A stretch of 64,000 bases of DNA from the IMG/VR virus record IMGVR_UViG_3300035034_001463, positions 1 through 64,000 of that record; one strand, 5' to 3'. Origin of the DNA: a virus. Of this stretch, positions 1-64,000 are shown one piece after another (the first letter of the stretch is position 1; every line of letters starts with the position of its first letter). The notes under the pieces are model-generated. The model had not been told where the DNA came from. It made no database searches and saw only the letters and a list, made by a program, of their open reading frames with translations. The position numbers and the translations under genes are program-made.

Positions 1-1
1 T

Positions 2-157
2 ACTACTAATCAGGTTATAAATGATCTTGAGCTTCCGGCTGGAGAAACATTTACTTTTGATTCAGAAAAAATAATATTAGGCGACGGCGACAGCATTGTA
101 GTAGTCGGCGATTCTCCTAATACTTTATCAGCAACTGTGAGTTATTTGGAAGTATAA
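2..157 (+). CDS. Virion structural protein, C-terminal fragment
   Basis: The reading frame is open from the left edge and stops with TAA at 155-157, giving the last 51 residues of a protein cut by the window border. The visible end (GDGDSIVVVGD near the middle, closing SYLEV) resembles the C-terminus of the 109-aa protein at 7391-7720, which ends SYVEIV. It is therefore probably another copy of that small beta-rich virion protein family found beside tail-fibre genes in marine T4-like phages. Its stop overlaps the next ATG (taATG), suggesting translational coupling. The exact role is unknown. Confidence 0.6.
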   Translation, partial: TTNQVINDLELPAGETFTFDSEKIILGDGDSIVVVGDSPNTLSATVSYLEV

Positions 158-660
158 TGAGATTAATTAAAGCAAATTCTACAAATTTAAGAGTTATACG
201 AGGTAACGGTGTCCGGTACGAAACCAATCGAGAAATTGTTATGGACTCAACTAAATCAGTAAGGGTGCCAATTGGAAATACAAGTGAACGTCCACAAACT
301 CCTGAAAATGGAATGATGCGTTACAATACTGATAATAATATTTTTGAATTTTATGTTGGAAATTCCTGGACTGATATTGGTACTTCTGCTCCTGGAAATA
401 TTGTGCAACAAAATCTTGGCGTTGGTGACGATGCTGAAACAGTATTTGGTCCATTAAATTCAGGAGATCCTTCGTTTCCTGTTCCAGACAGCGCAGAATC
501 AATTTTGGTATTAGTTGAAAATGTTTTTCAAATAGCAACCACCAATTATACATTAGTTCAAAACCCAGCTGGTCCTTATGCACCTGGATTTTATATACAA
601 TTTGGAACTCCACCGCCTCTAGGAAAACCAGTTACAGTATTACACAATTTTGATAAGTGA
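157..660 (+). CDS. Small tail-fibre-associated structural protein
   Basis: A 167-aa protein whose start overlaps the previous stop. Residues about 35-75 contain the fibre module seen again in the large proteins downstream (SERPQTPENGMMRYNT followed by FEFYVGNSWTDIG), a short beta-rich repeat typical of distal tail proteins in marine T4-like phages. The C-terminal half is also beta-rich, with no catalytic motif. It is followed by a late promoter and the first giant fibre gene. I infer a virion protein; no specific symbol can be supported. Confidence 0.55.
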   Translation: MRLIKANSTNLRVIRGNGVRYETNREIVMDSTKSVRVPIGNTSERPQTPENGMMRYNTDNNIFEFYVGNSWTDIGTSAPGNIVQQNLGVGDDAETVFGPLNSGDPSFPVPDSAESILVLVENVFQIATTNYTLVQNPAGPYAPGFYIQFGTPPPLGKPVTVLHNFDK

Positions 661-665
661 TATGC

Positions 666-673
666 TATAAATA
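666..673 (+). promoter_or_regulatory. T4-type late promoter TATAAATA
   Basis: Exact match to the T4 late promoter octamer, 17 nt before the ATG at 691, with a GGGG-type ribosome binding site between them. It probably drives the giant tail-protein operon late in infection. Confidence 0.75.
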
Positions 674-690
674 CTCATAAGGGGTAATAT

Positions 691-3558
691 ATGGCACAAT
701 TAGGACGTATAAGCGGTCCGATGTTAGAAGCAGATCTGCTTCTAAACGGTCGAAATCTTTCAATAAAAGACACGGCATTAAGCACGCCATTGCTTTATCT
801 TGATGCTGTTAATAGTAGAATTGGTATTAATACTGATTCTCCTGCTACTGAATTAGAAGTAGTAGGAGGAATTAAATTTACCAAAGTAATCCTAATAGAT
901 CCTCAAGATTACGGAAACCTAACAGTACAAGATGGATCATTATCAGTAGTAACCGGTAATCTAACAATAGGTGCAGCATCTCAAACTATATTACCTGGAT
1001 TACAGACAGATGATTTTTTGTTTGATGGTAATCGAATTACATCTCTCAATTCTAATGCTAATTTAGAATTTTCTCCAAATGGTACAGGAGAAATAGATTT
1101 AGTTGGTATAGTTAATGTATCAGGTGATTTAACCTCTACCGGTAATATAACTATTGGTGGTAATATCACATTTGGTGATGATTCAACGGTTGACAGCGTA
1201 ACTATATCAGGTCCAATTGCTAGTAGCATAGTTCCGAAATTTGATTATCTTAATTCAATAGGAACTCCTTCAAAAAGATATGCACGAGCATATGCAAATC
1301 GAGTTAATATCGAAACATTAACTCTTGAACAAGGATTAAATCTTCCAGGGCAAGACGTTACACTTGAACAAGGAAACACATTTTATGTGTCAACTAACGG
1401 TAGTGATTCATTTACGGGAACTAGAACTCAAGAACCACTTAGAACTATAAAAGCTGCTCTTCAAGCTGCAGATGCATCATCTGCTGGACCTGTAATGATA
1501 CACATTGCTCCGGGAACATACGATGAAGACTTTCCATTAGAAGTTCCTCAGAATGTTGCTATTTCTGGAGAAGAAATGAGAAACGTTATTATTCGTCCTA
1601 ATACAGGTACAGAAAGCAACGATGCATTCTTATTAAATGATACAACTACTATTGAAAATATTACTGTTACTGGATTTTTTTATGATAGTATAGGTAATAC
1701 AGGATACGCATTTCGTTTTAAAAACGAAATTGATATTGTGTCTCGTTCTCCTTATGTAAGAAATTGTTCGGTTATAACACAAGGTTCGTCAACGCCTGAT
1801 AATGATCCTAGAGGTTACGACGAAGGAGATGCAGGTAGGGGAGCACTAGTAGACGGTGCTGAGATAAATTCAACTAGTCCTAATGTTTCAATGTTATTTT
1901 ATTCTGTAACATTTATTTGCCCAGGCGCTGATATCTTAACCGTAACAAATGGGGCTCGTGCTGAATTAATTAATATCTTTACATATTTTGGATCAAAATC
2001 TATTCACGTAAGTCAAGGCGTAGGAAGAATTGGTTTAGATGGTTCTACTACAGAATACGGTGGTGAATTAAGGGTAATTGGTTCTGCCTCGTGTTACGGA
2101 GAAGAAGGTATATTAGCAGACGGTGCTGACACGTTAGTCTATGCAATTAATCATAATTTTCATTATATCGGTTCTGGTAAAGATAAAGAAAATGATAGAA
2201 CACTTCAGATAGAAGATAATCAAATAATTGAAGCAAACAATGGAAAAATATATTATACCTCAATTGATTCTGTAGGAAAATATAAAATAGGTGATTCATT
2301 TTATGTTGACTTTGAACAAGGGTTTACTAGTATTTCAGGAAATATTAACTTTAGTGGAGGTTCAAGAATTAAAATAGTTGACGGATTTAAAGAAACTATA
2401 ATTACCGCATCAACTATCACTCAACAAAATATCTTTATAACAGATAATACTATTTCTACTGTAACCGGAGATCTTAATTTTCTTTCACAAAATAGTAATC
2501 TAATTTATTTCAACGATAATATGAATATCTCGGGAAGTTTAGAAATTACAGGTGATATAGACATTAGTGGCAATGTTATTTCTCTAGGTAGCGAACAAAC
2601 TGATACAGTTGATTTTAATGTACCGTTTGATCAAAATTTAAATCCGGGAGACGATAGCAGATTTACCATTGGATCAAACTCTTATAATTGGAATATTCTG
2701 TTTGCAAAAAAATTAGCATTTGATGATATAGAGATATTCAATAATGTCATTACAACAACTCAAAGTAATTCTAATTTAGATTTAAGATCAAGCGGATTAG
2801 GAAAAGTAAGATTTTCAAATATTAGTTTAGATTCTAACATAGTGTCATCTAATTTTAATCAACCTATAACTCTAAGTTCTTCAACTAATATAATTGATTT
2901 GTCAGGTAATTCTGCTCTTGTATTAGCAAAAGGAACTACTGCAGAGAGAAGAGAAACTCTTGGCGATTTAAGATATAATATTGAAGAAAACAATTTTGAA
3001 GGATATTCTACATTTAATCAAAGATTATCTGGTTTATTTTCAGACGACGGAAGAACTGGTATTAGAGCAGTACCAATAATTAATTCTATATATTTTAAAA
3101 CAGATGATTTACAGGTAGCAAATATTGACGTAAACTCTTTTCAGTTTGAAAGAGTACACATAGATGGAACAATAATAGAGAACAATACCATAGCAACTTC
3201 TGATTCAAATTCAAATCTTGAAATTTTAGCAAGAGGTTCTGGAAATACCTACATTGGTACAAACATAGGATTCAATGATGAAAGTTGGTTAAATGAAACT
3301 AATTCAACTTTCATTATTGATATAACTGATTTTGGTAAAGTTAGATTTACTGATACATTTGGTATATCTTTACCAACTGGTACTACTGCAGAAAGGCCTA
3401 CATTAACAGAAGAAGGCCTAACTAGGTACAATACAACAGAAGAAGAACTTGAATCCTGGACCGGAACTAAATGGGTGCCTTCATTAGGAGAAGGTGCAGA
3501 TATAAATCAAGAAGAATTTGATGAAATTCGTACCATCTGGGCTCTCGTTCTAGGTTAA
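691..3558 (+). CDS. Large tail fibre protein with beta-helix domain
   Basis: A 955-aa protein starting MAQLGRISGPMLEADL, a start shared with the next gene (MALGRISGPMLKADL), so the two are paralogues. Residues about 230-520 form a pectate-lyase-like right-handed beta-helix region: it opens with FYVSTNGSDSFTGT, then has the P-L-R-T-I-K-A-A-L segment, then IAPGTYDEDFPLEVP. The flanks are rich in short N/G/T/S repeats (SNANLEFSPNGTGEIDL type) expected in fibrous trimers. Near the C-terminus is the fibre module GTTAERPTLTEEGLTRYNTT. No polysaccharide-degrading catalytic residues can be identified with confidence. It probably forms a tail fibre or baseplate-proximal spike. Confidence 0.75.
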   Translation: MAQLGRISGPMLEADLLLNGRNLSIKDTALSTPLLYLDAVNSRIGINTDSPATELEVVGGIKFTKVILIDPQDYGNLTVQDGSLSVVTGNLTIGAASQTILPGLQTDDFLFDGNRITSLNSNANLEFSPNGTGEIDLVGIVNVSGDLTSTGNITIGGNITFGDDSTVDSVTISGPIASSIVPKFDYLNSIGTPSKRYARAYANRVNIETLTLEQGLNLPGQDVTLEQGNTFYVSTNGSDSFTGTRTQEPLRTIKAALQAADASSAGPVMIHIAPGTYDEDFPLEVPQNVAISGEEMRNVIIRPNTGTESNDAFLLNDTTTIENITVTGFFYDSIGNTGYAFRFKNEIDIVSRSPYVRNCSVITQGSSTPDNDPRGYDEGDAGRGALVDGAEINSTSPNVSMLFYSVTFICPGADILTVTNGARAELINIFTYFGSKSIHVSQGVGRIGLDGSTTEYGGELRVIGSASCYGEEGILADGADTLVYAINHNFHYIGSGKDKENDRTLQIEDNQIIEANNGKIYYTSIDSVGKYKIGDSFYVDFEQGFTSISGNINFSGGSRIKIVDGFKETIITASTITQQNIFITDNTISTVTGDLNFLSQNSNLIYFNDNMNISGSLEITGDIDISGNVISLGSEQTDTVDFNVPFDQNLNPGDDSRFTIGSNSYNWNILFAKKLAFDDIEIFNNVITTTQSNSNLDLRSSGLGKVRFSNISLDSNIVSSNFNQPITLSSSTNIIDLSGNSALVLAKGTTAERRETLGDLRYNIEENNFEGYSTFNQRLSGLFSDDGRTGIRAVPIINSIYFKTDDLQVANIDVNSFQFERVHIDGTIIENNTIATSDSNSNLEILARGSGNTYIGTNIGFNDESWLNETNSTFIIDITDFGKVRFTDTFGISLPTGTTAERPTLTEEGLTRYNTTEEELESWTGTKWVPSLGEGADINQEEFDEIRTIWALVLG

Positions 3559-3569
3559 TTTACAATTCC

Positions 3570-3577
3570 GCTAAATA
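3570..3577 (+). promoter_or_regulatory. Late promoter-like GCTAAATA
   Basis: Variant of the late octamer (CTAAATA core) 12 nt after the previous stop. It precedes the unusual GC-rich leader of the second giant fibre gene. The same CTAAATA core is used at 29511 and 31343. Confidence 0.55.
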
Positions 3578-3584
3578 CTATTAA

Positions 3585-3663
3585 TGAGGAGGCAACGCCT
3601 CAGGACAAACTGTGGTAAACCCGCAATGTAAGGTGGTTTGAGGGACAGGATCCCCGCGCGAGG
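3585..3663 (+). other. GC-rich structured leader before tail fibre gene
   Basis: This untranslated stretch is about 57% GC by my count (3601-3660), against roughly one third for the surroundings. It can fold into consecutive hairpins: GAGGC/GCCTC with an AAC loop (3589-3601), CAAAC/GTTTG (3606-3610 with 3636-3640) enclosing TGTGG/CCGCA (3611-3626), and GGGA/TCCC (3642-3654). It ends just before the GAGG ribosome binding site of the gene at 3670. It could be a translational control element, an RNA-processing signal or a stability element. I do not recognise it as a known riboswitch. Confidence 0.45.
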
Positions 3664-3669
3664 AAAAAG

Positions 3670-6600
3670 ATGGCACTTGGTCGAATTTCAGGTCCCATGC
3701 TTAAAGCTGACCTTACACGATTGGGTGTAGATCTAGCCTTTGAGACGGATTTACTTTACCTAGACGTTACCAATAATAGGGTAGGTATTAACACGTCAAC
3801 TCCACAGTTCGCGCTTGATATACAGGGTCCTATTACAACTGATACTATTGCAGCTGACAGTGCTAACATAAATGGAATATTAATCGATTCTAATAGCATT
3901 ATCAGTACTAATCCAACCTTAACTTTTTCTGCACCAGGAAATGTTATATATCAAAATAAATTAATAGTTGACAGTCTTAGTTTTGACGGTAATGTAATTG
4001 GAACAAACGAGTCTAATGCAAATTTAGAATTAAATCCAAATGGCACCGGAACTATTGAATTACTTGCTACTACAAACGTAACAGGAGATATTAATATCTC
4101 CGGTAATCTTTCTACAGATGGAAATATCATAGTAGGAGACGAGAATACAGATTCTATTACATTAAATGCAGAAATAGAAGGAGACTTAATACCTTCAGTT
4201 GATGATTTGTATGATTTAGGATCTCTTACTAATCGATGGAGTGACATTAATGTTAGAGAAGTTTTTGCAGATACATTGACTGCAAATAACTTTTCGGTAA
4301 CAGGTGTTGATTTAGAATTAAGACAAGGTAATATCTATTATGTTGCAGAGAACGGAGATGATTCAAATTTCACTGGCGATCATCCCCAAGGACCTTTTGC
4401 AAGTCTAACTCAAGCTCTTTCTGTTGCAGTAGCCGGTGATGCTATTCACATTTATCCCGGAACATATCAAGAAATGTTCCCTTTAATTGTACCGGCAGGA
4501 GTAACAGTTAAAGGAGAAAATTTACGAGCAGTTAACATTACTCCAACCCCAATGACAAATGATGAAGATGCATTTTTAATAAATGGCGGGTCTACTATTG
4601 AAGATCTAACTGTATCTGGATTTTTCTATAATGCAGGAAACAATACAGGATATGCTTTTCGATTTGCACCAGGATTTGAAATAACTAGTCGTTCTCCTTA
4701 TATAAGAAATTGTTCGGTTATAACACAAGGTTCAGTTACTAGCGCAAATGATCCTAGAGGATTTGATTCGGGTGATGCAGGAAAAGCTGGATATTTTGAT
4801 GGAGCAGTAGCAACTTCAACTTCAATAGAAGCGGCTGTTTTATTTCATTCAGTAACACTTATATGCCCGGGTGTTGATGCAATAACTTATACAAATGGTG
4901 TTAGAATTGAATGGGTTAATTCGTTTACTTATTTTGCAGATAAAGGTATTTACGGAGTTGATGGTGCTACAGGTTTATATGGTATTGGTAGAACACAATT
5001 AAGATTTGAAAACGTAACCGGAACTTATTTGCCAGGTGAAACTGTAGAGTATTATGATTTAGATAATACAACACTATTGGCATCGGGAACTATTGAATCT
5101 ATTTCAGCAGACGGAAAAGTATTCTTAGACGGAAAGGCAACCGGATTTGAAACATTTGCAGAACGTGCAAACAGAGTATTGCAACCAAACGGAAATGCAA
5201 AATTATCAACAGTGCGATCTAAATTTGGATCTGCTTCCTTGTTACTTGACGGATTAGGAGATTATGTTTCTGTAGCTGCTACTACTGAATTTGGATTTGG
5301 TACAGGAGACTTTGAAGTTAAATTTTTTATCTATCCAACTTCAACATCAGGAGTACAATACTTAGTTGATTTCCGAGCAGGATCAGCTTCAAACTCAGCA
5401 ATATCAATATATTTACAAGGCACAACGTTAAGAGTAGAAGCAGGTAGTACAACCATAATATCCGGAGGTTCTATTTCAACAGGGTCTTGGCAATATATAT
5501 TAGTAACTCGAAAATCAGGGATAACATCTGCTTACATTAACTCAACAAGGATTGGTACCTATGTAGACACTACAAATTACGGAGTACTTAAACCGTTAAT
5601 AATTGGTGCTCGATGGGATAGTACAAGAACTTTTTCTGGATACATAGACGAACTTAGAATAGAAAGCGGAACAGGTTATAGTGGACCAACTGCTTCAGTA
5701 CCGACATCAGAATTTTTATCTAATAATTCAACCGGATTACTTGCTCATTTTAACGGAACTAACGGGTCGACAATCTTTATTGATGATATACAATTAGCAC
5801 AGGATATAAGATTTTCAGGTGGTGCAACTTCTACAAAGGTAATACTTGCTGACTATAGTGATTTTGGAGGAGAACTTCGTTCAATTTCATCTGCAAGTAT
5901 ATATGGTAATTTTGGTGCGTACGGTGACGGTGAAGGTGTTATTATGTATCTTGTTGGTCATAATATGGCCTATGTTGGTGCTGGTAAAAAATCAGACAAC
6001 GACGTAATAGATGTTATACAAGAGAATGAAGTAGTTGAACTTAATCGTGCAAAAATAAGATTCTCAAGTGTTGATCATAAGGGAGATTTTCGAGTAGGGG
6101 ATCTATTTTATATTAATCAAGAAACAGGTGCTATTGAATTTACGTCTGCTAATGTTAACTTTAATTCAGGTGAAGTGATAACATTAACAGAAGGTCTTAG
6201 TACAACAATAATTTCAGGCAGTGAAATTGATACTGGTAATATTAGAATTTCTGGCAATACAATCGAAGCATTAAACGGTGACCTTAATCTTAATTCAGCA
6301 TCTGGCACAATCAACTTATTAAATAATGTTTATATTAGTGGTAACATAATAGTAGATGAAGATATATTCCTCGGCGGGAATATAACAATAGGTGATTCAA
6401 GTGCTGATTCAATAACAATAGCAGGTAGTTTAGATTCTGATTTAATACCAAGATTGACTGCAACTTATAATTTAGGTTCTGATATATTAAAATGGAATAA
6501 CATTTATTCAACAATTGCAGACTTTGATGGAATAAGAATAACAGGAAATGTTATTGAGACAACTGATACTAATGCCGATCTTGAACTTAGAGCTTCAGGA

Positions 6601-7386
6601 ACCGGTAATATTGTTATAGACGATTTATCTTTTTCAGATGCAACTATTCTTAGTACCTCAGGAAATTTAATACTTTCTTCATCCAACGAAATTGTTGAAA
6701 TATTAGGTACAGGAGCACTTGCTATTCCTGCTGGAACTACAGCAGAACGACCATTAGCTACAACCGAAGGAATGTTGAGATACAATACCACAAACAACAG
6801 ATTTGAAGGTTATAGTGATCTAGGCTGGATACAAATTGGAGGAGTTATTGACGACGACGGTGATACATACATCACCGCAGAACTAACTCCTGGAGCAAAC
6901 GATAACATAATTAGATTCTATACAGCCGGGGTATTAAGAGCTGACATAGATTCAACAAGAGCAAGATTTGACCGAATAGAAACAGACGATTTATATATTG
7001 ACGGGAATGTTATTTCAACTCTAGCAACTAATCAAGATATACAATTATCCGGCAACGGAACAGGTTCCGTTATTGTTGAAGATTTTGCATTTAGTGGAAA
7101 TACAATAACGAATATACAACTTGATGCAGTAACCTTGTTGTCGTCAACAGGAGACGGATATTATAAATTTGGTGGAGCAAATGGTATAGTTCTACCAAGA
7201 GGGGCTGGCGGAGATAGACCACCTTCATTGTTAGCACAAGTAGGACAAATTCGATGGAATACAGATGACAAGCGCGTTGAAGTTTATACTGGTACTCTTT
7301 GGACCTCACTAGCAGGCGCAGGCGGCGGAATTTCAGCAGGCGATGCTGAAAATCTTGCAATTGAATACGCATTAACATTAGGATAA
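3670..7386 (+). CDS. Large tail fibre protein, beta-helix plus LamG-like insert
   Basis: A 1238-aa paralogue of the preceding protein. The order is: shared N-terminus; G/N/T-rich fibrous repeats; beta-helix starting about residue 218 (IYYVAENGDDSNFTGDHPQG) with the conserved SRSPYIRNCSVITQGS strand; an extra block at about residues 450-715; then the rest of the beta-helix and more fibrous repeats. Inside the extra block, roughly residues 515-685 read as a laminin-G/concanavalin-A-like lectin domain (GSASLLLDGLGDYVSV, then FEVKFFIYPT, then GYIDELRI). Two GTTAERP-type modules and a short C-terminal tip follow. A lectin-like insert suggests glycan binding, so this may contact the host surface. 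Confidence 0.75.
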   Translation: MALGRISGPMLKADLTRLGVDLAFETDLLYLDVTNNRVGINTSTPQFALDIQGPITTDTIAADSANINGILIDSNSIISTNPTLTFSAPGNVIYQNKLIVDSLSFDGNVIGTNESNANLELNPNGTGTIELLATTNVTGDINISGNLSTDGNIIVGDENTDSITLNAEIEGDLIPSVDDLYDLGSLTNRWSDINVREVFADTLTANNFSVTGVDLELRQGNIYYVAENGDDSNFTGDHPQGPFASLTQALSVAVAGDAIHIYPGTYQEMFPLIVPAGVTVKGENLRAVNITPTPMTNDEDAFLINGGSTIEDLTVSGFFYNAGNNTGYAFRFAPGFEITSRSPYIRNCSVITQGSVTSANDPRGFDSGDAGKAGYFDGAVATSTSIEAAVLFHSVTLICPGVDAITYTNGVRIEWVNSFTYFADKGIYGVDGATGLYGIGRTQLRFENVTGTYLPGETVEYYDLDNTTLLASGTIESISADGKVFLDGKATGFETFAERANRVLQPNGNAKLSTVRSKFGSASLLLDGLGDYVSVAATTEFGFGTGDFEVKFFIYPTSTSGVQYLVDFRAGSASNSAISIYLQGTTLRVEAGSTTIISGGSISTGSWQYILVTRKSGITSAYINSTRIGTYVDTTNYGVLKPLIIGARWDSTRTFSGYIDELRIESGTGYSGPTASVPTSEFLSNNSTGLLAHFNGTNGSTIFIDDIQLAQDIRFSGGATSTKVILADYSDFGGELRSISSASIYGNFGAYGDGEGVIMYLVGHNMAYVGAGKKSDNDVIDVIQENEVVELNRAKIRFSSVDHKGDFRVGDLFYINQETGAIEFTSANVNFNSGEVITLTEGLSTTIISGSEIDTGNIRISGNTIEALNGDLNLNSASGTINLLNNVYISGNIIVDEDIFLGGNITIGDSSADSITIAGSLDSDLIPRLTATYNLGSDILKWNNIYSTIADFDGIRITGNVIETTDTNADLELRASGTGNIVIDDLSFSDATILSTSGNLILSSSNEIVEILGTGALAIPAGTTAERPLATTEGMLRYNTTNNRFEGYSDLGWIQIGGVIDDDGDTYITAELTPGANDNIIRFYTAGVLRADIDSTRARFDRIETDDLYIDGNVISTLATNQDIQLSGNGTGSVIVEDFAFSGNTITNIQLDAVTLLSSTGDGYYKFGGANGIVLPRGAGGDRPPSLLAQVGQIRWNTDDKRVEVYTGTLWTSLAGAGGGISAGDAENLAIEYALTLG

Positions 7387-7390
7387 AAGA

Positions 7391-7720
7391 ATGGCTACCT
7401 TTTTTAGAAATAAATTAATAAACGATGTAGGAACAGCACCTATTACTGCACTAGAAGCTTCTGCAGTTCAGCAATTAACTGTTATTGGTTTATCATTAAC
7501 CAACACTACGGATTATCCGGTTAATGTAAATGTGACATTAACAGATGATACTAGCATTGAAACATATTATTTAAACGAAGAACCAATTCCTGCTAGAAAG
7601 AGTTTAAGAGCAGTTACTAATGGTGAAAAATTAATAATTCCTCCAGATTATACCTTAAAGGTATGGAGCGATGAATTAGAATCAGTTGATGCAATAATCA
7701 GCTATGTTGAGATTGTATAA
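7391..7720 (+). CDS. Small virion structural protein
   Basis: A 109-aa protein starting MATFFRNKLINDVGTAP, a recurring small protein next to tail fibre genes in marine T4-like phages. It is mostly beta-strand, with alternating hydrophobics and no enzyme motif. Its C-terminal half resembles the fragment at 2-157, and it is loosely similar to the 105-aa product at 19285-19602, so the window contains three members of this family. The ATG lies 4 nt after the previous stop, without a clear strong ribosome binding site. Probably a fibre-attachment or decoration component; the role is not proven. Confidence 0.6.
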   Translation: MATFFRNKLINDVGTAPITALEASAVQQLTVIGLSLTNTTDYPVNVNVTLTDDTSIETYYLNEEPIPARKSLRAVTNGEKLIIPPDYTLKVWSDELESVDAIISYVEIV

Positions 7721-7730
7721 GGAGTAAATT

Positions 7731-8081
7731 ATGATAGTAGGTGGAGATACCTCGCGTTATTTTGACGCAATGAACCCAAGATTCTTTTACGGATTTAGAA
7801 GAACCGACGATGGAGAACTTTATCTAGCAAAGTTAGACCAGTCTAAAAAAACAGACGTAATAGAAATTAACACACCCGGAGATTCAGAAGAAAATTATCC
7901 AACTTTTGAAGAAGGAATAGATTATATAGAAGGTAGAGATGAAAATCATGAAATTGTTTATGAAAATCTTAATTATGAACAATTTCGTTGGGACGAAAGA
8001 AATCTTCTTTATTATATAGATGATGACGGACAACTTGTGGTTAGGATTAATCAAAGTTATGTCTATCCAACGGGTATATAA
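7731..8081 (+). CDS. Conserved structural protein of marine T4-like phages
   Basis: A 116-aa acidic protein (MIVGGDTSRYFDAMNPRFFY...) preceded by a good AAGGAG site. The NPRFFYGFRRTDDGELYL and GRDENHEIVYENL stretches are ones I associate with a small conserved protein in the tail-fibre cluster of cyanophages and related marine myoviruses. It has no catalytic motif or membrane segment. Its TAA stop lies within the following late promoter. The function is unknown; it is likely a virion component. Confidence 0.6.
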   Translation: MIVGGDTSRYFDAMNPRFFYGFRRTDDGELYLAKLDQSKKTDVIEINTPGDSEENYPTFEEGIDYIEGRDENHEIVYENLNYEQFRWDERNLLYYIDDDGQLVVRINQSYVYPTGI

Positions 8082-8084
8082 ATA
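8077..8084 (+). promoter_or_regulatory. T4-type late promoter TATAAATA
   Basis: Perfect late octamer overlapping the stop codon of the upstream gene, 23 nt before the ATG of the 2012-aa tail protein at 8108. An AGGAAAT ribosome binding site lies between them. Confidence 0.75.
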
Positions 8085-8107
8085 CTTGAAAAATATTAGG
8101 AAATCAA

Positions 8108-11100
8108 ATGGCAGAATTTAATTTAGCACGAATAAGATTTAGGTGGCAAGGAGAATGGGAAGGATCAACTGTATATCGAAAAGATGATATAGTTTATTAC
8201 GGTGCACGAGTATATGTTGCACTTTCGGCGCATACTTCTGATGCTTTGATAGCTACAGATTTTTCTGCTAACAGATGGGAGTTACATTCTGACGGTATAG
8301 ACTGGAAAGGTAACTGGACTAATTCTACATTCTATAAAATAGATGATGTTGTAAAAGATAATGGTATTGTCTACAGAGCAATTACAGAACATACATCTGA
8401 CACAACATTAAATAATGATATTGGAAAATGGATAATCATTGCTCCAACATCAAATTGGACCAATAATTGGGTACAATCTACATTATATCGTGTTAATGAT
8501 GTTGTAAAATATAATGGAATTGTATACATTGCGAATACGGAACATACTAGCTCTATTTTAGCAGATGGTTTAGAAAACGATCAATCTAAATGGGATATTG
8601 TTACTCGAAGTGATTCTTGGAAAAACAATTGGCAAATTAATACTGATTACAAAGTAAACGATATTGCTAGGTACGGGGCAAATTTACATCGTTGTGTAAC
8701 TCGACACACTTCTGCCGGAACAACAACATTTGGATTAGAAACTGATGATGCTAATTGGGAAATTGTATTTAGGGGTATACGATATAGATCTACCTGGGCA
8801 GGTTCTACTCGATACATTATAAATGATATCGTAAAGTATTCAGATAGCCTTTATATCTGTACCGGTGGAAATGAAGATGTAACTTTTGAATATGGAAATT
8901 GGAACATATGGCTTCCGGGACTAGGATTTGAAGACATTTGGTTTTCTGACACAGAATATCAAATCGGTGATATAGTTTCTTACGGTGGATACACTTATAT
9001 TTCTCTACAAGTTAATACAGGGGAAGAACCCGGAACAGATCTACTAACTCAAGATTTGGGATTTTGGGAAGTAATTACAACTGCTTATGAATACAGTGGT
9101 GAATATGTTTCTACAAATTCTTACCGAGTAGGAGACTTAACAACACGTGGAGGATATCTTTACGTGGCATTAAGAGATCAAGAAGGTAACTTAAACGAAC
9201 AACCTGGCGAATCTCCTATATATTGGGAATTACTTTCAACAAGTCAAAATCATAGAAAAGAATGGTCAAGATATAATGAAGATGATAGTTCATCTAATGT
9301 TTATTTCCTTGGTGATGTTGTATTAGATGAATCAACTGCCTTTATATGTATTAAACAACATTCAGTAAACGAATTTGAATCAAGGCCAAAATATGATACT
9401 GATCCTTTAACTGGTGCAAATCAATATTGGACTATACTAGTAAAAGGTAACGAAGATGCAACATTAAATGAAGTTGGAGATCTTTTATCATACGGTTTTG
9501 ATGAAGATAGCACTAGTTCAATTGGTAACAAGCCTTTACCCATAGGAACAGTAGGCCAAGCGTTATCACCTTTAGATTCTAGTGAAATAGACTGGAAAAA
9601 TTTTGAAATTGTTAATAAAATTTATTATGTTGCACCTGGAGGAGTTGATTCTGAACAAAATGGTAAAGCTATCTCATCGGCGTTTAGAACAGTAAAATAC
9701 GCATGTGATTATATTTTAGCAGATGAAGCGGCGCGTGCACCGGCTACTATCTTTATAAAAACAGGAACTTATGAAGAAATATTACCAATAAGTATTCCTC
9801 AAGATGTAGCGTTAGTTGGTGACGAATTAAGATCAACTGTTATTAAACCTGCTGCCGGATATCAAGAATCAAATATGTTTTATGTTCGTAACGGATCAGG
9901 TATACTAAATATGAGTTTGAGAGGATTATCAGGTACGTTAGGTGAACCTAACGAAAATCTAACTAGAAGACCATCAGCTGGGGCATTTGTTTCTCTTGAT
10001 CCCGGAACAGGACCAGACGATGCAGATGTTCAAATTTTATTTAAATCTCCTTACATACAAAATGTTTCAACATTTGGAACCGGATGTGTTGGTCTTAAAG
10101 TAGATGGAAGTCTACACAATGATGGATATAGATCAGTTGTAGCAAACGACTTTACACAGATACTATCTGATGGAATTGGATTTTGGGCGGATAACCTAGG
10201 AAGATCTGAATTAGTATCGGTTTTTACATACTATTGTCATATTGGTTACTTAACTACAAATGGTGGATTTGTTCGTGCAACAAACGGTAATAACTCTTAT
10301 GGTACGTACGGATCTGTATCCGAGGGATTTAATGGTTTAGAAGAACCAATAACAGCAAACTTTAACAACCGTACAAAAGAAGCACAAATAGAGAGGATGT
10401 ATCTCTCTAAAACTTTAGAAATATTAAGTGTTGGATTTACTCACGCAGGACAAGATTACACTGATGCAACTATAGGCATAACCGGATCTGGTATCGGCGT
10501 TGATGCTGTATTTGATGAATTTAGAAGTGGTGGAATATCTGAAATTAGAGTAACTGAAGAAGACTCTAATAGAATAGGTGGAGCAAACTATACTAATTTC
10601 ATAAACGGAGCCCAGGGTGGATCAGGTACTACTTTAATCTTGTCGTCTGCAGATGATAACACAGCAGATAGATTAGAAGGACAAAGAGTTCTGTTAATAT
10701 CAGGAACAGGAATAGGACAATATGGATGGATACAAAATTACGATCCGCTAACTAATATAGCAATTATATACAGAGAATCTGATAACGAACCCGGATGGGA
10801 TCATATAAGCAATGGATGGAATATTGAATCTGCACTGGATGAAACTTCAAGGTATCAAATATTACCTAGAGTATCAATAGAGGCGCCAGCATCATCAGCA
10901 AATAATAGAACACTTCCTTCGTCAGGCAACTGGAAAGATGTTACAATTTCAAATGGTTCTGCAATTGCAGTAGGAGAAAGTGATTTATCAGCTTATACAA
11001 CAGACGGAATAACTTGGTCTAGTTCTACTATACCAGCTGGTGATTATAATTCATTAGACGGAGACGGAACTGATAATTTGTTAGCAGTTGGAAATTCCGG

Positions 11101-14100
11101 AATTGGTGCAATTTCAGATGATAACGGTTTAACTTGGTCAGCCGCTTCGCCAGCAGATTATTTCTTAAGTGACAGACTAATAGCAACAGCTTCGGTTTCT
11201 AGTCACGACATTCAATCTAGTACATTTAGTGTATTAACCGGAACCGAGTATACTTTTTCAGTTTACGCGAAACCAAATGGTTATAATTGGATAAGACTAG
11301 CAATAGGAAACCAAGGGTTTCCTTCAACACAGATAGCATTTTTTAATATAGTAACAGGAGCGGTTGGTACTACAGCGTTAGAACCATCAAGTAGTACATC
11401 TGTAGAGGATGTAGGAAATGGATGGTATAGACTATCGATAACAGCAACTTCAGATGCTACAGTATCTACTCAAGTAGTAAGTATTAATGTTTGTCAATCT
11501 GACAATCAAACTAGCTTTTTAGGAGACGGAACTTCTGGAATATTTGTTAGAGGAGCAATATTCGAAGCATCTAATTCTGTATCACCTTATCCTTTATCTT
11601 TTAATTTGTTTGATTACTCAGAAAATTTTGAGACATCAAAATGGATAGCAGGAGTTTCTCTTGCTAATTTCTTTTCAATATCTAGTAATGAGTTGTTAGC
11701 ACCGGATAACACGTTAACCGGAACCAAATTTGAAGCTACCCCTGTCACTGCTAATGGTTTATTTTTAAGAAGCATTACATTATTACCAGCTAATGATTAT
11801 TTCATTAGCATTTATGTTTATGTTCCTTCTCAATCCGGAATTAATAATTGGGCTATTGTTTGTGATGCACAAGATACATCTGATTATGCAATCGGGGAAA
11901 CAAAAACAATATTTAATAAATGGATAAGATATGAAATCCCATTAACATATACCGGAACTAGAACATTTTTAGATTTTAATTTTAGATTTAATAGTGGAGC
12001 TCCATCAGTAGGACAATATTTTTATGTTTGGGGAGCTCAAATAGAAAAATCTTCAACTCTTGGATTATATCAAAAAACAGAAGGTTCTATTTCTTCGGTA
12101 TTAACAGAAAATCAAGCAGTTGATTTTACGACCGGTTGGACAGAAACTGGATTAACTATCACATCAGATCAAGAAAATTTTTCAGATGGTGTAATCAATA
12201 TACAAAGTATTGCTTATGGATCAGATAGATACATCGCCGTAGGCGACGGTAATACATCGTTGTTAACACAAGACGGAACTACGTATTCCTTTAGAGATTT
12301 GCCAGTTTCTTCAAGTCCGGGTGTTTGGAAATCTATAGCATACGGAAAAGGAATTTTCGTAGCAATTGCGCAAGACTCGGATGAAGCAGCATATTCAACA
12401 GATTTTGGCGCTACATGGACGTCAAGTACATTACCAGAAACAACATCATGGGAATCAATCACATACGGTAAGGGAACGTTTGCGGCAGTTTCGTCTGGTT
12501 CAAATACTGTTGCATATTCAGATGATGGTATTACTTGGAATTCTGGAAAATTAACTGTTCCTCCTATTACATACAGCGGAGTATCTAGCACGTCACAGAG
12601 TCCAAGTCTTGGAAGTTTTGCAACGTTTGATGTAATCAAACAAAACAATCGTTATATTGTTACACTAGTTGATGGCGGTGATGATTATGCAGATGATGAT
12701 ATTGTTATAATAGCAGGATCTAATGTTGGTGGTACAACACCTGCAAATGATATAACTCTAACAGTTACAGGTGTAAGTGATTCGTCAGCAGGACCAATAA
12801 CAGATTTTACATATACAGGAACTCCGCTTGAAATTGTAGCAGAATGGAGTTCAATATCTTATGATAAAAACGGTGCATTTTATGCTACGGCAAATCAATA
12901 TAATGCAACCGATACTGTTCTTGCTTGTAAAAGTTGGGATGCTAGATCTTGGATTACAGAAGTCTTATCCACTAACACTTCAACGAGAGCAGTAGCAGGT
13001 GGTAGATTAAATGGTACAAATCAATTTGTAACTGTTTCAGATTCTAGTTCAAATATATCACATACTGTCTTTGTTGGAGCAAAGGCATTTGCAACAACCT
13101 ATCCAGGATCTGGACAAATAGGTGAATTTGAATTACATGATGTAGGAGGTGGATATACTACAGAACCAACTATAACTATAGTTGACAATACATCTACTTC
13201 TGATGTTACATTTGATGTAAGATTAAATAATGGAGTTCTAGCACAACCTGTCTTTAAAAACAGAGGATCTTCTTATACTAATGCAACTGGAACAATAACA
13301 AGTGGAGACGGGTTTGCTGACATTTACCAAACCGGTACACTAGTTTTTCTAAAGAATTTGTCAAGATTGCCTAATCCAGGTGATAGTTTTCAAATAAGTG
13401 GTATTAATGATCGTTCATATTTTATTGTTAGAGTAGAATCTAGCTCTGGTTCTCAACCAACTATTGATGCTAGTATCAGTATATCTCCGGGTATAGGATT
13501 ACAAGAATCACCAATTAATAACGAAGATGTAACTATAAGACAGGAATATAGTCAAATAAGATTAACCGGACATGACTTCCTAGATATCGGAACCGGAAAC
13601 TTAATTAATACTGATTACCCTGATCTTTATATATTCGGAGAAACTACTTTAAATGAAAGACAGCAATTTAATGAGGTAATTGAATATAATACAGGAAGAG
13701 TGTTCTATACTTCAACAGACCAAGACGGTAACTTCCGTGTAGGAGAACTTTTCCAAGTTGAACAATCAACTGGTATTATCACTATTAGTGCAGACTTCTT
13801 TGATCTTAGTGGATTAAATGAAATTAGATTAGGTGGAGTAGTAGTTGGTGGTTCTTCAACAGTAATACGAGAATTTTCAACAGATCCAACCTTTGGTGCC
13901 GATAGCAACAATATTGTACCAACTCAAAAAGCAATTGCTGCTTATCTACTATCGAGAATATCAGGCGGTGGATCAACAGTTAGAGTAAGTAGACTTAATG
14001 CAGGAGCAATATCAGCATACGAAGATGAAATAGTTTCATCTGGTAATAATATCATTTTCAATGTAGATAATACTAACATACAATCAATGAAAGGTGATAT

Positions 14101-14146
14101 AACTGCTCGATATTACTTCTTAAGAAAGAATGGAAGAAATTTCTAA
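8108..14146 (+). CDS. Giant tail protein with W/Y repeats, beta-helix and nested insert
   Basis: A 2012-aa protein. Residues 1-400 hold about eight copies of a 45-55-residue repeat of the form W-x-G-x-W...T-x-Y...D-I-V-x-Y-G-x-x-Y...H-T-S, resembling CBM5/12-type carbohydrate-binding modules. A beta-helix follows from about residue 507 (YYVAPGGVDSEQNGKA). At about residues 928-1657 a block absent from the paralogue at 14184 is inserted. It contains BNR/sialidase-like repeats (DGITWSSS, DNGLTWSA, DFGATWTSS, DDGITWNSG), which are split by two jelly-roll carbohydrate-binding-like domains (YTFSVYAKPNGYNW ... NGWYRLSITATS, and DYFISIYVYV ... FYVWGAQIEKSS). The C-terminus matches the paralogue (FYTSTDQDGNFRVGELF). 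Probably a receptor- or glycan-binding tail fibre. Confidence 0.75.
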   Translation: MAEFNLARIRFRWQGEWEGSTVYRKDDIVYYGARVYVALSAHTSDALIATDFSANRWELHSDGIDWKGNWTNSTFYKIDDVVKDNGIVYRAITEHTSDTTLNNDIGKWIIIAPTSNWTNNWVQSTLYRVNDVVKYNGIVYIANTEHTSSILADGLENDQSKWDIVTRSDSWKNNWQINTDYKVNDIARYGANLHRCVTRHTSAGTTTFGLETDDANWEIVFRGIRYRSTWAGSTRYIINDIVKYSDSLYICTGGNEDVTFEYGNWNIWLPGLGFEDIWFSDTEYQIGDIVSYGGYTYISLQVNTGEEPGTDLLTQDLGFWEVITTAYEYSGEYVSTNSYRVGDLTTRGGYLYVALRDQEGNLNEQPGESPIYWELLSTSQNHRKEWSRYNEDDSSSNVYFLGDVVLDESTAFICIKQHSVNEFESRPKYDTDPLTGANQYWTILVKGNEDATLNEVGDLLSYGFDEDSTSSIGNKPLPIGTVGQALSPLDSSEIDWKNFEIVNKIYYVAPGGVDSEQNGKAISSAFRTVKYACDYILADEAARAPATIFIKTGTYEEILPISIPQDVALVGDELRSTVIKPAAGYQESNMFYVRNGSGILNMSLRGLSGTLGEPNENLTRRPSAGAFVSLDPGTGPDDADVQILFKSPYIQNVSTFGTGCVGLKVDGSLHNDGYRSVVANDFTQILSDGIGFWADNLGRSELVSVFTYYCHIGYLTTNGGFVRATNGNNSYGTYGSVSEGFNGLEEPITANFNNRTKEAQIERMYLSKTLEILSVGFTHAGQDYTDATIGITGSGIGVDAVFDEFRSGGISEIRVTEEDSNRIGGANYTNFINGAQGGSGTTLILSSADDNTADRLEGQRVLLISGTGIGQYGWIQNYDPLTNIAIIYRESDNEPGWDHISNGWNIESALDETSRYQILPRVSIEAPASSANNRTLPSSGNWKDVTISNGSAIAVGESDLSAYTTDGITWSSSTIPAGDYNSLDGDGTDNLLAVGNSGIGAISDDNGLTWSAASPADYFLSDRLIATASVSSHDIQSSTFSVLTGTEYTFSVYAKPNGYNWIRLAIGNQGFPSTQIAFFNIVTGAVGTTALEPSSSTSVEDVGNGWYRLSITATSDATVSTQVVSINVCQSDNQTSFLGDGTSGIFVRGAIFEASNSVSPYPLSFNLFDYSENFETSKWIAGVSLANFFSISSNELLAPDNTLTGTKFEATPVTANGLFLRSITLLPANDYFISIYVYVPSQSGINNWAIVCDAQDTSDYAIGETKTIFNKWIRYEIPLTYTGTRTFLDFNFRFNSGAPSVGQYFYVWGAQIEKSSTLGLYQKTEGSISSVLTENQAVDFTTGWTETGLTITSDQENFSDGVINIQSIAYGSDRYIAVGDGNTSLLTQDGTTYSFRDLPVSSSPGVWKSIAYGKGIFVAIAQDSDEAAYSTDFGATWTSSTLPETTSWESITYGKGTFAAVSSGSNTVAYSDDGITWNSGKLTVPPITYSGVSSTSQSPSLGSFATFDVIKQNNRYIVTLVDGGDDYADDDIVIIAGSNVGGTTPANDITLTVTGVSDSSAGPITDFTYTGTPLEIVAEWSSISYDKNGAFYATANQYNATDTVLACKSWDARSWITEVLSTNTSTRAVAGGRLNGTNQFVTVSDSSSNISHTVFVGAKAFATTYPGSGQIGEFELHDVGGGYTTEPTITIVDNTSTSDVTFDVRLNNGVLAQPVFKNRGSSYTNATGTITSGDGFADIYQTGTLVFLKNLSRLPNPGDSFQISGINDRSYFIVRVESSSGSQPTIDASISISPGIGLQESPINNEDVTIRQEYSQIRLTGHDFLDIGTGNLINTDYPDLYIFGETTLNERQQFNEVIEYNTGRVFYTSTDQDGNFRVGELFQVEQSTGIITISADFFDLSGLNEIRLGGVVVGGSSTVIREFSTDPTFGADSNNIVPTQKAIAAYLLSRISGGGSTVRVSRLNAGAISAYEDEIVSSGNNIIFNVDNTNIQSMKGDITARYYFLRKNGRNF

Positions 14147-14156
14147 AAATGATTAA

Positions 14157-14164
14157 TATAAATA
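14157..14164 (+). promoter_or_regulatory. T4-type late promoter TATAAATA
   Basis: Perfect octamer 19 nt before the ATG at 14184, with a CAGGAG ribosome binding site in the leader. It drives the second W/Y-repeat giant tail gene. Confidence 0.75.
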
Positions 14165-14183
14165 TAGTACGCAGGAGATTTTA

Positions 14184-17100
14184 ATGGCAGAATTTAAATT
14201 AGGTAGAATTAGGTTTATATGGAAAAGTAACTGGTCTACCTCTACATCTTATTTGAAGGATGATATAATAAGATACGGTGGAACAACTTACATCTGTTTA
14301 GTTGGACATACATCATCTCCTGATTTTTACACAGACTTGAATGATAGTACTGCAAAATGGCAGACACTAAATTCGGGTGTAGAATGGAAAGATACTTGGG
14401 AAGTAGATACTTTTTATAAAGTAAATGATATAGTCAAGTATGGTGGATATTTGTATATCGCAAATACCGGACATACCTCTGCAGCGACCACAGCTCTTGG
14501 ATTAGAAGATGATCAAGCTAGTTGGGATCTGTTTGCAGAAGGATTTGATTATACTGGAAATTGGCAAGTATCAACAAGATATCGCGTAAATGATTTAGTA
14601 AAATACGGAGCGAGAATATATCTCGTTAATACCGCACATACTTCTGCAGCGACCACAACTCTTGGACTTGAACAGGATCAAGGTAATTGGACATTATTTT
14701 CAGAAAGTATTGATTGGAAAAATAACTGGTCAGTCTCTACAAGATATGTATACGGTGATGTTGTAAAATATGGAGGTCAACTTTATTTCTGTAACACCGG
14801 TCATACCTCTGCAGGTACATTAGCACTTGGATTAGAAAACGACCAAGGTAATTGGGATTCTTTTCATGCTGGTATAGAATACAAAGGCAACTGGGCGGGT
14901 GTAACTAGATATAAGATAAATGATGTTGCTAAAGATGGTGGAACTCTTTATATTTGTACCACGCATCATACATCAAGTAACGTGTCAACAATACAAACAG
15001 ATCAAGCAAATTGGTCGGTATTTGTACCAGGTCTTGAATTTGAAGATAGCTGGGATGTAGGTACATTTTACCAAATTGGTGACCTTGTAACATATGGTGG
15101 ATATACTTACCTAGCAAAAACTAACAATAACGGAAAAGTACCAACAACAAATACTTCAGATTGGGAAGTGTTTATAACTGGATTTAATTTCCGCGGTGAT
15201 TATGGAGATGATTCATCTAACCAAGATTACTTACCGGGTGATATAGTTAGAGTAGGTGGGTGGACATATCTTTGCATACTTTCAAGTAACGGAAATCGTC
15301 CGCCAAACCAGACATACTGGGAAAAATTAAATGAGGGATTTTATTGGAAAGGTGCATGGACAGATGCAACTTTTTATGATAAAGGTGATGTAGTAAGTTA
15401 CAACGAAAACTCTTATGTTTCTATTTTAGAACACACATCTGATGAAACTACTGCTCTTAATCGACCTGATCAAATAAATGCAGGAACAAACTGGAATTTG
15501 ATGGCAGGTGGAGCAGAATCAAATGTATTAAACACAACGGGTGATCTTCTTTATTATAGCGCAGCTGGCCCTGCTAGATTACCAATTGGTTCACCAGGAC
15601 AGGTATTAGTAGTTAACTCTACCTCTACTGCTCCGGTCTGGACTTATTTTGGACAAACTAGTTTTACTTATTATGTTGAATCAGTTAATGGTAGAAACGA
15701 AAAAGCCCCAAATTACGGCGTTACAATTGATCGTCCGTGGAAATCGGTTCGTTACGGATTAGAACAAATTGAACAAGGTGCAGAGTATTTTAATGCACGA
15801 AATTTAATTGAAAAGAATCGTTCGTTTATACAAGCAGAAATAGTTGAATGGGTAGATTATCAAATTGCTAATGATATTGCTCCTTTTACTGGTGCATTTA
15901 CTTACGATAAAAGTATCTGTCGTAGAGATATGGGATTAATAGTCGATGCAATAGTATACGACTTAGGACACGGCGGAAATCAACGATCAAGACTTGCTGC
16001 ACTTGCTTATTACCCTGGTGATAGTTCTGGTTCATACATAACAGGACAAGAAGCAGAAACTGTTGCAGCAATTGAATACGGTATTGAAGTTATAACGGCT
16101 GTATTAAGAAATGAAGCACCTGCTGCAAATTATCAAACTTTAAATGCAGTTGGGTCTCCGATCACACAAGTAATAGATACTACATTTACAGAAGAATCAA
16201 CCGCTCTCTCAGTTAGTACTTCACTTATTGGAATAGTAACCGACGCAATCAATAATGGAAATACAGATAACATTCCAGCTCTTGTTTTTGCAAGCAAAAC
16301 ACTATTTGTAAAGACTGGTGAGTTTGTAGAAGTATTACCAATGATAATACCAGAATATACAGCAGTAGTTGGTGACGGACTAAGATCAACAAGAATAGTA
16401 GCAGGCGGTAGTTTTGTTGATCCAAACGATGTACCAGAGACACTCAACGCAATAACTAGGTTAAGAGATATAATATCGGATATCATACAGAACAGTGCGG
16501 TTTCTGCAACAACCGGAAATAATGAAACACAGATTACAACGAGACCAGCTGGTTCGGTATCTGCTGCTTCGGATGCCGAAAACTTAGTACAGCAAATTTA
16601 TGATTATATAGATTATAGAATAAACGGAGTGTCGGGAGATTCATCTATCCCGGCAACAGGAGGATCAAATACTCCTGAAAGTTCAACTGGATATACATAC
16701 GCAACTGAAACACTTGAAGCTAATAGAGATTTTATTGTAGCTGAAATTACAGCCTATATTGCAGATACATATCCTGCATTTTCATATGATATTCTTTCAT
16801 GTGAAAGAGATATAAATCGTTATATAGATGCAATTAAATACGACTTAATTTATACCGGAAATTATAAGAGTTTGTTATTTGCAAGGTATTATGCTAATTC
16901 AGTACAGGGTTCATTAACAGAAGATATGTTCTATCTTAGAAATGCAACTGGCTTAAGAAACCTTACAGTAAGAGGATTATTTGGTACACTTGGTGCTGCA
17001 AACATAAATGGAACAAAGCGACCATCAGCAGGAGCATATGCATCTCTTGATCCAGGTTGGGGACCACCCGACGAAGATGTATGGATTAGAACAAGATCTC

Positions 17101-19271
17101 CATATGTTCAAAACGTTACTACTTTTGGAACCGGGTGTGTTGGTCTTAAAGTAGATGGAAATTTACACAATGGCGGAAATGATTCTATTGTAGCAAACGA
17201 CTTTACACAGATATTATCTGATGGAATTGGAGTTTGGTGTACAAATCTAGCAAGAACTGAAATTGTTTCAGTCTTTACTTATTACTGTCATATTGGATAT
17301 CTATCCGAAGAAGGTGGAAAGATTCGTGCAACAAACGGGAATAACTCATACGGTTCTTTTGGTTCGGTTGCAGAAGGGGTTGATTCAACCGAAACAGCAA
17401 TAACTGGTAAAATTGATAATAGAACTAGAAACGCAGCGGTAACAAATGTTGTAACGGATAATGATCAAATTATACATTTAGAATATGTAAACGCTGGACA
17501 AAATTATACTAATTCTGAGTCTGCAATTTTAACACTTGATACTGCCGCATTGGCAATTGACGCTTTAAGGGTCGAAGGAACTTACCGAGGAGTAGTTGGT
17601 ACTTCTAATGGATCAGGAACAGGACAAGAATTTGATATTACTGTAAATGATGTTGGGTTTCCTCAAAGTGTTGTAGTTGTTAAAGGTGGCGAAGGACATG
17701 TACCTGGAGATACTATTACAATATCAGATTCTGATTTAGGAAGTGGCGGAGCAGCTAACGTAACATTTGATGTTGATACAATTGGTTCTGCTACTAGATT
17801 TACTATTACAGGTGAAGGATTTGGAGCAGTAGTTGATGCAGCTCAAATAAGAGACGGTGGAGTATATCAAGTAAGATTGTTAAATCCAGATGACTCAGCT
17901 GAGAATGTATTTGGCGGCGCAGGATACGTTACTGGAACAGGGCAATCTCAGGGAGGAACTTCAACACAGATTACTATTTCTGCTACAGATCCAAGAGCAT
18001 CCGCTGTTTATGTTGGTATGGCAATATGGATAATAGGTGGTACAGGAACCGGACAATATGCTTATATTGACACTTACAATTCAGCAACAAAAATTGCAAC
18101 GGTTAAGAAACCAAGTGATGACACAGCTGGATGGGAACACGTTAATTCTTCAGCAATTGAATCTGCACTTGATGCAACAACTGAATACATTATTGAACCA
18201 AGACTTTCTTTTGAAGCACCTGCTTCATCGGGAATAACAACAATTGGTAGAGCAAAAGTTACAGACAATCAAATAACAGAAATAAGAATTATTGAACCTG
18301 GAACAGGGTATGATCCAAATAATCCTCCAAGGATGGAAATAATAGATCCAAACGAAACAGCGCCTATACCGTATGAAGTAAGAGTAAGCAACGGTGTTCT
18401 TGGACAACCAACATGGATTGATAGAGGAACACAATATCTTACATCAGAAATTTCTATATTAGGTGACGGATTTGCAGATTTTTATCAAACAGGAACCAAT
18501 GTATTTGTGAGAGATCTTTCTAATATTCCTGCAGCAGGATCAAATATTGAGTTTGATGATATACCCGGAAATTATTATAAGGTAGTTAATGTAAGAGAAT
18601 TATCTGGTACAGGACCATATAGTGCCACTATACAGATTAGTCCGGGTATTGAAATACAAGAAGCATCAGAACATCTTGATGATGTCACGCTTCGTATAAG
18701 GTACAGTCAGGTTCGATTAACCGGACACGACTTCCTAGATATTGGAACAGGAAATACACTTGATACGAATTATCCCGGAATACCGGTTAACACACTAGAC
18801 CCAGAAAAAGAAACAAATGATTTCTTGGGAGGAAGAGTGTTCTATACTTCGACCGACCAAGACGGTAATTTCCGAGTTGGTGGATTGTTTAACATTGAAC
18901 AATCAACTGGTATTGCAACATTGAATGTTGAAGCATTTAATATTTCTGGATTAAATGAACTACAGCTTGGTGAAATTGAAATTGGTGGATCAGGAACGGT
19001 TATTACTGAATTCTCAACTGATGGATCTTTTACTGCTAATTCGGATAATATTGTACCAACACAGAAAGCAATCAAAACATACATCACTTCTCAAATTGGT
19101 AGTGGTGCGGCAACACTTAATGTTAACAGTATAACGGCAGGACAGGTTAAAATTTCAACTAATGTCATTGAATTAACTTCTGGTTCTACGTTAACGATAA
19201 ATAGTAATGTTGATTTTAGAGGTTCAGTATCTGGTGCACCACTTGCATTGGGATACTTTTTAACCTCGTAA
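14184..19271 (+). CDS. Giant tail protein with W/Y repeats and beta-helix
   Basis: A 1695-aa paralogue of the 8108-14146 product. The N-terminal 430 residues carry the same W...Y...DIVKYGG..Y...HTS repeats, several nearly identical to each other (GHTSAATTALGLEDDQ and AHTSAATTTLGLEQDQ). The beta-helix entry (TYYVESVNGRNEKAPNYG, about residue 492) is interrupted by a helical module with a C-R-D-[MI]-x-x-x-[VI]-D-A-I-x-Y-D-L pattern. This module occurs twice, near residues 530-640 and 845-915. The remainder (PSAGAYASLDPGWGPP, then NDFTQILSDGIGVW, then FYTSTDQDGNFRVGGLF) matches the paralogue, but the BNR/CBM block is missing. Probably a tail fibre or baseplate-associated fibre. Confidence 0.75.
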   Translation: MAEFKLGRIRFIWKSNWSTSTSYLKDDIIRYGGTTYICLVGHTSSPDFYTDLNDSTAKWQTLNSGVEWKDTWEVDTFYKVNDIVKYGGYLYIANTGHTSAATTALGLEDDQASWDLFAEGFDYTGNWQVSTRYRVNDLVKYGARIYLVNTAHTSAATTTLGLEQDQGNWTLFSESIDWKNNWSVSTRYVYGDVVKYGGQLYFCNTGHTSAGTLALGLENDQGNWDSFHAGIEYKGNWAGVTRYKINDVAKDGGTLYICTTHHTSSNVSTIQTDQANWSVFVPGLEFEDSWDVGTFYQIGDLVTYGGYTYLAKTNNNGKVPTTNTSDWEVFITGFNFRGDYGDDSSNQDYLPGDIVRVGGWTYLCILSSNGNRPPNQTYWEKLNEGFYWKGAWTDATFYDKGDVVSYNENSYVSILEHTSDETTALNRPDQINAGTNWNLMAGGAESNVLNTTGDLLYYSAAGPARLPIGSPGQVLVVNSTSTAPVWTYFGQTSFTYYVESVNGRNEKAPNYGVTIDRPWKSVRYGLEQIEQGAEYFNARNLIEKNRSFIQAEIVEWVDYQIANDIAPFTGAFTYDKSICRRDMGLIVDAIVYDLGHGGNQRSRLAALAYYPGDSSGSYITGQEAETVAAIEYGIEVITAVLRNEAPAANYQTLNAVGSPITQVIDTTFTEESTALSVSTSLIGIVTDAINNGNTDNIPALVFASKTLFVKTGEFVEVLPMIIPEYTAVVGDGLRSTRIVAGGSFVDPNDVPETLNAITRLRDIISDIIQNSAVSATTGNNETQITTRPAGSVSAASDAENLVQQIYDYIDYRINGVSGDSSIPATGGSNTPESSTGYTYATETLEANRDFIVAEITAYIADTYPAFSYDILSCERDINRYIDAIKYDLIYTGNYKSLLFARYYANSVQGSLTEDMFYLRNATGLRNLTVRGLFGTLGAANINGTKRPSAGAYASLDPGWGPPDEDVWIRTRSPYVQNVTTFGTGCVGLKVDGNLHNGGNDSIVANDFTQILSDGIGVWCTNLARTEIVSVFTYYCHIGYLSEEGGKIRATNGNNSYGSFGSVAEGVDSTETAITGKIDNRTRNAAVTNVVTDNDQIIHLEYVNAGQNYTNSESAILTLDTAALAIDALRVEGTYRGVVGTSNGSGTGQEFDITVNDVGFPQSVVVVKGGEGHVPGDTITISDSDLGSGGAANVTFDVDTIGSATRFTITGEGFGAVVDAAQIRDGGVYQVRLLNPDDSAENVFGGAGYVTGTGQSQGGTSTQITISATDPRASAVYVGMAIWIIGGTGTGQYAYIDTYNSATKIATVKKPSDDTAGWEHVNSSAIESALDATTEYIIEPRLSFEAPASSGITTIGRAKVTDNQITEIRIIEPGTGYDPNNPPRMEIIDPNETAPIPYEVRVSNGVLGQPTWIDRGTQYLTSEISILGDGFADFYQTGTNVFVRDLSNIPAAGSNIEFDDIPGNYYKVVNVRELSGTGPYSATIQISPGIEIQEASEHLDDVTLRIRYSQVRLTGHDFLDIGTGNTLDTNYPGIPVNTLDPEKETNDFLGGRVFYTSTDQDGNFRVGGLFNIEQSTGIATLNVEAFNISGLNELQLGEIEIGGSGTVITEFSTDGSFTANSDNIVPTQKAIKTYITSQIGSGAATLNVNSITAGQVKISTNVIELTSGSTLTINSNVDFRGSVSGAPLALGYFLTS

Positions 19272-19284
19272 AGGAGAGAATTTA

Positions 19285-19602
19285 ATGGCTACAGGTAGAT
19301 TAGGTGCTTCGGACGTACCTGCAACAACACTAACAACGGTATATACTTGTCCGGCATCTGTTTATACCATAGCAAGCATCAATATTTGCAACAGAGGAGC
19401 TACCGCCGCCGATATAAGAATAGCAGTAGCAACAACAGATACACCAGGTGCTGCTGAATATATTGAATATGACTTAACTATTGCTGTTTCTGGAGTTTTA
19501 GAACGCACCGGTATTGTTTTAGCAACAGGTCAGAGGTTAGTTGTATATTCATCAGCTGCTAGTATTAGTGCCGTTGTTTACGGAATTGAATCAACAGCTT
19601 AA
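19285..19602 (+). CDS. Small virion structural protein
   Basis: A 105-aa protein (MATGRLGASDVPATTLTTVY...) with a strong AAGGAG site. It is Ala/Thr/Ile-rich with regular beta-strand periodicity and no Cys-rich or catalytic motif. Its position straight after a giant fibre gene matches that of the 7391-7720 product, to which its layout is similar (strands, then GQRLVVYSSAASISAVVYGI at the end). I infer a structural protein of the fibre cluster. Confidence 0.5.
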   Translation: MATGRLGASDVPATTLTTVYTCPASVYTIASINICNRGATAADIRIAVATTDTPGAAEYIEYDLTIAVSGVLERTGIVLATGQRLVVYSSAASISAVVYGIESTA

Positions 19603-19611
19603 GGAATTATT

Positions 19612-19899
19612 ATGGGAAGATTTTTAGCACAAGTAGATCCAAAAGCAGAAAAAAAATTAACAGAATCATATTCTGATTCAAACAGTGTTTTTGATGCAGA
19701 CGGGTATCTAACTGCTTACTCGGCTAATGGAGTTGATTATACCTCTATTACATACGACACCGATTTTGGTGTAAATGCAGATTTTAGTGGATCGTTTAAA
19801 AGAGTAACAGGTTGGACTGAAGTAAATGACGGATTAACTCAAGTAATTACAGTAACATATGCTGAATCTGGTCGAGTAGACACAGTAACGGTATCATAA
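19612..19899 (+). CDS. Small conserved tail-cluster protein
   Basis: A 95-aa protein (MGRFLAQVDPKAEKKLTESY...) in tight series with its neighbours (9 nt after one stop, 10 nt before the next start) and with an AAGGA site. The last two thirds are predicted beta strands (TSITYDTDFGVNADFSG, TQVITVTYAESGRVDTVTV). There is no recognisable enzymatic motif. It is probably a virion or fibre-assembly component; the function is unknown. Confidence 0.5.
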   Translation: MGRFLAQVDPKAEKKLTESYSDSNSVFDADGYLTAYSANGVDYTSITYDTDFGVNADFSGSFKRVTGWTEVNDGLTQVITVTYAESGRVDTVTVS

Positions 19900-19909
19900 A
19901 GGAAATTAA

Positions 19910-20887
19910 ATGTCAGATCCATCATTATATAATGCGATACTTGAAGAAAATAAGATATTACAGACCACTATACAGGCAGCAGAAGTAGAAGCACTCAATA
20001 ATGCTTTATGTTTGTGTCCATGGGATACATACGGGTGGCAATTGCTTCCTTTATTAGCTTCCCCAACAGATTGTCTTTGCGTATATGATAACGCAAGCGG
20101 ATATTTAAGATGTGGAGCCTGTTGTGAATGGGTAGTACCATCAGGTGCTTCAAAAATACAATTTCAAATTTGGGGTGCAGGTTCAGGCACAGGAGTTCCT
20201 TGTTGTTGTGGTGGCGCACCATTTGGTTCTAACGGTGCATTTGCAACTGTTATTATTGATGCAGTAGAAGGATGTTCCTATACACTTTGTGCCGGATGTG
20301 CTCTTTGTTGTTATTCTTGTACTACATCCGGATGTAATTGTGCAGACGGATGTCCGTCTTTTGTAACAGGATATAACCTAACTGGATTTTGTGCAGACGG
20401 AGGACAGGGAAATGTTGATTGTCAGATGTTTCTACAAAGTAACGCAACTTGTTCTAGATACCAAGCACCTGGTCGTACTGTATCTGGTCCTTGTACATGT
20501 TATGGATCGCAATATTGCTTCAATGGTTGTGCTACTTGTGGAGAAGTTCCATTTGCTATAGCTCCTGGAAATACATGGCATGGTACTTCTGGTTCTGGTA
20601 CTGTTTGTGGATTTAGCAGCGTGTTTGGAAACGGATATCTTAATACTGGCAACTGTGGATATCATGGATCTGCTCCGGTTATAAGCGTGTGTCATACTTG
20701 TACAACAGAAAGTGCGTGTTGTTGGACATTTACGGATCAAGCATGTTATGGTGGTTGCTTGTGCAATGGATCTTTAACTAGATTATTCCCAGGTGCCGGT
20801 GCTTGGGGAACACATATAACGGGCGGCTCAACAACTCACCAAGGTGACGCAGGTCGTGGTGGAATGGTTCGAGTAACTTGGTGTTAA
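19910..20887 (+). CDS. Cys/Gly-rich adhesin-like tail protein
   Basis: A 325-aa protein with 37 cysteines by my count (about 11%) and very high glycine. Residues 1-33 look helical (YNAILEENKILQTTIQAAEV), perhaps a docking segment. From about residue 68 a module with CCEWVVPSGASKIQFQIWG, then CCCGGAPFGSNG, then CAGCALCCYSC begins; Gly-rich loops follow and the end is GDAGRGGMVRVTW-C. The same plan recurs in the 344-aa protein at 21540. Glycine-rich tips are typical of phage receptor-binding adhesins (T-even gp38-like), but the cysteine density is exceptional and suggests metal-bound or disulfide-locked loops. The receptor is unknown. Confidence 0.6.
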   Translation: MSDPSLYNAILEENKILQTTIQAAEVEALNNALCLCPWDTYGWQLLPLLASPTDCLCVYDNASGYLRCGACCEWVVPSGASKIQFQIWGAGSGTGVPCCCGGAPFGSNGAFATVIIDAVEGCSYTLCAGCALCCYSCTTSGCNCADGCPSFVTGYNLTGFCADGGQGNVDCQMFLQSNATCSRYQAPGRTVSGPCTCYGSQYCFNGCATCGEVPFAIAPGNTWHGTSGSGTVCGFSSVFGNGYLNTGNCGYHGSAPVISVCHTCTTESACCWTFTDQACYGGCLCNGSLTRLFPGAGAWGTHITGGSTTHQGDAGRGGMVRVTWC

Positions 20888-20898
20888 AGGAAAATATA

Positions 20899-21543
20899 AT
20901 GAAAAAAGAATTTACAATTAATGTGCCTGATGAAATTTGGGTAGATTCATGGGAAGAAAATAAAACAGAAACCTGGACATACGAGGGACCTGAAAAGATT
21001 TGGGTTTTAATTAATACTCAAACCAATGCTGTTTTAAATCATGAATTAGCAAAAAGCAATGAACTAAAGAATGATAATATTTTAGAAATTGAAATAAATG
21101 CAAATGAAAATCCTGAAATTGCTCATTGGTTTATAGAGACTGGTGAAAACAGAGAAATTGAATTTGTAGATGAGATAAATCATGACGGGAGTATACATAA
21201 AAGTCCAGTTAACTTAATAATATTAGATTATTTTATAGTTGAATATTCTCCGTTAGAGGGATTGTTTTTATCTCCTATCATAAAAGAAAATAAAACTGTT
21301 AACGAAGAAAAAGCTGAAAAAAGATTGGCGTTTGTTAAAAAATATGATAACCTTTATGAGTTTGATGAAGAAATTCAACTTAAGATAGATGAAACTATAA
21401 AAAGATTAGAAGATTATTTAAAATTATTGGAAAAAGCTCGTCCGTGGAAATATGTAACACTCGACGAAAAAGAAATACCAAGAATTCCTTATATACTTGT
21501 TACAACTTTTCAAAATTTAGTTGAAATTGAGGATCTAACATGA
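20899..21543 (+). CDS. Hypothetical protein between two adhesin-like genes
   Basis: 214 aa starting at ATG 20899 (MKKEFTINVPDEIWVDSW), chosen because AAAGGA sits 9 nt upstream; the longer frame begins at a TTG inside the previous gene. It is acidic and Trp-rich at the N-terminus, beta-rich to about residue 120, then has a charged helical or coiled-coil segment at about 150-190 (EKRLAFVKKY ... ETIKRLEDYLKLLEKARPW). It contains no cysteine, in sharp contrast with both neighbours. It overlaps the next start by 4 nt. The position suggests an assembly chaperone or attachment partner for the adhesins, but this is inference only. Confidence 0.5.
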   Translation: MKKEFTINVPDEIWVDSWEENKTETWTYEGPEKIWVLINTQTNAVLNHELAKSNELKNDNILEIEINANENPEIAHWFIETGENREIEFVDEINHDGSIHKSPVNLIILDYFIVEYSPLEGLFLSPIIKENKTVNEEKAEKRLAFVKKYDNLYEFDEEIQLKIDETIKRLEDYLKLLEKARPWKYVTLDEKEIPRIPYILVTTFQNLVEIEDLT

Positions 21544-22574
21544 GCGATATAATTCTTTATGCAGCAATAAAAGAAAATCAAAAATTAAACACAGAATTAC
21601 TTGAATTATGTATCAGTAGTGGTATAACAGAAAGTTTTTATTTTACTCCAGATGAACAACTTGGGTATCCGCATCGAGTTGCTAATAGTTCTAATACTGT
21701 CATTAATCCTCTAATATCTGAACAATGGCAAGAAATTTTAACACCACTTGTCGAAGTTAATCAATCTAACGGTTTTAAAGTTTGTGATACAACCACTGAA
21801 AAAAGATGTAATGCTTATTGTGCATGGACAGTTCCTGCTGGCGTAAGCAGAGCTCAATTTCAAATATGGGGCCCTGGATCAGGAACTAGCAGTACCTGTT
21901 GTTGTGGCGGTTCAACAATGGGAGTAACCGGCGCCTATATGGTAGTAACTATGGATGTAACTCCGGGAGATATTTATGATCTATGTGGAGGATGTGCATA
22001 TTGTTGTTTCGCTTCTCAAACTACTCCAGGAATTTGTGGTAGCCCATCTTGGGTTATGGGTCCTGGGTTGTGTATGTGTGCAGAGAGTGGAGTTAGTTGT
22101 ATTCAATATTGGGCTGAAGATATAACTGCAACTAGTGGTGCCAACCAATTACCTACATTTGATGGATGTGGTGCACAATCTTGTTCGGGTTGGAACTTTT
22201 GTTGGGATAATGCTACCGATCGTGGTATTGTTTGTCATGCCTTTAGTAGAAGCAGCTGGTACATGAATTGCTGTGATCCTGCAAGAAATCCTGTTTGTTA
22301 CGGATTAAATGGAATTTATCCGTCTTATGTAATGTTTGATAATTTTTGTGGTTGTAGTAAAACAGGTCCTGTTTTTGGATACGAAAATTGCGCTTGTACA
22401 TTACCATGGTGTGGGAGCACTTGTGGTGGATGTTGCTACAGAGCAAACCAAGGAATAATGCAAATACCTGGTGCCGGAGGATACGGGGCAACTGTAACTA
22501 GCGGAAATAATGCTTCAACTTATACCGGAGATTCGGGACGTATGGGAATGGTTTGTGTAAGTTGGGAATGTTAA
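21540..22574 (+). CDS. Cys/Gly-rich adhesin-like tail protein, second copy
   Basis: A 344-aa paralogue of the 19910 product with about 32 cysteines. The signature is shared in order: helical N-terminus, C-A-W-T-V-P-A-G-V, AQFQIWGPGSGTS, TCCCGGSTMG, CGGCAYCCF, several Cys/Gly loops, then IPGAGGYGATV and GDSGRMGMVCVSW near the C-terminus. Loop sequences between the signatures differ strongly from copy one, as expected for receptor-contact surfaces under diversifying selection. The start overlaps the previous stop (taacATGAG), so it is translated as part of the same operon. Likely a distal tail adhesin; no receptor can be proposed. Confidence 0.6.
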   Translation: MSDIILYAAIKENQKLNTELLELCISSGITESFYFTPDEQLGYPHRVANSSNTVINPLISEQWQEILTPLVEVNQSNGFKVCDTTTEKRCNAYCAWTVPAGVSRAQFQIWGPGSGTSSTCCCGGSTMGVTGAYMVVTMDVTPGDIYDLCGGCAYCCFASQTTPGICGSPSWVMGPGLCMCAESGVSCIQYWAEDITATSGANQLPTFDGCGAQSCSGWNFCWDNATDRGIVCHAFSRSSWYMNCCDPARNPVCYGLNGIYPSYVMFDNFCGCSKTGPVFGYENCACTLPWCGSTCGGCCYRANQGIMQIPGAGGYGATVTSGNNASTYTGDSGRMGMVCVSWEC

Positions 22575-22637
22575 TCAATAATTTCTTTTATTAAAGATTA
22601 GTACGATATATAATGATACTAATTAATAGGAAATTAT

Positions 22638-23615
22638 ATGAAAAAAGCGTTCTTTATAAACGGTGGTGCTGGAAGAGTTTTGTGTGCTGTTCCAGCACTT
22701 GAATATTACAAACAAAATGTAGACAATGATGTTATTATTGTCTCCGAAGGTTGGCCGGAATTATTCTTATCAACTTCATTAAGAAATAATGTCTATCCAG
22801 TTAATCATATAAAATTATTTGATCTTTTAAAAGATCGAGAATTAATCTCTCCAGAACCTTATCGTTTAAATGCTTATTTTAATCAAAGAGTTAATTTAAT
22901 ACAAGCATTTGATATGTTAATTAATGGCGTAGATGAAACTGTAGAAAGTAAAAAGATAAATTTAGATCTTGGAAAGAATGATCAAATTTATGGTTATAAT
23001 CTAATAAATCAAATTAAGATGCAATTTAAGAAAGACAAAGTTATAGTTTTTCAACCATTTGGTAGTGGTATTAAAATGGAAGGAAATTTCATTTGGGACA
23101 CAAGCGGTCGTAGTTTTGAATTAAAAGACGTATTTCAAATAATTGATGAACTATCAAAAGATTACGGTATAATAATGATGTCAAATCAAAAAATACCAAC
23201 AGATCGACAAATACAAGCAGCAATACCCGAAAATACAAACCTATTACAGTGGATGGGTATTATCAAAGCTGCTGATTATTTTCTAGGATGTGACAGTGTA
23301 GGACAGCATTATGCACATGCTCTTGGTAAACCGGCTACGGTAGTAATTGGATCAACTTATCCTGATAATATTTCTTATCCTTTTAACAAAGAGTTTACAA
23401 TAATTGATAATGGTAAAGAAATGAGGTCCTATAGTCCATATAGAATTACATTTGATCCAATCGCTGAAAGAAATAATGAAAATAATATGATTTTATCCGA
23501 GGATAGTCATAAAAAAATATTAAAAAGTATTAGAGATAAATTAGGTGTACCTAAAAATGTTTCAACATTACCGGTAAATCAACCATTCTTTACAACTAAG
23601 AAATCAAAAGGATAA
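22638..23615 (+). CDS. GT9-like (heptosyltransferase-type) glycosyltransferase
   Basis: A 325-aa protein beginning MKKAFFINGGAGRVLCAVPAL, a Gly-rich first loop as in GT-B glycosyltransferases. The C-terminal half has the pattern of ADP-heptose:LPS heptosyltransferases: VIVFQPFGSG (about 136-145), W-D-T-S-G-R-S-F, then LLQWMGIIKAADYFLGCDS and GQHYAHALGKPATVVIGST. This suggests transfer of a sugar to a glycan on the host surface, a virion component, or an intermediate used with the carbamoyltransferase that follows 2 nt later. A possible -10 (TATAAT at 22609-22614) lies upstream but its -35 is poor. The family is fairly clear; donor and acceptor are unknown. Confidence 0.6.
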   Translation: MKKAFFINGGAGRVLCAVPALEYYKQNVDNDVIIVSEGWPELFLSTSLRNNVYPVNHIKLFDLLKDRELISPEPYRLNAYFNQRVNLIQAFDMLINGVDETVESKKINLDLGKNDQIYGYNLINQIKMQFKKDKVIVFQPFGSGIKMEGNFIWDTSGRSFELKDVFQIIDELSKDYGIIMMSNQKIPTDRQIQAAIPENTNLLQWMGIIKAADYFLGCDSVGQHYAHALGKPATVVIGSTYPDNISYPFNKEFTIIDNGKEMRSYSPYRITFDPIAERNNENNMILSEDSHKKILKSIRDKLGVPKNVSTLPVNQPFFTTKKSKG

Positions 23616-23617
23616 AA

Positions 23618-25414
23618 ATGACAACAGGATATATTTTAGGAATATCAAGGGGACACAACTCTGGTGCATGTCTATTAAAAGACGGAGAAATTGTGTTTTC
23701 AATTGAAGAAGAAAGATTGTCTCGTGCAAAATATGATGGTGGTCCACTTGCTGCTATAGTAAAAGTAAAGGAATACACTGATAAAATTGATTTTATGGTT
23801 ATATCGCATACACAGAGTTTAGAAGAAACTTGTGCTCGTATTGATTTTATGGGAGACTTCGTATATACCGGTCTTGCTAGAAAATTAGGACTAATTGAAG
23901 ACATTGGGAATATGGACGGACATCCTCAAGTAATTGATTTATCTGCGCATCATCATAAAATACATGCAGCATTGTCATTCTATCACAGTGGATTTGAAGA
24001 TGCAGTTTCGGTTGTTGTAGACGGCGCCGGTTCAAATATGTCCGGAACAGCAGGAAAAGTTAATTTTACAGCATGGGAAATAGAATCAATATTTGACTGT
24101 GCTTATCCTGCTTATTTTAAAACAATATTTAAGAATCTTGGAACTAGAGATCCTGTTCCTACACATTATGACTTTACTGCTTCTAGTAAAAGACTAAATG
24201 AAGAAGGTACACATATGGAAATGGTATCTCAGAGTGCAGGCATTGTAAAAACTTATGAAGCTGTTACTGAATATTGCGGATTTTTTGGAATTGAAGCTGG
24301 GAAGACAATGGGATTGTTTCCTTACGGAAAAGAAAATAACAATCTACCAAATATCTTTAATAAAGACGATAAGTTTAAATTGAGTAATAAGAATCTCTTC
24401 ATTCCAACTTATCCTCAAGGAGCAACTCTTAATGTATTTCAATACGACGGATTAGACCCTTGGCCAATTGAAGGTAAAGATATGACTTTATTACAAAACC
24501 GTAGAGATATGGCATATAAAGTACAGAAAGAAACACAAGAAAAAGTATTAGACTTGATATTAACTGCTTCTAAGCTAACCGGAAAGAAAAGAGTTGTATT
24601 AAGTGGAGGATATGGATTAAACTGTGTAGCCAATTACTACTATCTTGATAGATTAAACGAAGAAGGCATCGAATTATATGTTGAACCAATGTCAAATGAT
24701 GGAGGAACAGCACTTGGTGTAGCATTGCTTTGGTATAGGATACAAAGCCAAGACGAAACTATAAACCCTAGGGTTAATAATGTTTATTTTGGACCAAAAT
24801 ACGATCATGACAGAAATGATATAGACAAATTTGCCAACAAATACAATGCTACCGTAGAAAAAACCAATGTTGAATCAGTAGTTAACTTAATGAGAGAAAA
24901 GAATATAGTAGCAATATGGCAAGGTAGATCTGAAAACGGTCCTAGAGCATTAGGTAATAGATCATTAATGTTTGATCCAACATTTAAAGACGGAAAAGAC
25001 TTTGTAAATCAAATAAAGAATCGTGAATATTTTAGACCATTTGCTGGGTCTATACTAGCAGAACATGTTCATGAATGGTTTGATCTTCGAGGAATGGATG
25101 AATCTCCTACAATGATGTATGCAGTTAATTGTAAAGATGGTGTTGAAGAAAAAATACCAAGTATTATTCACGTTGACGGAACTTGTCGCATACAAACAGT
25201 TAAAGAAATTGACAATCAATTTTATTATGATGTTATAAGCGAATTCTATAAACAAACCGGAGTACCAGTAATCTTTAATACTAGTTTTAACCTTGGTGGA
25301 GAACCACTTGTTGAAACATTAGATGATGCATTGCGTACATTGGAAAATAGTAAAATTGAATACATATATCTTCCAGAATACAAGTTATTACTAACAGTCA
25401 AGAACGAAGATTAA
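23618..25414 (+). CDS. NodU/CmcH-family carbamoyltransferase
   Basis: A 598-aa protein, about full length for the family. The N-terminal kinase-like (Kae1/ASKHA) domain opens with YILGISRGHNSGACLL, then SIEEERLSRAKYDGG, and includes the metal-binding HHHKIHAALSFYHSGF and VVVDGAGSN. The C-terminal domain has WQGRSENGPRALGNRSLM and FRPFAGSI, then GVPVIFNTSFNLGGEPLV. These enzymes move a carbamoyl group from carbamoyl phosphate, via carbamoyl-AMP, to a sugar or antibiotic hydroxyl. Homologues occur in marine T4-like phages, where the substrate is not established. It follows the GT9-like gene by 2 nt and converges on the HAD gene with a 4-nt overlap. Confidence 0.85.
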   Translation: MTTGYILGISRGHNSGACLLKDGEIVFSIEEERLSRAKYDGGPLAAIVKVKEYTDKIDFMVISHTQSLEETCARIDFMGDFVYTGLARKLGLIEDIGNMDGHPQVIDLSAHHHKIHAALSFYHSGFEDAVSVVVDGAGSNMSGTAGKVNFTAWEIESIFDCAYPAYFKTIFKNLGTRDPVPTHYDFTASSKRLNEEGTHMEMVSQSAGIVKTYEAVTEYCGFFGIEAGKTMGLFPYGKENNNLPNIFNKDDKFKLSNKNLFIPTYPQGATLNVFQYDGLDPWPIEGKDMTLLQNRRDMAYKVQKETQEKVLDLILTASKLTGKKRVVLSGGYGLNCVANYYYLDRLNEEGIELYVEPMSNDGGTALGVALLWYRIQSQDETINPRVNNVYFGPKYDHDRNDIDKFANKYNATVEKTNVESVVNLMREKNIVAIWQGRSENGPRALGNRSLMFDPTFKDGKDFVNQIKNREYFRPFAGSILAEHVHEWFDLRGMDESPTMMYAVNCKDGVEEKIPSIIHVDGTCRIQTVKEIDNQFYYDVISEFYKQTGVPVIFNTSFNLGGEPLVETLDDALRTLENSKIEYIYLPEYKLLLTVKNED

Positions 25415-26022
25415 GCTATTTGTTCTAAATATAATGAGAAAGACCATAAGTCATCAAAGACCATGGTCTTTTTTGCTATGCTCTTATAGGTAAATCTGTT
25501 TAATAGCTCTTCGGTTTCATTACCGTAGCCAGTGCGAACTAAAACAGGAATGGCTCCTGCTTTTAAAGCAGCTTTCAAGTCACTTATTTTATCACCTACA
25601 TAATATCCCTGTTTAAAGTTAAGGTATGGATGTTCTTTCTCACATCTTTTAAACATACCAATATTAGGTTTAACAAATGGATCTTGTTTTTGTGAACCAG
25701 CAGCATAATAGATAGCATCTATACTTGGACATCCTTCTTCACCAAGCAATTTTAGCATGTAATCATGCGTGTTATCAACGTCTTGAGGTGTATAAAGTCC
25801 TTTATCTATTCCACTTTGATTCGTTATAATAGCAATGCCGTGACCGATCATTCTTAATTTTGCTATAGCTTCTAAGCTACCGGGGATAGGATTAAAATCT
25901 TCAGGTTTCCAAACATAAGTACCTTTATCAATATTAATAGTACCGTCTCTGTCAATACCAATTACACATTTAGATCTTGAGAAGTTTTGAAACGAACTAG
26001 TTTCGAGTACATCAGCTGCCAA
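25411..26022 (-). CDS. GmhB-like HAD phosphatase (heptose bisphosphate type)
   Basis: 203 aa from TTG 26022, chosen because AGGAG lies 9 nt upstream and the overlap with the upstream stop is then short. A longer frame from ATG 26067 would overlap the cupin gene by 56 nt without a ribosome binding site. HAD motifs are complete: GIDRDGTIN (about 22-30), IITNQSGIDKG, KPNIGMF, and YVGDKISDLKAALKAG. This order matches D-glycero-D-manno-heptose 1,7-bisphosphate 7-phosphatase and histidinol-phosphatase-like HADs. With a heptosyltransferase-like gene nearby, heptose-nucleotide synthesis for LPS or virion sugars is plausible. Last gene of a three-gene minus-strand cassette. Confidence 0.75.
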   Translation of the reverse strand: MAADVLETSSFQNFSRSKCVIGIDRDGTINIDKGTYVWKPEDFNPIPGSLEAIAKLRMIGHGIAIITNQSGIDKGLYTPQDVDNTHDYMLKLLGEEGCPSIDAIYYAAGSQKQDPFVKPNIGMFKRCEKEHPYLNFKQGYYVGDKISDLKAALKAGAIPVLVRTGYGNETEELLNRFTYKSIAKKTMVFDDLWSFSLYLEQIA

Positions 26023-26383
26023 TTTGTGAATCTCCTGGTACAATCCTAAAAGTATCATCAAATTCATTAGTTGTACTTGCTTCTGTTATAGAAGCATTGT
26101 CTGACAAAGCAATAAGTTGATGCGGAGTTAATGGATTCATAACAAAAGTATTACCTTCTTCAAGTATTTTTTCATAAACTACTCCTTGTTCAGTGTCGAT
26201 CCACTTTAGTGTAAAATTACCTGAGTTTATAAACCAAGTTTTGTGTTTCTTTTTATGAAAATGCATGGAAGTTTTGTTTCCTTCTTTTAAGAAAACTAAT
26301 ATCTTACCACAATAGTTGTCAGTAGACGCCCATATTAGTTCATATCCCCAACCTTTTTTTATATAACCTTCTTGTTTGCTCAT
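26012..26383 (-). CDS. Cupin-fold protein
   Basis: A 123-aa single cupin. Motif 1 reads TSMHFHKKKHKTWFINSG (metal ligands H-x-H, then a later His) and motif 2 includes P-L-T-P-H-Q-L. The fold resembles the C-terminal domain of mannose-6-phosphate isomerase/GDP-mannose pyrophosphorylase and small sugar-nucleotide cupins. Located between a Nudix hydrolase (1-nt junction) and a sugar-phosphate phosphatase, it is probably part of sugar metabolism. A longer, different cupin lies at 60198-60812. The substrate is not known. Confidence 0.65.
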   Translation of the reverse strand: MSKQEGYIKKGWGYELIWASTDNYCGKILVFLKEGNKTSMHFHKKKHKTWFINSGNFTLKWIDTEQGVVYEKILEEGNTFVMNPLTPHQLIALSDNASITEASTTNEFDDTFRIVPGDSQIGS

Positions 26384-26820
26384 TAAATTTCCAATAATTC
26401 GTCTATTAGAGTTAAGACTGTTTCTAATTTAGTACGACTAACTCTACTTCTTAATGTGTTTGTTAAACCTACATGTAATGGTTTTGGCCATTGATTGTAC
26501 GAAACCCATGCCCATCCATCATGTTCATCATTTAATATAGGAACAAATTCGTTCTTTACTATGCACAAATAAGTATGAAAATGAAACTTATCATCGTTGC
26601 TAACAAAAGTTTCTAAAGGAATTGTTTTGATAATTTTATCATCAAATCTAATTTCTTCTTGAATTTCTCTCTGCAAACCTTGCCAAGGAGTTTCTCCTTC
26701 TTCGGTTTTACCTCCGACAAGTCCCCAACAGGGTTTATTGTCTGTTCTATGCAGTAAAAGAAATCTTTTTGTTTCAAAACTATAAAACAAGGATCCTGTT
26801 GCGGTAATTTTCTGCGTCAT
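26383..26820 (-). CDS. Nudix hydrolase
   Basis: A 145-aa protein of typical Nudix size. The box G-x5-E-x7-R-E-x-x-E-E is present at residues 37-56 (GKTEEGETPWQGLQREIQEE), with the usual final Gly replaced. Nudix enzymes cleave nucleoside diphosphates linked to another moiety; in a GDP-mannose/heptose context it may act on NDP-sugars. It also superficially resembles MutT-type dNTP cleansing enzymes. It is the first gene of the minus-strand trio Nudix-cupin-HAD. Confidence 0.8.
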   Translation of the reverse strand: MTQKITATGSLFYSFETKRFLLLHRTDNKPCWGLVGGKTEEGETPWQGLQREIQEEIRFDDKIIKTIPLETFVSNDDKFHFHTYLCIVKNEFVPILNDEHDGWAWVSYNQWPKPLHVGLTNTLRSRVSRTKLETVLTLIDELLEI

Positions 26821-26848
26821 ACAAATAGTTAGCAGAAACCGAGAACTA

Positions 26849-26883
26849 ATTAAAGGTTAACTGAATGTAATTAACCGTTTAAT
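26849..26883 (-). terminator. Hairpin at the end of gp15
   Basis: Inverted repeat ATTAAA-GGTTAA / TTAACC-(g)-TTTAAT with a 10-nt loop and one bulge, spanning the gp15 stop codon. On the minus strand no long T-run follows, so it is either a weak terminator or an mRNA 3'-end stabilising hairpin. Confidence 0.35.
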
Positions 26884-28313
26884 TCAAGACGCCAGGTACC
26901 TACAGGGTAAACACCGTCGACAGACAACAACCAATCTTCACCATCCCATCGATATTGTATTCCTGTATTTAGATTTGTTGTATAAGTGAGAGATCCATCT
27001 GTATTTTCACTTGCATCAAACACTATAACCCAATTAGATCCAGTCCATTCAATTATATCATTTGCATTTGCTATAAAGTCTGAATTATTTAAGTTCTTCC
27101 ATGCTGTAGGTCCGGAAGAATTTTCACTACTACCTATATCTTCTAATAATAAGATACGCAGACCTGGTGTTTTGAGAGAAGTTGGATTAGTTCTTAAAGG
27201 ATCAATTATATAATCAATTGAAGTAAACGCATTGGTACTGCGGGCAGGACCAGATATGCTTGTATCGTCTGGAAAGGTATCAGTATCCCAATTAACTATT
27301 ATTTTACTTTCGTCCAGCGGATTAATAGTAAAGGTTCCCGTCATTTCTATATAGGTATTTAATTTACGAACAATATAAATTCTTGATATATCTTCTTGAT
27401 ACTGTCCTGGATGAGGTTCAGTAACTCTTTGCCAACTAACATTACTTAACAATCCATTTTGACCAAGTTGTATTGTATTACCACTAATAACTATATCAAA
27501 ATTTTCATGATTGGTATTAACTAATTGATCGGTTTCGCTAGTGGTTGCAGTTCTAATACCATTTACATCGGTTGATCCTGCTCTTGCAGTATCACTATAA
27601 GCAGAAACTTCCGGCCTTGACAGACCTAATTCAATTGTTCCCTTGCGCTCGTCATGTATAGAATTAATAATATTGGTAATAACACCAAGACGTTTAACTT
27701 TAACTGGCGGATTAATCCAAATTGGTGTAGAGAAAATTAATGAAGCTACATCAATCTCTGCATCAATACCTTGAGGAACGGATCTACTAGACCAATTAAT
27801 ACTATCAAGGTTAACCGTAGTGAGAGAAGTCCAGTCTACATAGTTATCTGTTGTTTGTATTTCAACTTGAGGACGAAATATCATTAATATTTGTTCAAGT
27901 ATCTGCAATTTTTGATCAGTATTAGTAGTCCAAAGGTCAACTTGCACTGTCATCTTGTAAGGAGTTGGCATTAACCTTTCAACTGTATAATTCTTTCCTT
28001 GATAGTTAAGATATTCATTATTGTCAGAATCATAAGCACGCTCTCTTATGTTTACCTTTCCAACAAACGAATGATCTCTTGTATTTTCTCGATCTTGCTC
28101 AAGTGCCGTGATAAAAATACCCATCCGAGGTGCACAAGGAACTTTGTTTTCTGAATTTTCTCGTAATATACTAGCTACTTGACGTGTCATGTCTCCGTAA
28201 AGAATAGGAATTTCATGTTCGCCGCCTGCATCCTTATATTTAAAATTGCTCAACATGCGTATTAATTGAATTAGATAGTTTCTAATCTGGCCATCATAAA
28301 AAAATTGTGAAAT
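26871..28313 (-). CDS. 15: gp15-like tail sheath stabiliser/completion protein
   Basis: 480 aa when started at ATT 28313. The region after it reads ISQFFYDGQIRNYLIQLIRM, then LSNFKYKDAGGEHEIPILYG and YTVERLMPTPYKMTVQVDLW, which I recognise as the pattern of marine T4-like gp15 proteins. The nearest ATG (28256) would cut off this conserved N-terminus, and there is no ATG, GTG or TTG between the gp14 stop and 28256. AAGGAG lies exactly 7 nt before the ATT. The protein is longer than T4 gp15 because of a C-terminal extension rich in W/D/N. It caps the tail tube and sheath at the neck. Co-transcribed with gp14 (11-nt gap). Confidence 0.75.
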   Translation of the reverse strand: MSQFFYDGQIRNYLIQLIRMLSNFKYKDAGGEHEIPILYGDMTRQVASILRENSENKVPCAPRMGIFITALEQDRENTRDHSFVGKVNIRERAYDSDNNEYLNYQGKNYTVERLMPTPYKMTVQVDLWTTNTDQKLQILEQILMIFRPQVEIQTTDNYVDWTSLTTVNLDSINWSSRSVPQGIDAEIDVASLIFSTPIWINPPVKVKRLGVITNIINSIHDERKGTIELGLSRPEVSAYSDTARAGSTDVNGIRTATTSETDQLVNTNHENFDIVISGNTIQLGQNGLLSNVSWQRVTEPHPGQYQEDISRIYIVRKLNTYIEMTGTFTINPLDESKIIVNWDTDTFPDDTSISGPARSTNAFTSIDYIIDPLRTNPTSLKTPGLRILLLEDIGSSENSSGPTAWKNLNNSDFIANANDIIEWTGSNWVIVFDASENTDGSLTYTTNLNTGIQYRWDGEDWLLSVDGVYPVGTWRLELNG

Positions 28314-28324
28314 TGTATCTCTCC

Positions 28325-29479
28325 TTATACGTTATCTGCGCGCGGACGTAGTGCTTTGGTGATACTTTGACGTTCCTGTATAGTTTCGCCGCCAATTTCA
28401 CTAGTATTAGTATTGTTAATGAACGTTCCAAGTTGTGTTTTACGAGTGTCTGTATTTGAAAGTGTTTCTCTTACGTCACTTACCACATTAACCCAACGAG
28501 TTCCGTCGTACTTAAATAATCTTTTTGGCATAAAATCTGTTCTTAAATAATAAGAACCAGGTGCGCTATTAGTAGGAAAGGAGATACCAGAACCAAATGG
28601 TGCTCCGTTTGGTGCTTCATCTAAACCAATTAGATAACCTTTGTAACCCAACCGGTCAGGATTACCATATACTTGATCAACCGTTCCGTCAGATACAAAA
28701 CTATCTGTTTCGTCTGCTGTATTGATAACTGCTTTTCCATTCTCGTCTAAATCAAGAGTGTAGTAATGATTAGTTTCATATCCTGATTTTTTAGCATCGG
28801 CTTCGGCTTGAGCCAAAATTCCTGCATTAATTTCCATTTCTTTTGCACACATTGACATTACATCACGCAACGTAGTATCATCATTTTCGCCAGCCGGTCT
28901 ATCAAATATGTCTGCAAACTCAGTACCGTCGTAAATTTGTTTTAGTTTTAGTCTATAAAGGTGTGGATACCATGTGTGAGAAAATCCTTCAGCTGCTCTA
29001 GTAACATCCTCAACTACATAAAATCTTTTAAGTGAATAAGCTAAGTCATTTAATCCGTAATCGTCAATTAAATGAGGAAGCTCAACTACGTCACCTATTA
29101 TTATTTTTCTTCCCAACGTCTTGACAGATCTATTAATGTGAATTGTCATAAACAATACGTCGTTGCTGAGAAATAATCCAAATTGAGATAGGTCAAAATC
29201 TAAATCTTGTACATTATAAATTCCACGAATGGTATAAATGTCCTCTTCGTAATCTCTATCTCGATTCTCAAGAAACAATAGATCCTGTATGTTAGTGACA
29301 TTAACACTATCATACTGTGGTTGATCTGCTGTTGCGTCTTCGTCAGATGGATTTTTTGGTCCAAGATACTTATGAACAAATACATCAGTACCGCCGACAA
29401 TAAACATTTCTTCAATTGTTTTATCAAAGAATTGATAATCTTTACCGCGTTCCGGTTTATATAAGCTAAGACGTGGAAT
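28325..29479 (-). CDS. 14: gp14-like neck protein
   Basis: 384 aa when started at ATT 29479, giving (M)PRLSLYKPERGKDYQFFDK followed by TIEEMFIVGGTDVFVHKYLG, the N-terminal pattern of marine T4-like neck proteins. The first ATG (29407) would start inside this conserved block. No ATG, GTG or TTG is available between the upstream in-frame TGA and 29407. AGGAG lies 7 nt before the ATT. The middle (GRKIIIGDVVELPHLIDD, then FYVVEDVTRAAEGFSHTWYP) is also typical. gp14 with gp13 forms the neck between head and tail. It faces gp13 in divergent orientation across the palindromic promoter at 29499-29522. Confidence 0.75.
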   Translation of the reverse strand: MPRLSLYKPERGKDYQFFDKTIEEMFIVGGTDVFVHKYLGPKNPSDEDATADQPQYDSVNVTNIQDLLFLENRDRDYEEDIYTIRGIYNVQDLDFDLSQFGLFLSNDVLFMTIHINRSVKTLGRKIIIGDVVELPHLIDDYGLNDLAYSLKRFYVVEDVTRAAEGFSHTWYPHLYRLKLKQIYDGTEFADIFDRPAGENDDTTLRDVMSMCAKEMEINAGILAQAEADAKKSGYETNHYYTLDLDENGKAVINTADETDSFVSDGTVDQVYGNPDRLGYKGYLIGLDEAPNGAPFGSGISFPTNSAPGSYYLRTDFMPKRLFKYDGTRWVNVVSDVRETLSNTDTRKTQLGTFINNTNTSEIGGETIQERQSITKALRPRADNV

Positions 29480-29498
29480 GATCTTTCTCCTAATTACT

Positions 29499-29522
29499 AT
29501 TCATATTTAGCTAAATATGAAT
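29499..29522. promoter_or_regulatory. 24-bp palindromic bidirectional late promoter
   Basis: Perfect inverted repeat with two 12-bp arms and no spacer (ATTCATATTTAG/CTAAATATGAAT). Each arm carries a CTAAATA late-promoter core reading outwards, one toward gp14-gp15 on the minus strand and one toward gp13 on the plus strand. Ribosome binding sites follow on each side (AGGAG at 29491-29487 on minus, GGAGG at about 29523-29527 on plus). Confidence 0.65.
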
Positions 29523-29533
29523 GGAGGAATACT

Positions 29534-30292
29534 ATGGCAACTGCTACTGAAAAACAAGAAATATTTGATTACGTTAATGCTTTCTTAGGTGGAGGTATGG
29601 TTGATGTAGAACTTGATCCAATACATTATGAAGTTGCTTTGTCAAAAGCACTTAGTAAATACAGACAACGTTCGGATAATTCTGTTGAAGAAAGTTACAT
29701 CTTTCTTGAATTAGTAAAAGACCAAAACGAGTATACTCTTCCAAAAGAAGTAATAGAAGTACGAAAAATATTTCGTAGGTCAGTTGGATCAAGATCCGGC
29801 GGTGGTGATGGAAGTGGAACAGTTTTTGAACCATTCAACCTTGCTTATACTAATACATACTTACTTTCAAGTTCAAATATGGGCGGATTAGCAACTTACG
29901 ACTTCTTTGCTCAGTATCAAGAACTAGTTGGACGTATGTTTGGTGGATTTATAACATACAAATGGGACATGCCTACTCGCAAGTTAACAATCTTTCAACG
30001 CCCTCGCGGTAAAGAAGAAGTGATGCTTTATGCTTATAATTATAGACCGGATAGCATTTTGTTAGCAGATTATCTTTCTCAGCAATGGATAAAGGATTAT
30101 ACCCTTGCATCATGTAAATATATGTTAGGCGAAGCACGTTCTAAATTTGCAACCATAGCAGGACCTCAAGGTGGTTCTTCACTAAATGGCGATTCTTTAA
30201 AAGCAGAAGCACAAGCCGAAATGGAAAAACTCGACCTAGCACTACAAAATCAAGAAGCCGGCGGAGTGGGGTATTCCTTCACCATCGGCTAG
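29534..30292 (+). CDS. 13: gp13-like neck protein
   Basis: 252 aa with the pattern of marine T4-like gp13: helical N-terminus (EIFDYVNAFLGGGMVDVELD), YRQRSDNSVEESYIFLELV, then LPKEVIEVRKIFRRSVGS, a Gly/Ser loop, and YNYRPDSILLADYLSQQWIKD. gp13 pairs with gp14 to complete the neck that accepts the tail. It has GGAGG before the ATG. In T4 genes 13, 14 and 15 run in one direction; here gp14 and gp15 are on the opposite strand. Confidence 0.8.
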   Translation: MATATEKQEIFDYVNAFLGGGMVDVELDPIHYEVALSKALSKYRQRSDNSVEESYIFLELVKDQNEYTLPKEVIEVRKIFRRSVGSRSGGGDGSGTVFEPFNLAYTNTYLLSSSNMGGLATYDFFAQYQELVGRMFGGFITYKWDMPTRKLTIFQRPRGKEEVMLYAYNYRPDSILLADYLSQQWIKDYTLASCKYMLGEARSKFATIAGPQGGSSLNGDSLKAEAQAEMEKLDLALQNQEAGGVGYSFTIG

Positions 30293-30309
30293 ATTCCTTG
30301 TTGGTTAAG

Positions 30310-30317
30310 AATAAATA
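30310..30317 (+). promoter_or_regulatory. Late promoter-like AATAAATA
   Basis: Late octamer variant downstream of gp13. It lies in the 138-nt non-coding gap ahead of the dNMP kinase and would give a late transcript in addition to the sigma70 promoter at 30380. Confidence 0.45.
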
Positions 30318-30379
30318 GGTGTATGAAAGATATACTTATTAAAATTATTAACAATGATGATTCCCGATCGTATAATAGG

Positions 30380-30408
30380 TTGACATTTATCTAAAAATAT
30401 GTTATATT
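30380..30408 (+). promoter_or_regulatory. Sigma70-type promoter of dNMP kinase gene
   Basis: -35 TTGACA (30380-30385), 17-bp spacer, -10 TATATT (30403-30408). The start would fall near 30415, 16 nt before the ATG, leaving room for the AGGAG site. Expected to be read by host RNA polymerase early in infection. Confidence 0.75.
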
Positions 30409-30430
30409 CTACTTAACACTAGGAGAACAT

Positions 30431-30967
30431 ATGAGTCAAACCCCAAAATTAATGATAGTAGGTCACGGACGACATGGCAAAGATACTGCTTGTGAAATAT
30501 TAAGAGACAAATACGGATTTACTTTTGAAAGTAGTTCAAAGTTTTGTTCAAAACTTTTTATATTTGATCAATTAAAAGACAAATATGGTTATAAAACAGA
30601 AGAAGATTGTTATATTGATAGACACAATCGTCGAGCAGAATGGTTTAAATTAATTTCAGATTTTTGTGAAGAGGATGCCGCCGCTCTTGGTAAATCTATA
30701 TTTTCTGAATATAATATCTATTGTGGGTGTAGAAGTAAGCGCGAACTTAATTCAATGAAACTACAGGGTGTTTTTGACTATTGTGTTTGGGTTGACCGGT
30801 CAGAACATCTTCCTCCGGAAGATTCATCTATTATTAGCATAGAACCTTGGATGGCAGATTTTATAATTGACAATAATCGAGATATAGCTCAACTCGAAAC
30901 GAATTTAGATCATTTATATGGTAGAGTTAAAAATCTGGCCTTAGGTCGCCTTGCTTCCATGTTTTAG
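30431..30967 (+). CDS. Deoxynucleoside monophosphate kinase (T4 gp1-like)
   Basis: 178 aa with a P-loop GHGRHGKDT at residues 11-19 and an overall plan like T4-type dNMP kinases of marine phages. Features are F-E-S-S-S-K-F-C after the P-loop, DRHNRRAEWFKLISDFCEED in the NMP-binding region, and later FDYCVWVDRSEHLP. It would phosphorylate dNMPs to dNDPs to feed phage DNA synthesis, in the cytoplasm. It has its own sigma70 promoter. The last 41 nt overlap the 3' end of the HNH gene on the other strand. Confidence 0.7.
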   Translation: MSQTPKLMIVGHGRHGKDTACEILRDKYGFTFESSSKFCSKLFIFDQLKDKYGYKTEEDCYIDRHNRRAEWFKLISDFCEEDAAALGKSIFSEYNIYCGCRSKRELNSMKLQGVFDYCVWVDRSEHLPPEDSSIISIEPWMADFIIDNNRDIAQLETNLDHLYGRVKNLALGRLASMF

Positions 30968-31268
30968 CATCTTTTAGATGTAAAATTCTTTGGCAATTTG
31001 CACAAACCGTTTTTAAGTTTGTTAATCGACAGTTGTCAAGATTTCCATCTATATGAAAAACATTAAACTGTTCCGAGTGTTTACTTTTAAATCCACACTT
31101 TTCGCATTCTGATTTTTTAACGTATCCCTTCTGTTTCCATCTTGGGATCCCGTGACCTGTTCCTCCGTGTTTGAGGCAAATCTCGCATTTCTTTCTATAA
31201 AATGTTCGTCCTTCTTTTTTATAATTAACTGCGGCAGCACGCATTCCGCATATACAAAGTGGTCTCAT
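30927..31268 (-). CDS. HNH endonuclease-like protein
   Basis: 113 aa with four CxxC-type pairs (CICG, CEIC, CEKCGFKSKH, CANCQRILH) and the HNH-like core FNVFHIDGNLDNCRLTNLKTV, in which the H-x-D-G and N-x-x-x-N-L spacing fits a zinc-stabilised HNH nuclease. Small HNH proteins of this kind recur between structural genes of marine T4-like phages and are regarded as mobile or homing-type nucleases, or as regulators. It lies alone on the minus strand between dNMP kinase and gp18. No intron or intein is seen next to it. Confidence 0.7.
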   Translation of the reverse strand: MRPLCICGMRAAAVNYKKEGRTFYRKKCEICLKHGGTGHGIPRWKQKGYVKKSECEKCGFKSKHSEQFNVFHIDGNLDNCRLTNLKTVCANCQRILHLKDAKTWKQGDLRPDF

Positions 31269-31341
31269 AACTTATTTAATCAAACTAAACCTTTAGTGCC
31301 CCTTTATCACATGATATAAGAGTTATTTTTTCTTCCCATCA

Positions 31342-31349
31342 ACTAAATA
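31342..31349 (+). promoter_or_regulatory. Late promoter-like ACTAAATA
   Basis: CTAAATA-core late element 46 nt before the gp18 start codon, followed by a good GAAGGAG ribosome binding site. The leader holds no ORF. Confidence 0.55.
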
Positions 31350-31395
31350 TAGATGAGACAGACGACATTCTTATATAGTCGAAGGAGAACAAAAG

Positions 31396-34300
31396 ATGGC
31401 ATTAGTATCACCAGGTGTAGAAGTAAGCGTAATTAACGATAGTTTTTACACTCCAGCGGAACCGGGCACTGTTCCAATGGTTTTCATTGCAACAGCACAA
31501 GATAAATCAAATCCAGCAGGAACCGGAACTGCATCAGGCACGCTTAAAGCGAATGCCGGAGTACCTTATTTGCTTACATCACAGCGTGATGCTTCCGAAA
31601 CGTTTGGGGATGCAATATTTAAGACCGACACTAACAATAATCCAATTCATGCAGGTGAACAGAATGAATATGGATTGCAAGCACTTTATTCAATACTTGG
31701 TGTTTCTAATAGAGCGTGGGCAGTTCGTGCAGATATTGATTTAAGTGAAATTGAAGGAACTGCAAACGAACCAGCAGGACCTCCTACAAATGGAACATAT
31801 TGGTTTGACACACAGAATACTAGTTTTGGTGTTTTTGAATGGAACGGTAATCCTAAGACTACAACAGGTGGACAAAGTTTCTCCGTACAGGATGTTCTAG
31901 TTATAACCGATACTACAAGAGTTAGCAGCGGAGTTCCAAAGACTTCAGTTGGCGCAATTGGAGATTATGCTCTAGTTGCAACTACCACTCTTAACAAATT
32001 ATTTTATAAAAATTCAACAGGTACATGGGTAGAAGTTGGAACAAGTGATTGGGCAGCAAGCTGGCCAACAGTACGTGGTACTGCAAGCAACCCAACTATA
32101 ACAAACGGTGAAACTGTTGTAATTAATGGATCAACCGTTACAGCAAGTGGCACAACCGTAACTGTTCTTGCTAATGATATAAACAGTGCTTTGATATCTG
32201 GTGTTACAGCAGCAGCAGTTGATGGTTCACTTGAAATTTATACAAATGGTATTGACCTAACACTTGCTGAGGGAACTGGTTCCCTAGCAGCGGCAGGATT
32301 AACAGCTGGTGTATTTTATGCTCCAAAGATTCAAATTAGCAGACACACCAATGTACCACAATATAAACTAACAGATACAAATTCTCGTCCAACAGGTTCT
32401 ATTTGGGTTAAGACTACACAACCAAATGCAGGAGCAAGATGGAGAGTTAAGGTATATAACGGAGATACATTACTTTTTGATAATGTAGAAGCTCCGCTTT
32501 ATGCAGATAACCAAACTGCTATTTCTAATTTGGATCCAGCCGGCGGCGGATTAAATCTTGCAGTTGGTGATCTTTATGTTAAGTATAATGATGCAGAAGA
32601 CGAACCAGTTCTTGCAGATTTTAAGATATACCGTCGTAGGGCATCAGGTCGCACAACGATAACTTCAAGGGCAATCACAAGCAATATTTCAGCAGGTGCA
32701 TTTAGCTTTGATATTTTTGAATCAGTAATTGGAAGTGCTTCATTAGCAGCAGATGTTACTGTAACAGGAACGGCAACTGGTGCATCAAGCGATGCTGACG
32801 TAATAGCAGGTGCTATCAACTCAGCTGGATTGGTTAACATCGTAGCAAGCGTTGACGCAAGTAATAGGGTTGTAATTCAACATAAGTTAGGTGGTGAATT
32901 CCGTCTAAATGATACAATTGGAACACTTTTAGAGATGGGATTCAGTGCATATGTTGATGCAAATAACGGTACAGTAAATCTTTATACTGCTCCAGCTGGA
33001 GATTCAGCTTCGTCAGATTTCTTAGCAACAAATTGGCAAGTCCTTTCATATACTGCAAGCGAAGATGCTCCAACTGCACTTACAACTGACGGACGTCTTT
33101 GGTACTCATCAGTTGTTGATGAAGTTGATATAATGGTACATAATGGAAACACATGGGTTGGATACCTTGATTCAACCAGTCCATTTTATGATGTAGACGA
33201 TACGGCACAAACAGATCCAGCAGGACCAATTGTTGCTGCAACCGAACCTACAACACAAAGTGATGGTACTTCATTAGTAAATGGTGATCTTTGGATTGAT
33301 ACAGCAGATATTGAAAATTATCCTACAATTTATAAGTATGACGGTGCTCTACTTCAGTGGAACCTAGTTGATAAAACAGATCAAACAACTGAAGACGGTA
33401 TATTGTTTGACGACGCTCGTTATAATACTTCCGGAGCAAACAGTAATGTTGCAGGAGATATTGATGAGTTGTTAATAAGCAACTTTTTAGACTTTGATGC
33501 ACCAGATCCTGCATTGTATCCAAGAGGAATGTTACTTTGGAATTTGCGTCGTTCAGGATTCAATGTAAAGCGTTTTGAGCGCAATTATATTGATGTAAAT
33601 GACGACAATATAAGATTTAATAACGACGAAAGCATGGATGGTTATTATCCACATCGTTGGGTTACAGAATCAGCAAATGACATAGACGGTAGTGGATCTT
33701 TTGGCCGTAAGGCACAACGTAAGGTTGTTGTACAGGCATTACAGGCATTGGTTAACAGCAATCAAGATATCAGAGACGACGAATCAAGATTATTCAACTT
33801 AATGGCATGCCCAGGATATCCAGAATTGATCGGCGAAATGATCACTCTAAACTTTGATCGTGGACTAACGGCATTTGTCGTAGCAGACTCGCCTGCAAGG
33901 CTCACACCTGATGCTACTTCACTTAATAATTGGGGTACTAACGTTAATACTGTTGTAGAAGACAACGACGACGGATTGGTGTCAAGAGACGAGTACATGG
34001 GCGTTTATTACCCTTGGGGCTTTACTAGTGATAACTTTGGTAACAACGTAGTTGTACCACCAAGCCACATGATGCTACGCACAATTGCACTGAACGACCA
34101 AATTGCTTATCCTTGGTTTGCTCCGGCAGGAACCAGACGTGGCGGCATCACTAATGCAACTTCAACCGGTTATGTAAATAACGAAGGAGAATTTGTAGCA
34201 GTGGCTCTAAACGAAGGTCAAAGAGACACACTTTACTCAGTAGATGTGAATCCAATTACATTCATAACAGGCGCTGGACTTGTTGCTTACGGGCAAAAGA

Positions 34301-34647
34301 CAAGAGCACGTGGTTCTTCATCACTTGATAGAATTAATGTTGCAAGACTGGTAGTTTACCTACGTAGACAGCTTACAACACTTTCTAAGCCATACTTGTT
34401 TGAACCAAATGATAAAATCACACGTGACGAAATTAAGCAGGCAGCAGAATCGTTGCTACTTGAATTAGTTGGACTAAGAGGAGTTTATGATTACTTGGTC
34501 GTATGTGACGAAACTAACAATACGCCATCTAGAATTGACAGGAATGAGCTATATTTAGATATTGCTATAGAACCAGTCAAAGCAGTTGAATTCATCTATA
34601 TTCCATTGAGATTGAAGAATACTGGCGAAATAGCTGGTCTAGGTTAA
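31396..34647 (+). CDS. 18: gp18-like tail sheath protein
   Basis: 1083 aa, much longer than T4 gp18 (659 aa). The N-terminus MALVSPGVEVSVINDSFYTP is the classic contractile-sheath start. The C-terminal third (about 730-1083) carries the conserved sheath core: FNVKRFERNYI, then FGRKAQRKVVVQALQALVNS, MACPGYPELIGEM, YPWFAPAGTRRGGI, and NVARLVVYLRRQLTTL near the end. The excess length lies in a middle block (about 130-650) with Ser/Thr/Gly-rich Ig-like or beta repeats, presumably displayed on the sheath exterior. Subunits polymerise around the gp19 tube and contract at infection. Confidence 0.85.
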   Translation: MALVSPGVEVSVINDSFYTPAEPGTVPMVFIATAQDKSNPAGTGTASGTLKANAGVPYLLTSQRDASETFGDAIFKTDTNNNPIHAGEQNEYGLQALYSILGVSNRAWAVRADIDLSEIEGTANEPAGPPTNGTYWFDTQNTSFGVFEWNGNPKTTTGGQSFSVQDVLVITDTTRVSSGVPKTSVGAIGDYALVATTTLNKLFYKNSTGTWVEVGTSDWAASWPTVRGTASNPTITNGETVVINGSTVTASGTTVTVLANDINSALISGVTAAAVDGSLEIYTNGIDLTLAEGTGSLAAAGLTAGVFYAPKIQISRHTNVPQYKLTDTNSRPTGSIWVKTTQPNAGARWRVKVYNGDTLLFDNVEAPLYADNQTAISNLDPAGGGLNLAVGDLYVKYNDAEDEPVLADFKIYRRRASGRTTITSRAITSNISAGAFSFDIFESVIGSASLAADVTVTGTATGASSDADVIAGAINSAGLVNIVASVDASNRVVIQHKLGGEFRLNDTIGTLLEMGFSAYVDANNGTVNLYTAPAGDSASSDFLATNWQVLSYTASEDAPTALTTDGRLWYSSVVDEVDIMVHNGNTWVGYLDSTSPFYDVDDTAQTDPAGPIVAATEPTTQSDGTSLVNGDLWIDTADIENYPTIYKYDGALLQWNLVDKTDQTTEDGILFDDARYNTSGANSNVAGDIDELLISNFLDFDAPDPALYPRGMLLWNLRRSGFNVKRFERNYIDVNDDNIRFNNDESMDGYYPHRWVTESANDIDGSGSFGRKAQRKVVVQALQALVNSNQDIRDDESRLFNLMACPGYPELIGEMITLNFDRGLTAFVVADSPARLTPDATSLNNWGTNVNTVVEDNDDGLVSRDEYMGVYYPWGFTSDNFGNNVVVPPSHMMLRTIALNDQIAYPWFAPAGTRRGGITNATSTGYVNNEGEFVAVALNEGQRDTLYSVDVNPITFITGAGLVAYGQKTRARGSSSLDRINVARLVVYLRRQLTTLSKPYLFEPNDKITRDEIKQAAESLLLELVGLRGVYDYLVVCDETNNTPSRIDRNELYLDIAIEPVKAVEFIYIPLRLKNTGEIAGLG

Positions 34648-34655
34648 GATAAATA
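34648..34655 (+). promoter_or_regulatory. Late promoter GATAAATA (gp19)
   Basis: Late octamer variant just after the gp18 stop, 21 nt before the gp19 ATG with AAGGAG in the leader, allowing extra expression of the abundant tube protein. Confidence 0.7.
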
Positions 34656-34676
34656 GTAGCAATAAGGAGAGAATAA

Positions 34677-35312
34677 ATGTCAATCTCATCACTATCAAAG
34701 ATCACTGTTCCATTAGCGAGCGACCAATCAGCGGTCGCTCAGGGACAGCTGATGCCAAAGCTTCAGTATCGCTTTAGGGTAACACTGGAAAACTTTGGAG
34801 TAACAACACCAAGAACTGAACTTACTAAGCAAGTTGCGGATGTAACTCGACCAAACTTGTCGTTTGAAGAAATTACGATCGACGTTTATAACTCACGTAG
34901 TTATTTGGTTGGTAAGCATACTTGGGAACCAATTACTTTAAACTTGCGCGACGACGTCGGGGGAAACGTACAAAAGCTCGTAGGCGAGCAAAATCAGAAA
35001 CAATTCGACTTCCAAGAACAAGCAAGCGCAGCATCCGGTATCGACTATAAGTTTACCACAAGGATTGAAATGCTTGATGGAGGTAATGGGCAATTCCAAC
35101 CAACAGTACTTGAAACATGGGAACTTTACGGTTGTTTAGTACAGAATACTAACTGGAATTCATTAGCATATAATTCAAATGAACCAGTATTGATTACATT
35201 GTCTATTCGTTATGATAATGCAGTACAGACACCACAAGGAACTGGTATTGGTACAAATGTTGGACGTACTGTCAATACACTTATTACAGGTGGTGGTCTT
35301 TCAACAGGCTAA
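34677..35312 (+). CDS. 19: gp19-like tail tube protein
   Basis: A 211-aa protein with the tail-tube pattern of T4-like phages: LQYRFRVTLENFG, then KQVADVTRPNLSFEEITIDV, SRSYLVGKHTWEPITLNLRD, and ETWELYGCLVQNTNWNSL. It would stack as hexameric rings inside the gp18 sheath. It has its own late promoter and is followed by a strong intrinsic terminator, as expected for a highly expressed structural gene. Confidence 0.85.
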   Translation: MSISSLSKITVPLASDQSAVAQGQLMPKLQYRFRVTLENFGVTTPRTELTKQVADVTRPNLSFEEITIDVYNSRSYLVGKHTWEPITLNLRDDVGGNVQKLVGEQNQKQFDFQEQASAASGIDYKFTTRIEMLDGGNGQFQPTVLETWELYGCLVQNTNWNSLAYNSNEPVLITLSIRYDNAVQTPQGTGIGTNVGRTVNTLITGGGLSTG

Positions 35313-35332
35313 TGCTTAAAGATAAGTAGATC

Positions 35333-35361
35333 AAGAGGGAACTTAGGTTCCCTCTTTTTTT
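35333..35361 (+). terminator. Rho-independent terminator after gp19
   Basis: Perfect 10-bp stem AAGAGGGAAC/GTTCCCTCTT with a TTAG loop, followed by an uninterrupted T-run to 35361. It separates the gp18-gp19 transcripts from the gene at 35377. Confidence 0.9.
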
Positions 35362-35364
35362 GAC

Positions 35365-35372
35365 GATAAATA
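35365..35372 (+). promoter_or_regulatory. Late promoter GATAAATA fused to start codon
   Basis: Late octamer 3 bp after the terminator T-run and exactly 4 nt before the ATG at 35377. With T4 spacing the transcript would begin at or next to the A of ATG, so the mRNA would be leaderless. Confidence 0.7.
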
Positions 35373-35376
35373 CAAT

Positions 35377-36501
35377 ATGAGTTTAATAAACGGCTTTCTC
35401 GATAATTTAGTATCAGGTACACTTAATCCTAAAGGTAATCTTGGGGATTTTAAACATTCGTCGTATCTATACAATGCAAACAGTTTTAGGTTAGCACCTA
35501 AAAGTAAATTTCTTTATCAGGTAGTATTTGAACTATCTCCTCAAGCACTGGCACTTAATCCTGTTCTCAGTAATAAACACAGAGAAGAAATTAATATGCT
35601 GGTTAAAGCAGTGGATTTACCAAAATTTCAAGCACAAAGTGAGATGAGAAATCAATACAATCGAAAAAAGAACTTTCAAACGTCTATAACATATGATCCG
35701 GTGCAAATAACACTACATGATGATAATTTTGGTGTTACTACCGCATTAATGGAAGCATACTATCGTTATTATTATAAAGATGGAAATTATGTAGATGAGA
35801 GAACTACTTCATCCTTTGATCCTAGATCTTCATATAAAGGATCAGAAATAAACAGAAAAAAATATGGATTAGACAATGGATCGAGAAGACCATTCTTTCA
35901 CCGTATTACAATATATCAATTAGCAAGACAAACCTATACAGGATTTTCATTAGTTAATCCGCTTATTACTCAATGGGGACATGATTCGTTAGATAATTCA
36001 GATAGTAGTCCTACTGCTAATCAAATGACGGTTGCGTATGAATCTGTGTTCTATTTAAGAGGTAATGTAAAACAAGGAGATCCAGCAGGATTTGCTACTA
36101 CACATTATGATTTGACTCCGTCACCGTTACGAGTTGCAGGAGGAGGCACAAGCACTATTCTCGGCGCCGGCGGTGTTGCCGATGGTGTAGGGTCTATTCT
36201 TGATGACATTTCTTCTGGTAATTTTGGAATAGGAAGCATACTAAAAGGTGTTAATACATTCAATAATGCAAAGAAACTTACATCAGGTGGATTAAGAGAA
36301 GAAGGTTTAAATTTGTTAGGAACTGTTGCCACAGCAGCCGCTCCTGCATTGCTCGGATCAATAAGTAATACTGTGTTTCCAAAATCATTAGGTAATGGTG
36401 GTAAAAATTCAATTACAACTGCAACTGGTGGAAATAGCAATCCGACTGATCCTGCTTATAGAGCAAGGATAGAACAAGCAAGATTTAATAACGGAAGATA
36501 A
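35377..36501 (+). CDS. gp54-like tube initiator/baseplate-tube protein (candidate)
   Basis: 374 aa. The first 220 residues look like a tail-tube fold relative: KFLYQVVFELS, then VKAVDLPKFQAQSEMRNQYN, ITYDPVQITLHDDNFGV, and EAYYRYYYKDGNY. The remainder is Gly/Ser/Asn-rich with a hydrophobic AATAAAPALLGSIS segment. Its location after gp19 and its tube-like plan suggest the tube-initiating baseplate protein (T4 gp54 or gp48 role), but this is inference from pattern only. No ribosome binding site is present. A late promoter sits 4 nt upstream and a terminator before that, so expression probably depends on a leaderless late mRNA. Confidence 0.55.
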   Translation: MSLINGFLDNLVSGTLNPKGNLGDFKHSSYLYNANSFRLAPKSKFLYQVVFELSPQALALNPVLSNKHREEINMLVKAVDLPKFQAQSEMRNQYNRKKNFQTSITYDPVQITLHDDNFGVTTALMEAYYRYYYKDGNYVDERTTSSFDPRSSYKGSEINRKKYGLDNGSRRPFFHRITIYQLARQTYTGFSLVNPLITQWGHDSLDNSDSSPTANQMTVAYESVFYLRGNVKQGDPAGFATTHYDLTPSPLRVAGGGTSTILGAGGVADGVGSILDDISSGNFGIGSILKGVNTFNNAKKLTSGGLREEGLNLLGTVATAAAPALLGSISNTVFPKSLGNGGKNSITTATGGNSNPTDPAYRARIEQARFNNGR

Positions 36502-36502
36502 C

Positions 36503-36871
36503 ATGACAAGTTCAGGAATAAACGAACAAAATAGAGATAGCGCATCAGAAGTAAAGGAATTTTATGATCGTTATTTTGTTAAGAAATTAACATATCCAGC
36601 TAATGAAATTGATGCAGTTTTTGGATTTTTTCGTAAAAGAGGCTTTGAAGAAGAAGCAGCAAGGTCTGTATCCGCCGTATTATTACAACAGGCAAAGTTA
36701 GATGATATTAAAGTTTTTAAATTACTTGATACACTAACCGGACTAAATCAAGTACAATTAAATTCATTAGTAGCAGAGATTTTAAATTACAATAGACCAA
36801 AGTCAAGTACACTTGGTTATCGAGTACAAGACGAAACACAATGGAATGAATCCAGAAATATAATTGTCTAA
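36503..36871 (+). CDS. Conserved hypothetical protein upstream of gp4
   Basis: A 122-aa all-helical acidic protein (SASEVKEFYDRYFVKKLTYP, then DAVFGFFRKRGFEEEAARSV, then LDTLTGLNQVQLNSLVAEIL). The gene begins 1 nt after the preceding stop and shares its own stop with the gp4 ATG (taATG). I associate similar proteins with the structural region of marine T4-like phages, but no function is known to me. A baseplate or head-completion accessory role is possible. Confidence 0.5.
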   Translation: MTSSGINEQNRDSASEVKEFYDRYFVKKLTYPANEIDAVFGFFRKRGFEEEAARSVSAVLLQQAKLDDIKVFKLLDTLTGLNQVQLNSLVAEILNYNRPKSSTLGYRVQDETQWNESRNIIV

Positions 36872-37317
36872 TGTCAAGATACGCATCGGGTAAATATAAT
36901 CTTAAAAATCCAGAAAAATATATAGGTAAATCGGTTCCTACTTACCGATCCGGTTGGGAATTTACATTTATGAAATTCTGTGACGAACATCCTAATGTAG
37001 AACAATGGGCAAGTGAGTCAGTAAGAATACCTTATCGAAACCCACTAAGCGGAAAACAGACAATTTATGTACCTGATTTTCTTGTTTCTTATGTTGACAA
37101 GAATAGCAAAAAACATGTTGAATTGATGGAAGTAAAACCAAAGAATCAATCGTTAAAAGAAAATTTAGGAAAAAGCAAACATAATCAGGCTGCGTGGTTG
37201 GTGAATCAGGCTAAGTGGGAAGCAGCAAAAGCATGGTGTAAACAAAGAGGAATATTCTTTCGAGTAGTAACAGAAGACGACATCTTTGCAAGCACAAAAG
37301 GAAATAGCAGAAGATAA
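36871..37317 (+). CDS. 4: gp4-like head completion protein
   Basis: 148 aa, close to T4 gp4 length (150). It carries PD-(D/E)xK-type nuclease residues: YRSGWEFTFMKFCDEHP with E30, VPDF with D69 at 68-71, and ELMEVKPK with E87/K89. It ends with a basic tail. gp4 (gp50/65) acts at the end of DNA packaging to complete the head before the neck is added; the nuclease-like residues fit trimming at the portal. The start overlaps the previous stop and the next gene follows directly. Confidence 0.75.
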   Translation: MSRYASGKYNLKNPEKYIGKSVPTYRSGWEFTFMKFCDEHPNVEQWASESVRIPYRNPLSGKQTIYVPDFLVSYVDKNSKKHVELMEVKPKNQSLKENLGKSKHNQAAWLVNQAKWEAAKAWCKQRGIFFRVVTEDDIFASTKGNSRR

Positions 37318-37920
37318 ATGGCAGTTATAATAAAAGAACCTTATCATTGCACTTTTATTCATAATCCAAAAACAGGCGGTTCGAGTATTACTGCATGGCT
37401 TAAATCTAACTTTAATTGTAATACTACTAAACGACAAATGGGGGCAAATGTTGAACAGTCTAAAGAAATATTTGGAGATTTAGGATGGACCTTTTCAACT
37501 GTAAGAAATCCTTGGAGATGGGCCGTAAGTTGGTACGAATTTAAATTAACTGAAAATCAAGAAAGAATGGAAAACCTAAATAATCCAAGATATTTTAATT
37601 CACATAAAAAGAAACATAATAAAGAATATCTAATTGAAACACAAAAATTTCTTGAATTAGGTTTTGAAAATTGGTTATTTCAATCTAAACAAGGACCTCA
37701 ATATCAAAATGTAATTCATTGTGATTATATAATGAAACAAGAAACTCTTTCAACGGATTTTAGATTAGTCCAGGATAGGTTAAATTGTTATACCGAATTA
37801 CCAACCTTAGTACAATCTATCAAACTTAAACCATGGCGAGAATATTATACTCCTAAAACCGTTGATTTTATAGCGAAAACCTACATCAAAGACATCAAAG
37901 AATTCAATTATCAATTTTGA
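37318..37920 (+). CDS. Sulfotransferase-like protein
   Basis: A 200-aa protein with both PAPS-binding signatures of the carbohydrate sulfotransferase family: FIHNPKTGGSSITAWL (5'-phosphosulfate loop, PKTGGSS at 17-23) and STVRNPWRWAVSWYEF (3'-phosphate site, RNP-x-x-x-x-x-S-W-Y at 63-73). Such enzymes transfer sulfate from PAPS to hydroxyls of glycans or proteins. It starts directly after the gp4 stop, so the gene probably moved into a late structural operon. Possible substrates are virion glycans, the tail-tip proteins or host surface sugars. I cannot decide between them from the sequence. Confidence 0.7.
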   Translation: MAVIIKEPYHCTFIHNPKTGGSSITAWLKSNFNCNTTKRQMGANVEQSKEIFGDLGWTFSTVRNPWRWAVSWYEFKLTENQERMENLNNPRYFNSHKKKHNKEYLIETQKFLELGFENWLFQSKQGPQYQNVIHCDYIMKQETLSTDFRLVQDRLNCYTELPTLVQSIKLKPWREYYTPKTVDFIAKTYIKDIKEFNYQF

Positions 37921-37923
37921 TAC

Positions 37924-37931
37924 GATAAATA
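37924..37931 (+). promoter_or_regulatory. Late promoter GATAAATA fused to start codon
   Basis: Late octamer followed by exactly 4 nt and the ATG at 37936. It has the same geometry as 35365 and 43509. Confidence 0.65.
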
Positions 37932-37935
37932 CAGT

Positions 37936-38109
37936 ATGGAAATATATTGTAAAAATTGCGGACAATCATCTCATTGCAATGAACTTCTATTAGAGGATGT
38001 AAGAGATTGGCGAGGTGATCGCCTAGGACAAAAAGAAATCTGCTGTTCTTGCCAGTGTGAAAGGTGTACAAATGACCAAAAAATTAGAAGAGATCTTGAA
38101 CCTTCCTGA
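37936..38109 (+). CDS. 57-aa Cys-rich (zinc-ribbon-like) protein
   Basis: A short ORF directly behind a late promoter. It has C-K-N-C at residues 5-8, C14, then CCSCQCERC at about 37-45, a spacing that could bind one or two zinc ions. Residues 16-35 (ELLLEDVRDWRGDRLGQKE) are charged. It overlaps the gp16 start region by 38 nt in another frame and could couple gp16 translation. There is no ribosome binding site, so it would be read from a leaderless mRNA. The function is unknown; a DNA-binding packaging helper is one guess. Confidence 0.5.
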   Translation: MEIYCKNCGQSSHCNELLLEDVRDWRGDRLGQKEICCSCQCERCTNDQKIRRDLEPS

Positions 38110-38584
38110 TTCAAAAGAAATCATTAAAAAAGAAGAAGATGAAAAGATAGCAATTAAGAAGTCTCAAGAAAAACAAGAACGAGATCGTCAAAAGAAAGCC
38201 ATGACAGACATGGAAAAATTTGATAAGATCGCTGCTGCCCTTCCCCACGTAAGAGGATTAGATCAAAAAGCTGACGAAGAACTAGGTGACATTGCTCAGC
38301 GTGCTCTTAATTCTTATGAAGATTTAATGGATCTTGGTATGAACGTAGAAGGACGATATGCAGGTCGTATCTTTGAAGTAGCAGGTAACATGCTCAAAAC
38401 AAGTTTAGATGCTAAGGTTGCAAAGATTGATAAAAAATTAAAAATGGTAGATCTTCAACTTAAAAAAGAAAAAATAGACAATGATCGCGCTGGTAATACA
38501 ACTGATGTTGTAAACGGAGATGGTTATGTAATAACTGATCGTAACAGTTTGATGAAGCAACTACGCGGCAATGCTGATAAATAG
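38072..38584 (+). CDS. 16: gp16-like small terminase subunit
   Basis: 170 aa from ATG 38072 (MTKKLEEILNLPDSKEII), chosen over the GTG at 38057 because GAAAGGTG lies upstream at a fitting distance. Lys/Glu-rich N-terminus, then a central helical core (GDIAQRALNSYEDLMDLGMN, VEGRYAGRIFEVAGNMLKTS, AKVAKIDKKLKMVDLQLKKE) that matches the coiled-coil oligomerisation core of T4-type TerS proteins. TerS forms rings that regulate DNA recognition and ATPase/nuclease activity of gp17, whose split gene lies about 2 kb downstream. Confidence 0.75.
   Translation: MTKKLEEILNLPDSKEIIKKEEDEKIAIKKSQEKQERDRQKKAMTDMEKFDKIAAALPHVRGLDQKADEELGDIAQRALNSYEDLMDLGMNVEGRYAGRIFEVAGNMLKTSLDAKVAKIDKKLKMVDLQLKKEKIDNDRAGNTTDVVNGDGYVITDRNSLMKQLRGNADK
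38576..38583 (+). promoter_or_regulatory. Late promoter GATAAATA
   Basis: Late octamer overlapping the end of gp16, 18 nt before ATG 38602 with an AGGGG ribosome binding site in between. It probably drives the two genes ahead of the terminase. Confidence 0.7.
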
Positions 38585-38601
38585 AACAACAGGGGAATAG
38601 A

Positions 38602-39177
38602 ATGAAAACCTTCTTTGATTACATCGCCGAAAGCGAAAAAGAATATAATTTTAAAATAAGAGTAGCCGGTCCAATGGGAGAAGGCATAACGGATAAGTTA
38701 AAATTGGCATTAACGAAATACGACCTAATTAGTGTTTCGGCTGGAACAAAGTCTCCAATACAAGAATCTCCTTTACATTTCCCACAAATACAAAATTGTG
38801 AAATACACACTCATGATGTAAAGGTAAGATATCCTGCAACAGCAGCGGTATTAAGAAAATATATTGGAGATGTATTAGGAGTTACCGAATCACATATATT
38901 AGTTACTTCACCAACTGAACCTTACGAAGAGCTTATAGCAAATTCTGTAAAGGACAATGACGGAGTATACGAGCCATTGTTGACAAAAACAGAAATGGGA
39001 AATTCGGATCCTAATGCACAACCTAAAGTAGGTACCCATCGAATAATGGATCTATTAAAAGAACTTGAAGTTGCAAGACAAGAACGAACAGAGGGCAACG
39101 CTATTGAAAACACTCCAGTTGGATCAAGCAAAGATATTTCCCCAGAACAAAATAACAAGCCGGTCATAGGAGGCTAA
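38602..39177 (+). CDS. Conserved hypothetical protein of the terminase region
   Basis: 191 aa. N-terminal MKTFFDYIAESEKEYNFKIR reads like a soluble alpha/beta domain: repeated beta strands (FKIRVAGPMG, NCEIHTHDVKVRYPAT) and a helix (AAVLRKYIGDVLG), followed by SHILVTSPTEPYEELI. The last 60 residues are charged and disordered. A similar N-terminal 'MKTFxxxxxES' start is common in proteins around gp16/gp17 of marine T4-like phages. No enzymatic motif. Likely a late virion or packaging-associated protein; the role is unknown. Confidence 0.5.
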   Translation: MKTFFDYIAESEKEYNFKIRVAGPMGEGITDKLKLALTKYDLISVSAGTKSPIQESPLHFPQIQNCEIHTHDVKVRYPATAAVLRKYIGDVLGVTESHILVTSPTEPYEELIANSVKDNDGVYEPLLTKTEMGNSDPNAQPKVGTHRIMDLLKELEVARQERTEGNAIENTPVGSSKDISPEQNNKPVIGG

Positions 39178-39178
39178 A

Positions 39179-40567
39179 ATGGATTTTAATAAAGTATATA
39201 ACAGGATAAAAGAAATTGATCTTAATCTTGATAAAAAGAATAAATTAACTGAAACAGCTTCAGTTAACCTATCATTAACCGGAGAAAACGCATCTGAAGT
39301 TGAACAACTTATGTCAATGTTTAAGAATGCTGGTGTTGCTCCACCACCCGAGATGTCAAAACCACCTGAAATGCCAGACGGTCCTCCAAAACCTTCACTT
39401 TCAGTTACTGGAATAGGCGCCGGTGAACTAGGCGCACCTATTGATGTTGATGCTCCTAATGGAATGGCAAAAGCAATGGATCGTGCAGCAGACGAACACG
39501 AAGCAATGATGGACAACGGAGTTGATGAGCGGGAAACAGATCCAGCGCAAGATGATTCGGATAGATGGGAATCAATGCAATCGTGTATCGAAGTTGTTGA
39601 CAAAGATTGGCAGAAAAAGAAATACTCATACGATGAAGCACAATCGATGGCAGCTTTAGTTGAAAAAGCAACTGGTCAAGATGCTGTTTCAGTTTTACAT
39701 TTCTTAGAAAATGAAGGTAGAGTAGAAGAAAAATCAGAAGATGTTGAAGAATGGGATAATTCACCAGACGAAGATTATCAAGATAATGATTACATGCAAC
39801 ATGATCTAGCAGGCGGTGCTGGACCCAAGAGTAAGATGTATTCGCCTGCAGCCAACGGAGACAATCCAATGTCTGTTGGTGAAGAATTAACAAAGAAATT
39901 AGAGGATCTAAGTGTTATGGATAATAAAAGAACAGAGAGTATACGCGATCAGTTGTATGCAGCTCTAAGCGAAAAGATTGTAAAAGAAACCAAATGCAAT
40001 TGCAATTGCGGTAAGTCACCATGTGAAAAGTGTGGAAAGACACATCATAATGTAAAAGAAGGCGCTTACAAAGATGGTGAAAAAGACAAAATCGAAAAGA
40101 AGGTAAAGTCCGGAGAATTCAAAAAAGGTAAAACTAAAAAGGCAGTTGGATCTTCAGGTAAGAAGCCAGGACAGAACCATTCGGGACATTTAACAAAAGA
40201 CGGACAAGGTAAAGTAAGGAAGTTTGGTGAAACAAAGAAACCAAACTTAGAAAATACAAGAGACACAAAGGGTCCAGACAAAAAGACCAAAGAAGCGTTT
40301 TCAGGAACAGGAAAGACTTCTCGTCCAGGCGATCAATTAAAGGGAACCCACAAAGCTGGTAAGAGTTCACCTACTACAGGTCCTGAACAGAAGAATGTTA
40401 CTAAGGGTAAATTAGTAGGTGATAGTAAGATTAACAATAAGAAAGCTATGTCCGAAAGCAAAGAAGTAAATGATATTATTGCTTTAGCTACTCACAAGGT
40501 TGGCAATCAAAGAGTTGCTTCTAGTACTAAATCAATGATGGATCTTAAGAAATTAGCAGGACTATAA
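39179..40567 (+). CDS. Low-complexity Lys/Glu-rich protein upstream of terminase
   Basis: 462 aa. N-terminal ETASVNLSLTGENASEVEQL precedes a Pro-rich linker (PPPEMSKPPEMPDGPPKP). A region rich in Asp/Glu follows (to about 255). Then comes a Cys cluster CNCNCGKSPCEKCGKTHH (about 277-294) with zinc-binding spacing, and a basic, Lys/Gly-rich C-terminus, ending in a helix (NDIIALATHKVG, STKSMMDLKKLAGL). Disordered and charged proteins of this kind lie beside the terminase in marine T4-like phages; they may be internal head or DNA-associated proteins. I do not know the function. Confidence 0.5.
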   Translation: MDFNKVYNRIKEIDLNLDKKNKLTETASVNLSLTGENASEVEQLMSMFKNAGVAPPPEMSKPPEMPDGPPKPSLSVTGIGAGELGAPIDVDAPNGMAKAMDRAADEHEAMMDNGVDERETDPAQDDSDRWESMQSCIEVVDKDWQKKKYSYDEAQSMAALVEKATGQDAVSVLHFLENEGRVEEKSEDVEEWDNSPDEDYQDNDYMQHDLAGGAGPKSKMYSPAANGDNPMSVGEELTKKLEDLSVMDNKRTESIRDQLYAALSEKIVKETKCNCNCGKSPCEKCGKTHHNVKEGAYKDGEKDKIEKKVKSGEFKKGKTKKAVGSSGKKPGQNHSGHLTKDGQGKVRKFGETKKPNLENTRDTKGPDKKTKEAFSGTGKTSRPGDQLKGTHKAGKSSPTTGPEQKNVTKGKLVGDSKINNKKAMSESKEVNDIIALATHKVGNQRVASSTKSMMDLKKLAGL

Positions 40568-40568
40568 A

Positions 40569-41207
40569 ATGAGTAGAAATGTAGACGGAGTTCTTGTTAA
40601 GAAGGCAAACCAACAGGAAAAATATACACAAGACCAAATTGATGATTTAGTTAGGTGTATGGATCCAGAAGATGGACATCATTATTTTTTAAGGAACTTC
40701 TTCTACATACAGCATTCTGTCAAAGGAGAATTGCTGTTTGACCCATTTTCTTACCAAACAAGATTATTAGATAGTTATCACAAATATCGATTTAATATTA
40801 ATATGTTACCTCGACAAACAGGAAAAACTACCTGTGCTGCAGGATATTTGCTTTGGTATGCAATGTTTAATCCTAATCAAACTATTCTAATTGCGGCTCA
40901 TAAATATACCGGTGCATTAGAAATTATGCAACGAATACGGTATGCTTATGAAATGTGTCCTGATCATGTACGTGCAGGACAAACAGAATATAATAAAGGA
41001 AGTATTGTTTTTGAAAATGGTTCAAGAATTGTCGCTCAAACTACAACCAATAATACCGGTCGTGGTATGGCTATATCATTATTATATTGCTTGGACGGCG
41101 ACACTACTACGGTCCAAATTCGAAATAAATTGACAAAAATAGAAGAAACTGTTACACTAAAAGATCTATACGTAAGATTAACAGGAGCCACAAAGGTCCT
41201 AGTTTAA
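40569..41207 (+). CDS. 17: Large terminase N-terminal part with N-intein (split TerL)
   Basis: 212 aa. Residues 1-173 are the N-terminal ATPase half of gp17: FFYIQHSVKGELLFDPFSYQ (adenine-binding side), NMLPRQTGKTTCAAGYLLW with the Walker A PRQTGKTT at 81-88, then NNTGRGMAISLLY. At residue 174 (TGC at 41088) an N-intein begins, CLDGDTTTVQIRNKL, and the ORF stops after 39 intein residues (end VTLKDLYVRLTGATKVLV). The second half of TerL is in the ORF at 42125. The N-extein breaks off right at the hydrophobic strand of the Walker B motif, so it should be inactive alone. Confidence 0.9.
   Translation: MSRNVDGVLVKKANQQEKYTQDQIDDLVRCMDPEDGHHYFLRNFFYIQHSVKGELLFDPFSYQTRLLDSYHKYRFNINMLPRQTGKTTCAAGYLLWYAMFNPNQTILIAAHKYTGALEIMQRIRYAYEMCPDHVRAGQTEYNKGSIVFENGSRIVAQTTTNNTGRGMAISLLYCLDGDTTTVQIRNKLTKIEETVTLKDLYVRLTGATKVLV
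41088..41204 (+). other. N-intein (splicing block A) of split TerL intein
   Basis: 39 residues starting CLDGDT, the block-A signature with nucleophilic Cys1, and ending VTLKDLYVRLTGATKVLV before a stop. The length and the DLY-x-RL ending resemble the very short N-fragment of AceL-TerL-type atypically split inteins. Block B is not in this fragment. Confidence 0.85.
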
Positions 41208-41222
41208 CAGAAAGCTTGTAAT

Positions 41223-42158
41223 ATGCAAATAAAAATTAAAAAGTTCATAGAACGTAATCAAAAAAGAAATCAAAAACTATATCAATCTGAAATGAAAGAG
41301 CGTATTGATTATATTGTGTGTCCGGTTAGTAATCAACGATTGAGTATGATTAAATCATCTTATATCGTCAACGTATTAGAAATGACAGTTGAAGAATACG
41401 ACCGGTTGTATCCGGGTATTAGAGGTGTTAGCGAAGCAAGAAAACGAAATATTAAAATGGGTCTTAAAAAGATTGACGCAGAAACTGGCTTGTCTAAATA
41501 CGAAGTTGGCCAAGTCAAAGCGAGAAAAATCTTAAAGCAAAAAGATTCTGATGGTCTAAGTGGGTATGATAAAAAAGGTAAAAAAACTCGTGCAACACAT
41601 ATGGCAAATGTTGATGAATTTGGTAGGAATGGCTACCGCCGGCAAGCTGATGCCAGATTAACTACAATATTGCCCAACGGTTTAACCATCGAACAAAATG
41701 CACACAAAAAACAGAAACAAACCTTAATTAAAAACAATAAAACAGGCACCGGTGGTGCTAGCAAACTTTCTAAAAGAGTTTTGAAACCGATTATTGATTG
41801 GTTAGATCAAAACGAAATCAAATATTATTTTGATAAAAACGAATATGGGATTAAAGATACAGCGACTGAAAATTATTATTTTTGGGATTTAACTATTCCG
41901 AAATTTAAGATGGCAATAGAATATCAATCAACGGCCTGGCATGCAGATCCAACTCTTTCTGAATCAGAATGGAAGGATTGGAAACCACCTAGAGGTAAGA
42001 AGAAATCTGCAGATGAAGTATTAACATATGACTATAATAAAGCCCGTTCGTTATTTAAAAATAGACAATTTTTAACATATTACATCTGGCAATCAACGCA
42101 AGACCTAATCGTAAAGGAAATTATATGTTTGTTGAAAACAATGAATATGAAATATTAA
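41223..42158 (+). CDS. Free-standing Vsr-like (EDxHD-type) homing endonuclease
   Basis: 311 aa between the two terminase halves. The N-terminus is basic, with a degenerate zinc-finger-like region YIVCPVSNQRLSM and T-V-E-E-Y-D-R-L-Y-P-G, then linker motifs GYDKKGKKTRATHM and NGYRRQADARL, then QNAHKKQKQTLIKNN. The C-terminal catalytic part reads YYFWDLTIPKFKMAIEYQST, then A-W-H-A-D-P, then LTYDYNKARSLFKNRQFLTY: D, E and H residues spaced as in the Vsr-related family known from marine fractured genes with split inteins. It probably cuts uninterrupted terL to spread the element. Its last 34 nt overlap the start of the C-intein ORF. Confidence 0.8.
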   Translation: MQIKIKKFIERNQKRNQKLYQSEMKERIDYIVCPVSNQRLSMIKSSYIVNVLEMTVEEYDRLYPGIRGVSEARKRNIKMGLKKIDAETGLSKYEVGQVKARKILKQKDSDGLSGYDKKGKKTRATHMANVDEFGRNGYRRQADARLTTILPNGLTIEQNAHKKQKQTLIKNNKTGTGGASKLSKRVLKPIIDWLDQNEIKYYFDKNEYGIKDTATENYYFWDLTIPKFKMAIEYQSTAWHADPTLSESEWKDWKPPRGKKKSADEVLTYDYNKARSLFKNRQFLTYYIWQSTQDLIVKEIICLLKTMNMKY

Positions 42159-42448
42159 CTCCAACAGGATGGAAAGATTTCCGAGGAGTATCGTGTGCTG
42201 GTGAAAAAATTACATACAATATTGTTACAGATAATAATAGTATTAATGCAACATTGGGGCATTATTTTTTTATTAACAATGAAAGAAGAAAAGTAGCCGA
42301 TTTGTTGGTTGGTGATATTATTGAAACAAATAATACCCATGAAAAAATTATATCAATTACAGAAAACCCGTCGTCGGTAGTTTATGATATAATTGAAGTA
42401 GATGAAGACAACCATAAGTTTATAGCTAATAATATTACAACTAAAAAT
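42125..42448 (+). other. C-intein (blocks B-G) of split TerL intein
   Basis: 108 residues, MFVENNEYEILTPTGWKDFR at the start and ITTKN at the end. It is like the C-fragment of AceL-TerL, which also begins with MF and carries block B. The penultimate residue is Lys rather than the usual His, and the +1 residue is Cys. The TLGH motif provides the block B histidine. Confidence 0.85.
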
Positions 42449-43510
42449 TGTGACGAGTTTGCGTTTGTTCCACCTAACATTGCTATAGAATTTTGGACTT
42501 CTATATCACCTACTCTAGCAACTGGTGGACGTGCTATTATAACATCTACACCAAACTCAGACGAAGATACTTTTGCTACTATCTGGAAAGAAGCAGAAAA
42601 TAAATTTGACGAATATGGTAATGAAGGCACAGTGGGAGAAAATGGATTTCATTCTTTTACTGTTGCATGGAACGAACATCCGGACCGTGATGAGGAATGG
42701 AAAAAAGCAGAAACAGGTCGTATAGGTGAAGAAAGATTCCGGCGTGAATATGGGTGTGAATTCCTTGTATTTGACGAAACTCTTATATCTTCTATTAAAT
42801 TAGCAAACATGCCCGGGCGAGAACCATTACTTAACATGGGACAAACACGCTGGTATAAAAAACCAAATAAGAAATTTAGTTATGTTGTTGCACTTGATCC
42901 TTCTATGGGAACCGGCGGTAACGATGCTGCTATACAAGTATTTGAAGTTCCTACATATGAACAAATAGGAGAATGGAAACATAACTCTACAGCTATTCCT
43001 GGACAAATACGAGTACTAAGAGAAATATGTAATTATCTTGAAGAAATGTGCGGCTCCTCGTCTAACATTTATTGGAGTGTTGAAAACAATACAATAGGAG
43101 AAGCTGCTCTTATTGTTATTGAAGATTTTGGTGAAGAAACTATTCCTGGATTGTTTGTATCAGAACCTATGAGAAAAGGACATATACGCAAATTTCGAAA
43201 AGGATTTAATACCACGCACGGAACTAAAATTTCAGCTTGTGCTAAGTTAAAAACTCTAATCGAAAACGATAAATTTAAAATTAATTCTAAACCTCTTATT
43301 TCTCAATTAAAGGATTTTGTTGCTCATTCTACAACCTACAAAGGAAAGAACGATCGACCAGATGATTTAGTATCTGCTATTCTTCTTACAATAAGAGTAT
43401 TAACCGTAATGAAAGATTGGGACCCTGCTGTATATCAAACATTTGTTCAAGCCGACCCCGACGATTATTACGATGTAAGACCAATGCCGATGTTTATAAC
43501 AATGGGTTGA
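42125..43510 (+). CDS. 17: C-intein plus large terminase C-terminal part (split TerL)
   Basis: 461 aa, ATG preceded by AAAGGA. Residues 1-108 are a C-intein: block B-like ATLGH (T-x-x-H) near 42-46, block F-like VYDIIEVDEDNHKFIANNIT, terminal Asn108. The C-extein starts with Cys109 (TGT at 42449) as CDEFAFVPPNIAIEF, which supplies the Walker B DE, the coupling motif IITSTPNSDE, and the RNase-H-like nuclease: VVALDPSMGTGGNDA (Asp), YWSVENNTIG (Glu), NDRPDDLVSAI (Asp). Joining to the 173-aa N-extein gives a 526-aa terminase reading SLLY-CDEF. It is probably active only after trans-splicing. Confidence 0.9.
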   Translation: MFVENNEYEILTPTGWKDFRGVSCAGEKITYNIVTDNNSINATLGHYFFINNERRKVADLLVGDIIETNNTHEKIISITENPSSVVYDIIEVDEDNHKFIANNITTKNCDEFAFVPPNIAIEFWTSISPTLATGGRAIITSTPNSDEDTFATIWKEAENKFDEYGNEGTVGENGFHSFTVAWNEHPDRDEEWKKAETGRIGEERFRREYGCEFLVFDETLISSIKLANMPGREPLLNMGQTRWYKKPNKKFSYVVALDPSMGTGGNDAAIQVFEVPTYEQIGEWKHNSTAIPGQIRVLREICNYLEEMCGSSSNIYWSVENNTIGEAALIVIEDFGEETIPGLFVSEPMRKGHIRKFRKGFNTTHGTKISACAKLKTLIENDKFKINSKPLISQLKDFVAHSTTYKGKNDRPDDLVSAILLTIRVLTVMKDWDPAVYQTFVQADPDDYYDVRPMPMFITMG

Positions 43511-43516
43511 TAAATA
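43509..43516 (+). promoter_or_regulatory. Late promoter GATAAATA fused to start codon
   Basis: Late octamer overlapping the TerL-C stop codon and 4 nt before ATG 43521 (spacer CGAT). Same geometry as 35365 and 37924; no ribosome binding site. Confidence 0.65.
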
Positions 43517-43520
43517 CGAT

Positions 43521-45401
43521 ATGAGAGATTTAGACACAATAGGCGAAGAACTTTTTAACAAAATACGAGGAAGATTTCCGTCGGTATCAATAGGTACCGC
43601 TGAAGGACAAGTAACAAATGAACCTTCAGAGGCAAGATTTTTTGATTTTAGTTACGAAAATAATTCAGACTCGCAAGGCAAAGTGTCAGTTAGTTTAAGT
43701 GAAGAAGAAGGAGTAGTTATACTCTTTAATAGTGATTCTATAGCAATAGAAAATGGAATAGCTAAATCACAATGGTATGGATTTCTTAAAGAACTTAGAA
43801 AATTTGCTCGAAAGAGAGCTCTTAATTTTGAAACAAGAGATATAGAGCGTGACAATTTACAAAAGAGAGATTACTCGTATCTCGCTACGAGTCCAGGAGA
43901 TGATAAAATGACAGAATCAAAGATGTACGGAACATCAAAGGTAAGTTTTCAAGATATTGGGAATGCTAGATTAAGACTTCAGCACACCCAGCGCGTCAAT
44001 AATGATATACCCGCCGGTAGAACTCAACACATAGAGGGTATTTTTATTGAGAGCGACAACGGAGAAAGATTTAAATATCCGTTTAAACACATATCTGGCG
44101 CAAGGGCAATGGCAAGACATGTATCAGAAGGCGGAGTACCACATGACGAATTTGGTAAACATATAACTGGATTATCTGAAGAATTGGCCAACCTCAAGAA
44201 GTTTAAAACATACATGGGTCGATCATCTGTTATGGCAGAAGGACTCGGACAATACATGGATGTTGTAAAAGAACGAGTTATAACTGTTAAGAATCGTATC
44301 AATAAACTACAAAAAGAAAACTTTTATAAAGAAGAAATTGAAACTTTTGAAAGTTCAGAATTAACTGAAGTACCAGAAGATGTAAAACAAGATTGGATCA
44401 AGCAACTTACGATTGAACAATTTAACGAAGAACTTAAAGACGTATTTCCATATATCTATAAGTTGATAGGAGAATCTGGACCAAAAGAATTAAATGCTGA
44501 TGATTTAGTTGGAGAAGACTCACCAAAAACATCTTCATATACACGCGCCGGACAAAAAGAATGGAATGTAACATATGATGAGGGTAAAAAGAAGAATATA
44601 AAAACATCATTCCTTACACAACCAAACATGAATATAAGTCAAGCTGCAGAGTTATTTCGTAAAAAGAATCGTTTAGCAGGTAATGTGCGTTTAAAGTATG
44701 TTGGTATTGCAGAAAATGACATCTACATGAATAGTTTTGAAAAAACAATGAATGAGATAGGAAATTATCCAGACGACTTTGATCAAGGAGCATTTGATCG
44801 TTCGCAGGGAACACCTGAACCTGGAGAAGAACGAGCACAAGAAGAAGTCATGGATGAAATTAAAAATCTTATCCAAAATTATGATTATTCTCGTTATGAT
44901 GATTTAACTGATCCTGATGACATCAAAGGATATATGAGCGATGCAGCAAGTGATTTAATACATACTGCAATCGAAAATGTAGGTGCAGAAGGATTTTATG
45001 ATGGAATTATGGAATATTTTACAACCGAATACTTAGATCAAATAAAAGATCAATTGATTAAAAATCATCCAAATAATGCACAAGAATGTCCGGATGGAGA
45101 AGAAGAGGAAGAAAAACCTCAAACACCATTGCCTGAATATATTCTTTCATTATTTGATCGAGACAACGGACGATTCCCTAAAGGCGAAACTGCGGTACTT
45201 ACTGCAATTGAAAAAGATTATGGAAACGAATTTATTAATCCTGCTAAAAATTTCATTGAAAGAATACAGGAAATTTATAGAGAGCACACGGGAATAACTG
45301 TTGATTCTGACATGGAGCCTCTTGCAGACGAAGAACAACAAAGACCATATGAGGATATAACTCGTATGAAAACTCTTGCAGGTCTTACTTTACTCCGTTA
45401 A
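43521..45401 (+). CDS. Conserved hypothetical protein, possible virion component
   Basis: 626 aa. The N-terminal 125 residues look like an alpha/beta domain (KVSVSLSEEEGVVILFNSDS, YGFLKELRKFARKRALNFET). A middle domain follows (TQHIEGIFIESDNGERFKYP, FKHISGARAMARHVSEGGVP) with basic helices to about 280. The C-terminal 340 residues are helical and very acidic. I associate such proteins with the terminase-gp32 interval of cyanophage-type myoviruses, with unknown role. A late promoter without a ribosome binding site lies directly upstream. No nuclease, kinase or membrane motif is visible. Confidence 0.5.
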   Translation: MRDLDTIGEELFNKIRGRFPSVSIGTAEGQVTNEPSEARFFDFSYENNSDSQGKVSVSLSEEEGVVILFNSDSIAIENGIAKSQWYGFLKELRKFARKRALNFETRDIERDNLQKRDYSYLATSPGDDKMTESKMYGTSKVSFQDIGNARLRLQHTQRVNNDIPAGRTQHIEGIFIESDNGERFKYPFKHISGARAMARHVSEGGVPHDEFGKHITGLSEELANLKKFKTYMGRSSVMAEGLGQYMDVVKERVITVKNRINKLQKENFYKEEIETFESSELTEVPEDVKQDWIKQLTIEQFNEELKDVFPYIYKLIGESGPKELNADDLVGEDSPKTSSYTRAGQKEWNVTYDEGKKKNIKTSFLTQPNMNISQAAELFRKKNRLAGNVRLKYVGIAENDIYMNSFEKTMNEIGNYPDDFDQGAFDRSQGTPEPGEERAQEEVMDEIKNLIQNYDYSRYDDLTDPDDIKGYMSDAASDLIHTAIENVGAEGFYDGIMEYFTTEYLDQIKDQLIKNHPNNAQECPDGEEEEEKPQTPLPEYILSLFDRDNGRFPKGETAVLTAIEKDYGNEFINPAKNFIERIQEIYREHTGITVDSDMEPLADEEQQRPYEDITRMKTLAGLTLLR

Positions 45402-45452
45402 TTTGTTCAATAATTTTAATCTAAAATAGGCCACTTTTAGCCGCTTTTCGAC

Positions 45453-45481
45453 TTGACAAGATAAATACTCTGTGTAATAAT
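45453..45481 (+). promoter_or_regulatory. Sigma70-type promoter upstream of gp32
   Basis: -35 TTGACA (45453-45458), 17-bp spacer, -10 AATAAT (45476-45481). It leaves an untranslated leader of about 70 nt before the gp32 ATG. Confidence 0.65.
45460..45467 (+). promoter_or_regulatory. Late promoter GATAAATA inside gp32 early promoter
   Basis: Late octamer located in the spacer of the sigma70 promoter, so gp32 can be read early and late from overlapping signals. Confidence 0.6.
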
Positions 45482-45557
45482 ACAATTATTAGTATTGTTG
45501 CACTATAGGCAAAATTATAAGCACATAGAAGGCATTTAAAATAAGGAGGCAAATACT

Positions 45558-46550
45558 ATGGCTACACTAGCAGAAATTAGAGCAAAACTCAAGGAACAAG
45601 AGGTCAAAAGTTCCGGACCAGTCGATAACGCAATTTTTCCATTTTGGAATATGAAGGAAGGTGAAACTTCGGTTTTCCGTTTCCTACCTGACGGTGACAA
45701 GTCAGCAGATTTCTTTTGGAAAGAACGTTTGATGATTAAACTACCTTTTGCAGGTGTTAAGGGTCAATCGGATTCACGTCCAATTACTGTTAATGTTCCT
45801 TGCATGGAAATGTACAAGGAAACTTGTCCTGTACTTTCTGAAGTAAGAGGATGGTTTAAGGATCCTAGCATGGAAGATATGGGACGTAAATATTGGAAAA
45901 AGCGTTCATATATATTCCAGGGTCTAGTTATTGACTCGGCATTAAAGGACGAAACTCCTCCAGAAAATCCAGTACGTAGGGTTATAATTGGTCCTCAAAT
46001 CTATCAAATTATCTATTCTGGAATAATTGATCCTGATTTAGAGCATATGCCAACTGATTACGTTAACGGACTTGATTTTAAAATCACAAAGACCAGTAAG
46101 GGAAGCTTTGCTGATTATTCAACTTCGTCATGGAGTCGTCGTGAACGTCCGCTTTCGGCATCAGAATTAGAAAGTGTCGAAACACACGGACTTCACAATC
46201 TTGGTGATTTTATTCCAAAGAAGCCAACCGAAGTAGAATTAAAGGTTATTTCTGAAATGTTCGAATCGAGCGTTGATGGAGAACCATATGATCCAGATCG
46301 TTGGAGCAATTACTTCCGTCCAAGTGGCATGATAGCAACAACTGGTGATCCGAATAAAAATGATTCGGCTTCTCCTACTAATGTCAAGCCAGCAGAAGTA
46401 AAGGCACCAGTAGTTGATAATAAGGTTGACAATGACGATGAACCACCATTTGATGGTGGCAAGCCAATTGCACAAAAGACCGAATCAGCAGCAGATGATA
46501 ATGCTATGGACATCTTAGCAAAGATCCGTAGCCGTCAAAACGCAAGCTAA
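45558..46550 (+). CDS. 32: gp32-like single-stranded DNA-binding protein
   Basis: 330 aa. N-terminal MATLAEIRAKLKEQE (protein-protein region), OB-fold core with ETSVFRFLPDG and FFWKERLMIKLPF, then the former zinc region CMEMYKETCPVL, then YIFQGLVIDS and a long acidic tail (DNDDEPPFDG) as in T4 gp32. Only two cysteines are seen in the zinc region and the third ligand of the T4 CxxC is V/L here, so zinc binding may be lost. It coats ssDNA during replication, recombination and repair with UvsX and UvsY downstream. Strong AAGGAGG site. Confidence 0.85.
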   Translation: MATLAEIRAKLKEQEVKSSGPVDNAIFPFWNMKEGETSVFRFLPDGDKSADFFWKERLMIKLPFAGVKGQSDSRPITVNVPCMEMYKETCPVLSEVRGWFKDPSMEDMGRKYWKKRSYIFQGLVIDSALKDETPPENPVRRVIIGPQIYQIIYSGIIDPDLEHMPTDYVNGLDFKITKTSKGSFADYSTSSWSRRERPLSASELESVETHGLHNLGDFIPKKPTEVELKVISEMFESSVDGEPYDPDRWSNYFRPSGMIATTGDPNKNDSASPTNVKPAEVKAPVVDNKVDNDDEPPFDGGKPIAQKTESAADDNAMDILAKIRSRQNAS

Positions 46551-46557
46551 TAAAAAC

Positions 46558-46579
46558 GGGGCGGCAGCAATGTCGCCCC
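46558..46579 (+). other. Stable GNRA-loop hairpin between gp32 and uvsX
   Basis: 9-bp stem (one G-T pair) GGGGCGGCA/TGTCGCCCC closed by a GCAA tetraloop, GC-rich in an AT-rich genome. There is no T-run, so it is more likely an attenuation, RNA-processing or 3'-end protection element than a terminator. It would set different gp32 and UvsX levels from one transcript. Confidence 0.6.
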
Positions 46580-46604
46580 AACTTTCAACAATCAAGGAGA
46601 AAAT

Positions 46605-47729
46605 ATGGCGAACAAGAGCTTCGATCCCACTAAATTTCGAAAAGACTTAACAAAATCAATAAATGGTATGAGTGCTGGATTTCATGATCCAACCGATTGG
46701 ATATCAACTGGTAGTTATGCACTCAATTATCTTGTAAGTGGTAATTTTAATAAAGGAATTCCTTTAGGTAAGGTTAGTGTATTTGCAGGAGAATCCGGTT
46801 CGGGAAAATCATATATTTGTGCAGGTAATGTTATCAAAGCAGCACAAGCTCAAGATATTTTTGTTGTATTAATTGATACAGAAAATGCACTTGATGAAAC
46901 TTGGCTAAAAGCATTAGATGTTGACACATCTGAAGAAAAATTGCTCAAACTAAACATGGCAATGATAGACGACGTCGCTAAGACAATATCAATGTTTATG
47001 AAAGGTTATAAAGAACAAGCAGAAGAAGAACGACAAAAGGTTCTCTTTGTTGTAGACTCTCTTGGTATGTTAATGACCCCAACTGAAGTTAATCAATTTG
47101 ATGCAGGAGATATGAAAGGTGATATGGGTCGTAAGGCAAAAGCACTTAAGACCCTGGTTACTAACTGTGTAAACATGTTTGGAGCACACAATGTAGGTAT
47201 GGTAGCAACTAACCATACCTATGCTTCACAAGATATGTTTGATCCGGATGATAAGATATCCGGAGGAGCAGGATTCATTTATGCTTCTTCTATTGTAGTA
47301 GCAATAAAGAAGCTAAAATTAAAAGAAGACGAAGACGGAAAGAAAACATCTGAAGTGCATGGAATACGCGCGGCCTGTAAGGTAGTTAAGTCGAGATACT
47401 CTAAGCCATTTGAAGCAGTACAAATAAAAATTCCGTATTCTACAGGAATGGATCCTTATAGTGGGTTAGTTGATTTATTTGAGAAGAAGGGATTAATTAC
47501 CCAACAAGGAAATCGATTAAAATATATTGATTCTTTTGGTAAAGAACACTTAGCATATAGAAAAGACTGGAATGGCAAAATGCTTGATCTAGTTATGTCA
47601 GATTTTGAAGAAAAAACAAACAGCAAGGTAAATATCGGCGAAGAGAGCGAAGAGAGCGAAGCCGAATTAATCGGCGAAGACAACCAAGCCGAGGAGTTAG
47701 AGCTGGATGGAAGAGAACAGGATTATTGA
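46605..47729 (+). CDS. uvsX: UvsX recombinase (RecA-like)
   Basis: 374 aa, near T4 UvsX (390). Walker A GESGSGKS at about 62-69 within SVFAGESGSGKSYICAG; VVLIDTENALDETWLKAL; Walker B-like KVLFVVDSLGMLMTP; L2-type GGAGFIYASSIVVAI. Acidic C-terminus (EESEESEAELIG) as in RecA family proteins. It forms filaments on gp32-covered ssDNA and drives strand exchange for recombination-dependent replication, loaded by UvsY two genes on. AAGGAG site present; its end overlaps the next small gene by 23 nt. Confidence 0.9.
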   Translation: MANKSFDPTKFRKDLTKSINGMSAGFHDPTDWISTGSYALNYLVSGNFNKGIPLGKVSVFAGESGSGKSYICAGNVIKAAQAQDIFVVLIDTENALDETWLKALDVDTSEEKLLKLNMAMIDDVAKTISMFMKGYKEQAEEERQKVLFVVDSLGMLMTPTEVNQFDAGDMKGDMGRKAKALKTLVTNCVNMFGAHNVGMVATNHTYASQDMFDPDDKISGGAGFIYASSIVVAIKKLKLKEDEDGKKTSEVHGIRAACKVVKSRYSKPFEAVQIKIPYSTGMDPYSGLVDLFEKKGLITQQGNRLKYIDSFGKEHLAYRKDWNGKMLDLVMSDFEEKTNSKVNIGEESEESEAELIGEDNQAEELELDGREQDY

Positions 47730-47922
47730 CACGTGGATGCTTTTTAGAGAATACCTTGATAAAAAGCAAATAGAGATAGTAGCAGAAAAGTATATTGATA
47801 TGCTTGCTGATTACGGTGTTGATGAAGAATCACTTACAAATGCACTAGGTTCGGATGGCTCATTAGATGAAGCCATCCGATACTATCTTGATCTTGACGG
47901 AGAAGACGAAGAGGATTATTAA
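47707..47922 (+). CDS. Small acidic conserved protein between uvsX and uvsY
   Basis: 71 aa, starts within the uvsX end (ATG, with GGAGTTAGAG upstream) and its stop overlaps the uvsY start (taATGGG). Sequence MEENRIIDTWMLFREYLDKK, then IEIVAEKYIDMLADYGVDEE, and a very acidic end (DLDGEDEEDY). I associate similar short proteins with the position after uvsX in marine T4-like phages; the function is unknown. Coupled translation with UvsX/UvsY suggests a role in recombination or a link to the replisome. Confidence 0.6.
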   Translation: MEENRIIDTWMLFREYLDKKQIEIVAEKYIDMLADYGVDEESLTNALGSDGSLDEAIRYYLDLDGEDEEDY

Positions 47923-48377
47923 TGGGGTGGTATAGCAAAGTTTCTGATGATTTATCAGAAATACCAAATGCTATCACTTACTTTGAAAACGAGCTAATTG
48001 AAGCACGTAAAGAGGTACAGTTGAACGGAGTTGTAGAAAAATCCGCAGCAAAAATGCCTGGAATAATTGAGTATAGATTTGCTCAATTACAAGAAATAGA
48101 AGCAATACTTAGACATCTCGAAATACAATTACGAAAAATTCGTAGTAAATGGTTTAAAAAGTATCTTGAACATTATCAACGATCTTTAAGTAGTCGCGAT
48201 GTTGAAAAGTATGTTGATGGAGAATCCGAAGTAATAACTTACGAAGATTTAATAAATGAATTTGCATTATTAAGAAATAAGTGGTTAGCAATAATGAAAG
48301 GTCTTGATCAAAAACAATGGCAAATAACTAACATTGTTAGATTAAGAGTAGCAGGAATGGAAGATGCTTCAGTCTAA
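47922..48377 (+). CDS. uvsY: UvsY-like recombination mediator
   Basis: 151 aa, helical and charged: WYSKVSDDLSEIPNAITYFE, EIEAILRHLEIQLRKIRSKW, then FKKYLEHYQRSLSSRDVEKY. Size and amphipathic helix pattern fit T4 UvsY (137 aa), which forms hexamers that load UvsX on gp32-covered ssDNA. Position directly after uvsX supports it. The stop is followed by a 14-nt overlap with the glycosyltransferase gene that opens the glycan cassette. Confidence 0.7.
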   Translation: MGWYSKVSDDLSEIPNAITYFENELIEARKEVQLNGVVEKSAAKMPGIIEYRFAQLQEIEAILRHLEIQLRKIRSKWFKKYLEHYQRSLSSRDVEKYVDGESEVITYEDLINEFALLRNKWLAIMKGLDQKQWQITNIVRLRVAGMEDASV

Positions 48378-49071
48378 AATAAAGACTAAAGTTATAACTA
48401 TGATAGGAAAGGAAATATCCGAAACCTTATCTCGTGCCGCTATAGATTCTTGTAAAGAACACAATATTGACGCAGAGATACACCATGCGGTCTGGGGGGA
48501 AGAAAACGTAATAAAAGAATATGAAAAATATCAACTACGTCCCTTCTACAATATTAAAAAAAGCCGAGATACATTAGGTGTAAGAGGATGTTTCCTTTCT
48601 CATTTTCAACTATGGAAAGAAGTTATTGAAACAAAAGAACCAATGCTTATACTTGAACATGATGCATTAGTAATAAAAGATATTCCCGATTCTATATTAA
48701 ATTACTCTTTTGGTGTATTAAATTTAGATGCATATAGTAGAACTGCTGAAGATTACGAAGAACATTTGAATAAACCTTTAATAGCAGGAATAAGGAAAAA
48801 TATAGTTGAAACTCCTGCTTTTTCTCGTAATTGGCAAACATTTGATGATACTTCAATAAAGGGATTACATGCCTATATTATTAAACCAGCTGGTGCAAAA
48901 GACTTGATAGAGTTTACATATGAATACGGAGTATTACCAGCCGACGTACATGTAAACTCTATCTCATGCAATCTTTTGGTTACAAACTCAAGTCTCTGTA
49001 GAGTAAATCCAACATACTGGTTACCTAAGAAACGTAAGTCAATAAACTCATATACAAGGACAGATCCATGA
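48364..49071 (+). CDS. GT25-family glycosyltransferase
   Basis: 235 aa with the LPS-type GT25 pattern: KVITMIGKEISETLSRAAID at the start, then R-D-T-L-G-V-R-G-C-F-L-S-H-F-Q-L-W, and PMLILEHDALVIKDI, where E-H-D replaces the usual E-D-D. This family (LpsA, LgtB-like galactosyltransferases) adds sugars to lipooligosaccharide. First gene of the cassette between uvsY and uvsW; it overlaps uvsY by 14 nt and the next gene by 4 nt. Confidence 0.75.
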   Translation: MLQSKIKTKVITMIGKEISETLSRAAIDSCKEHNIDAEIHHAVWGEENVIKEYEKYQLRPFYNIKKSRDTLGVRGCFLSHFQLWKEVIETKEPMLILEHDALVIKDIPDSILNYSFGVLNLDAYSRTAEDYEEHLNKPLIAGIRKNIVETPAFSRNWQTFDDTSIKGLHAYIIKPAGAKDLIEFTYEYGVLPADVHVNSISCNLLVTNSSLCRVNPTYWLPKKRKSINSYTRTDP

Positions 49072-49724
49072 TAACATTTGTTTGTGTATTAAGAATAGAT
49101 GAAGATCTCCGTAAGAAACAACCTGTTCCTTATGATAAAGAATGGGTTAATAAACTATACCGAGCAGTACAAAGAAATTACAAAAATCCTTTTCGATTTG
49201 TTTGTTTGTCAAATGTTGATACTGATGTTGAAACTATTCCATTAGTAACAGATTGGAAAGGATGGTGGTCTAAAGTAGAATTATTTCGACCAGGATTATT
49301 TAATGGTCCGGTTGTTTATTTTGATTTAGACGTACTCTTGTGCAAAGATTTTAGTAATTTCTTTAATGGATTTAATGAGAAGAATTTTCATATGTTATTA
49401 GAACCTCCCAAGAATACTCCAAATAGTTCTATAATGTATTGGGATGGAGATTATTCTTATATATGGGATAAGTGTTATAAAAATTATGAAGAAATTTTCT
49501 CTAAGTACTGGAAAAAGAATAATCCTGTAATCGGAGATCAAGGTTTTATATACGATGAAACTAGAGCTGTTTTTTTAAATGATATTGAAGATCCTTGTTT
49601 TAACTGGAGAAGTCATTTAGGAGATCAAAATAATCAAGATCCAATGTTTTATGTTTTTACAAGCAAACACGAAAAACCCTATAATAACATTGACCTAGAC
49701 ATAGTGAGGAAAAATTGGATATAA
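49068..49724 (+). CDS. GT-A fold glycosyltransferase (DxD)
   Basis: 218 aa. GT-A features: N-terminal TFVCVLRIDED strand, DTDVETIPLVTDWKGWWSK, then VVYFDLDVLLCKDF with the DxD metal site, and PVIGDQGFIYD acceptor-side loop. Similar to nucleotide-diphospho-sugar transferases of family 8-like type. Overlaps both neighbours, so it is part of a tightly coupled operon. The sugar is unknown. Confidence 0.65.
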   Translation: MITFVCVLRIDEDLRKKQPVPYDKEWVNKLYRAVQRNYKNPFRFVCLSNVDTDVETIPLVTDWKGWWSKVELFRPGLFNGPVVYFDLDVLLCKDFSNFFNGFNEKNFHMLLEPPKNTPNSSIMYWDGDYSYIWDKCYKNYEEIFSKYWKKNNPVIGDQGFIYDETRAVFLNDIEDPCFNWRSHLGDQNNQDPMFYVFTSKHEKPYNNIDLDIVRKNWI

Positions 49725-49996
49725 TAAAAGAAATTGTTGATTTTTGGATTAACTCATACCGACAATCAAAAAAATTATTTTGGGTTGATACTGTTGGTAC
49801 AGTAACCAGTGTGTTAGCTTCTTTAGCTATGGCCGTTGGGTCTCCAATGCCTAATATGCTGTTTGTTTTTTCTTTCTATCTAGTAGGAAGTTTGTGCCTC
49901 CAATATACAACTTTTAAAAGAGGAGCATCTTGGTTATTCACTCTTATGACATGGTATACCTTAATGAACCTAATCGGACTATATAATTTAATATAA
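49715..49996 (+). CDS. Small integral membrane protein
   Basis: 93 aa beginning at TTG 49715 (MDIIKEIVDFWINSYRQSKK; no ATG is in place, GAGG lies 7 nt upstream). Two to three hydrophobic segments: about 24-41 (VDTVGTVTSVLASLAMAVG), 47-63 (NMLFVFSFYLVGSLCL) and 72-92 (WLFTLMTWYTLMNLIGLYN). I associate similar small membrane proteins with marine T4-like phages. It may sit in the host inner membrane and work with the glycosyltransferases around it. Confidence 0.6.
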   Translation: MDIIKEIVDFWINSYRQSKKLFWVDTVGTVTSVLASLAMAVGSPMPNMLFVFSFYLVGSLCLQYTTFKRGASWLFTLMTWYTLMNLIGLYNLI

Positions 49997-50008
49997 CAGG
50001 AAATCAAC

Positions 50009-50692
50009 ATGGTAGAATATAGAAATAGTAAAATCTTTGGAGATAATTGGGCATGGAGATCCGATGACTCCATGTGTTGGCGATTCTTTAATAAACACAC
50101 ACATTGGATTAATGGATTTGCATATCATTCAGCAAATATTCCAAGAGAAATAGTTGAATTAATTCCAGAAAATAAAAGAAATTGTGTGATACAAGCAGGA
50201 GGAAATGCAGGATTATATCCAAAGATTTACTCTGAATACTTTAAAGAAGTTAATACATTTGAACCAGATGACGAATGGAGAGAATGTCTTCGACTCAATT
50301 GCACAGAACAAAATATCATTTGTAGACCTGTTTGTTTAGGAGATAAAATTTCTAACGTTTCTCTCATTGCGCCGCCAGGAAAGGGTGGAAGAGATAACCT
50401 TGGGGCATTACATATTAATCCTAAAGTAAAAGGTGAAATCCCGGTTATTACAATAGATAGTTTAGAACTTGTACCTGATTTGATTCATCTTGATATAGAG
50501 GGATATGAAGCTATGGCATTAATTGGAGCAACCGAAACTATTAAGAAACATCGACCGATTATAGTTATTGAAACTAATAATTCAGGAGATAAATTTGGAT
50601 GGACCGATAAACGGGTTATTTCTTTAATTGAAACTTTTGGTTATAAGATGATATTTGACTGGCAACATGATAAAGCCTTTGCACCATTATAA
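50009..50692 (+). CDS. FkbM-family methyltransferase
   Basis: 227 aa with FkbM signatures: CVIQAGGNAGLYPKIYSEYF (SAM-binding Gly loop), EVNTFEPDDEWRECLRLNC, PVITIDSLELVPDLIHLDIE followed by GYEAMALIGA, and RPIIVIETNNSG. These class I enzymes O-methylate sugars and polyketides. In a glycan cassette, sugar O-methylation is the natural reading. Its 3' end overlaps the convergent methyltransferase gene by 6 nt. Confidence 0.8.
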   Translation: MVEYRNSKIFGDNWAWRSDDSMCWRFFNKHTHWINGFAYHSANIPREIVELIPENKRNCVIQAGGNAGLYPKIYSEYFKEVNTFEPDDEWRECLRLNCTEQNIICRPVCLGDKISNVSLIAPPGKGGRDNLGALHINPKVKGEIPVITIDSLELVPDLIHLDIEGYEAMALIGATETIKKHRPIIVIETNNSGDKFGWTDKRVISLIETFGYKMIFDWQHDKAFAPL

Positions 50693-51319
50693 CTTATAAA
50701 CCCAATCAGATTCTTTATAATTAGTATTTTTCCAAAATAAAGAATCTAACTCTTTGTTCCAAGTAAAAGTTTTATTATCTTCTAATACAATGTATCGACA
50801 GAAGATTAAATCTCCCCAGCGTCTTTCTTTTTTATTCATAAGTTCTTGTGCAGGAGTAACTTCAAAATAATCAATCTTATAATTATTTAATTCAGCTAAT
50901 TTTTGAAAAAATTCAGGATATGGATGCCAACATGATCCTGCATTTGCGTGGTCTAGATGTTTTTCTGCTTTAGGAACACAATGAACTTGATATGTTCCTT
51001 TTTTAGATAATTGATGGACTGTATACCAAAATGTTTGTTGACTCGTTACATGTTCCGAAGTTCCAATATTAACAATAAGATCATATTTTTCTTTTTTGGT
51101 CTTTTCGATAATTATATCTGGTGCACTAAACTCTCTTAAATCAACAGGAATAGCACCGTCTTGTGCATTGATGTCTATTGAAACATAACTAGAAGCACCA
51201 TTATAAAGATATTCATCTTTATAAAGACCTTTCTTAGACCTTTTATTACCAAATTCAAGGATATCTAAACCCTTAAATTCCGGAAAGTGTTTTGACTCCT
51301 GAACCGGTATTGTTATCAT
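50687..51319 (-). CDS. Class I SAM-dependent methyltransferase-like protein
   Basis: 210 aa from ATG 51319 (MITIPVQESKHFPEF), preceded by GGAG at a 5-nt spacing and just after the upstream stop; the frame could extend only to a TTG at 51337 inside that gene. LDILEFGNKRSKKG (motif I-like), YVSIDINAQDGAIPVDLREF (motif II), YDLIVNIGTSEHV (motif III/post), then PKAEKHLDHANAGSCWHPYP. It looks like a Rossmann methyltransferase of unknown target. It is co-directional with the minus-strand glycosyltransferase. Confidence 0.6.
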   Translation of the reverse strand: MITIPVQESKHFPEFKGLDILEFGNKRSKKGLYKDEYLYNGASSYVSIDINAQDGAIPVDLREFSAPDIIIEKTKKEKYDLIVNIGTSEHVTSQQTFWYTVHQLSKKGTYQVHCVPKAEKHLDHANAGSCWHPYPEFFQKLAELNNYKIDYFEVTPAQELMNKKERRWGDLIFCRYIVLEDNKTFTWNKELDSLFWKNTNYKESDWVYKL

Positions 51320-51320
51320 T

Positions 51321-52037
51321 TTATCTCCATTTTTCAACGTGTTCTATAAATCGAGCATTTTCTATTTTCTTTATGCCCTTACCAGTTAATGCAAATCCAT
51401 AATTCTTTTTAGAATAATTACAATAACTTAGATTAATCTTTTGTACGTCATATTTGGTTGCACAATTAATAAAAATATTTTGGTCCATAGTAGGATGAAA
51501 TATTTTCTCATTTATATTATGTTCAAGCAATTCCCCCCATTCTTTTAACAAACGACTGTTGTTTCGAAATGCAGTCAAACTTACAACTTGGTTTCCTTTT
51601 ACATCAAGACATCCTTGATCTGTATCGTTACAAATTTCATTAGTATAATCAAACATCTTGTTTATAGCAACAGTATCAACATCGTATATCATTAATAATT
51701 GATTACTATTCCATATACGGCTAATCTCTATAAATCTCCAGCAACGATACCATGTTGCTTTGATTGCTAAATTTTTATCAGAGCAATCTAATAACCATTT
51801 TACATCTTTGTATTTTTCTATTATTTCGTTTATGTAATTTTGATCAGTGTAACTAACCGTGTATTCACAAGGCAGTAACTCTAATAATTCTAGGTCTTCT
51901 TCTTTAGGATCCATAATGTGATAAAGGATATCCATCTCTGGATTAAAATGTTTAAAACTTTTGACAAAACTAATTCCAAACATTTTAAAAAATGTTGAAT
52001 CTGATCCTGCATAAATTAAGGGTTTATTATTCATCAT
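51321..52037 (-). CDS. Glycosyltransferase, DxD type
   Basis: 238 aa. GT-A-like layout: N-terminal KPLIYAGSDSTFFKMFGISF, the metal site QLLMIYDVDTVAINKMF, and FHPTMDQNIFINCAT. The ATG lies 3 nt (or a second ATG 6 nt) after a late octamer, so its late mRNA would be leaderless; no ribosome binding site exists. Divergent from the glycosyltransferase at 52095. Likely sugar transfer to host or virion glycans. Confidence 0.6.
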   Translation of the reverse strand: MMNNKPLIYAGSDSTFFKMFGISFVKSFKHFNPEMDILYHIMDPKEEDLELLELLPCEYTVSYTDQNYINEIIEKYKDVKWLLDCSDKNLAIKATWYRCWRFIEISRIWNSNQLLMIYDVDTVAINKMFDYTNEICNDTDQGCLDVKGNQVVSLTAFRNNSRLLKEWGELLEHNINEKIFHPTMDQNIFINCATKYDVQKINLSYCNYSKKNYGFALTGKGIKKIENARFIEHVEKWR

Positions 52038-52040
52038 ATA

Positions 52041-52048
52041 TATTTATC
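52041..52048 (-). promoter_or_regulatory. Late promoter GATAAATA (minus strand)
   Basis: Late octamer reading leftwards, 3 nt before ATG 52037 of the minus-strand glycosyltransferase. Pairs with a plus-strand octamer at 52064 to form a compact divergent late promoter region. Confidence 0.6.
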
Positions 52049-52063
52049 AGTTTAAAGTGCATA

Positions 52064-52071
52064 TATAAATA
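52064..52071 (+). promoter_or_regulatory. Late promoter TATAAATA
   Basis: Perfect late octamer, 23 nt before ATG 52095. Upstream of a run of overlapping glycan genes reaching 56212. Confidence 0.7.
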
Positions 52072-52094
52072 CCTATACTAACTGAAAGAGTATT

Positions 52095-52784
52095 ATGAAA
52101 AACAAAGTGTATATTGGATATGATCCGAGAGAAGACATTGCATACCAAGTATGTAAATGGAGCATCGAGTCCCGAAATTCAAATATAGAAGTTATACCTC
52201 TAAAACAAACAGAACTTAGAAATTATGGAATTTATTCAAGAGAAATAGATCCGCTTGCATCAACTGAATTTACCTTTACTAGATTTTTAATAGCTGAATT
52301 AAACAAATTCGATGGATGGGCTTTATTTTGTGATTGTGATATTATTTTTAGAGATGATATACAGAATTTATTTAATTTAGCAGATGAAAAATATGCAGTG
52401 ATGTGTGCAAAACATGATTATAATCCAACAGACGGAATAAAAATGGATAATCAAGTGCAAACACAATATCCTCGTAAAAATTGGAGTTCGGTTATGTTAG
52501 TTAATTGTGGTCATCCTTCAAATAAAATCTTAACAAAAGAATTAGTAAATGATCCAAAAACAACCGGCGCGTTTCTTCATAGGTTTAGTTGGTTGAAAGA
52601 TAGTGAAATTGGAGAATTTAGTCATGAGTGGAACTGGTTAGTTGATTGGTATGTTCCTGGTAAAGATGGATATCCAAGAGGTCTGCATTATACTTCGGGA
52701 GGTCCTTGGTTTGAAAACTATCGTTTTTGTGAATTAAATCATGTATGGAAAAGTGAATTATCTAGCATGATGAGAGGATATTAG
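52095..52784 (+). CDS. Glycosyltransferase, GT8-like
   Basis: 229 aa: KVYIGYDPREDIAYQVCKWS at the start (GT8-like), IDPLASTEFTFTRFLIAEL, then ALFCDCDIIFRDDI with D-C-D metal motif, and NWSSVMLVNCGHPSNKIL. The family transfers sugars from NDP donors to glycans or lipids. It is the first gene after the TATAAATA promoter and is followed by three KpsS-like proteins and one more glycosyltransferase. Confidence 0.65.
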   Translation: MKNKVYIGYDPREDIAYQVCKWSIESRNSNIEVIPLKQTELRNYGIYSREIDPLASTEFTFTRFLIAELNKFDGWALFCDCDIIFRDDIQNLFNLADEKYAVMCAKHDYNPTDGIKMDNQVQTQYPRKNWSSVMLVNCGHPSNKILTKELVNDPKTTGAFLHRFSWLKDSEIGEFSHEWNWLVDWYVPGKDGYPRGLHYTSGGPWFENYRFCELNHVWKSELSSMMRGY

Positions 52785-52794
52785 GTTTATAAAA

Positions 52795-53601
52795 ATGATT
52801 GAAACAAAGATGTTAGGTGTTGATAACACTGATATGATAGTAAATGATTGGTTAGTTGGATCACATGGTATCTTTATTGACCCCGAAAAGAGAAATGAAT
52901 ATCCATTAGAATTACCAATTGCATTTCGTTCACTTACACGAAGAAAATTAATAAGAAAATTATGGAATGAAGGTAGGGATTTTTATTATATTGATACTGG
53001 TTATATTGGTAATTTAGGAAAGAGAAAAGAATTTCATAGGGTTGTCAAAAATAACGTGCAACACTTAAAAGGAATAATAGAGGTTCCAAGTGATCGATAC
53101 GATGCACTATGCGAATGGAAATCCTATATGAAATATAAAGGAAAACAAAAAGCCGGTGATTCTATATTAATAGTCACTCCGTCAGACAAACCTTGTAAAT
53201 TTTATAATATTGATAGAACAGAATGGTTAGAAGATACCATTCAAACTATTAAACAATATACAGACAGAAAGATAATAATAAGAGATAAACCATTAAGAAG
53301 AGAACGCATAGGAGAAAATTCGTTATATCATCAATTACAAAGAGATAGTGTTCATGCTCTTGTTACATATAATTCCATTGCAGCAATAGAAGCTATACAT
53401 GCAGGGGTTTCAGCCTTTACGTTAGCACCAAATACTGCACAATTTTTTGCTTCTCAAGATCTTTCTATTATAGAAACTCCTTATTATCCACCAGAAGAAG
53501 AAGTAGTTAAATTCTTAAAATATCTATCATACTGTCAATATACTCCAAATGAATTAAGAGATGGAACAGCGTGGGCAATACAAAAGGAATTTAATTTATG
53601 A
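52795..53601 (+). CDS. KpsS/capsule-synthesis-like glycan protein, copy 1
   Basis: 268 aa. C-terminal half contains RKIIIRDKPLRRERIGENSL and VHALVTYNSIAAIEAIHAGV, then a Y-P-P-x-E-E end, a GT-B-like pattern as in capsule polysaccharide export or Kdo transferases (KpsS/KpsC-type). The TYNS-x-x-AIEAI motif also occurs in the next gene (TYNSSPGVAAAIEGVPVIVL), and a related NQSSNPATQAVLDGIPVFV occurs at 55379, so three diverged copies lie in the same cassette. The substrate is unknown. Confidence 0.5.
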   Translation: MIETKMLGVDNTDMIVNDWLVGSHGIFIDPEKRNEYPLELPIAFRSLTRRKLIRKLWNEGRDFYYIDTGYIGNLGKRKEFHRVVKNNVQHLKGIIEVPSDRYDALCEWKSYMKYKGKQKAGDSILIVTPSDKPCKFYNIDRTEWLEDTIQTIKQYTDRKIIIRDKPLRRERIGENSLYHQLQRDSVHALVTYNSIAAIEAIHAGVSAFTLAPNTAQFFASQDLSIIETPYYPPEEEVVKFLKYLSYCQYTPNELRDGTAWAIQKEFNL

Positions 53602-54557
53602 TAAAAGTAGCAGCATATTTAAAAGGTATTCCACCTAGAAATACTAATCCGGAAAAACCTGCATTATTACGAAATTTTATAGAGGGCGTTAATAAAACAG
53701 GAGATTCCGGAATGTTAATAGATGACAATAATATACAAGAATCGGATGTAGCATTAATACAAGGATTTGTCCACGAGAATAGTAAACAATCTCCTCATTT
53801 AATACTTAGAAAACAAATAATTGATACACAGGCTGCATTAGGTAGGAGATCTATCATAGCTGATAGTAATTTATTTTTATACGCAGATCCTGGAAATACC
53901 AAGACTTATTTAAGATATTCTTTTGATGGAGTATTTCCTAACACAGGCGAATATTGTAATGATGATCCAGATCCCGATCGTTGGCTTAAAATACAAAAGG
54001 ATCTTCGTATTAATTTAAAACCATGGAGAATGAAGCATGGTAGGTATATATTGATATGTTGTCAGAGAGATGGAGGTTGGAGTATGGGAGGACAGAGTCT
54101 TATTCCTTGGCTAGTTCAAACTATAACACAGCTTCGTAGATTTTCTCATTTACCAATACGAGTAAGATTTCATCCGGGTGACAAAGGGAATAAAGAACAC
54201 ATTAAAAAGATGTTAAGTATGCGAATGCCCAATATTTCCTATAGTTCGTCTAAAGTTAGTCTATTAGATGATTTTCGAAAAGCTCATGCAGTAGTAACCT
54301 ATAACTCTTCACCAGGGGTTGCAGCAGCAATTGAAGGTGTTCCTGTTATAGTATTAGATCCAGAAAGATCACAAGCAGCCGGTGTTTCTCATCATTCATT
54401 GAAAGATATTTCTAATTTAAGAGAATTTGATAGAGAAAAATGGATACAAAAGATAGCACAAATGCACTGGACTCTTGAAGAATTAAAATCAGGAGAAGCT
54501 TGGTCTCATATGAGAAAATGGGTTAATATAGAGGAAGAAAATAATGAAAAAAATTGA
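53598..54557 (+). CDS. KpsS/capsule-synthesis-like glycan protein, copy 2
   Basis: 319 aa. GT-B-like C-terminus: HGRYILICCQRDGGWSMGGQ, then LPIRVRFHPGDKGNKEHI, HAVVTYNSSPGVAAAIEGVP and VIVLDPERSQAAGVSHHSLK. It shares this layout with the 268-aa and 277-aa genes around it. The start overlaps the upstream stop (4 nt), and 14 nt overlap with the next glycosyltransferase. Probably a polysaccharide transferase or related enzyme. Confidence 0.5.
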   Translation: MIKVAAYLKGIPPRNTNPEKPALLRNFIEGVNKTGDSGMLIDDNNIQESDVALIQGFVHENSKQSPHLILRKQIIDTQAALGRRSIIADSNLFLYADPGNTKTYLRYSFDGVFPNTGEYCNDDPDPDRWLKIQKDLRINLKPWRMKHGRYILICCQRDGGWSMGGQSLIPWLVQTITQLRRFSHLPIRVRFHPGDKGNKEHIKKMLSMRMPNISYSSSKVSLLDDFRKAHAVVTYNSSPGVAAAIEGVPVIVLDPERSQAAGVSHHSLKDISNLREFDREKWIQKIAQMHWTLEELKSGEAWSHMRKWVNIEEENNEKN

Positions 54558-55389
54558 AGTTGTTACCACTTTTCATAAAGAAGGTCTTGATGTATATGGA
54601 CAACGTTTTTTAGATAGTTTTGCAAAAAATGTTGATTTGAGTATTAGACTAACTGTTTATGCAGAGGATTGTTCTCCGGTTAATCCTAACCCAGAACAAA
54701 TAACAATATTAGATGCAAAAGAAAACTTACCAAAACTTAACCAATTTAAGGAAAAATGGAAGAATGAACCAAAAGCAAATGGACAATGTCCCCACCCCGA
54801 AAAAAGACCAAGAGATTACCACAAAGAATTTAAATGGCATGCAATTCGCTTTGCAAACAAAACCTATGCCGTCTTCGAAGCGGCGCGCAAAACCGAAGCG
54901 GATTGGCTTGTGTGGTTGGACGCAGACACCTACGTCCACAGCCCCATCTCAGGGGAGCAATTCGAGGAATTGCTCCCAGAAGGAAAATGGATCACATATG
55001 TCGGACGAGGTAAAGGAAGTCAGACCTGGCCGGAATGTGGATTCTACGGTCTCAATTTACGACACGAATCAGCCCAATCGTTTCTCCAAGAATTTGAAAG
55101 ATACTACGAGGAAGCAGAAACCGGAATCTTCACACTTGATGAATGGCACGACTCCTTCATCTTTGGGCACATATTGGATAAAATGAGATCTAATCATCCA
55201 GGATATTTTGATTATTCTGAAGACTTATATCTTAATACAGCCAAGACAGGGGGCGGCGGCCATCCATTTATTAATTGTGTATTAGGAACATGGTTTGATC
55301 ATATGAAAGGTGGCCGAAAAAACCAAGGACACTCTTTAAAGAAAGATTTAATGGTTAATCGAAAAGAGTCATACTGGAATGAAATTTAG
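54544..55389 (+). CDS. Glycosyltransferase, compositionally mosaic gene
   Basis: 281 aa. GT-A features: IEVVTTFHKEGLDVYGQRFL, ARKTEADWLVWLDADTYVHS with D-A-D, YGLNLRHESAQSFLQEFERY, then DEWHDSFIFGHIL and HMKGG near the end. The middle, about 54780-55160, is GC-rich (54841-54960 is about 56% G+C by my count) while both ends look like the rest of the genome. This suggests a recombined block from a GC-richer donor. It overlaps the gene before (14 nt) and after (11 nt). Confidence 0.65.
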   Translation: MKKIEVVTTFHKEGLDVYGQRFLDSFAKNVDLSIRLTVYAEDCSPVNPNPEQITILDAKENLPKLNQFKEKWKNEPKANGQCPHPEKRPRDYHKEFKWHAIRFANKTYAVFEAARKTEADWLVWLDADTYVHSPISGEQFEELLPEGKWITYVGRGKGSQTWPECGFYGLNLRHESAQSFLQEFERYYEEAETGIFTLDEWHDSFIFGHILDKMRSNHPGYFDYSEDLYLNTAKTGGGGHPFINCVLGTWFDHMKGGRKNQGHSLKKDLMVNRKESYWNEI

Positions 55390-56212
55390 TTTATGGACAA
55401 ATTATGGTGCTCGCAATTCAGTTCCTGTGTTTGCAGCCTTTGCAGAAAGCCTGCAGAAAGCAGGTCATGAAGTTGTTTATAATGAAAAAGGCGCTGACAA
55501 AGATGTCATTTGGAGCGTTTTATGGAGAGGTAAAATGTCTCGCAACAAAGAGATTTTTACCCCCAATACTATTGTACTAGAAGTGGGCGGCCTAAAACGC
55601 AATAAAACATGGAAGGTTGCGATCGGTGGCATCAACCGACAAGCCTATTTTGGTCCAATGGAGAATAACTCTGATCGAGCAGAAAAATTGGGATTATCTC
55701 TTAAACCATGGAATCCCAATCCAACCGGCCCAATAATAGTTTGTTGTCAAAATCCTTTTTCAAAACAGATGGAACATCAATCTAGTCCAAGTGATTGGGT
55801 AAGAGAAACTATATTAGGAATAAGAGAGAAAACCGACCGGCAAATTATATTACGACCACATCCAAGATACAGATTACCACCAATTGAAAGAGGTCTTTGT
55901 TCAAAAGTGATACAACAGGTTCCTATACATATACCCGGAACATATGACGACTTTGATTTTGCTCCCATTGACGCATGGGCAGTTGTTAATCAATCATCAA
56001 ATCCTGCTACACAAGCAGTATTGGACGGAATACCTGTTTTTGTTAAACACGACAGCCTTGCCTATGATGTAGGAAATCATGATTATACTACTTTAGAAAA
56101 TCCTCTTATGCCGGATAGAACACAATGGTTAAATGACATAGCATATACTGAATGGACAATAGAAGAAATAAAAGATGGGTTGCCGCTTACTCGCTTGACT
56201 TCTCGTCTATAA
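55379..56212 (+). CDS. KpsS/capsule-synthesis-like glycan protein, copy 3
   Basis: 277 aa, third member of the tandem family: MKFSLWTNYGARNSVPVFAA, then PTGPIIVCCQNPFSKQMEHQ (compare ILICCQRDGG in copy 2), IILRPHPRYRLPPIERGL and WAVVNQSSNPATQAVLDGIP. The RPHPR plus Pro-rich loop is a usual sign of GT-B-like transferases. Parts of the 5' half look GC-richer than the background, in continuation of the previous gene. It ends the cassette; the next genes belong to the uvsW region. Confidence 0.5.
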   Translation: MKFSLWTNYGARNSVPVFAAFAESLQKAGHEVVYNEKGADKDVIWSVLWRGKMSRNKEIFTPNTIVLEVGGLKRNKTWKVAIGGINRQAYFGPMENNSDRAEKLGLSLKPWNPNPTGPIIVCCQNPFSKQMEHQSSPSDWVRETILGIREKTDRQIILRPHPRYRLPPIERGLCSKVIQQVPIHIPGTYDDFDFAPIDAWAVVNQSSNPATQAVLDGIPVFVKHDSLAYDVGNHDYTTLENPLMPDRTQWLNDIAYTEWTIEEIKDGLPLTRLTSRL

Positions 56213-56223
56213 TAAGCTATAAT
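56195..56223 (+). promoter_or_regulatory. Sigma70-type promoter of the uvsW region
   Basis: -35 TTGACT (56195-56200), 17-bp spacer, consensus -10 TATAAT (56218-56223), located at the end of the glycan cassette. Transcription would begin near 56230. ATG 56262, with an AGAGGG site, is then a natural start. Confidence 0.7.
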
Positions 56224-56261
56224 AAATCATGAGACAACGCACAAATCCTAGAGGGTATGAC

Positions 56262-57479
56262 ATGATTGCTTATGATAACATCGAGTCTATGATAAATCAT
56301 TTAACAATAAAAAAACTTAGTAATGAAGAAGATCAAAGTTTCTTAAACTCTGTTTCTCAACAGATACTTCGAAAAGGTTTATCGTTAACAGATAAACAGT
56401 ATCTTCTTTTAAAAGAAATGTTACTAAAATACAAAGACCTTCTTGAAACAAACGGGTATAACTTTGATTTAGCTATTAATACATTGTCATTGGGATTACG
56501 AAGAGTTAATCGTGAGAGAAAGATAGAGTTGATAACCGAAAACGATAAAAATTTAATTTCAGTTAGATTTTTGTTTAATCGTCGATTGATTAATACTATC
56601 AAAGAATTAAGATCTTTAAAAGGTCATTATTATGAAAAAGAAAACAAGACCCATAAATTTCCTGCCACTTTAGAAAATGTTTACAAAATTATAAATTCAC
56701 TACAAGATAAGAATTTTGAAATTGACGAGAAAATATTAGAATTGTATGAAATAGCTAAAAATTATGAAATGAATCCTCATGATTATCTTCCGTGTATAAT
56801 TGATTATAAATTGAAGAATTTTTCAAAACCGGCATCAGAATATCTTTATAAGAAATTTGGCAATCCAACTGTTGATAATCTTATTTTCTATAAAGATATA
56901 TCTCTAATGTTCAGCATTCAATATATAGAAAGAAAAGCTCTTTTAGAATCTGCTAAGAAATTTAGTAATATTGCCGTTTCTCTGGCAACGAGAGAAAACC
57001 AAGTTATCCAAGCAGCACCAGATCAATTTAAATTAAGAGAAATCATTAACGGTCTCATGGAATTGAACAGATTTCCTATTCTAATTTTGTTAGATCAAAA
57101 CAAAGCATTTTCACAGTTAAAAGAATCAATAGGTGAATTGCCGGAAGAAATATCCAAAGATAGTATTTCTGTGATGTATCGAATGGATAATAAAGGCATA
57201 GGTAAAAATTATAATCAATATGTTAAAGAAAATGGATTAAACAATCAGGTTGACAAATCGACTAAAGTAGTTTATATTATAAAGACTAAATTGCCTAAGA
57301 CTTTATTAAAAGCTGACTGGCATCCAGAGTCAATTATATTGATCAATAGTAGTCATTGTTCGTCAAAAATTAATGGGTTTTTAAATAACGTTGATTTGAA
57401 AATTCATTATGATAACGAAATGACTAGCTGGAGAAGAATAAAAGCGGAGAAACTAACAAGAGACAATGCCTACATGTAA
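56262..57479 (+). CDS. Conserved protein upstream of UvsW
   Basis: 405 aa from ATG 56262 (MIAYDNIESMINHLTIKKLS), which has AGAGGG 6 nt upstream. A longer frame reaches ATG 56229, but the promoter -10 ends 5 nt before that, so the longer form would need a leaderless mRNA. Residues about 90-170 read SVRFLFNRRLINTIKELRSL and then K-T-H-K-F-P-A-T, weakly reminiscent of HARP/SMARCAL-type domains found next to helicases. Pattern similarity is weak and I do not know its function. It overlaps uvsW by 14 nt, suggesting a helicase partner. Confidence 0.5.
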   Translation: MIAYDNIESMINHLTIKKLSNEEDQSFLNSVSQQILRKGLSLTDKQYLLLKEMLLKYKDLLETNGYNFDLAINTLSLGLRRVNRERKIELITENDKNLISVRFLFNRRLINTIKELRSLKGHYYEKENKTHKFPATLENVYKIINSLQDKNFEIDEKILELYEIAKNYEMNPHDYLPCIIDYKLKNFSKPASEYLYKKFGNPTVDNLIFYKDISLMFSIQYIERKALLESAKKFSNIAVSLATRENQVIQAAPDQFKLREIINGLMELNRFPILILLDQNKAFSQLKESIGELPEEISKDSISVMYRMDNKGIGKNYNQYVKENGLNNQVDKSTKVVYIIKTKLPKTLLKADWHPESIILINSSHCSSKINGFLNNVDLKIHYDNEMTSWRRIKAEKLTRDNAYM

Positions 57480-58926
57480 AATAATAATTTATGATGAAGT
57501 TAATATTAAGATAGATGGATTACCGCCAAGTGTAAGAAGGAAACTTTCAAGTTCGATGAAATTTGAAATTCCTCATGCAAGATATTCTGAAAAATATAAA
57601 TTAGGAAGATGGGACGGTACTAAAGGTTATTTTGGTATAGGTGGAAATGGATACTTAAATCATTTAGATAGACTTTTACCAATCTTAAAAAAAGAAGGTT
57701 ACGAAGTATCGGAAATTGATGATCGTCGACAGACTATTGACATAGGATTAACAACAATAGACGAAAACTTCTGGGAAGGATCTTTTTGGCCAGAAGGACA
57801 CGAAAAGGCCGGCGAACCAATTGAATTAAGAGATTACCAAGTAACTGCAATAAATGACTTTTTAAAGAATCCCCAATCATTACAGCAGATTGCCACTGGC
57901 GCTGGCAAAACAATTATGACGGCTACTTTATCAAAGATAGTAGAACCGTTGGGGCGATCATTAATTATTGTCCCAAATAAAAGCCTAGTTACACAAACTG
58001 AAAAAGATTATATAAACGTTGGATTAGACGTTGGAGTTTATTTTGGTGATCGAAAAGATCTAAATAAAACTCACACAGTTTGCACATGGCAAAGTCTCAA
58101 CATATTAGACAAAAAAAGTAAAAAAGGTGATACAACTTTACTCACCTTGGCAGAATTTCTTGACGGAGTACAAACCGTTATAGTTGACGAAGTTCACATG
58201 GCTAAAGCCGAAGTGTTAACTAAATTATTAACTGAAAATTTAAAGAATGCTCCTGTAAGATGGGGATTAACAGGGACGGTTCCTAAAGAAGAATATGAAT
58301 TTATAGGCATACTTGCCGCAATTGGACCAGTTGTCGGAAACATATATGCGCACGAGTTACAAGATAAAGGCGTTTTATCAAACCTACAAGTTAATGTCAC
58401 ACAATTAATAGATGTTAAAGAATTTGAGGGTTATCAAGAAGAATTAAAATATCTAGTAACAAATAAACAACGAGTAGAATATTTAGGAAAATTATTCACA
58501 AACATAAGCAAAACAGGCAACTCATTAATCCTAGTTGATAGGATAGCAACAGGCAAAGAATTAGAGGCAATTATACCTGATTCGATTTTTATTAACGGTG
58601 CAGTTAAAATTAAAGATCGACAAGAAGAATATGATGGCGTAAACACGTCCGATCATAAAGTGATTATCGCTACATATGGAGTTGCTGCTGTTGGAATTAA
58701 CATTCCTCGTATTTTTAATTTAATACTAGTCGAACCTGGCAAATCCTTTGTGAGAGTAATACAATCTATCGGACGTGGAATTCGTAAAGCAAAAGATAAG
58801 GATTTTGTACAGATATGGGATATAACATCAACATGCAAATTTGCCAAAAGGCATTTGCGAGAAAGAAAGAAATACTACAAAGAAGCCAAATATCCTTTCT
58901 CAATAGAGAAGATAGATTGGAATTAA
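57466..58926 (+). CDS. uvsW: UvsW-like SF2 DNA helicase
   Basis: 486 aa, close to T4 UvsW (503). N-terminal region with GRWDGTKGYFGIGGNG, then helicase motifs: Q/I ELRDYQVTAINDFL and QQIATGAGKTIMTA (Walker A near 145), Ia LIIVPNKSLV, II VIVDEVHMAKA (DEVH near 240), III WGLTGTVPK, V VIIATYGVAAVGINIPR, VI QSIGRGIRKA. UvsW unwinds branched DNA and R-loops and helps switch from origin-dependent to recombination-dependent replication. It starts within the end of the preceding gene. Confidence 0.9.
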   Translation: MPTCKIIIYDEVNIKIDGLPPSVRRKLSSSMKFEIPHARYSEKYKLGRWDGTKGYFGIGGNGYLNHLDRLLPILKKEGYEVSEIDDRRQTIDIGLTTIDENFWEGSFWPEGHEKAGEPIELRDYQVTAINDFLKNPQSLQQIATGAGKTIMTATLSKIVEPLGRSLIIVPNKSLVTQTEKDYINVGLDVGVYFGDRKDLNKTHTVCTWQSLNILDKKSKKGDTTLLTLAEFLDGVQTVIVDEVHMAKAEVLTKLLTENLKNAPVRWGLTGTVPKEEYEFIGILAAIGPVVGNIYAHELQDKGVLSNLQVNVTQLIDVKEFEGYQEELKYLVTNKQRVEYLGKLFTNISKTGNSLILVDRIATGKELEAIIPDSIFINGAVKIKDRQEEYDGVNTSDHKVIIATYGVAAVGINIPRIFNLILVEPGKSFVRVIQSIGRGIRKAKDKDFVQIWDITSTCKFAKRHLRERKKYYKEAKYPFSIEKIDWN

Positions 58927-58927
58927 T

Positions 58928-59434
58928 ATGAGAATTTTAACACTTGAAAATAGTACATTCAATCTAACAAATTTACCAGATGAAATTGATGATGATATTA
59001 GATTTGCTGTGTTAGATAACTCTGACTCAAAAAATCCAGATTTCTTTTTTGTTCCTCTTATTTTGCTGGAATCATTTAGTTCTCCAGCAGTAGTTATTGA
59101 AGTAGGAAATAAAGAAATTATGGTACCTTTAGATTGGCACATCGCATTAGGTGATAGAGAAACAGGAAATGATATTGAAATATTACCTATTACCAGTCTA
59201 AATTTAAGAGGATTTGAAGCATTCTTGTTTAATCCTCTAACAAGCGGTATGACTAGATTTGAACACGTCAAGGTGGTTAATTTCTACAACGACGTGACTT
59301 GGTATTTTCCAAAGATGAGGAATGGGCAATTATTAGCCTTACCTCTTGAAGAAGGCAACAATCCGCAATGTATCTACATAGTAAAAGAAATTAGTAGACA
59401 GAGTGAATTGATTGACTACGCTAAATTACTATAA
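58928..59434 (+). CDS. Conserved hypothetical protein downstream of UvsW
   Basis: 168 aa, starts 1 nt after the uvsW stop. FNLTNLPDEIDDDIRFAVLD, then NPDFFFVPLILLESFSSPAV, ILPITSLNLRGFEAFLFNPL and VNFYNDVTWYFPKMRNGQLL. I recall similar proteins at this place in marine T4-like phages, of unknown function. Beta-rich, acidic, without enzyme motifs. The operon position suggests a role in replication, recombination or late transcription. Confidence 0.6.
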   Translation: MRILTLENSTFNLTNLPDEIDDDIRFAVLDNSDSKNPDFFFVPLILLESFSSPAVVIEVGNKEIMVPLDWHIALGDRETGNDIEILPITSLNLRGFEAFLFNPLTSGMTRFEHVKVVNFYNDVTWYFPKMRNGQLLALPLEEGNNPQCIYIVKEISRQSELIDYAKLL

Positions 59435-59447
59435 GGTTTAAAAACAT

Positions 59448-59972
59448 ATGCTGGTTACAGCAATAAAAGAAGAATTAAATATTAACTCCTATATCAAAGA
59501 TGGTTTTGAAAAAGTGTGTGATGTAGCTATGTCACATGGCAAACGATTTATATATAAAAGTATTAATAACGAGCTGATGTATGCTAGTCATCGTAGTTGG
59601 GTCTACATGATTGTTTCTGGAGAAACAATAGTTAAAATTGGAGAAACAGGTAACCCTCTTGGAATTGAAAAGTCGTATAGTGATCAACCAATAACGGGTA
59701 CAAAATCTCGATTAGGTCGACTTGCTTCCCATGGAAGTTCAGGGGACCAAGATACAGACCTACGTATAAGAACTGAATTATACGAAGATTGTATAGAAGG
59801 TAAAGTTAGCATCTGGGCCAGGAGATGCAACACAATCAGGATAAAACATATTATTTGTGGTCTTGAATTTGGTATAAGTTCAACAATTCATAAAGACTTA
59901 GAATTGTTGTACCTTGATTATATTGAAAGAGCAACAGGGAGTTATCCTCGACTTAACGCAGGAAGGAAATAA
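59448..59972 (+). CDS. GIY-YIG-like nuclease
   Basis: 174 aa. GIY-YIG elements in order: WVYMIVSGETIVKIGETGNP (51-70; V-Y-M-I ... K-I-G), SRLGRL with the catalytic-type Arg (87-92), a Glu in LELLYLDYIE (151-160), and PRLNAGRK at the end with the usual LN. The strict 'GIY' and 'YIG' are relaxed. Such proteins are free-standing homing or repair-type nucleases in T4-like phages. No intron or intein is beside it. It could be a mobile endonuclease near uvsW or a repair enzyme. Confidence 0.6.
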   Translation: MLVTAIKEELNINSYIKDGFEKVCDVAMSHGKRFIYKSINNELMYASHRSWVYMIVSGETIVKIGETGNPLGIEKSYSDQPITGTKSRLGRLASHGSSGDQDTDLRIRTELYEDCIEGKVSIWARRCNTIRIKHIICGLEFGISSTIHKDLELLYLDYIERATGSYPRLNAGRK

Positions 59973-59973
59973 T

Positions 59974-60198
59974 ATGATAGTATCAGCCTCTAGAGTAGTT
60001 AACAAACCTTTAATTCAGATGTTTGATCAACTTGTAAAAGAAGGATACATATCTGATTATAATAGCAAAGAACGTTGGTACAAACGAATAAGGTCAGAAA
60101 TCGAAATAAGAGAACGTATTCAGGAAATTATAAATGAAGACGCTCTCAATATAATTACTATGCCAGACATAGCATGGCGAGATTGGAGATATTTATAA
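59974..60198 (+). CDS. Small conserved hypothetical protein
   Basis: 74 aa from ATG 59974 (MIVSASRVVNKPLIQMFDQL), chosen because GGAAGGA lies upstream and the longer frame starts within the previous gene. Helical with charged end (RYKRIR-type region, then EIIN, MPDIAWRDWRYL). Its stop overlaps the next ATG (taATG). The function is unknown. Confidence 0.55.
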   Translation: MIVSASRVVNKPLIQMFDQLVKEGYISDYNSKERWYKRIRSEIEIRERIQEIINEDALNIITMPDIAWRDWRYL

Positions 60199-60812
60199 TG
60201 TCAATTAAAGCAGGTAAAATATGGGGGGCTACAGAGCTTATCCATGCAAACGGAGTTTTAGAATTCCACAGAATTGAATTTAAAGGAGGATACAAATGCT
60301 CCGAACATTCTCATCAATATAAATGGAATGGATTCTTTGTTGAGTCAGGAAAGATGATTGTACGAGTGTGGCAAGACAGCGACCAAGAAGGATTAATTGA
60401 TGAAACTGTTCTTGGTCCGGGAGATTTTACTCAAGTAAAACCAGGCAAGATACATCAATTTGAAGGTGTTGAAGACGGAGTAGCATTTGAATTATATTGG
60501 GCTGAATTTAATCACAACGATATAGTTCGTAGAACTATTGGAACTCAGATTAAAAAGGATGAAAAAATAATGAATATGTTAAAGGAATTATCAAAGAATT
60601 TGCCATTTGAAATTGAACTAATTGAAGTTGAAACAGGAATAACAAAATTCCGTGATGTTGAAGATGATTTTATTTACAAATGTACTTGGTATCCCGAATA
60701 CAATAATAATGAAATTGGAATTAGCAGCATAGATGATTTAGTAAGAGAAGAACTTCTCAAGATACTTACTACCGAATTAATAGCTGAGAAAAAGTTACAC
60801 AAAGATGGGTGA
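60198..60812 (+). CDS. Cupin-domain protein with C-terminal extension
   Basis: 204 aa from ATG 60198 (MSIKAGKIWGATELIHANGV). Cupin motif 1: KCSEHSHQYKWNGFFVESG (H-x-H plus E); motif 2: GPGDFTQVKPGKIHQFEGV (P-G-x-x-H). After residue 120 an acidic helical region follows (NMLKELSKNLPFEIELIEVE). A metal-binding cupin, perhaps a sugar-phosphate isomerase-like or dioxygenase-like protein. Distinct from the small cupin at 26012. It starts at the preceding stop and overlaps the next gene by 8 nt. Confidence 0.6.
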   Translation: MSIKAGKIWGATELIHANGVLEFHRIEFKGGYKCSEHSHQYKWNGFFVESGKMIVRVWQDSDQEGLIDETVLGPGDFTQVKPGKIHQFEGVEDGVAFELYWAEFNHNDIVRRTIGTQIKKDEKIMNMLKELSKNLPFEIELIEVETGITKFRDVEDDFIYKCTWYPEYNNNEIGISSIDDLVREELLKILTTELIAEKKLHKDG

Positions 60813-61050
60813 TTTAATACCCGGTGAAGCAATCATCTATGAAAAAGTTGGTACAAAAATATATGCAAAATATAGAGATAAATCAGAAATTCCTAGATGG
60901 GTAGTAGGATTAAATGTAAATGAAGATTTGCCGAGTTGGGCAGATTGGTTAGAAATGATAGAACTGTCTGAAGAGAATCCCATATTAAGACAACATTTAG
61001 AGAAAGCGTTAACTATATATTATATGGTTAAAAGTAATAAAAATGTCTAA
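60805..61050 (+). CDS. Small conserved hypothetical protein
   Basis: 81 aa, MGDLIPGEAIIYEKVGTKIY, then RDKSEIPRWVVGLNVNEDLP and SWADWLEMIELSEENPILRQ. No motif that I recognise. Its stop (TAA 61048) overlaps an ATG at 61043 in another frame, where the next, apparently frameshifted, gene begins. Conserved small genes are common in this region of marine T4-like phages. Confidence 0.5.
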   Translation: MGDLIPGEAIIYEKVGTKIYAKYRDKSEIPRWVVGLNVNEDLPSWADWLEMIELSEENPILRQHLEKALTIYYMVKSNKNV

Positions 61051-61254
61051 AATACTGTTTATCGTATACTCTATGTTAATGTAGGAAATGTACCATCAAA
61101 CAAAGGAAAAGAAATCATTGATGGAATGAAGAATAATACAAATCCAATGAGAGAAAATTTAGAGAAATATTTTACTGAAGTCTTTGAATTTTGGATAATG
61201 AGACGAGCCGGTGAAGGTAATTCAGAAATAGCTTTCCAAGAATTTGAAATATAG
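61043..61254 (+). pseudogene. Gene disrupted by -1 indel in an A-run (or recoded)
   Basis: ATG 61043 opens MSKILFIV... but stops after 13 codons. In the neighbouring frame, from about 61051 to TAG 61252-61254, there is a coherent coding stretch: YRILYVNVGNVPSNKGKEII, then MRENLEKYFTEVFEFWIMRR, and then EGNSEIAFQEFEI. The two frames join cleanly if the AAAA after TCT (61049-61052) were AAAAA: MSKNTVYRILYVNVGNVPSN would be made, a 70-aa protein. This could be a real inactivating deletion, a sequencing slip or transcriptional slippage. Confidence 0.45.
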
Positions 61255-61255
61255 T

Positions 61256-61284
61256 TTGACAAATAACGACAAAGACTGTATAAT
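61256..61284 (+). promoter_or_regulatory. Consensus sigma70 promoter, TTGACA-17-TATAAT
   Basis: TTGACA (61256-61261), 17-bp spacer, TATAAT (61279-61284): a perfect match. The ATG at 61291 begins 7 nt after the last base of -10, so transcription starts at or next to the start codon. No ribosome binding site is present. Confidence 0.85.
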
Positions 61285-61290
61285 TACAAT

Positions 61291-61992
61291 ATGAAAATAT
61301 TACAAGATTTGTCTCGGAGAAAATTCTTATATAGTATTAGTACCGGTATAGGTGCTACACTACTACCTCGCCCAACATTAGCAAAAACTAATGTTGGGTC
61401 GGTGGTAAGCACACCCAACACAACCTTTTTTAATCTAGCAAGGAATAAAAAAGATCCTATATTTAATGATCACCATCTGGTTTATGAATTGCAACAAATT
61501 GTAACAAGAGATAATAATTTACCATTTTCTCAAACAACAAAACTTCAAATCTTAAAAAAGGAAGTAGGACCAGAAGAAAAGATTAATTTAGATAACCTTG
61601 GTGATGTAGAATACGAATTCCTACATAGAAAATGGCCATCAAGAGATGTACATTTTTCAATTTTTAATCGAAAAATTCCTTCTCCAAAGATTGTAAGAAT
61701 GGGAAACTATATTGCAAGACTCTCTCGTAGAGGTTTTGGTAATGTTTTAATTTATCATCCTGATAATCAAAAATTGCTTAAAAATTCTGATATCCGTGAC
61801 AACGGCAAGTATCTTGATATGATGAAAATGCACCCAACTAAGAATTGTCCAAAAAATAAAATGGTTGTTATATATAATGGCAGCTCGTCTTGTGATGGAC
61901 CAGTTCAATTATATCAACCAAATGACAACGATGGGTATATTATTGAACATACTCATGTTAACAATTATGTTCAAGAATTAAAAATAATATGA
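61291..61992 (+). CDS. Protein with twin-arginine (Tat) signal peptide
   Basis: 233 aa. The N-terminus MKILQDLSRRKFLYSISTG is a textbook Tat signal: S-R-R-K-F-L at 8-13, a weakly hydrophobic stretch (YSISTGIGATLLP), and T-L-A at 29-31 as a possible cleavage site. The mature part is polar, with no recognised family: HFSIFNRKIPSPKIVRMGNY, RRGFGNVLIYHPDNQKLLKN, KNKMVVIYNGSSSCDGPVQL and the end YIIEHTHVNNYV. Export of a folded protein to the periplasm would be unusual for a phage protein. It is expressed from a consensus promoter on an apparently leaderless mRNA, so probably early in infection. Function unknown. Confidence 0.6.
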   Translation: MKILQDLSRRKFLYSISTGIGATLLPRPTLAKTNVGSVVSTPNTTFFNLARNKKDPIFNDHHLVYELQQIVTRDNNLPFSQTTKLQILKKEVGPEEKINLDNLGDVEYEFLHRKWPSRDVHFSIFNRKIPSPKIVRMGNYIARLSRRGFGNVLIYHPDNQKLLKNSDIRDNGKYLDMMKMHPTKNCPKNKMVVIYNGSSSCDGPVQLYQPNDNDGYIIEHTHVNNYVQELKII

Positions 61993-62450
61993 AACATTTT
62001 CCTTTAAAAGATATACTTGCTTGCATTGATTCTAATGGTATAGAAATATGGGACGAGTTAGATGATGATCAAAAAAAAGAAGTTAATTTTTGGTTGTTAA
62101 ATCGATACACCAGTAGTGTAGTTGGTACTAGCAAAGATAATGTTGCATTGGCAGTTCTTAAGACAAATGAATTCTATAACAAAAACTGGAATACTATTGG
62201 AATCAAACATAATCGTAAATTGCTGTGGCAATTGCTTTGTATGTCTGGATTAGGAGAAATCCAGGAACACAAATGGATCGGATTTAAAAAGAAGGAAGGA
62301 AACAATAGTAAAGTTGAAAAATTCCTTAAAGATTTATATCCAAATATGAAAGAAGATGAGGTTGAACTCCTTGCTAGAATATCTACAAAAACAGAAATCA
62401 GAGAGTTGGCTAAAGACCTTGGTTACGAAACAAAAGATATCCCAATCTGA
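61989..62450 (+). CDS. Conserved phage protein, unknown function
   Basis: 153 aa: HFPLKDILACIDSNGIEIWD, ELDDDQKKEVNFWLLNRYTS, then NRKLLWQLLCMSGLGEIQEH. I recognise the general pattern of a widespread T4-like phage protein that pairs with a zinc-finger protein, as here. It overlaps the Tat-gene end by 4 nt and the next frame at its 3' end. No catalytic motif. A DNA-metabolism role is likely from position only. Confidence 0.55.
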   Translation: MKHFPLKDILACIDSNGIEIWDELDDDQKKEVNFWLLNRYTSSVVGTSKDNVALAVLKTNEFYNKNWNTIGIKHNRKLLWQLLCMSGLGEIQEHKWIGFKKKEGNNSKVEKFLKDLYPNMKEDEVELLARISTKTEIRELAKDLGYETKDIPI

Positions 62451-63129
62451 CAAACCTTTTCGCTGTGAATATTGTGGAAATGGATTTGTAAAAGAAAAGA
62501 CACTATTTGCGCATTTGTGTGAAAAGAAACGGCGTGCACTTGCAAAAGATGAAAAACATGTAAGGCTTGGTTATTTTACCTACAAAAGATTTTTTAAATT
62601 AAGTGTAGGACAATCAAAAACAGAAAAAACTTACGAAGAGTTTTCTTCTTCTCCTTATTATAATGCTTTTGTAAAATTTGGTTCGTATCTTTCAAATGTA
62701 AAACCATTGCATCCTGAAAAATATATTGATTATATAGTAACAAGTGGTGTTAAGTTAGATAATTGGTGTAGTGATAAATTATACGAAGAATACGCTCTTA
62801 ATTATATTCTTAAAGAAGATTGTACTGTTGCCTTAGAAAGATCGATTAATACTATGGTAGAGTGGGCAAAAGAGAATAATAGCAGTTATCAACATTATTT
62901 TTTATATGCATCTTCAAACAGAATTGTACGTGATATAAGAGATGGAAAAGTTTCTCCGTGGTTAATGTTAAATTGTAAAAGCGGAAAAGACATGTTAAAT
63001 AAATTAAACGATGAACAACTCGATATGATCTACAACGTTGTTGATCCAAAGAAATGGACAATTAGATTTGGTAGAGAACCAGAAAATGTTCAGTTAGTAA
63101 AAGAAATAGTAAAGGATGCAAAATTATGA
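62356..63129 (+). CDS. Zinc-finger-containing conserved phage protein
   Basis: Up to 257 aa. A C2H2-like finger lies near residues 36-56 (CEYCGNGFVKEKTLFAHLCE), then KRRALAKDEKHVRLGYFTYK, FSSSPYYNAFVKFGSYLSNV and LEDC-type helical stretches. The first 21 codons overlap the previous gene in another frame and may not be translated: TTG 62419 is an alternative start. Its stop overlaps the peptide deformylase start (attATGaa). Likely a nucleic-acid-binding protein. Confidence 0.6.
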   Translation: MRLNSLLEYLQKQKSESWLKTLVTKQKISQSDKPFRCEYCGNGFVKEKTLFAHLCEKKRRALAKDEKHVRLGYFTYKRFFKLSVGQSKTEKTYEEFSSSPYYNAFVKFGSYLSNVKPLHPEKYIDYIVTSGVKLDNWCSDKLYEEYALNYILKEDCTVALERSINTMVEWAKENNSSYQHYFLYASSNRIVRDIRDGKVSPWLMLNCKSGKDMLNKLNDEQLDMIYNVVDPKKWTIRFGREPENVQLVKEIVKDAKL

Positions 63130-63638
63130 ATATAAATGATCTTCATTTAATCAAATATCCTGCAGAGATACTCGATCAGCAAGTAGCAACGGTTGATATT
63201 GAAAATCCGGGGTTTGACGTTAAAGAATTAAAAGAAAGAATGACTGCTGTTATGGTTGACAACGGTGGAATTGGACTTTCAGCTAATCAAGTAGGACTTG
63301 ATGCTCAAGTCTTTGTATTTGGATCCGATAAGAAAAATTTAACTATGGCAATTAATCCAATGGTTCTACAACACACTATCGAATCAACACTTGAGTATGA
63401 AGGGTGTCTTAGTTTTCCTGGAATTTTTGTTAAGGTACCACGACCAAAAGAAATACTAGTTGAATTCTATAATGAAAATCTCGAAAAGCAAACTGTAAAG
63501 ATTGAAGGATATTCTGCCCGTGTGTTTCTACATGAGTATGATCATTTACAGGGTATTGTTTTTAAAGATAGAGTTAGCAAAATGAAATGGGATCGTGCTA
63601 AGACAAAACTTGAAAAAATAAGAAAGAAAATATCATGA
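63126..63638 (+). CDS. def: Peptide deformylase
   Basis: 170 aa with all three metal-site motifs: GIGLSANQ (48-55), EGCLSFPG (92-99) and HEYDHLQG (136-143), close in length to bacterial PDF (168). It removes the formyl group from the N-terminal Met of new proteins, using Fe(II) or similar bound by the Cys and two His. PDFs are frequent auxiliary genes in marine T4-like phages and may boost translation or target a specific host protein. The start overlaps the previous stop. Confidence 0.95.
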   Translation: MNINDLHLIKYPAEILDQQVATVDIENPGFDVKELKERMTAVMVDNGGIGLSANQVGLDAQVFVFGSDKKNLTMAINPMVLQHTIESTLEYEGCLSFPGIFVKVPRPKEILVEFYNENLEKQTVKIEGYSARVFLHEYDHLQGIVFKDRVSKMKWDRAKTKLEKIRKKIS

Positions 63639-63892
63639 TGATACTAAGAAACGACCTAAATAGAAAATTAGATTTTGAAATAGAAGTACACGAAGAAAAG
63701 ATTATAAGAGATGATGGAATAACTCAATGGGAATATTCTTTTTCAATTAATGGAAAAAAGTTTCATAATGTAAAATTTAGATGTTCAGATAAAATTGATT
63801 CTAGTTATAGGAATACTACAAAAGAACAACTTCTTTTAAGTTTAATTGTTGGTTTAGAAAAAGAATATAAAGAAATAAATGCCGGATATTGA
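63635..63892 (+). CDS. Small hypothetical protein
   Basis: 85 aa, MMILRNDLNRKLDFEIEVHE, then ITQWEYSFSINGKKFHNVKF and LLLSLIVGLEKEYKEINAGY. Starts 4 nt before the PDF stop; it overlaps the next ATG at its end. Beta-strand rich then helical; no known motif. Confidence 0.45.
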   Translation: MMILRNDLNRKLDFEIEVHEEKIIRDDGITQWEYSFSINGKKFHNVKFRCSDKIDSSYRNTTKEQLLLSLIVGLEKEYKEINAGY

Positions 63893-64000
63893 TATAGATT
63901 TTGCAGATCGAGATGACTTACTTTCAAGATTAAGCCATCGATCTGCATGTTTAGAGAATGGTAAAAAACACAACACTGGTGTTTATTTTACAGAAATTCC
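63879..64000 (+). CDS. DnaE-motif protein, N-terminal fragment
   Basis: ATG 63879 opens MPDIDIDFADRDDLLSRLSH, cut by the right edge after 40 codons (KKHNTGVYFTEIP visible). P-D-I-D-I-D-F is the signature of the catalytic core of bacterial DNA polymerase III alpha, and the K-H-N-T-G-V-Y continuation is known to me from small marine phage proteins with this motif. It may be a partial polymerase-like or exonuclease-type gene. The assignment rests on this short stretch only. Confidence 0.4.
   Translation, partial: MPDIDIDFADRDDLLSRLSHRSACLENGKKHNTGVYFTEI

Follow-up and report, generated by a model that had tools for sequence, protein, structure and literature searches.

Probable late-promoter octamers four or five nucleotides before start codons predict leaderless late mRNAs in a group of T4-like phages

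Octamers resembling the T4 late promoter stand four or five nucleotides before the ATG of a recurrent set of genes in a T4-like phage genome and its relatives, and they are very probably T4-type late promoters whose mRNAs would be leaderless. The architecture, its enrichment over controls, its conservation among orthologues, the near-exclusive use of ATG and, in one gene family, an association with an upstream terminator are all directly visible, and they look like a conserved design rather than chance. The window analysed here, the whole stretch of DNA under study, comprises bases 1–64000 of an 86,270-base virus record (IMG/VR record IMGVR_UViG_3300035034_001463). The region bearing the octamers codes for T4-like structural genes: the tail sheath, two tail tube proteins, head closure, and the small and large terminase. 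Among the best 8 of 2581 tail sheath matches, the closest cultured relatives are Sinorhizobium phage Phosso and Agrobacterium phage Atu_ph07 (about 42%), and PA5oct-type phages reach 48.6% over 63% of the protein; by the protein encoded at 35377, PA5oct-type phages are the closest (28.5%). A DNA-level search with bases 30000–52000 matched no phage record.

Results and discussion

Placement of octamers in the window

The initial annotation described three genes of identical geometry, in which the octamer GATAAATA is followed by exactly four nucleotides and an ATG, and a minus-strand case with closer spacing. The sequences, coordinates and spacers of the three sites proved exact (Table 1), the minus-strand octamer is arranged as claimed, with three nucleotides to the first ATG and six to the second, and no Shine–Dalgarno (SD) word lies just upstream of the ATGs at 35377, 37936 and 43521. 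The number of GATAAATA octamers in the window is at chance level (8 found against 7.55 expected); their placement is not. At 3 of the 8 sites an ORF of 50 codons or more begins with an ATG at N4 spacing; when the same letters are arranged in the 167 other ways, this is true of 4 sites in 1645 (nominal p 8e-7). When the ORF condition is dropped the comparison stands at 3 of 8 against 27 of 1645 permuted sites (nominal p 2e-4). A search of all 86,270 bases of the record found the N4 pattern three times and its reversed control not at all. N4 is the minority form of the arrangement and N5, found at 0 of the 8 window sites, is the usual form among relatives. Octamers with conventional leaders in the same window provide an internal contrast.

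Table 1. Octamers, predicted leaderless genes and associated features of the window
Feature	Position	Strand	Remarks
Octamer TATAAATA, 17-nt leader, AAGGGG before gene 691	666..673	+	internal contrast
Octamer TATAAATA, 19-nt leader, CAGGAG before gene 14184	14157..14164	+	internal contrast
Family H, 113-aa ORF, predicted leaderless	30927..31268	-	fifth candidate in the window
Variant box GATTAAATA, N4 (AGTT) before ATG 31268	31273..31281	-	
Octamer, 21-nt leader, AAGGAG before tail tube gene 34677	34648..34655	+	internal contrast
Intrinsic terminator hairpin, 10-bp stem and U-run, after tail tube gene 34677-35312	35333..35356	+	
Octamer GATAAATA, N4 (CAAT) before ATG 35377	35365..35372	+	identical octamer of relatives mostly N5
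Family A, second tail tube-like protein, 374 aa, predicted leaderless	35377..36501	+	PHROG tail tube
Octamer GATAAATA, N4 (CAGT) before ATG 37936	37924..37931	+	
57-codon cysteine-rich ORF, predicted leaderless	37936..38109	+	overlaps the inferred small terminase start, ATG 38072
Octamer, 18-nt leader, AGGGG before gene 38602	38576..38583	+	internal contrast
Octamer GATAAATA, N4 (CGAT) before ATG 43521	43509..43516	+	shares bases with the stop codon that ends the upstream terminase gene
Family B virion structural protein, 626 aa, predicted leaderless	43521..45401	+	PHROG, orthologue starts
238-aa ORF	51321..52037	-	a start at the second ATG (52034) would leave a 1-nt leader
Octamer GATAAATA, N3/N6 before ATGs 52037, 52034	52041..52048	-	
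Divergent octamer TATAAATA	52064..52071	+	back to back with 52041-52048

The candidates of the window differ in strength. ORF 37936, for which no relative was found, is the weakest case; it also has no Pfam match. At least 8 related records carry an octamer 24–27 nt before the small terminase gene. No family was found for the 238-aa ORF of the minus strand. A pattern scan for relatives of ORF 43521 confirmed none, and the members of its family were taken from the fetched related records.

Spacing between octamer and ATG in related records

Across 11 related records (664 kb) the distance d from octamer to ATG is bimodal, with a sharp peak at 5 nt, few cases between, and leadered starts at 14–44 nt. 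A twelfth record (G012) was left out because its sites, compared by eye, are identical to those of G001 and mark it as a near-duplicate; one spacing count that included it was bimodal too. The related records are not independent, so the p-values are nominal. For the 136 octamers followed by an ORF of 50 codons or more, the next ATG is at d=3–6 in 43, at d=7–13 in 9 (7 of these at d=8), at d=14–44 in 83 and at d=0 in one. SD words were found at 67 of the 83 leadered starts and at none of the 43 or the 9; at d=3–6 their absence is in part unavoidable, as the octamer occupies the place of an SD. Removal of identical 12-residue N-termini left 114 cases, of which 29 are at d=5 and 8 at d=4, and the shape of the distribution was unchanged.

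The leaderless late-mRNA reading had been staked in the initial annotation in part on enrichment of the pattern in relatives. That enrichment is strong and supports the reading: in the 11 records, 33 of 172 ATAAATA sites have an ORF of 60 codons or more beginning with ATG at d=5, against 25 of 7265 sites of the 20 other permutations. Variant boxes are not just noise either. For [CGT]TAAATA, the ATG of a 60-codon ORF occurs at d=5 at 20 of 515 sites (64 of 15348 in permutations) and at d=4 at 8 of 515 (96 of 15348), and d=6–7 yields 2 of 515 (145 of 15348). The string GATAAATA-N5-ATG is present in 19 of 20 long records, several of them near-duplicates, that were picked from the best 80 relatives of the gene at 35377, and its reversed control in none. 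The exact N5 string GATAAATATTAGTATGGC occurs in at least 120 IMG/VR stretches and, with one extra base, in 0. Among 79 new IMG/VR loci, 59 belong to family A, the family of the gene at 35377, and 20 encode other proteins or have no match (one with only 4 codons read).

A member at d=4–5 is present in 18 of the 52 gene families preceded by octamers; 11 of these families have a single such member and the remaining 7 at least two. Some of these 11 single cases may be accidental, and an ATG could in principle fall near ATAAATA by chance throughout these A/T-rich genomes, a view to which the unremarkable number of octamers in the window lends itself, as does T4, where the loose pattern ATAAATAN{3,8}ATG is at control level (5 matches, 8 in the reversed control). 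The permuted-octamer and spacing controls speak against chance, as does conservation of the arrangement across diverged orthologues, and they refute it for the group as a whole, leaving it next to no probability; the refutation does not extend to the single case at 37936.

Predicted start of transcription

The leadered promoters alone provide an estimate of the transcription start. The fifth base after the octamer is T in 53 of 83 of them, and the sixth is A in 54 and G in 19, that is, a purine in 73 of 83, a pattern that would place +1 at the sixth base, in agreement with the T4 box. A review of T4 sets the first base of the box at –13 (PMC2988020), which puts +1 at the sixth base after the octamer. 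With N5 spacing, the predicted RNA start falls on the A of AUG. With N4 spacing, the strict T4 rule would have transcription begin at the T of ATG. The A of these ATGs occupies the fifth base and follows a T in 8 of 8 cases, and the simplest reading would be a one-base shift to a pyrimidine–purine start. A pyrimidine precedes the ATG in 58 of 59 cases. Codons at d=5 that open frames of at least 100 codons, counted in the 11 records and in phages HTVC008M, Mosig and Melnitz, are ATG in 47 cases, GTG and TTG in 0, and ATA, ATT and CTG in one each. This near-exclusive use of ATG is as expected if a 5'-terminal AUG is needed.

The octamer close to the ATG might instead belong to a longer mRNA and act there as an A/U-rich element for ribosome binding or enhancement, and its A/T-rich composition and its occupation of the SD position are compatible with such a role. 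The same octamer with the same preferences in the following bases is, however, found 14–44 nt before starts that mostly bear an SD, it corresponds to the T4 late box, with +1 where it would be expected, and members of family A come directly after a terminator. We regard an element of this kind as quite improbable.

From these features we infer promoter activity, the exact +1 and leaderless translation as parts of one mechanism. A phage gp55-like sigma factor on the host RNA polymerase would read the octamers, and initiation would take place at the sixth base after the octamer, or at the fifth when the A of ATG follows a pyrimidine. In one set of late genes the initiating base would be the A of the start codon, the mRNA would begin with 5'-AUG, and the ribosome would engage this terminal AUG by a route other than SD pairing. 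Other genes of the same genomes would have an identical promoter and a leader of at least 14 nt, mostly with an SD.

The octamers consist of an ATAAATA core with G, T, A or C as the first base, and as such are TATAAATA-like. With the T4 late promoters (TATAAATA, served by gp55, gp33 and gp45) they share the octamer core, the position relative to the putative start and, in two close records, a gp55 homologue. They differ in that the first base is mostly G and in that many of the promoters lie 4–5 nt from the ATG, whereas in T4 the shortest distance from an octamer to an ATG opening 60 codons is 12 nt, with 0 of 30 at 4–5 nt. The gp55-type sigma factor (306 aa) is encoded in G001 and G012 (phrog_12791, E 4.7e-80 and 5.8e-80); these near-duplicates are the only 2 of 20 records, all of them fragments and the window's own among those without a match, in which a homologue was found. 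Matches to the gp45 family were found in 0 of the 20 records, and the controls likewise gave none.

The textbook case of a phage leaderless mRNA is lambda cI transcribed from PRM. The arrangement described here shares with it a predicted 5'-terminal AUG and the absence of an SD, and differs from it in being a recurrent design that involves structural late genes and a T4-like promoter class, not one regulatory gene.

Family A and its terminator

The gene at 35377 had been taken to follow a strong terminator, with leaderless translation as seemingly its only route. The terminator is borne out: the stretch 35318–35364, in which the hairpin lies, has a folding energy of –17.6 kcal/mol (z –3.36). 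The leaderless route fits a gene so placed, and it was claimed for this gene only. The argument does not carry over to 43521 and 37936: there an upstream gene has its end within the octamer or immediately before it, so read-through RNA followed by re-initiation is possible. The N-terminus of the 35377 protein aligns with 10 homologues, one of them SD-bearing.

Relatives of family A in IMG/VR were taken from the best 80 of 92 loci, 38 of which are distinct in the promoter region. Octamer-N5-ATG is present in 32 of these 38, and in 31 of the 32 our scan places a terminator directly upstream. Five of the 38 have the octamer 17 nt from the start together with an SD, and 0 of the 5 has a terminator; the division of terminators between leaderless and SD-bearing loci has a nominal Fisher p of 1.4e-5. 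The one other locus (L033) is without the exact octamer. The SD-bearing version starts at the identical residue (MANILNGFLDN), which supports the start codon assigned to the leaderless version. In the related records the family A orthologues are at N4/N5 in 10 of 11, and that of G001 is SD-leadered. A different gene precedes family A in G001, after a terminator-like stretch, and itself stands at N4.

Most of family A also displays a TRCGTACTTT-like conserved stretch about 15 nt before the octamer. As a candidate for a general –35 element it was discarded, since TA[CT]G[CT]ACTT sites are not enriched genome-wide (33 against 36.8 in shuffles).

The late promoters could be real while the proteins come mainly from read-through mRNA on which ribosomes re-initiate once they have passed an upstream stop. 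In 12 of 41 cases at d=4–5 the stop of an upstream long frame does end 1–5 bases into the octamer, as at 43509. Yet family A follows terminators, 16 of the 41 cases have no same-strand frame open for 100 codons and ending within 80 nt, and re-initiation has no need for a strict 5-nt spacing or for the absence of GTG and TTG. We therefore consider re-initiation unlikely as the main source of these proteins.

Conservation among orthologues

Orthologues of eight gene families (A–H) were located by tblastn in 12 records, and the counts given here omit G012 and include variant boxes. In PHROGs, family A is named a tail tube, families B, C and G virion structural proteins and family D the terminase large subunit; family E is of unknown function and family H has no match. 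Family B stands at N4/N5 in 9 of 9 records (8 besides the window's own), one of them with the variant box GGTAAATA. Family C stands at N5 or N8 in 9 of 11 records, always with ATG, and its SD-leadered orthologues in G001 and G000 start with TTG and apparently ATT, respectively; at d=8, its mRNA would have a 3-nt leader. Family D is found at N4/N5 in 7 of 10 records and at N8 in one more, mostly with variant boxes and after a hairpin, and the box is absent in G000 and G001. The arrangement is seen in 3 of 3 records for family E, 1 of 1 for family F and 3 of 4 for family G, the exception (G004) being SD-leadered. Family H has TAAATA at N4/N5 before the ATG in 11 of 11 records and the full ATAAATA in only two. 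Variant cores such as GGTAAATA occur in families D, E, G and H.

The spacer letters vary among orthologues, and the box and the 4–5-nt spacing are kept. Differences at codon positions 1, 2 and 3 number 119, 61 and 229 over 392 codon pairs in family B (codons 7–20) and 88, 28 and 236 over 532 codon pairs in family C (codons 2–20), a distribution of the coding type. Family D was kept out of this count, as one member has an extra residue.

Cultured phages outside the group

In cultured phages we counted those octamers that have, no more than 45 nt away, an ATG beginning a frame of 60 codons or more. The ATG is at d=5 in 9 of 18 cases in HTVC008M and 6 of 30 in Mosig, and a weak signal is seen in Melnitz (3 of 24, p 7e-4). 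No such d=5 site was found in T4 (0 of 30), Syn9 (0 of 18) or the 400 of 490 kb searched in Atu_ph07 (0 of 46). The values for PA5oct (2 of 40, nominal p 0.04) and P-SSM2 (1 of 35, p 0.07) do not convincingly exceed those of the controls and were not counted. The loose pattern against its reversed control gives 17 and 4 matches in HTVC008M, 13 and 3 in Mosig, 8 and 5 in Melnitz, 5 and 5 in Syn9, 6 and 9 in P-SSM2, 14 and 17 in PA5oct, and 24 and 14 in Atu_ph07. Phages assessed by this pattern only are CBB (5 and 8), Phosso (4 and 2) and Caulobacter phage Cr30 (1 and 0).

Three SAR11/OM43 myophages share the N5-ATG excess of the window group, strong in HTVC008M and Mosig and weak in Melnitz. 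HTVC008M and Mosig carry ribosomal protein S21, whereas a search of 18 records from the window group did not find it; S21 was accordingly rejected as the group's own helper.

Fusion of promoter and start codon may be a shared and possibly host-linked strategy of T4-like phages of streamlined marine bacteria such as SAR11, one that would pack terminator, promoter and start codon into a compact module and free late structural proteins from dependence on SD; we offer this tentatively, as a possibility that falls somewhat short of probable. One published study of pelagimyophages reports that it failed to predict late promoters in them (PMC7029224), and promoters lying so near the ATG might be one reason for the failure. 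The parts of the arrangement are of known kinds and their systematic combination appears to be new: no earlier report of a promoter–start codon design was found in the titles and abstracts searched, which mostly do not cover subscription papers. If the leaderless reading is true, phage structural genes would make systematic use of leaderless mRNAs, late promoters and start codons of marine T4-like phages could be located by a simple rule, and a ready system would be at hand for the study of 5'-terminal AUG initiation in SAR11-type bacteria. In one stretch of HTVC008M, 3 of 3 d=5 sites coincide with annotated gene starts, those of the tape measure, the DNA end protector and the tube cap.

Sequences and start codons around the late octamers

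A conserved TRCGTACTTT-like stretch lies ~15 nt 5' of the putative T4-type late-promoter octamer upstream of family A, the second tail tube-like protein (L004-L083), and is common to the Shine-Dalgarno (SD)-bearing and the leaderless members. The stretch displays no genome-wide enrichment.

Family C, a virion structural protein by PHROGs, varies in its start codons. The orthologue in the window, on the minus strand, is listed as an ORF at 29407-28325, and its apparent start lies farther upstream, at about 29479. Translation of this orthologue seems to begin at an ATT codon with an SD (GGAG), and that of the orthologue in the related virus record G001 at TTG; both differ from the ATG of leaderless family C orthologues.

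Some family C relatives carry divergent octamers ~5 bp apart (e.g. G003 at 43798-43804, locus L091). Two late octamers of the window also stand back to back and divergent, with 15 bp between them, at 52041-52071. Spacings this short make simultaneous occupancy of both octamers hardly possible.

Split terminase gene and other features

The large terminase gene of the window is split into two pieces with a separate ORF between them, and it resembles a split-intein gene. Its final ORF displays matches to the engineered intein CatC (at 6-110) and to T4 gp17, and the ORF between the terminase pieces may encode a homing endonuclease.

Genes of the window discussed here or observed in passing
Feature	Position	Remark
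Terminase N-terminal piece and intein start	within 40569-43510	
Separate 311-aa ORF, candidate homing endonuclease	within 40569-43510	between two terminase pieces
Intein end and terminase C-terminal piece	within 40569-43510	last ORF
Sulfotransferase-like gene	37318-37920	flanked by head closure and small terminase genes
Peptide deformylase gene	63126-63638	

In the IMG/VR stretch L120, at about 10001-20000 (record positions 74001-84000), GC content climbs from ~0.29 to ~0.46 following a series of small minus-strand genes; its record may be a chimera or contain a foreign module.

What the first reader, a model, noticed from the sequence alone, without database searches (positions are those of the whole stretch)
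40569..43510. Fractured large terminase gene: trans-splicing split intein plus intervening homing endonuclease
Seen: the TerL N-part ends at residue 173 (SLLY) and continues with CLDGDT and 33 more intein residues to a stop; 918 bp later a second ORF opens with a 108-aa C-intein ending TTKN, then Cys plus the rest of TerL (CDEFAF). A 311-aa ORF lies between. Known: fractured genes with split inteins and a Vsr-like endonuclease were found in marine metagenomes, and AceL-TerL is an atypically split TerL intein with a very short N-fragment. Inferred: both halves are translated from separate ORFs and must splice in trans to rebuild a 526-aa terminase; the break sits directly at the Walker B strand, so no active ATPase exists before splicing. 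This would make splicing a possible timer of DNA packaging.
Basis: partly seen in the sequence, partly recalled or inferred. Interest (0 to 1): 0.95.

Follow-up and report, generated by a model that had tools for sequence, protein, structure and literature searches.

The report
Split-intein terminase with swappable homing cassette
A jumbo phage encodes its DNA-packaging motor protein as two separate genes that must be protein-spliced together, with a DNA-cutting gene wedged between them; about 40 related loci show that this mobile cassette swaps its nuclease and one half of its splicing element as a unit.

Summary
The large terminase (TerL) is encoded as two ORFs. The N half (40569-41207) is 173 TerL residues plus a 39-aa IntN. 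The C half (42125-43510) is a 108-aa IntC followed by Cys and the rest of TerL. A 311-aa endonuclease ORF lies between. Some 79 relatives carry an uninterrupted TerL reading SLLYCDEFAF, fixing the insertion point inside the Walker B strand. This is a "fractured gene" with an atypically split intein, related to AceL/GOS-TerL but at a different TerL site.

Relatives add more. (1) IntN and the endonuclease's recognition domain form one pool, while nuclease domain and IntC form two linked lineages: Vsr-like with ...TKN|C, and HNH with ...SHQ|C. Two near-identical phages differ mainly in that ~0.8 kb block. (2) Most relatives, but not the window, carry a 20-nt copy of the C-extein start just before the endonuclease, resembling the I-TevI operator. 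(3) Some lineages lost the endonuclease; two fused the intein back into one ORF. (4) In isolated phage SCTP-2, TerL is spread over three unlinked genes.

Trans-splicing is strongly supported but not demonstrated. The "packaging timer" idea has no support; contiguous revertants argue against it.

The parts
40569..41087 (+). TerL N-extein (residues 1-173), with Walker A PRQTGKTT (GKT at nt 40821-40829)
   Evidence: Terminase_6N 7.7e-10; 84% identical uninterrupted relative L004
41088..41207 (+). IntN, 39 aa from Cys1 (CLDGDT...), plus stop TAA
   Evidence: Same stretch at the same residue in 49 viral contigs
41208..41222 (+). Spacer before the endonuclease; the 20-nt C-extein copy seen in most relatives is absent here
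   Evidence: Best match 8/20, below shuffled level; 38 of 42 relatives have 15/20 or more
41223..41636 (+). Endonuclease ORF, N-terminal domain (residues 1-138), presumed DNA recognition; shared with HNH-type endonucleases
   Evidence: 63% identity to the L005 domain, 36% to SCTP-2 gp225; trees
41748..42158 (+). Endonuclease ORF, C-terminal Vsr-like nuclease domain (about residue 176 to end) and stop
   Evidence: tblastn to Vibrio phage 2.275 gp381 and PTm1 VSR endonuclease; Foldseek Vsr/AbaSI
42113..42118 (+). AAAGGA, likely ribosome-binding site of the C half, inside the endonuclease ORF
   Evidence: Read from the sequence
42125..42448 (+). IntC, 108 aa ending TTKN, block B ATLGH
   Evidence: CatC 4.2e-6; alignment of 31
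42449..43510 (+). TerL C-extein from the +1 Cys (C-D-E-F-A-F); Walker B Asp-Glu at nt 42452-42457; nuclease domain; stop
   Evidence: T4 gp17 1.3e-14; phrog_36964 1.3e-78

Best explanation
The TerL gene of this jumbo phage is a fractured gene. The two halves are translated separately and joined by a naturally, atypically split intein (39-aa IntN, 108-aa IntC), rebuilding a 526-aa terminase without a scar, because the required +1 Cys is already present in uninvaded relatives. The ORF between the halves is a modular endonuclease (shared recognition domain plus a Vsr-like nuclease) that presumably cuts uninvaded TerL genes at SLLY^CDEFAF and thereby copies the whole IntN-endonuclease-IntC cassette into them. 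Shown: gene anatomy, exact empty site, homology and fold, conservation, patchy mobile-element-like distribution, module exchange. Inferred: splicing in trans, cleavage at the empty site, homing.
For: ORFs and exteins. Empty site with identical flanking residues, Cys included, in 79 fetched relatives; the 84% identical L004 is empty. 49 of 49 pattern-selected contigs carry the same intein at the same residue. IntC is homologous to CatC. A contiguous relative is modelled as TerL plus an intein: Foldseek hits T4 gp17, VidaL, gp41-1 and Cat. Splicing residues are kept: Cys1, block B T-x-x-H, terminal Asn or Gln, Cys+1. Endonuclease dN/dS 0.08-0.14 in relatives. Neither half is complete alone. In the isolated phage SCTP-2 the halves at this site lie in unlinked genes on opposite strands, so a working TerL there seems to need joining in trans. 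All states of the cycle are seen: empty, with endonuclease, degenerate endonuclease, no endonuclease, contiguous.
Against: No splicing, cleavage or homing was measured. The penultimate residue in V-type IntC is Lys, not the usual His. The window record is an 86-kb metagenomic fragment, so an intact second TerL elsewhere is not excluded. The nuclease fold match is weak (E 0.02).
Confidence: 0.9

Rival explanations
1. The two halves act as independent subunits that assemble without splicing, and the intein remnants are inert tails.
For: Phage nrdA genes in pieces that keep function after endonuclease insertion are known (reference listed in PMC3322345).
Against: The break lies inside the Walker B strand, with a folded-size IntC fused directly before the catalytic Asp-Glu. 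Intein catalytic residues are conserved across about 30 loci. Contiguous relatives keep an unbroken 680-691 aa frame through the intein, and the splice borders stay exact.
Confidence: 0.04
2. Splicing at the RNA level (group I or II intron) rather than at the protein level rejoins TerL.
For: ICP1 terL is spliced from an intron-split gene (PMC10448857), and an intron was claimed in Campylobacter IBB_35 terL.
Against: No Rfam match at E<=1. The stretches flanking the break are intein halves by sequence and fold and are conserved as protein.
Confidence: 0.02
3. A dying or non-functional locus (decayed element or assembly error), with another TerL used.
For: The window lacks the upstream 20-nt element that most relatives have; the record is incomplete.
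Against: All three ORFs are intact, relatives show purifying selection, the same arrangement recurs in about 40 contigs, and no second TerL C part was found in the held record.
Confidence: 0.04

Closest known systems
Fractured genes with split inteins and a Vsr-like endonuclease family in marine metagenomes (Dassa et al. 2009, NAR 37:2560; paper not held, known from citations and memory)
   Same: Gene broken into two ORFs by a split intein with a free-standing endonuclease ORF between them; nuclease of Vsr-like fold
   Different: TerL Walker B insertion site; atypical short IntN; here the recognition domain is shared with HNH-type endonucleases and has been exchanged repeatedly
AceL-TerL / GOS-TerL atypical split inteins (review PMC11766414; consensus Cat, PDB 6dsl)
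   Same: TerL host, short IntN (25-37 aa) and long IntC (104-115 aa), sequence homology of IntC to CatC (4.2e-6)
   Different: They sit at the CEF(L) site; this one sits at LLY^CDE in Walker B, about 100 residues upstream. L105 and L206 carry both sites
Split DNA polymerase with intein and VSR endonuclease in Tenacibaculum phage PTm1; split PolB of MIJ3 (PMC6892783)
   Same: Same three-ORF arrangement; nuclease domain homologous in PTm1 (29%, 2e-5)
   Different: Different host gene and intein
Contiguous TerL inteins of mycobacteriophages, e.g. TerL1-e at Walker B (PMC5050341)
   Same: Walker B as an intein target
   Different: Contiguous, and in another TerL family
I-TevI and its autorepressor operator in phage T4 (PMC2988022)
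   Same: Homing-site-like sequence directly upstream of the endonuclease ORF (15/20 nt there, 15-20/20 in most relatives here), next to a late-promoter-like TATAAATA
   Different: Here inside a split-intein locus, with TATAAATA only 12-16 nt from the start codon; absent from the window

Membership tests
Fractured gene (split intein plus endonuclease) | Host gene in two ORFs, each ending or starting with an intein half | tested here: met
Fractured gene (split intein plus endonuclease) | Free-standing endonuclease ORF between the halves | tested here: met
   311-aa ORF; relatives in 56 loci
Fractured gene (split intein plus endonuclease) | Vsr-like nuclease domain | tested here: met
   PTm1 'VSR endonuclease' at 2e-5; Vsr and AbaSI are the top four Foldseek hits, prob 0.72-0.89, E 0.02-0.18. 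Fold level only; no Pfam match
Fractured gene (split intein plus endonuclease) | Splicing in trans | not testable with these tools
   Needs co-expression; unlinked halves in SCTP-2 are indirect support
AceL/GOS-TerL intein allele | Atypical split (IntN 25-37, IntC 104-115 aa) and homologous sequence | tested here: met
   39/108 aa; IntC matches CatC at 4.2e-6
AceL/GOS-TerL intein allele | Insertion at the TerL CEF(L) site | tested here: not met
   Insertion at LLY^CDEFAF; CatC extein is C-E; the window's CEFL site is intact
Class 1 intein (HINT) | Cys1, T-x-x-H block B, C-terminal Asn/Gln and Cys+1 | tested here: met
   Alignment of 31 inteins
Class 1 intein (HINT) | Penultimate His in block G | tested here: not met
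   V-type has TKN, H-type SHQ. Active inteins without it are known (general knowledge), so this is a frequent rather than a strict feature
Class 1 intein (HINT) | HINT fold | tested here: met
   Contiguous relative L097: Foldseek hits VidaL, gp41-1, Cat and many inteins; model moderate overall (mean pLDDT 63.8)
I-TevI-like autorepressed homing endonuclease | Homing-site mimic upstream of the endonuclease ORF | tested here: inconclusive
   38 of 42 relatives have at least 15/20; the window does not (8/20)
I-TevI-like autorepressed homing endonuclease | Endonuclease binds the mimic and represses transcription | not testable with these tools
   Needs binding and reporter assays

The most novel reading that the evidence does not exclude
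The TerL cassette is a two-module selfish element. Module one is IntN plus the endonuclease's DNA-recognition domain; module two is a nuclease domain locked to its own IntC lineage. One IntN pool therefore serves two IntC lineages that are only 33% identical, and the nuclease is replaced in nature by recombination between the recognition domain and the C-extein. In most members (not in the window) the endonuclease is kept in check by binding a 20-nt copy of its own target placed before its gene, a copy that also supplies the stop codon of the N half in most loci. The module exchange is shown by sequence; cross-compatibility and autorepression are predicted.
Probability: 0.5. Interest if true: 0.85.

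Novelty: new variant of a known kind. Interest (0 to 1): 0.72.

Why it matters
It gives a natural series, at one residue of one essential protein, of every stage of a split intein's life: empty, invaded, endonuclease decayed, endonuclease lost, and fused back. It provides natural allele pairs in which the same IntN is paired with two very different IntC lineages, so split-intein cross-reactivity and orthogonality can be tested with sequences that evolution has already vetted. It makes testable whether homing endonucleases with replaced nuclease domains keep the same target, and whether a target-site mimic autoregulates them as in I-TevI. The SCTP-2 case is a predicted essential motor protein built from three unlinked genes by protein splicing.

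Tried and rejected
The 311-aa endonuclease alone found no viral relatives with the search for related loci; a 15-row alignment found 56. Pfam has no model for the endonuclease. An intron explanation was rejected (no Rfam match). TATAAATA as an ordinary late promoter of the endonuclease was considered: outside the element it lies 25-46 nt before gene starts in 8 cases, but in the element only 12-16 nt, so the promoter reading is doubtful. Co-conversion around the site between window and L004 gave only a slight rise in identity (0.77-0.85 over about 240 nt against roughly 0.72 elsewhere) and is not used as evidence. A PDB search with IntN alone gave nothing: too short. Dassa 2009 could not be read. 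AlphaFold models are moderate (mean pLDDT 76.1 and 63.8) and are used only for fold class.

Full report
Observation. The N half (40569-41207) is TerL residues 1-173 ending SLLY, followed by a 39-aa IntN, CLDGDTTTVQIRNKLTKIEETVTLKDLYVRLTGATKVLV, and a stop. The C half (42125-43510) is a 108-aa IntC ending TTKN, then Cys-Asp-Glu-Phe and the rest of TerL. A 311-aa ORF lies between, overlapping the C-half start by 34 nt. Pfam and PDB searches confirm T4-type TerL on both sides and match IntC to CatC, the consensus atypical split intein. The record is an 86,270-base virus record, no other intein of this kind or second endonuclease being found in it. The closest annotated TerLs are those of the PA5oct/MIJ3-type Pseudomonas jumbo phages (53%) and of CBB (45%).

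Insertion point. Of the 80 loci fetched with the C half, 79 are uninterrupted at this site and read SLLYCDEFAF or nearly so. L004, 84% identical over all 526 residues, is empty, and L005 carries the same split intein. The +1 Cys was thus already in the host protein, so the intein needs no extein change. The Walker A lysine is in the N half and the Walker B Asp-Glu pair in the C half, so neither half alone should be an ATPase; this is a sequence argument, not a measurement.

Family. A DNA pattern for LY-C-L-D-G-[D/E]-T-T returned 49 viral contigs, and all 49 are this TerL site with this intein. A profile of the endonuclease gave 56 loci, partly the same contigs. Across them there are split loci with a full endonuclease (most), loci with a degenerate endonuclease (L102, L104, L105), split loci with none (L113, L121, L139), and loci with a contiguous intein (L097, L110). 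The contiguous ones nest among split ones in the IntC tree. L097 matches split L101 almost base for base in IntN and IntC. Both contiguous forms keep the IntC start Met and have a perfect inverted repeat at the former break (13 and 18 nt arms). The simplest reading is that the endonuclease was deleted and the frame restored, so the fracture is reversible.

Two-module structure. IntC falls into two lineages: V (window...TKN|C) and H (...SHQ|C). Identity is 54.6% within V, 66.6% within H and 32.9% between; the split has 100/100 support. The nuclease domain follows IntC without exception: V-type IntC with Vsr-like nuclease 14 of 14, H-type IntC with HNH-like nuclease 23 of 23, among contigs where both could be read (some contigs are near-copies; 7 and 14 distinct IntCs in the first set). 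IntN (66.7, 66.8 and 64.9% within V, within H and between) and the endonuclease recognition domain (56.5, 62.4 and 58.7%) do not separate the types. On the recognition-domain tree the V/H label needs 6 changes, about as many as shuffled labels (6.6), and a single V clade is rejected (AU p about 1e-6). The clearest case is L167 (V) against L205 (H). Upstream DNA is 98% identical over 2.7 kb, and nearly identical through endonuclease codon 134, right after the conserved RNGY. The block from there to the intein/extein border is unrelated or distant. The C-extein is then 97% identical. L162 against L195/L200, L158 against L187, and L172 against L203 show the same layout at greater divergence. Because the breakpoints recur in several contigs, single assembly chimeras do not explain it. 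L213 appears to add a third, classical HNH nuclease behind the same recognition domain.

The 20-nt element. In 38 of 42 endonuclease loci the bases before the endonuclease, right after IntN, match TGTGACGAGTTTGCATTTGT, the C-extein start (CDEFAFV), at 15-20 of 20 positions (shuffled mean about 10, maximum 14), usually followed by TATAAATA and the endonuclease ATG. In most loci it is out of frame with IntN, and its TGA is the N half's stop. It is missing where the endonuclease is lost, in four divergent members, in L100 and in the window (8/20). Across 32 distinct copies, variation concentrates on the codon-third positions of DEFAF (consensus frequencies 0.66-0.91), while the other positions are near invariant apart from one (0.78), although this copy is mostly not read in that frame. 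That is what a DNA-binding protein tolerant of synonymous changes in its target would leave; repeated copying from C-exteins could do the same, and no formal test was made. I-TevI has a 15/20 homing-site mimic over its promoter and represses itself there (PMC2988022). I therefore propose an operator. Against it: TATAAATA is too near the ATG for the usual spacing, and a footprint of past rearrangement is possible.

Trans evidence in an isolate. Salicola phage SCTP-2 has TerL in three genes annotated 'terminase large subunit' on both strands: gp534 (residues 1 to about 86, break inside the P-loop, then IntN), gp267 (IntC, middle extein ending SLLY, IntN of this site) and gp224 (IntC of this site ending SQ|C, plus a further contiguous intein). 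A related endonuclease, gp225, lies next to gp224. Unless an intact TerL was missed, this phage must join TerL in trans.

Structure. The endonuclease model (mean pLDDT 76.1) has a confident, mainly helical N-terminal region; Vsr and AbaSI are its best PDB matches (weak E values, prob 0.72-0.89). The contiguous relative L097 gives T4 gp17 plus many inteins, including VidaL, gp41-1 and Cat.

Comparison with what is known. The arrangement is of the 'fractured gene' kind, and TerL is a known split-intein host. AceL/GOS-TerL are relatives, but at the CEF(L) site. Vibrio phages Va1, VP-1 and K364 have split inteins at that site too, and Campylobacter phage CP30A has an IntC two residues downstream of the present site (VDE|CAFI; its N half was not examined). 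Walker B inteins exist in mycobacteriophages as contiguous inteins. I found no paper in the held library describing this site, the module exchange or the element, but key subscription papers are not held.

Timer hypothesis. Nothing here supports it. Absence from most relatives, endonuclease decay and return to a contiguous form fit a selfish element better. It cannot be excluded.

Noticed in passing
L084, L092, L093 (SCTP-2 213659-224132, 253500-260500, 427000-432500): TerL of Salicola phage SCTP-2 is spread over three unlinked genes on both strands (gp534, gp267, gp224), broken in Walker A and Walker B, with a third, contiguous intein in gp224; gp267's IntN carries extra intein sequence overlapping IntC.
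   Followed up: partly
L105, L206: TerL with two split inteins, at Walker B and at the RRE..G|C (CEFL) site; L105 has an HNH-like ORF after the second IntN.
   Followed up: partly
L213 3254-6102, L163 2330-3829: TerL additionally interrupted at about residue 86 (Walker A); L213's endonuclease joins the shared recognition domain to a classical HNH nuclease, a third nuclease type.
   Followed up: partly
L097 4507-4542, L110 833-875: Both contiguous inteins have perfect inverted repeats at the former split point; origin unexplained.
   Followed up: partly
L147 (Campylobacter IBB_35), L145 (CP30A): IBB_35 TerL shows several intein halves (Walker A, near RGYAC, VDE|C), where the genome paper reported one intein and an intron; CP30A has an IntC at VDE|CAFI.
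   Followed up: partly
L013 650-1393; L003 2054-2761: A second, partial TerL ATPase-like ORF directly upstream of TerL in one IMG/VR contig and in phage CBB.
   Followed up: no
window 37318-37920: ORF matching phrog_3347 (galactose-3-O-sulfotransferase, 1.1e-13) between head-closure and virion structural genes.
   Followed up: no
window 666, 8077, 14157, 52064: TATAAATA on the + strand lies 25-31 nt before gene starts, while the word is depleted overall (5 found, 11 expected): likely T4-type late promoters.
   Followed up: partly
L100: Endonuclease with about 110 extra N-terminal residues and no 20-nt element before it.
   Followed up: no
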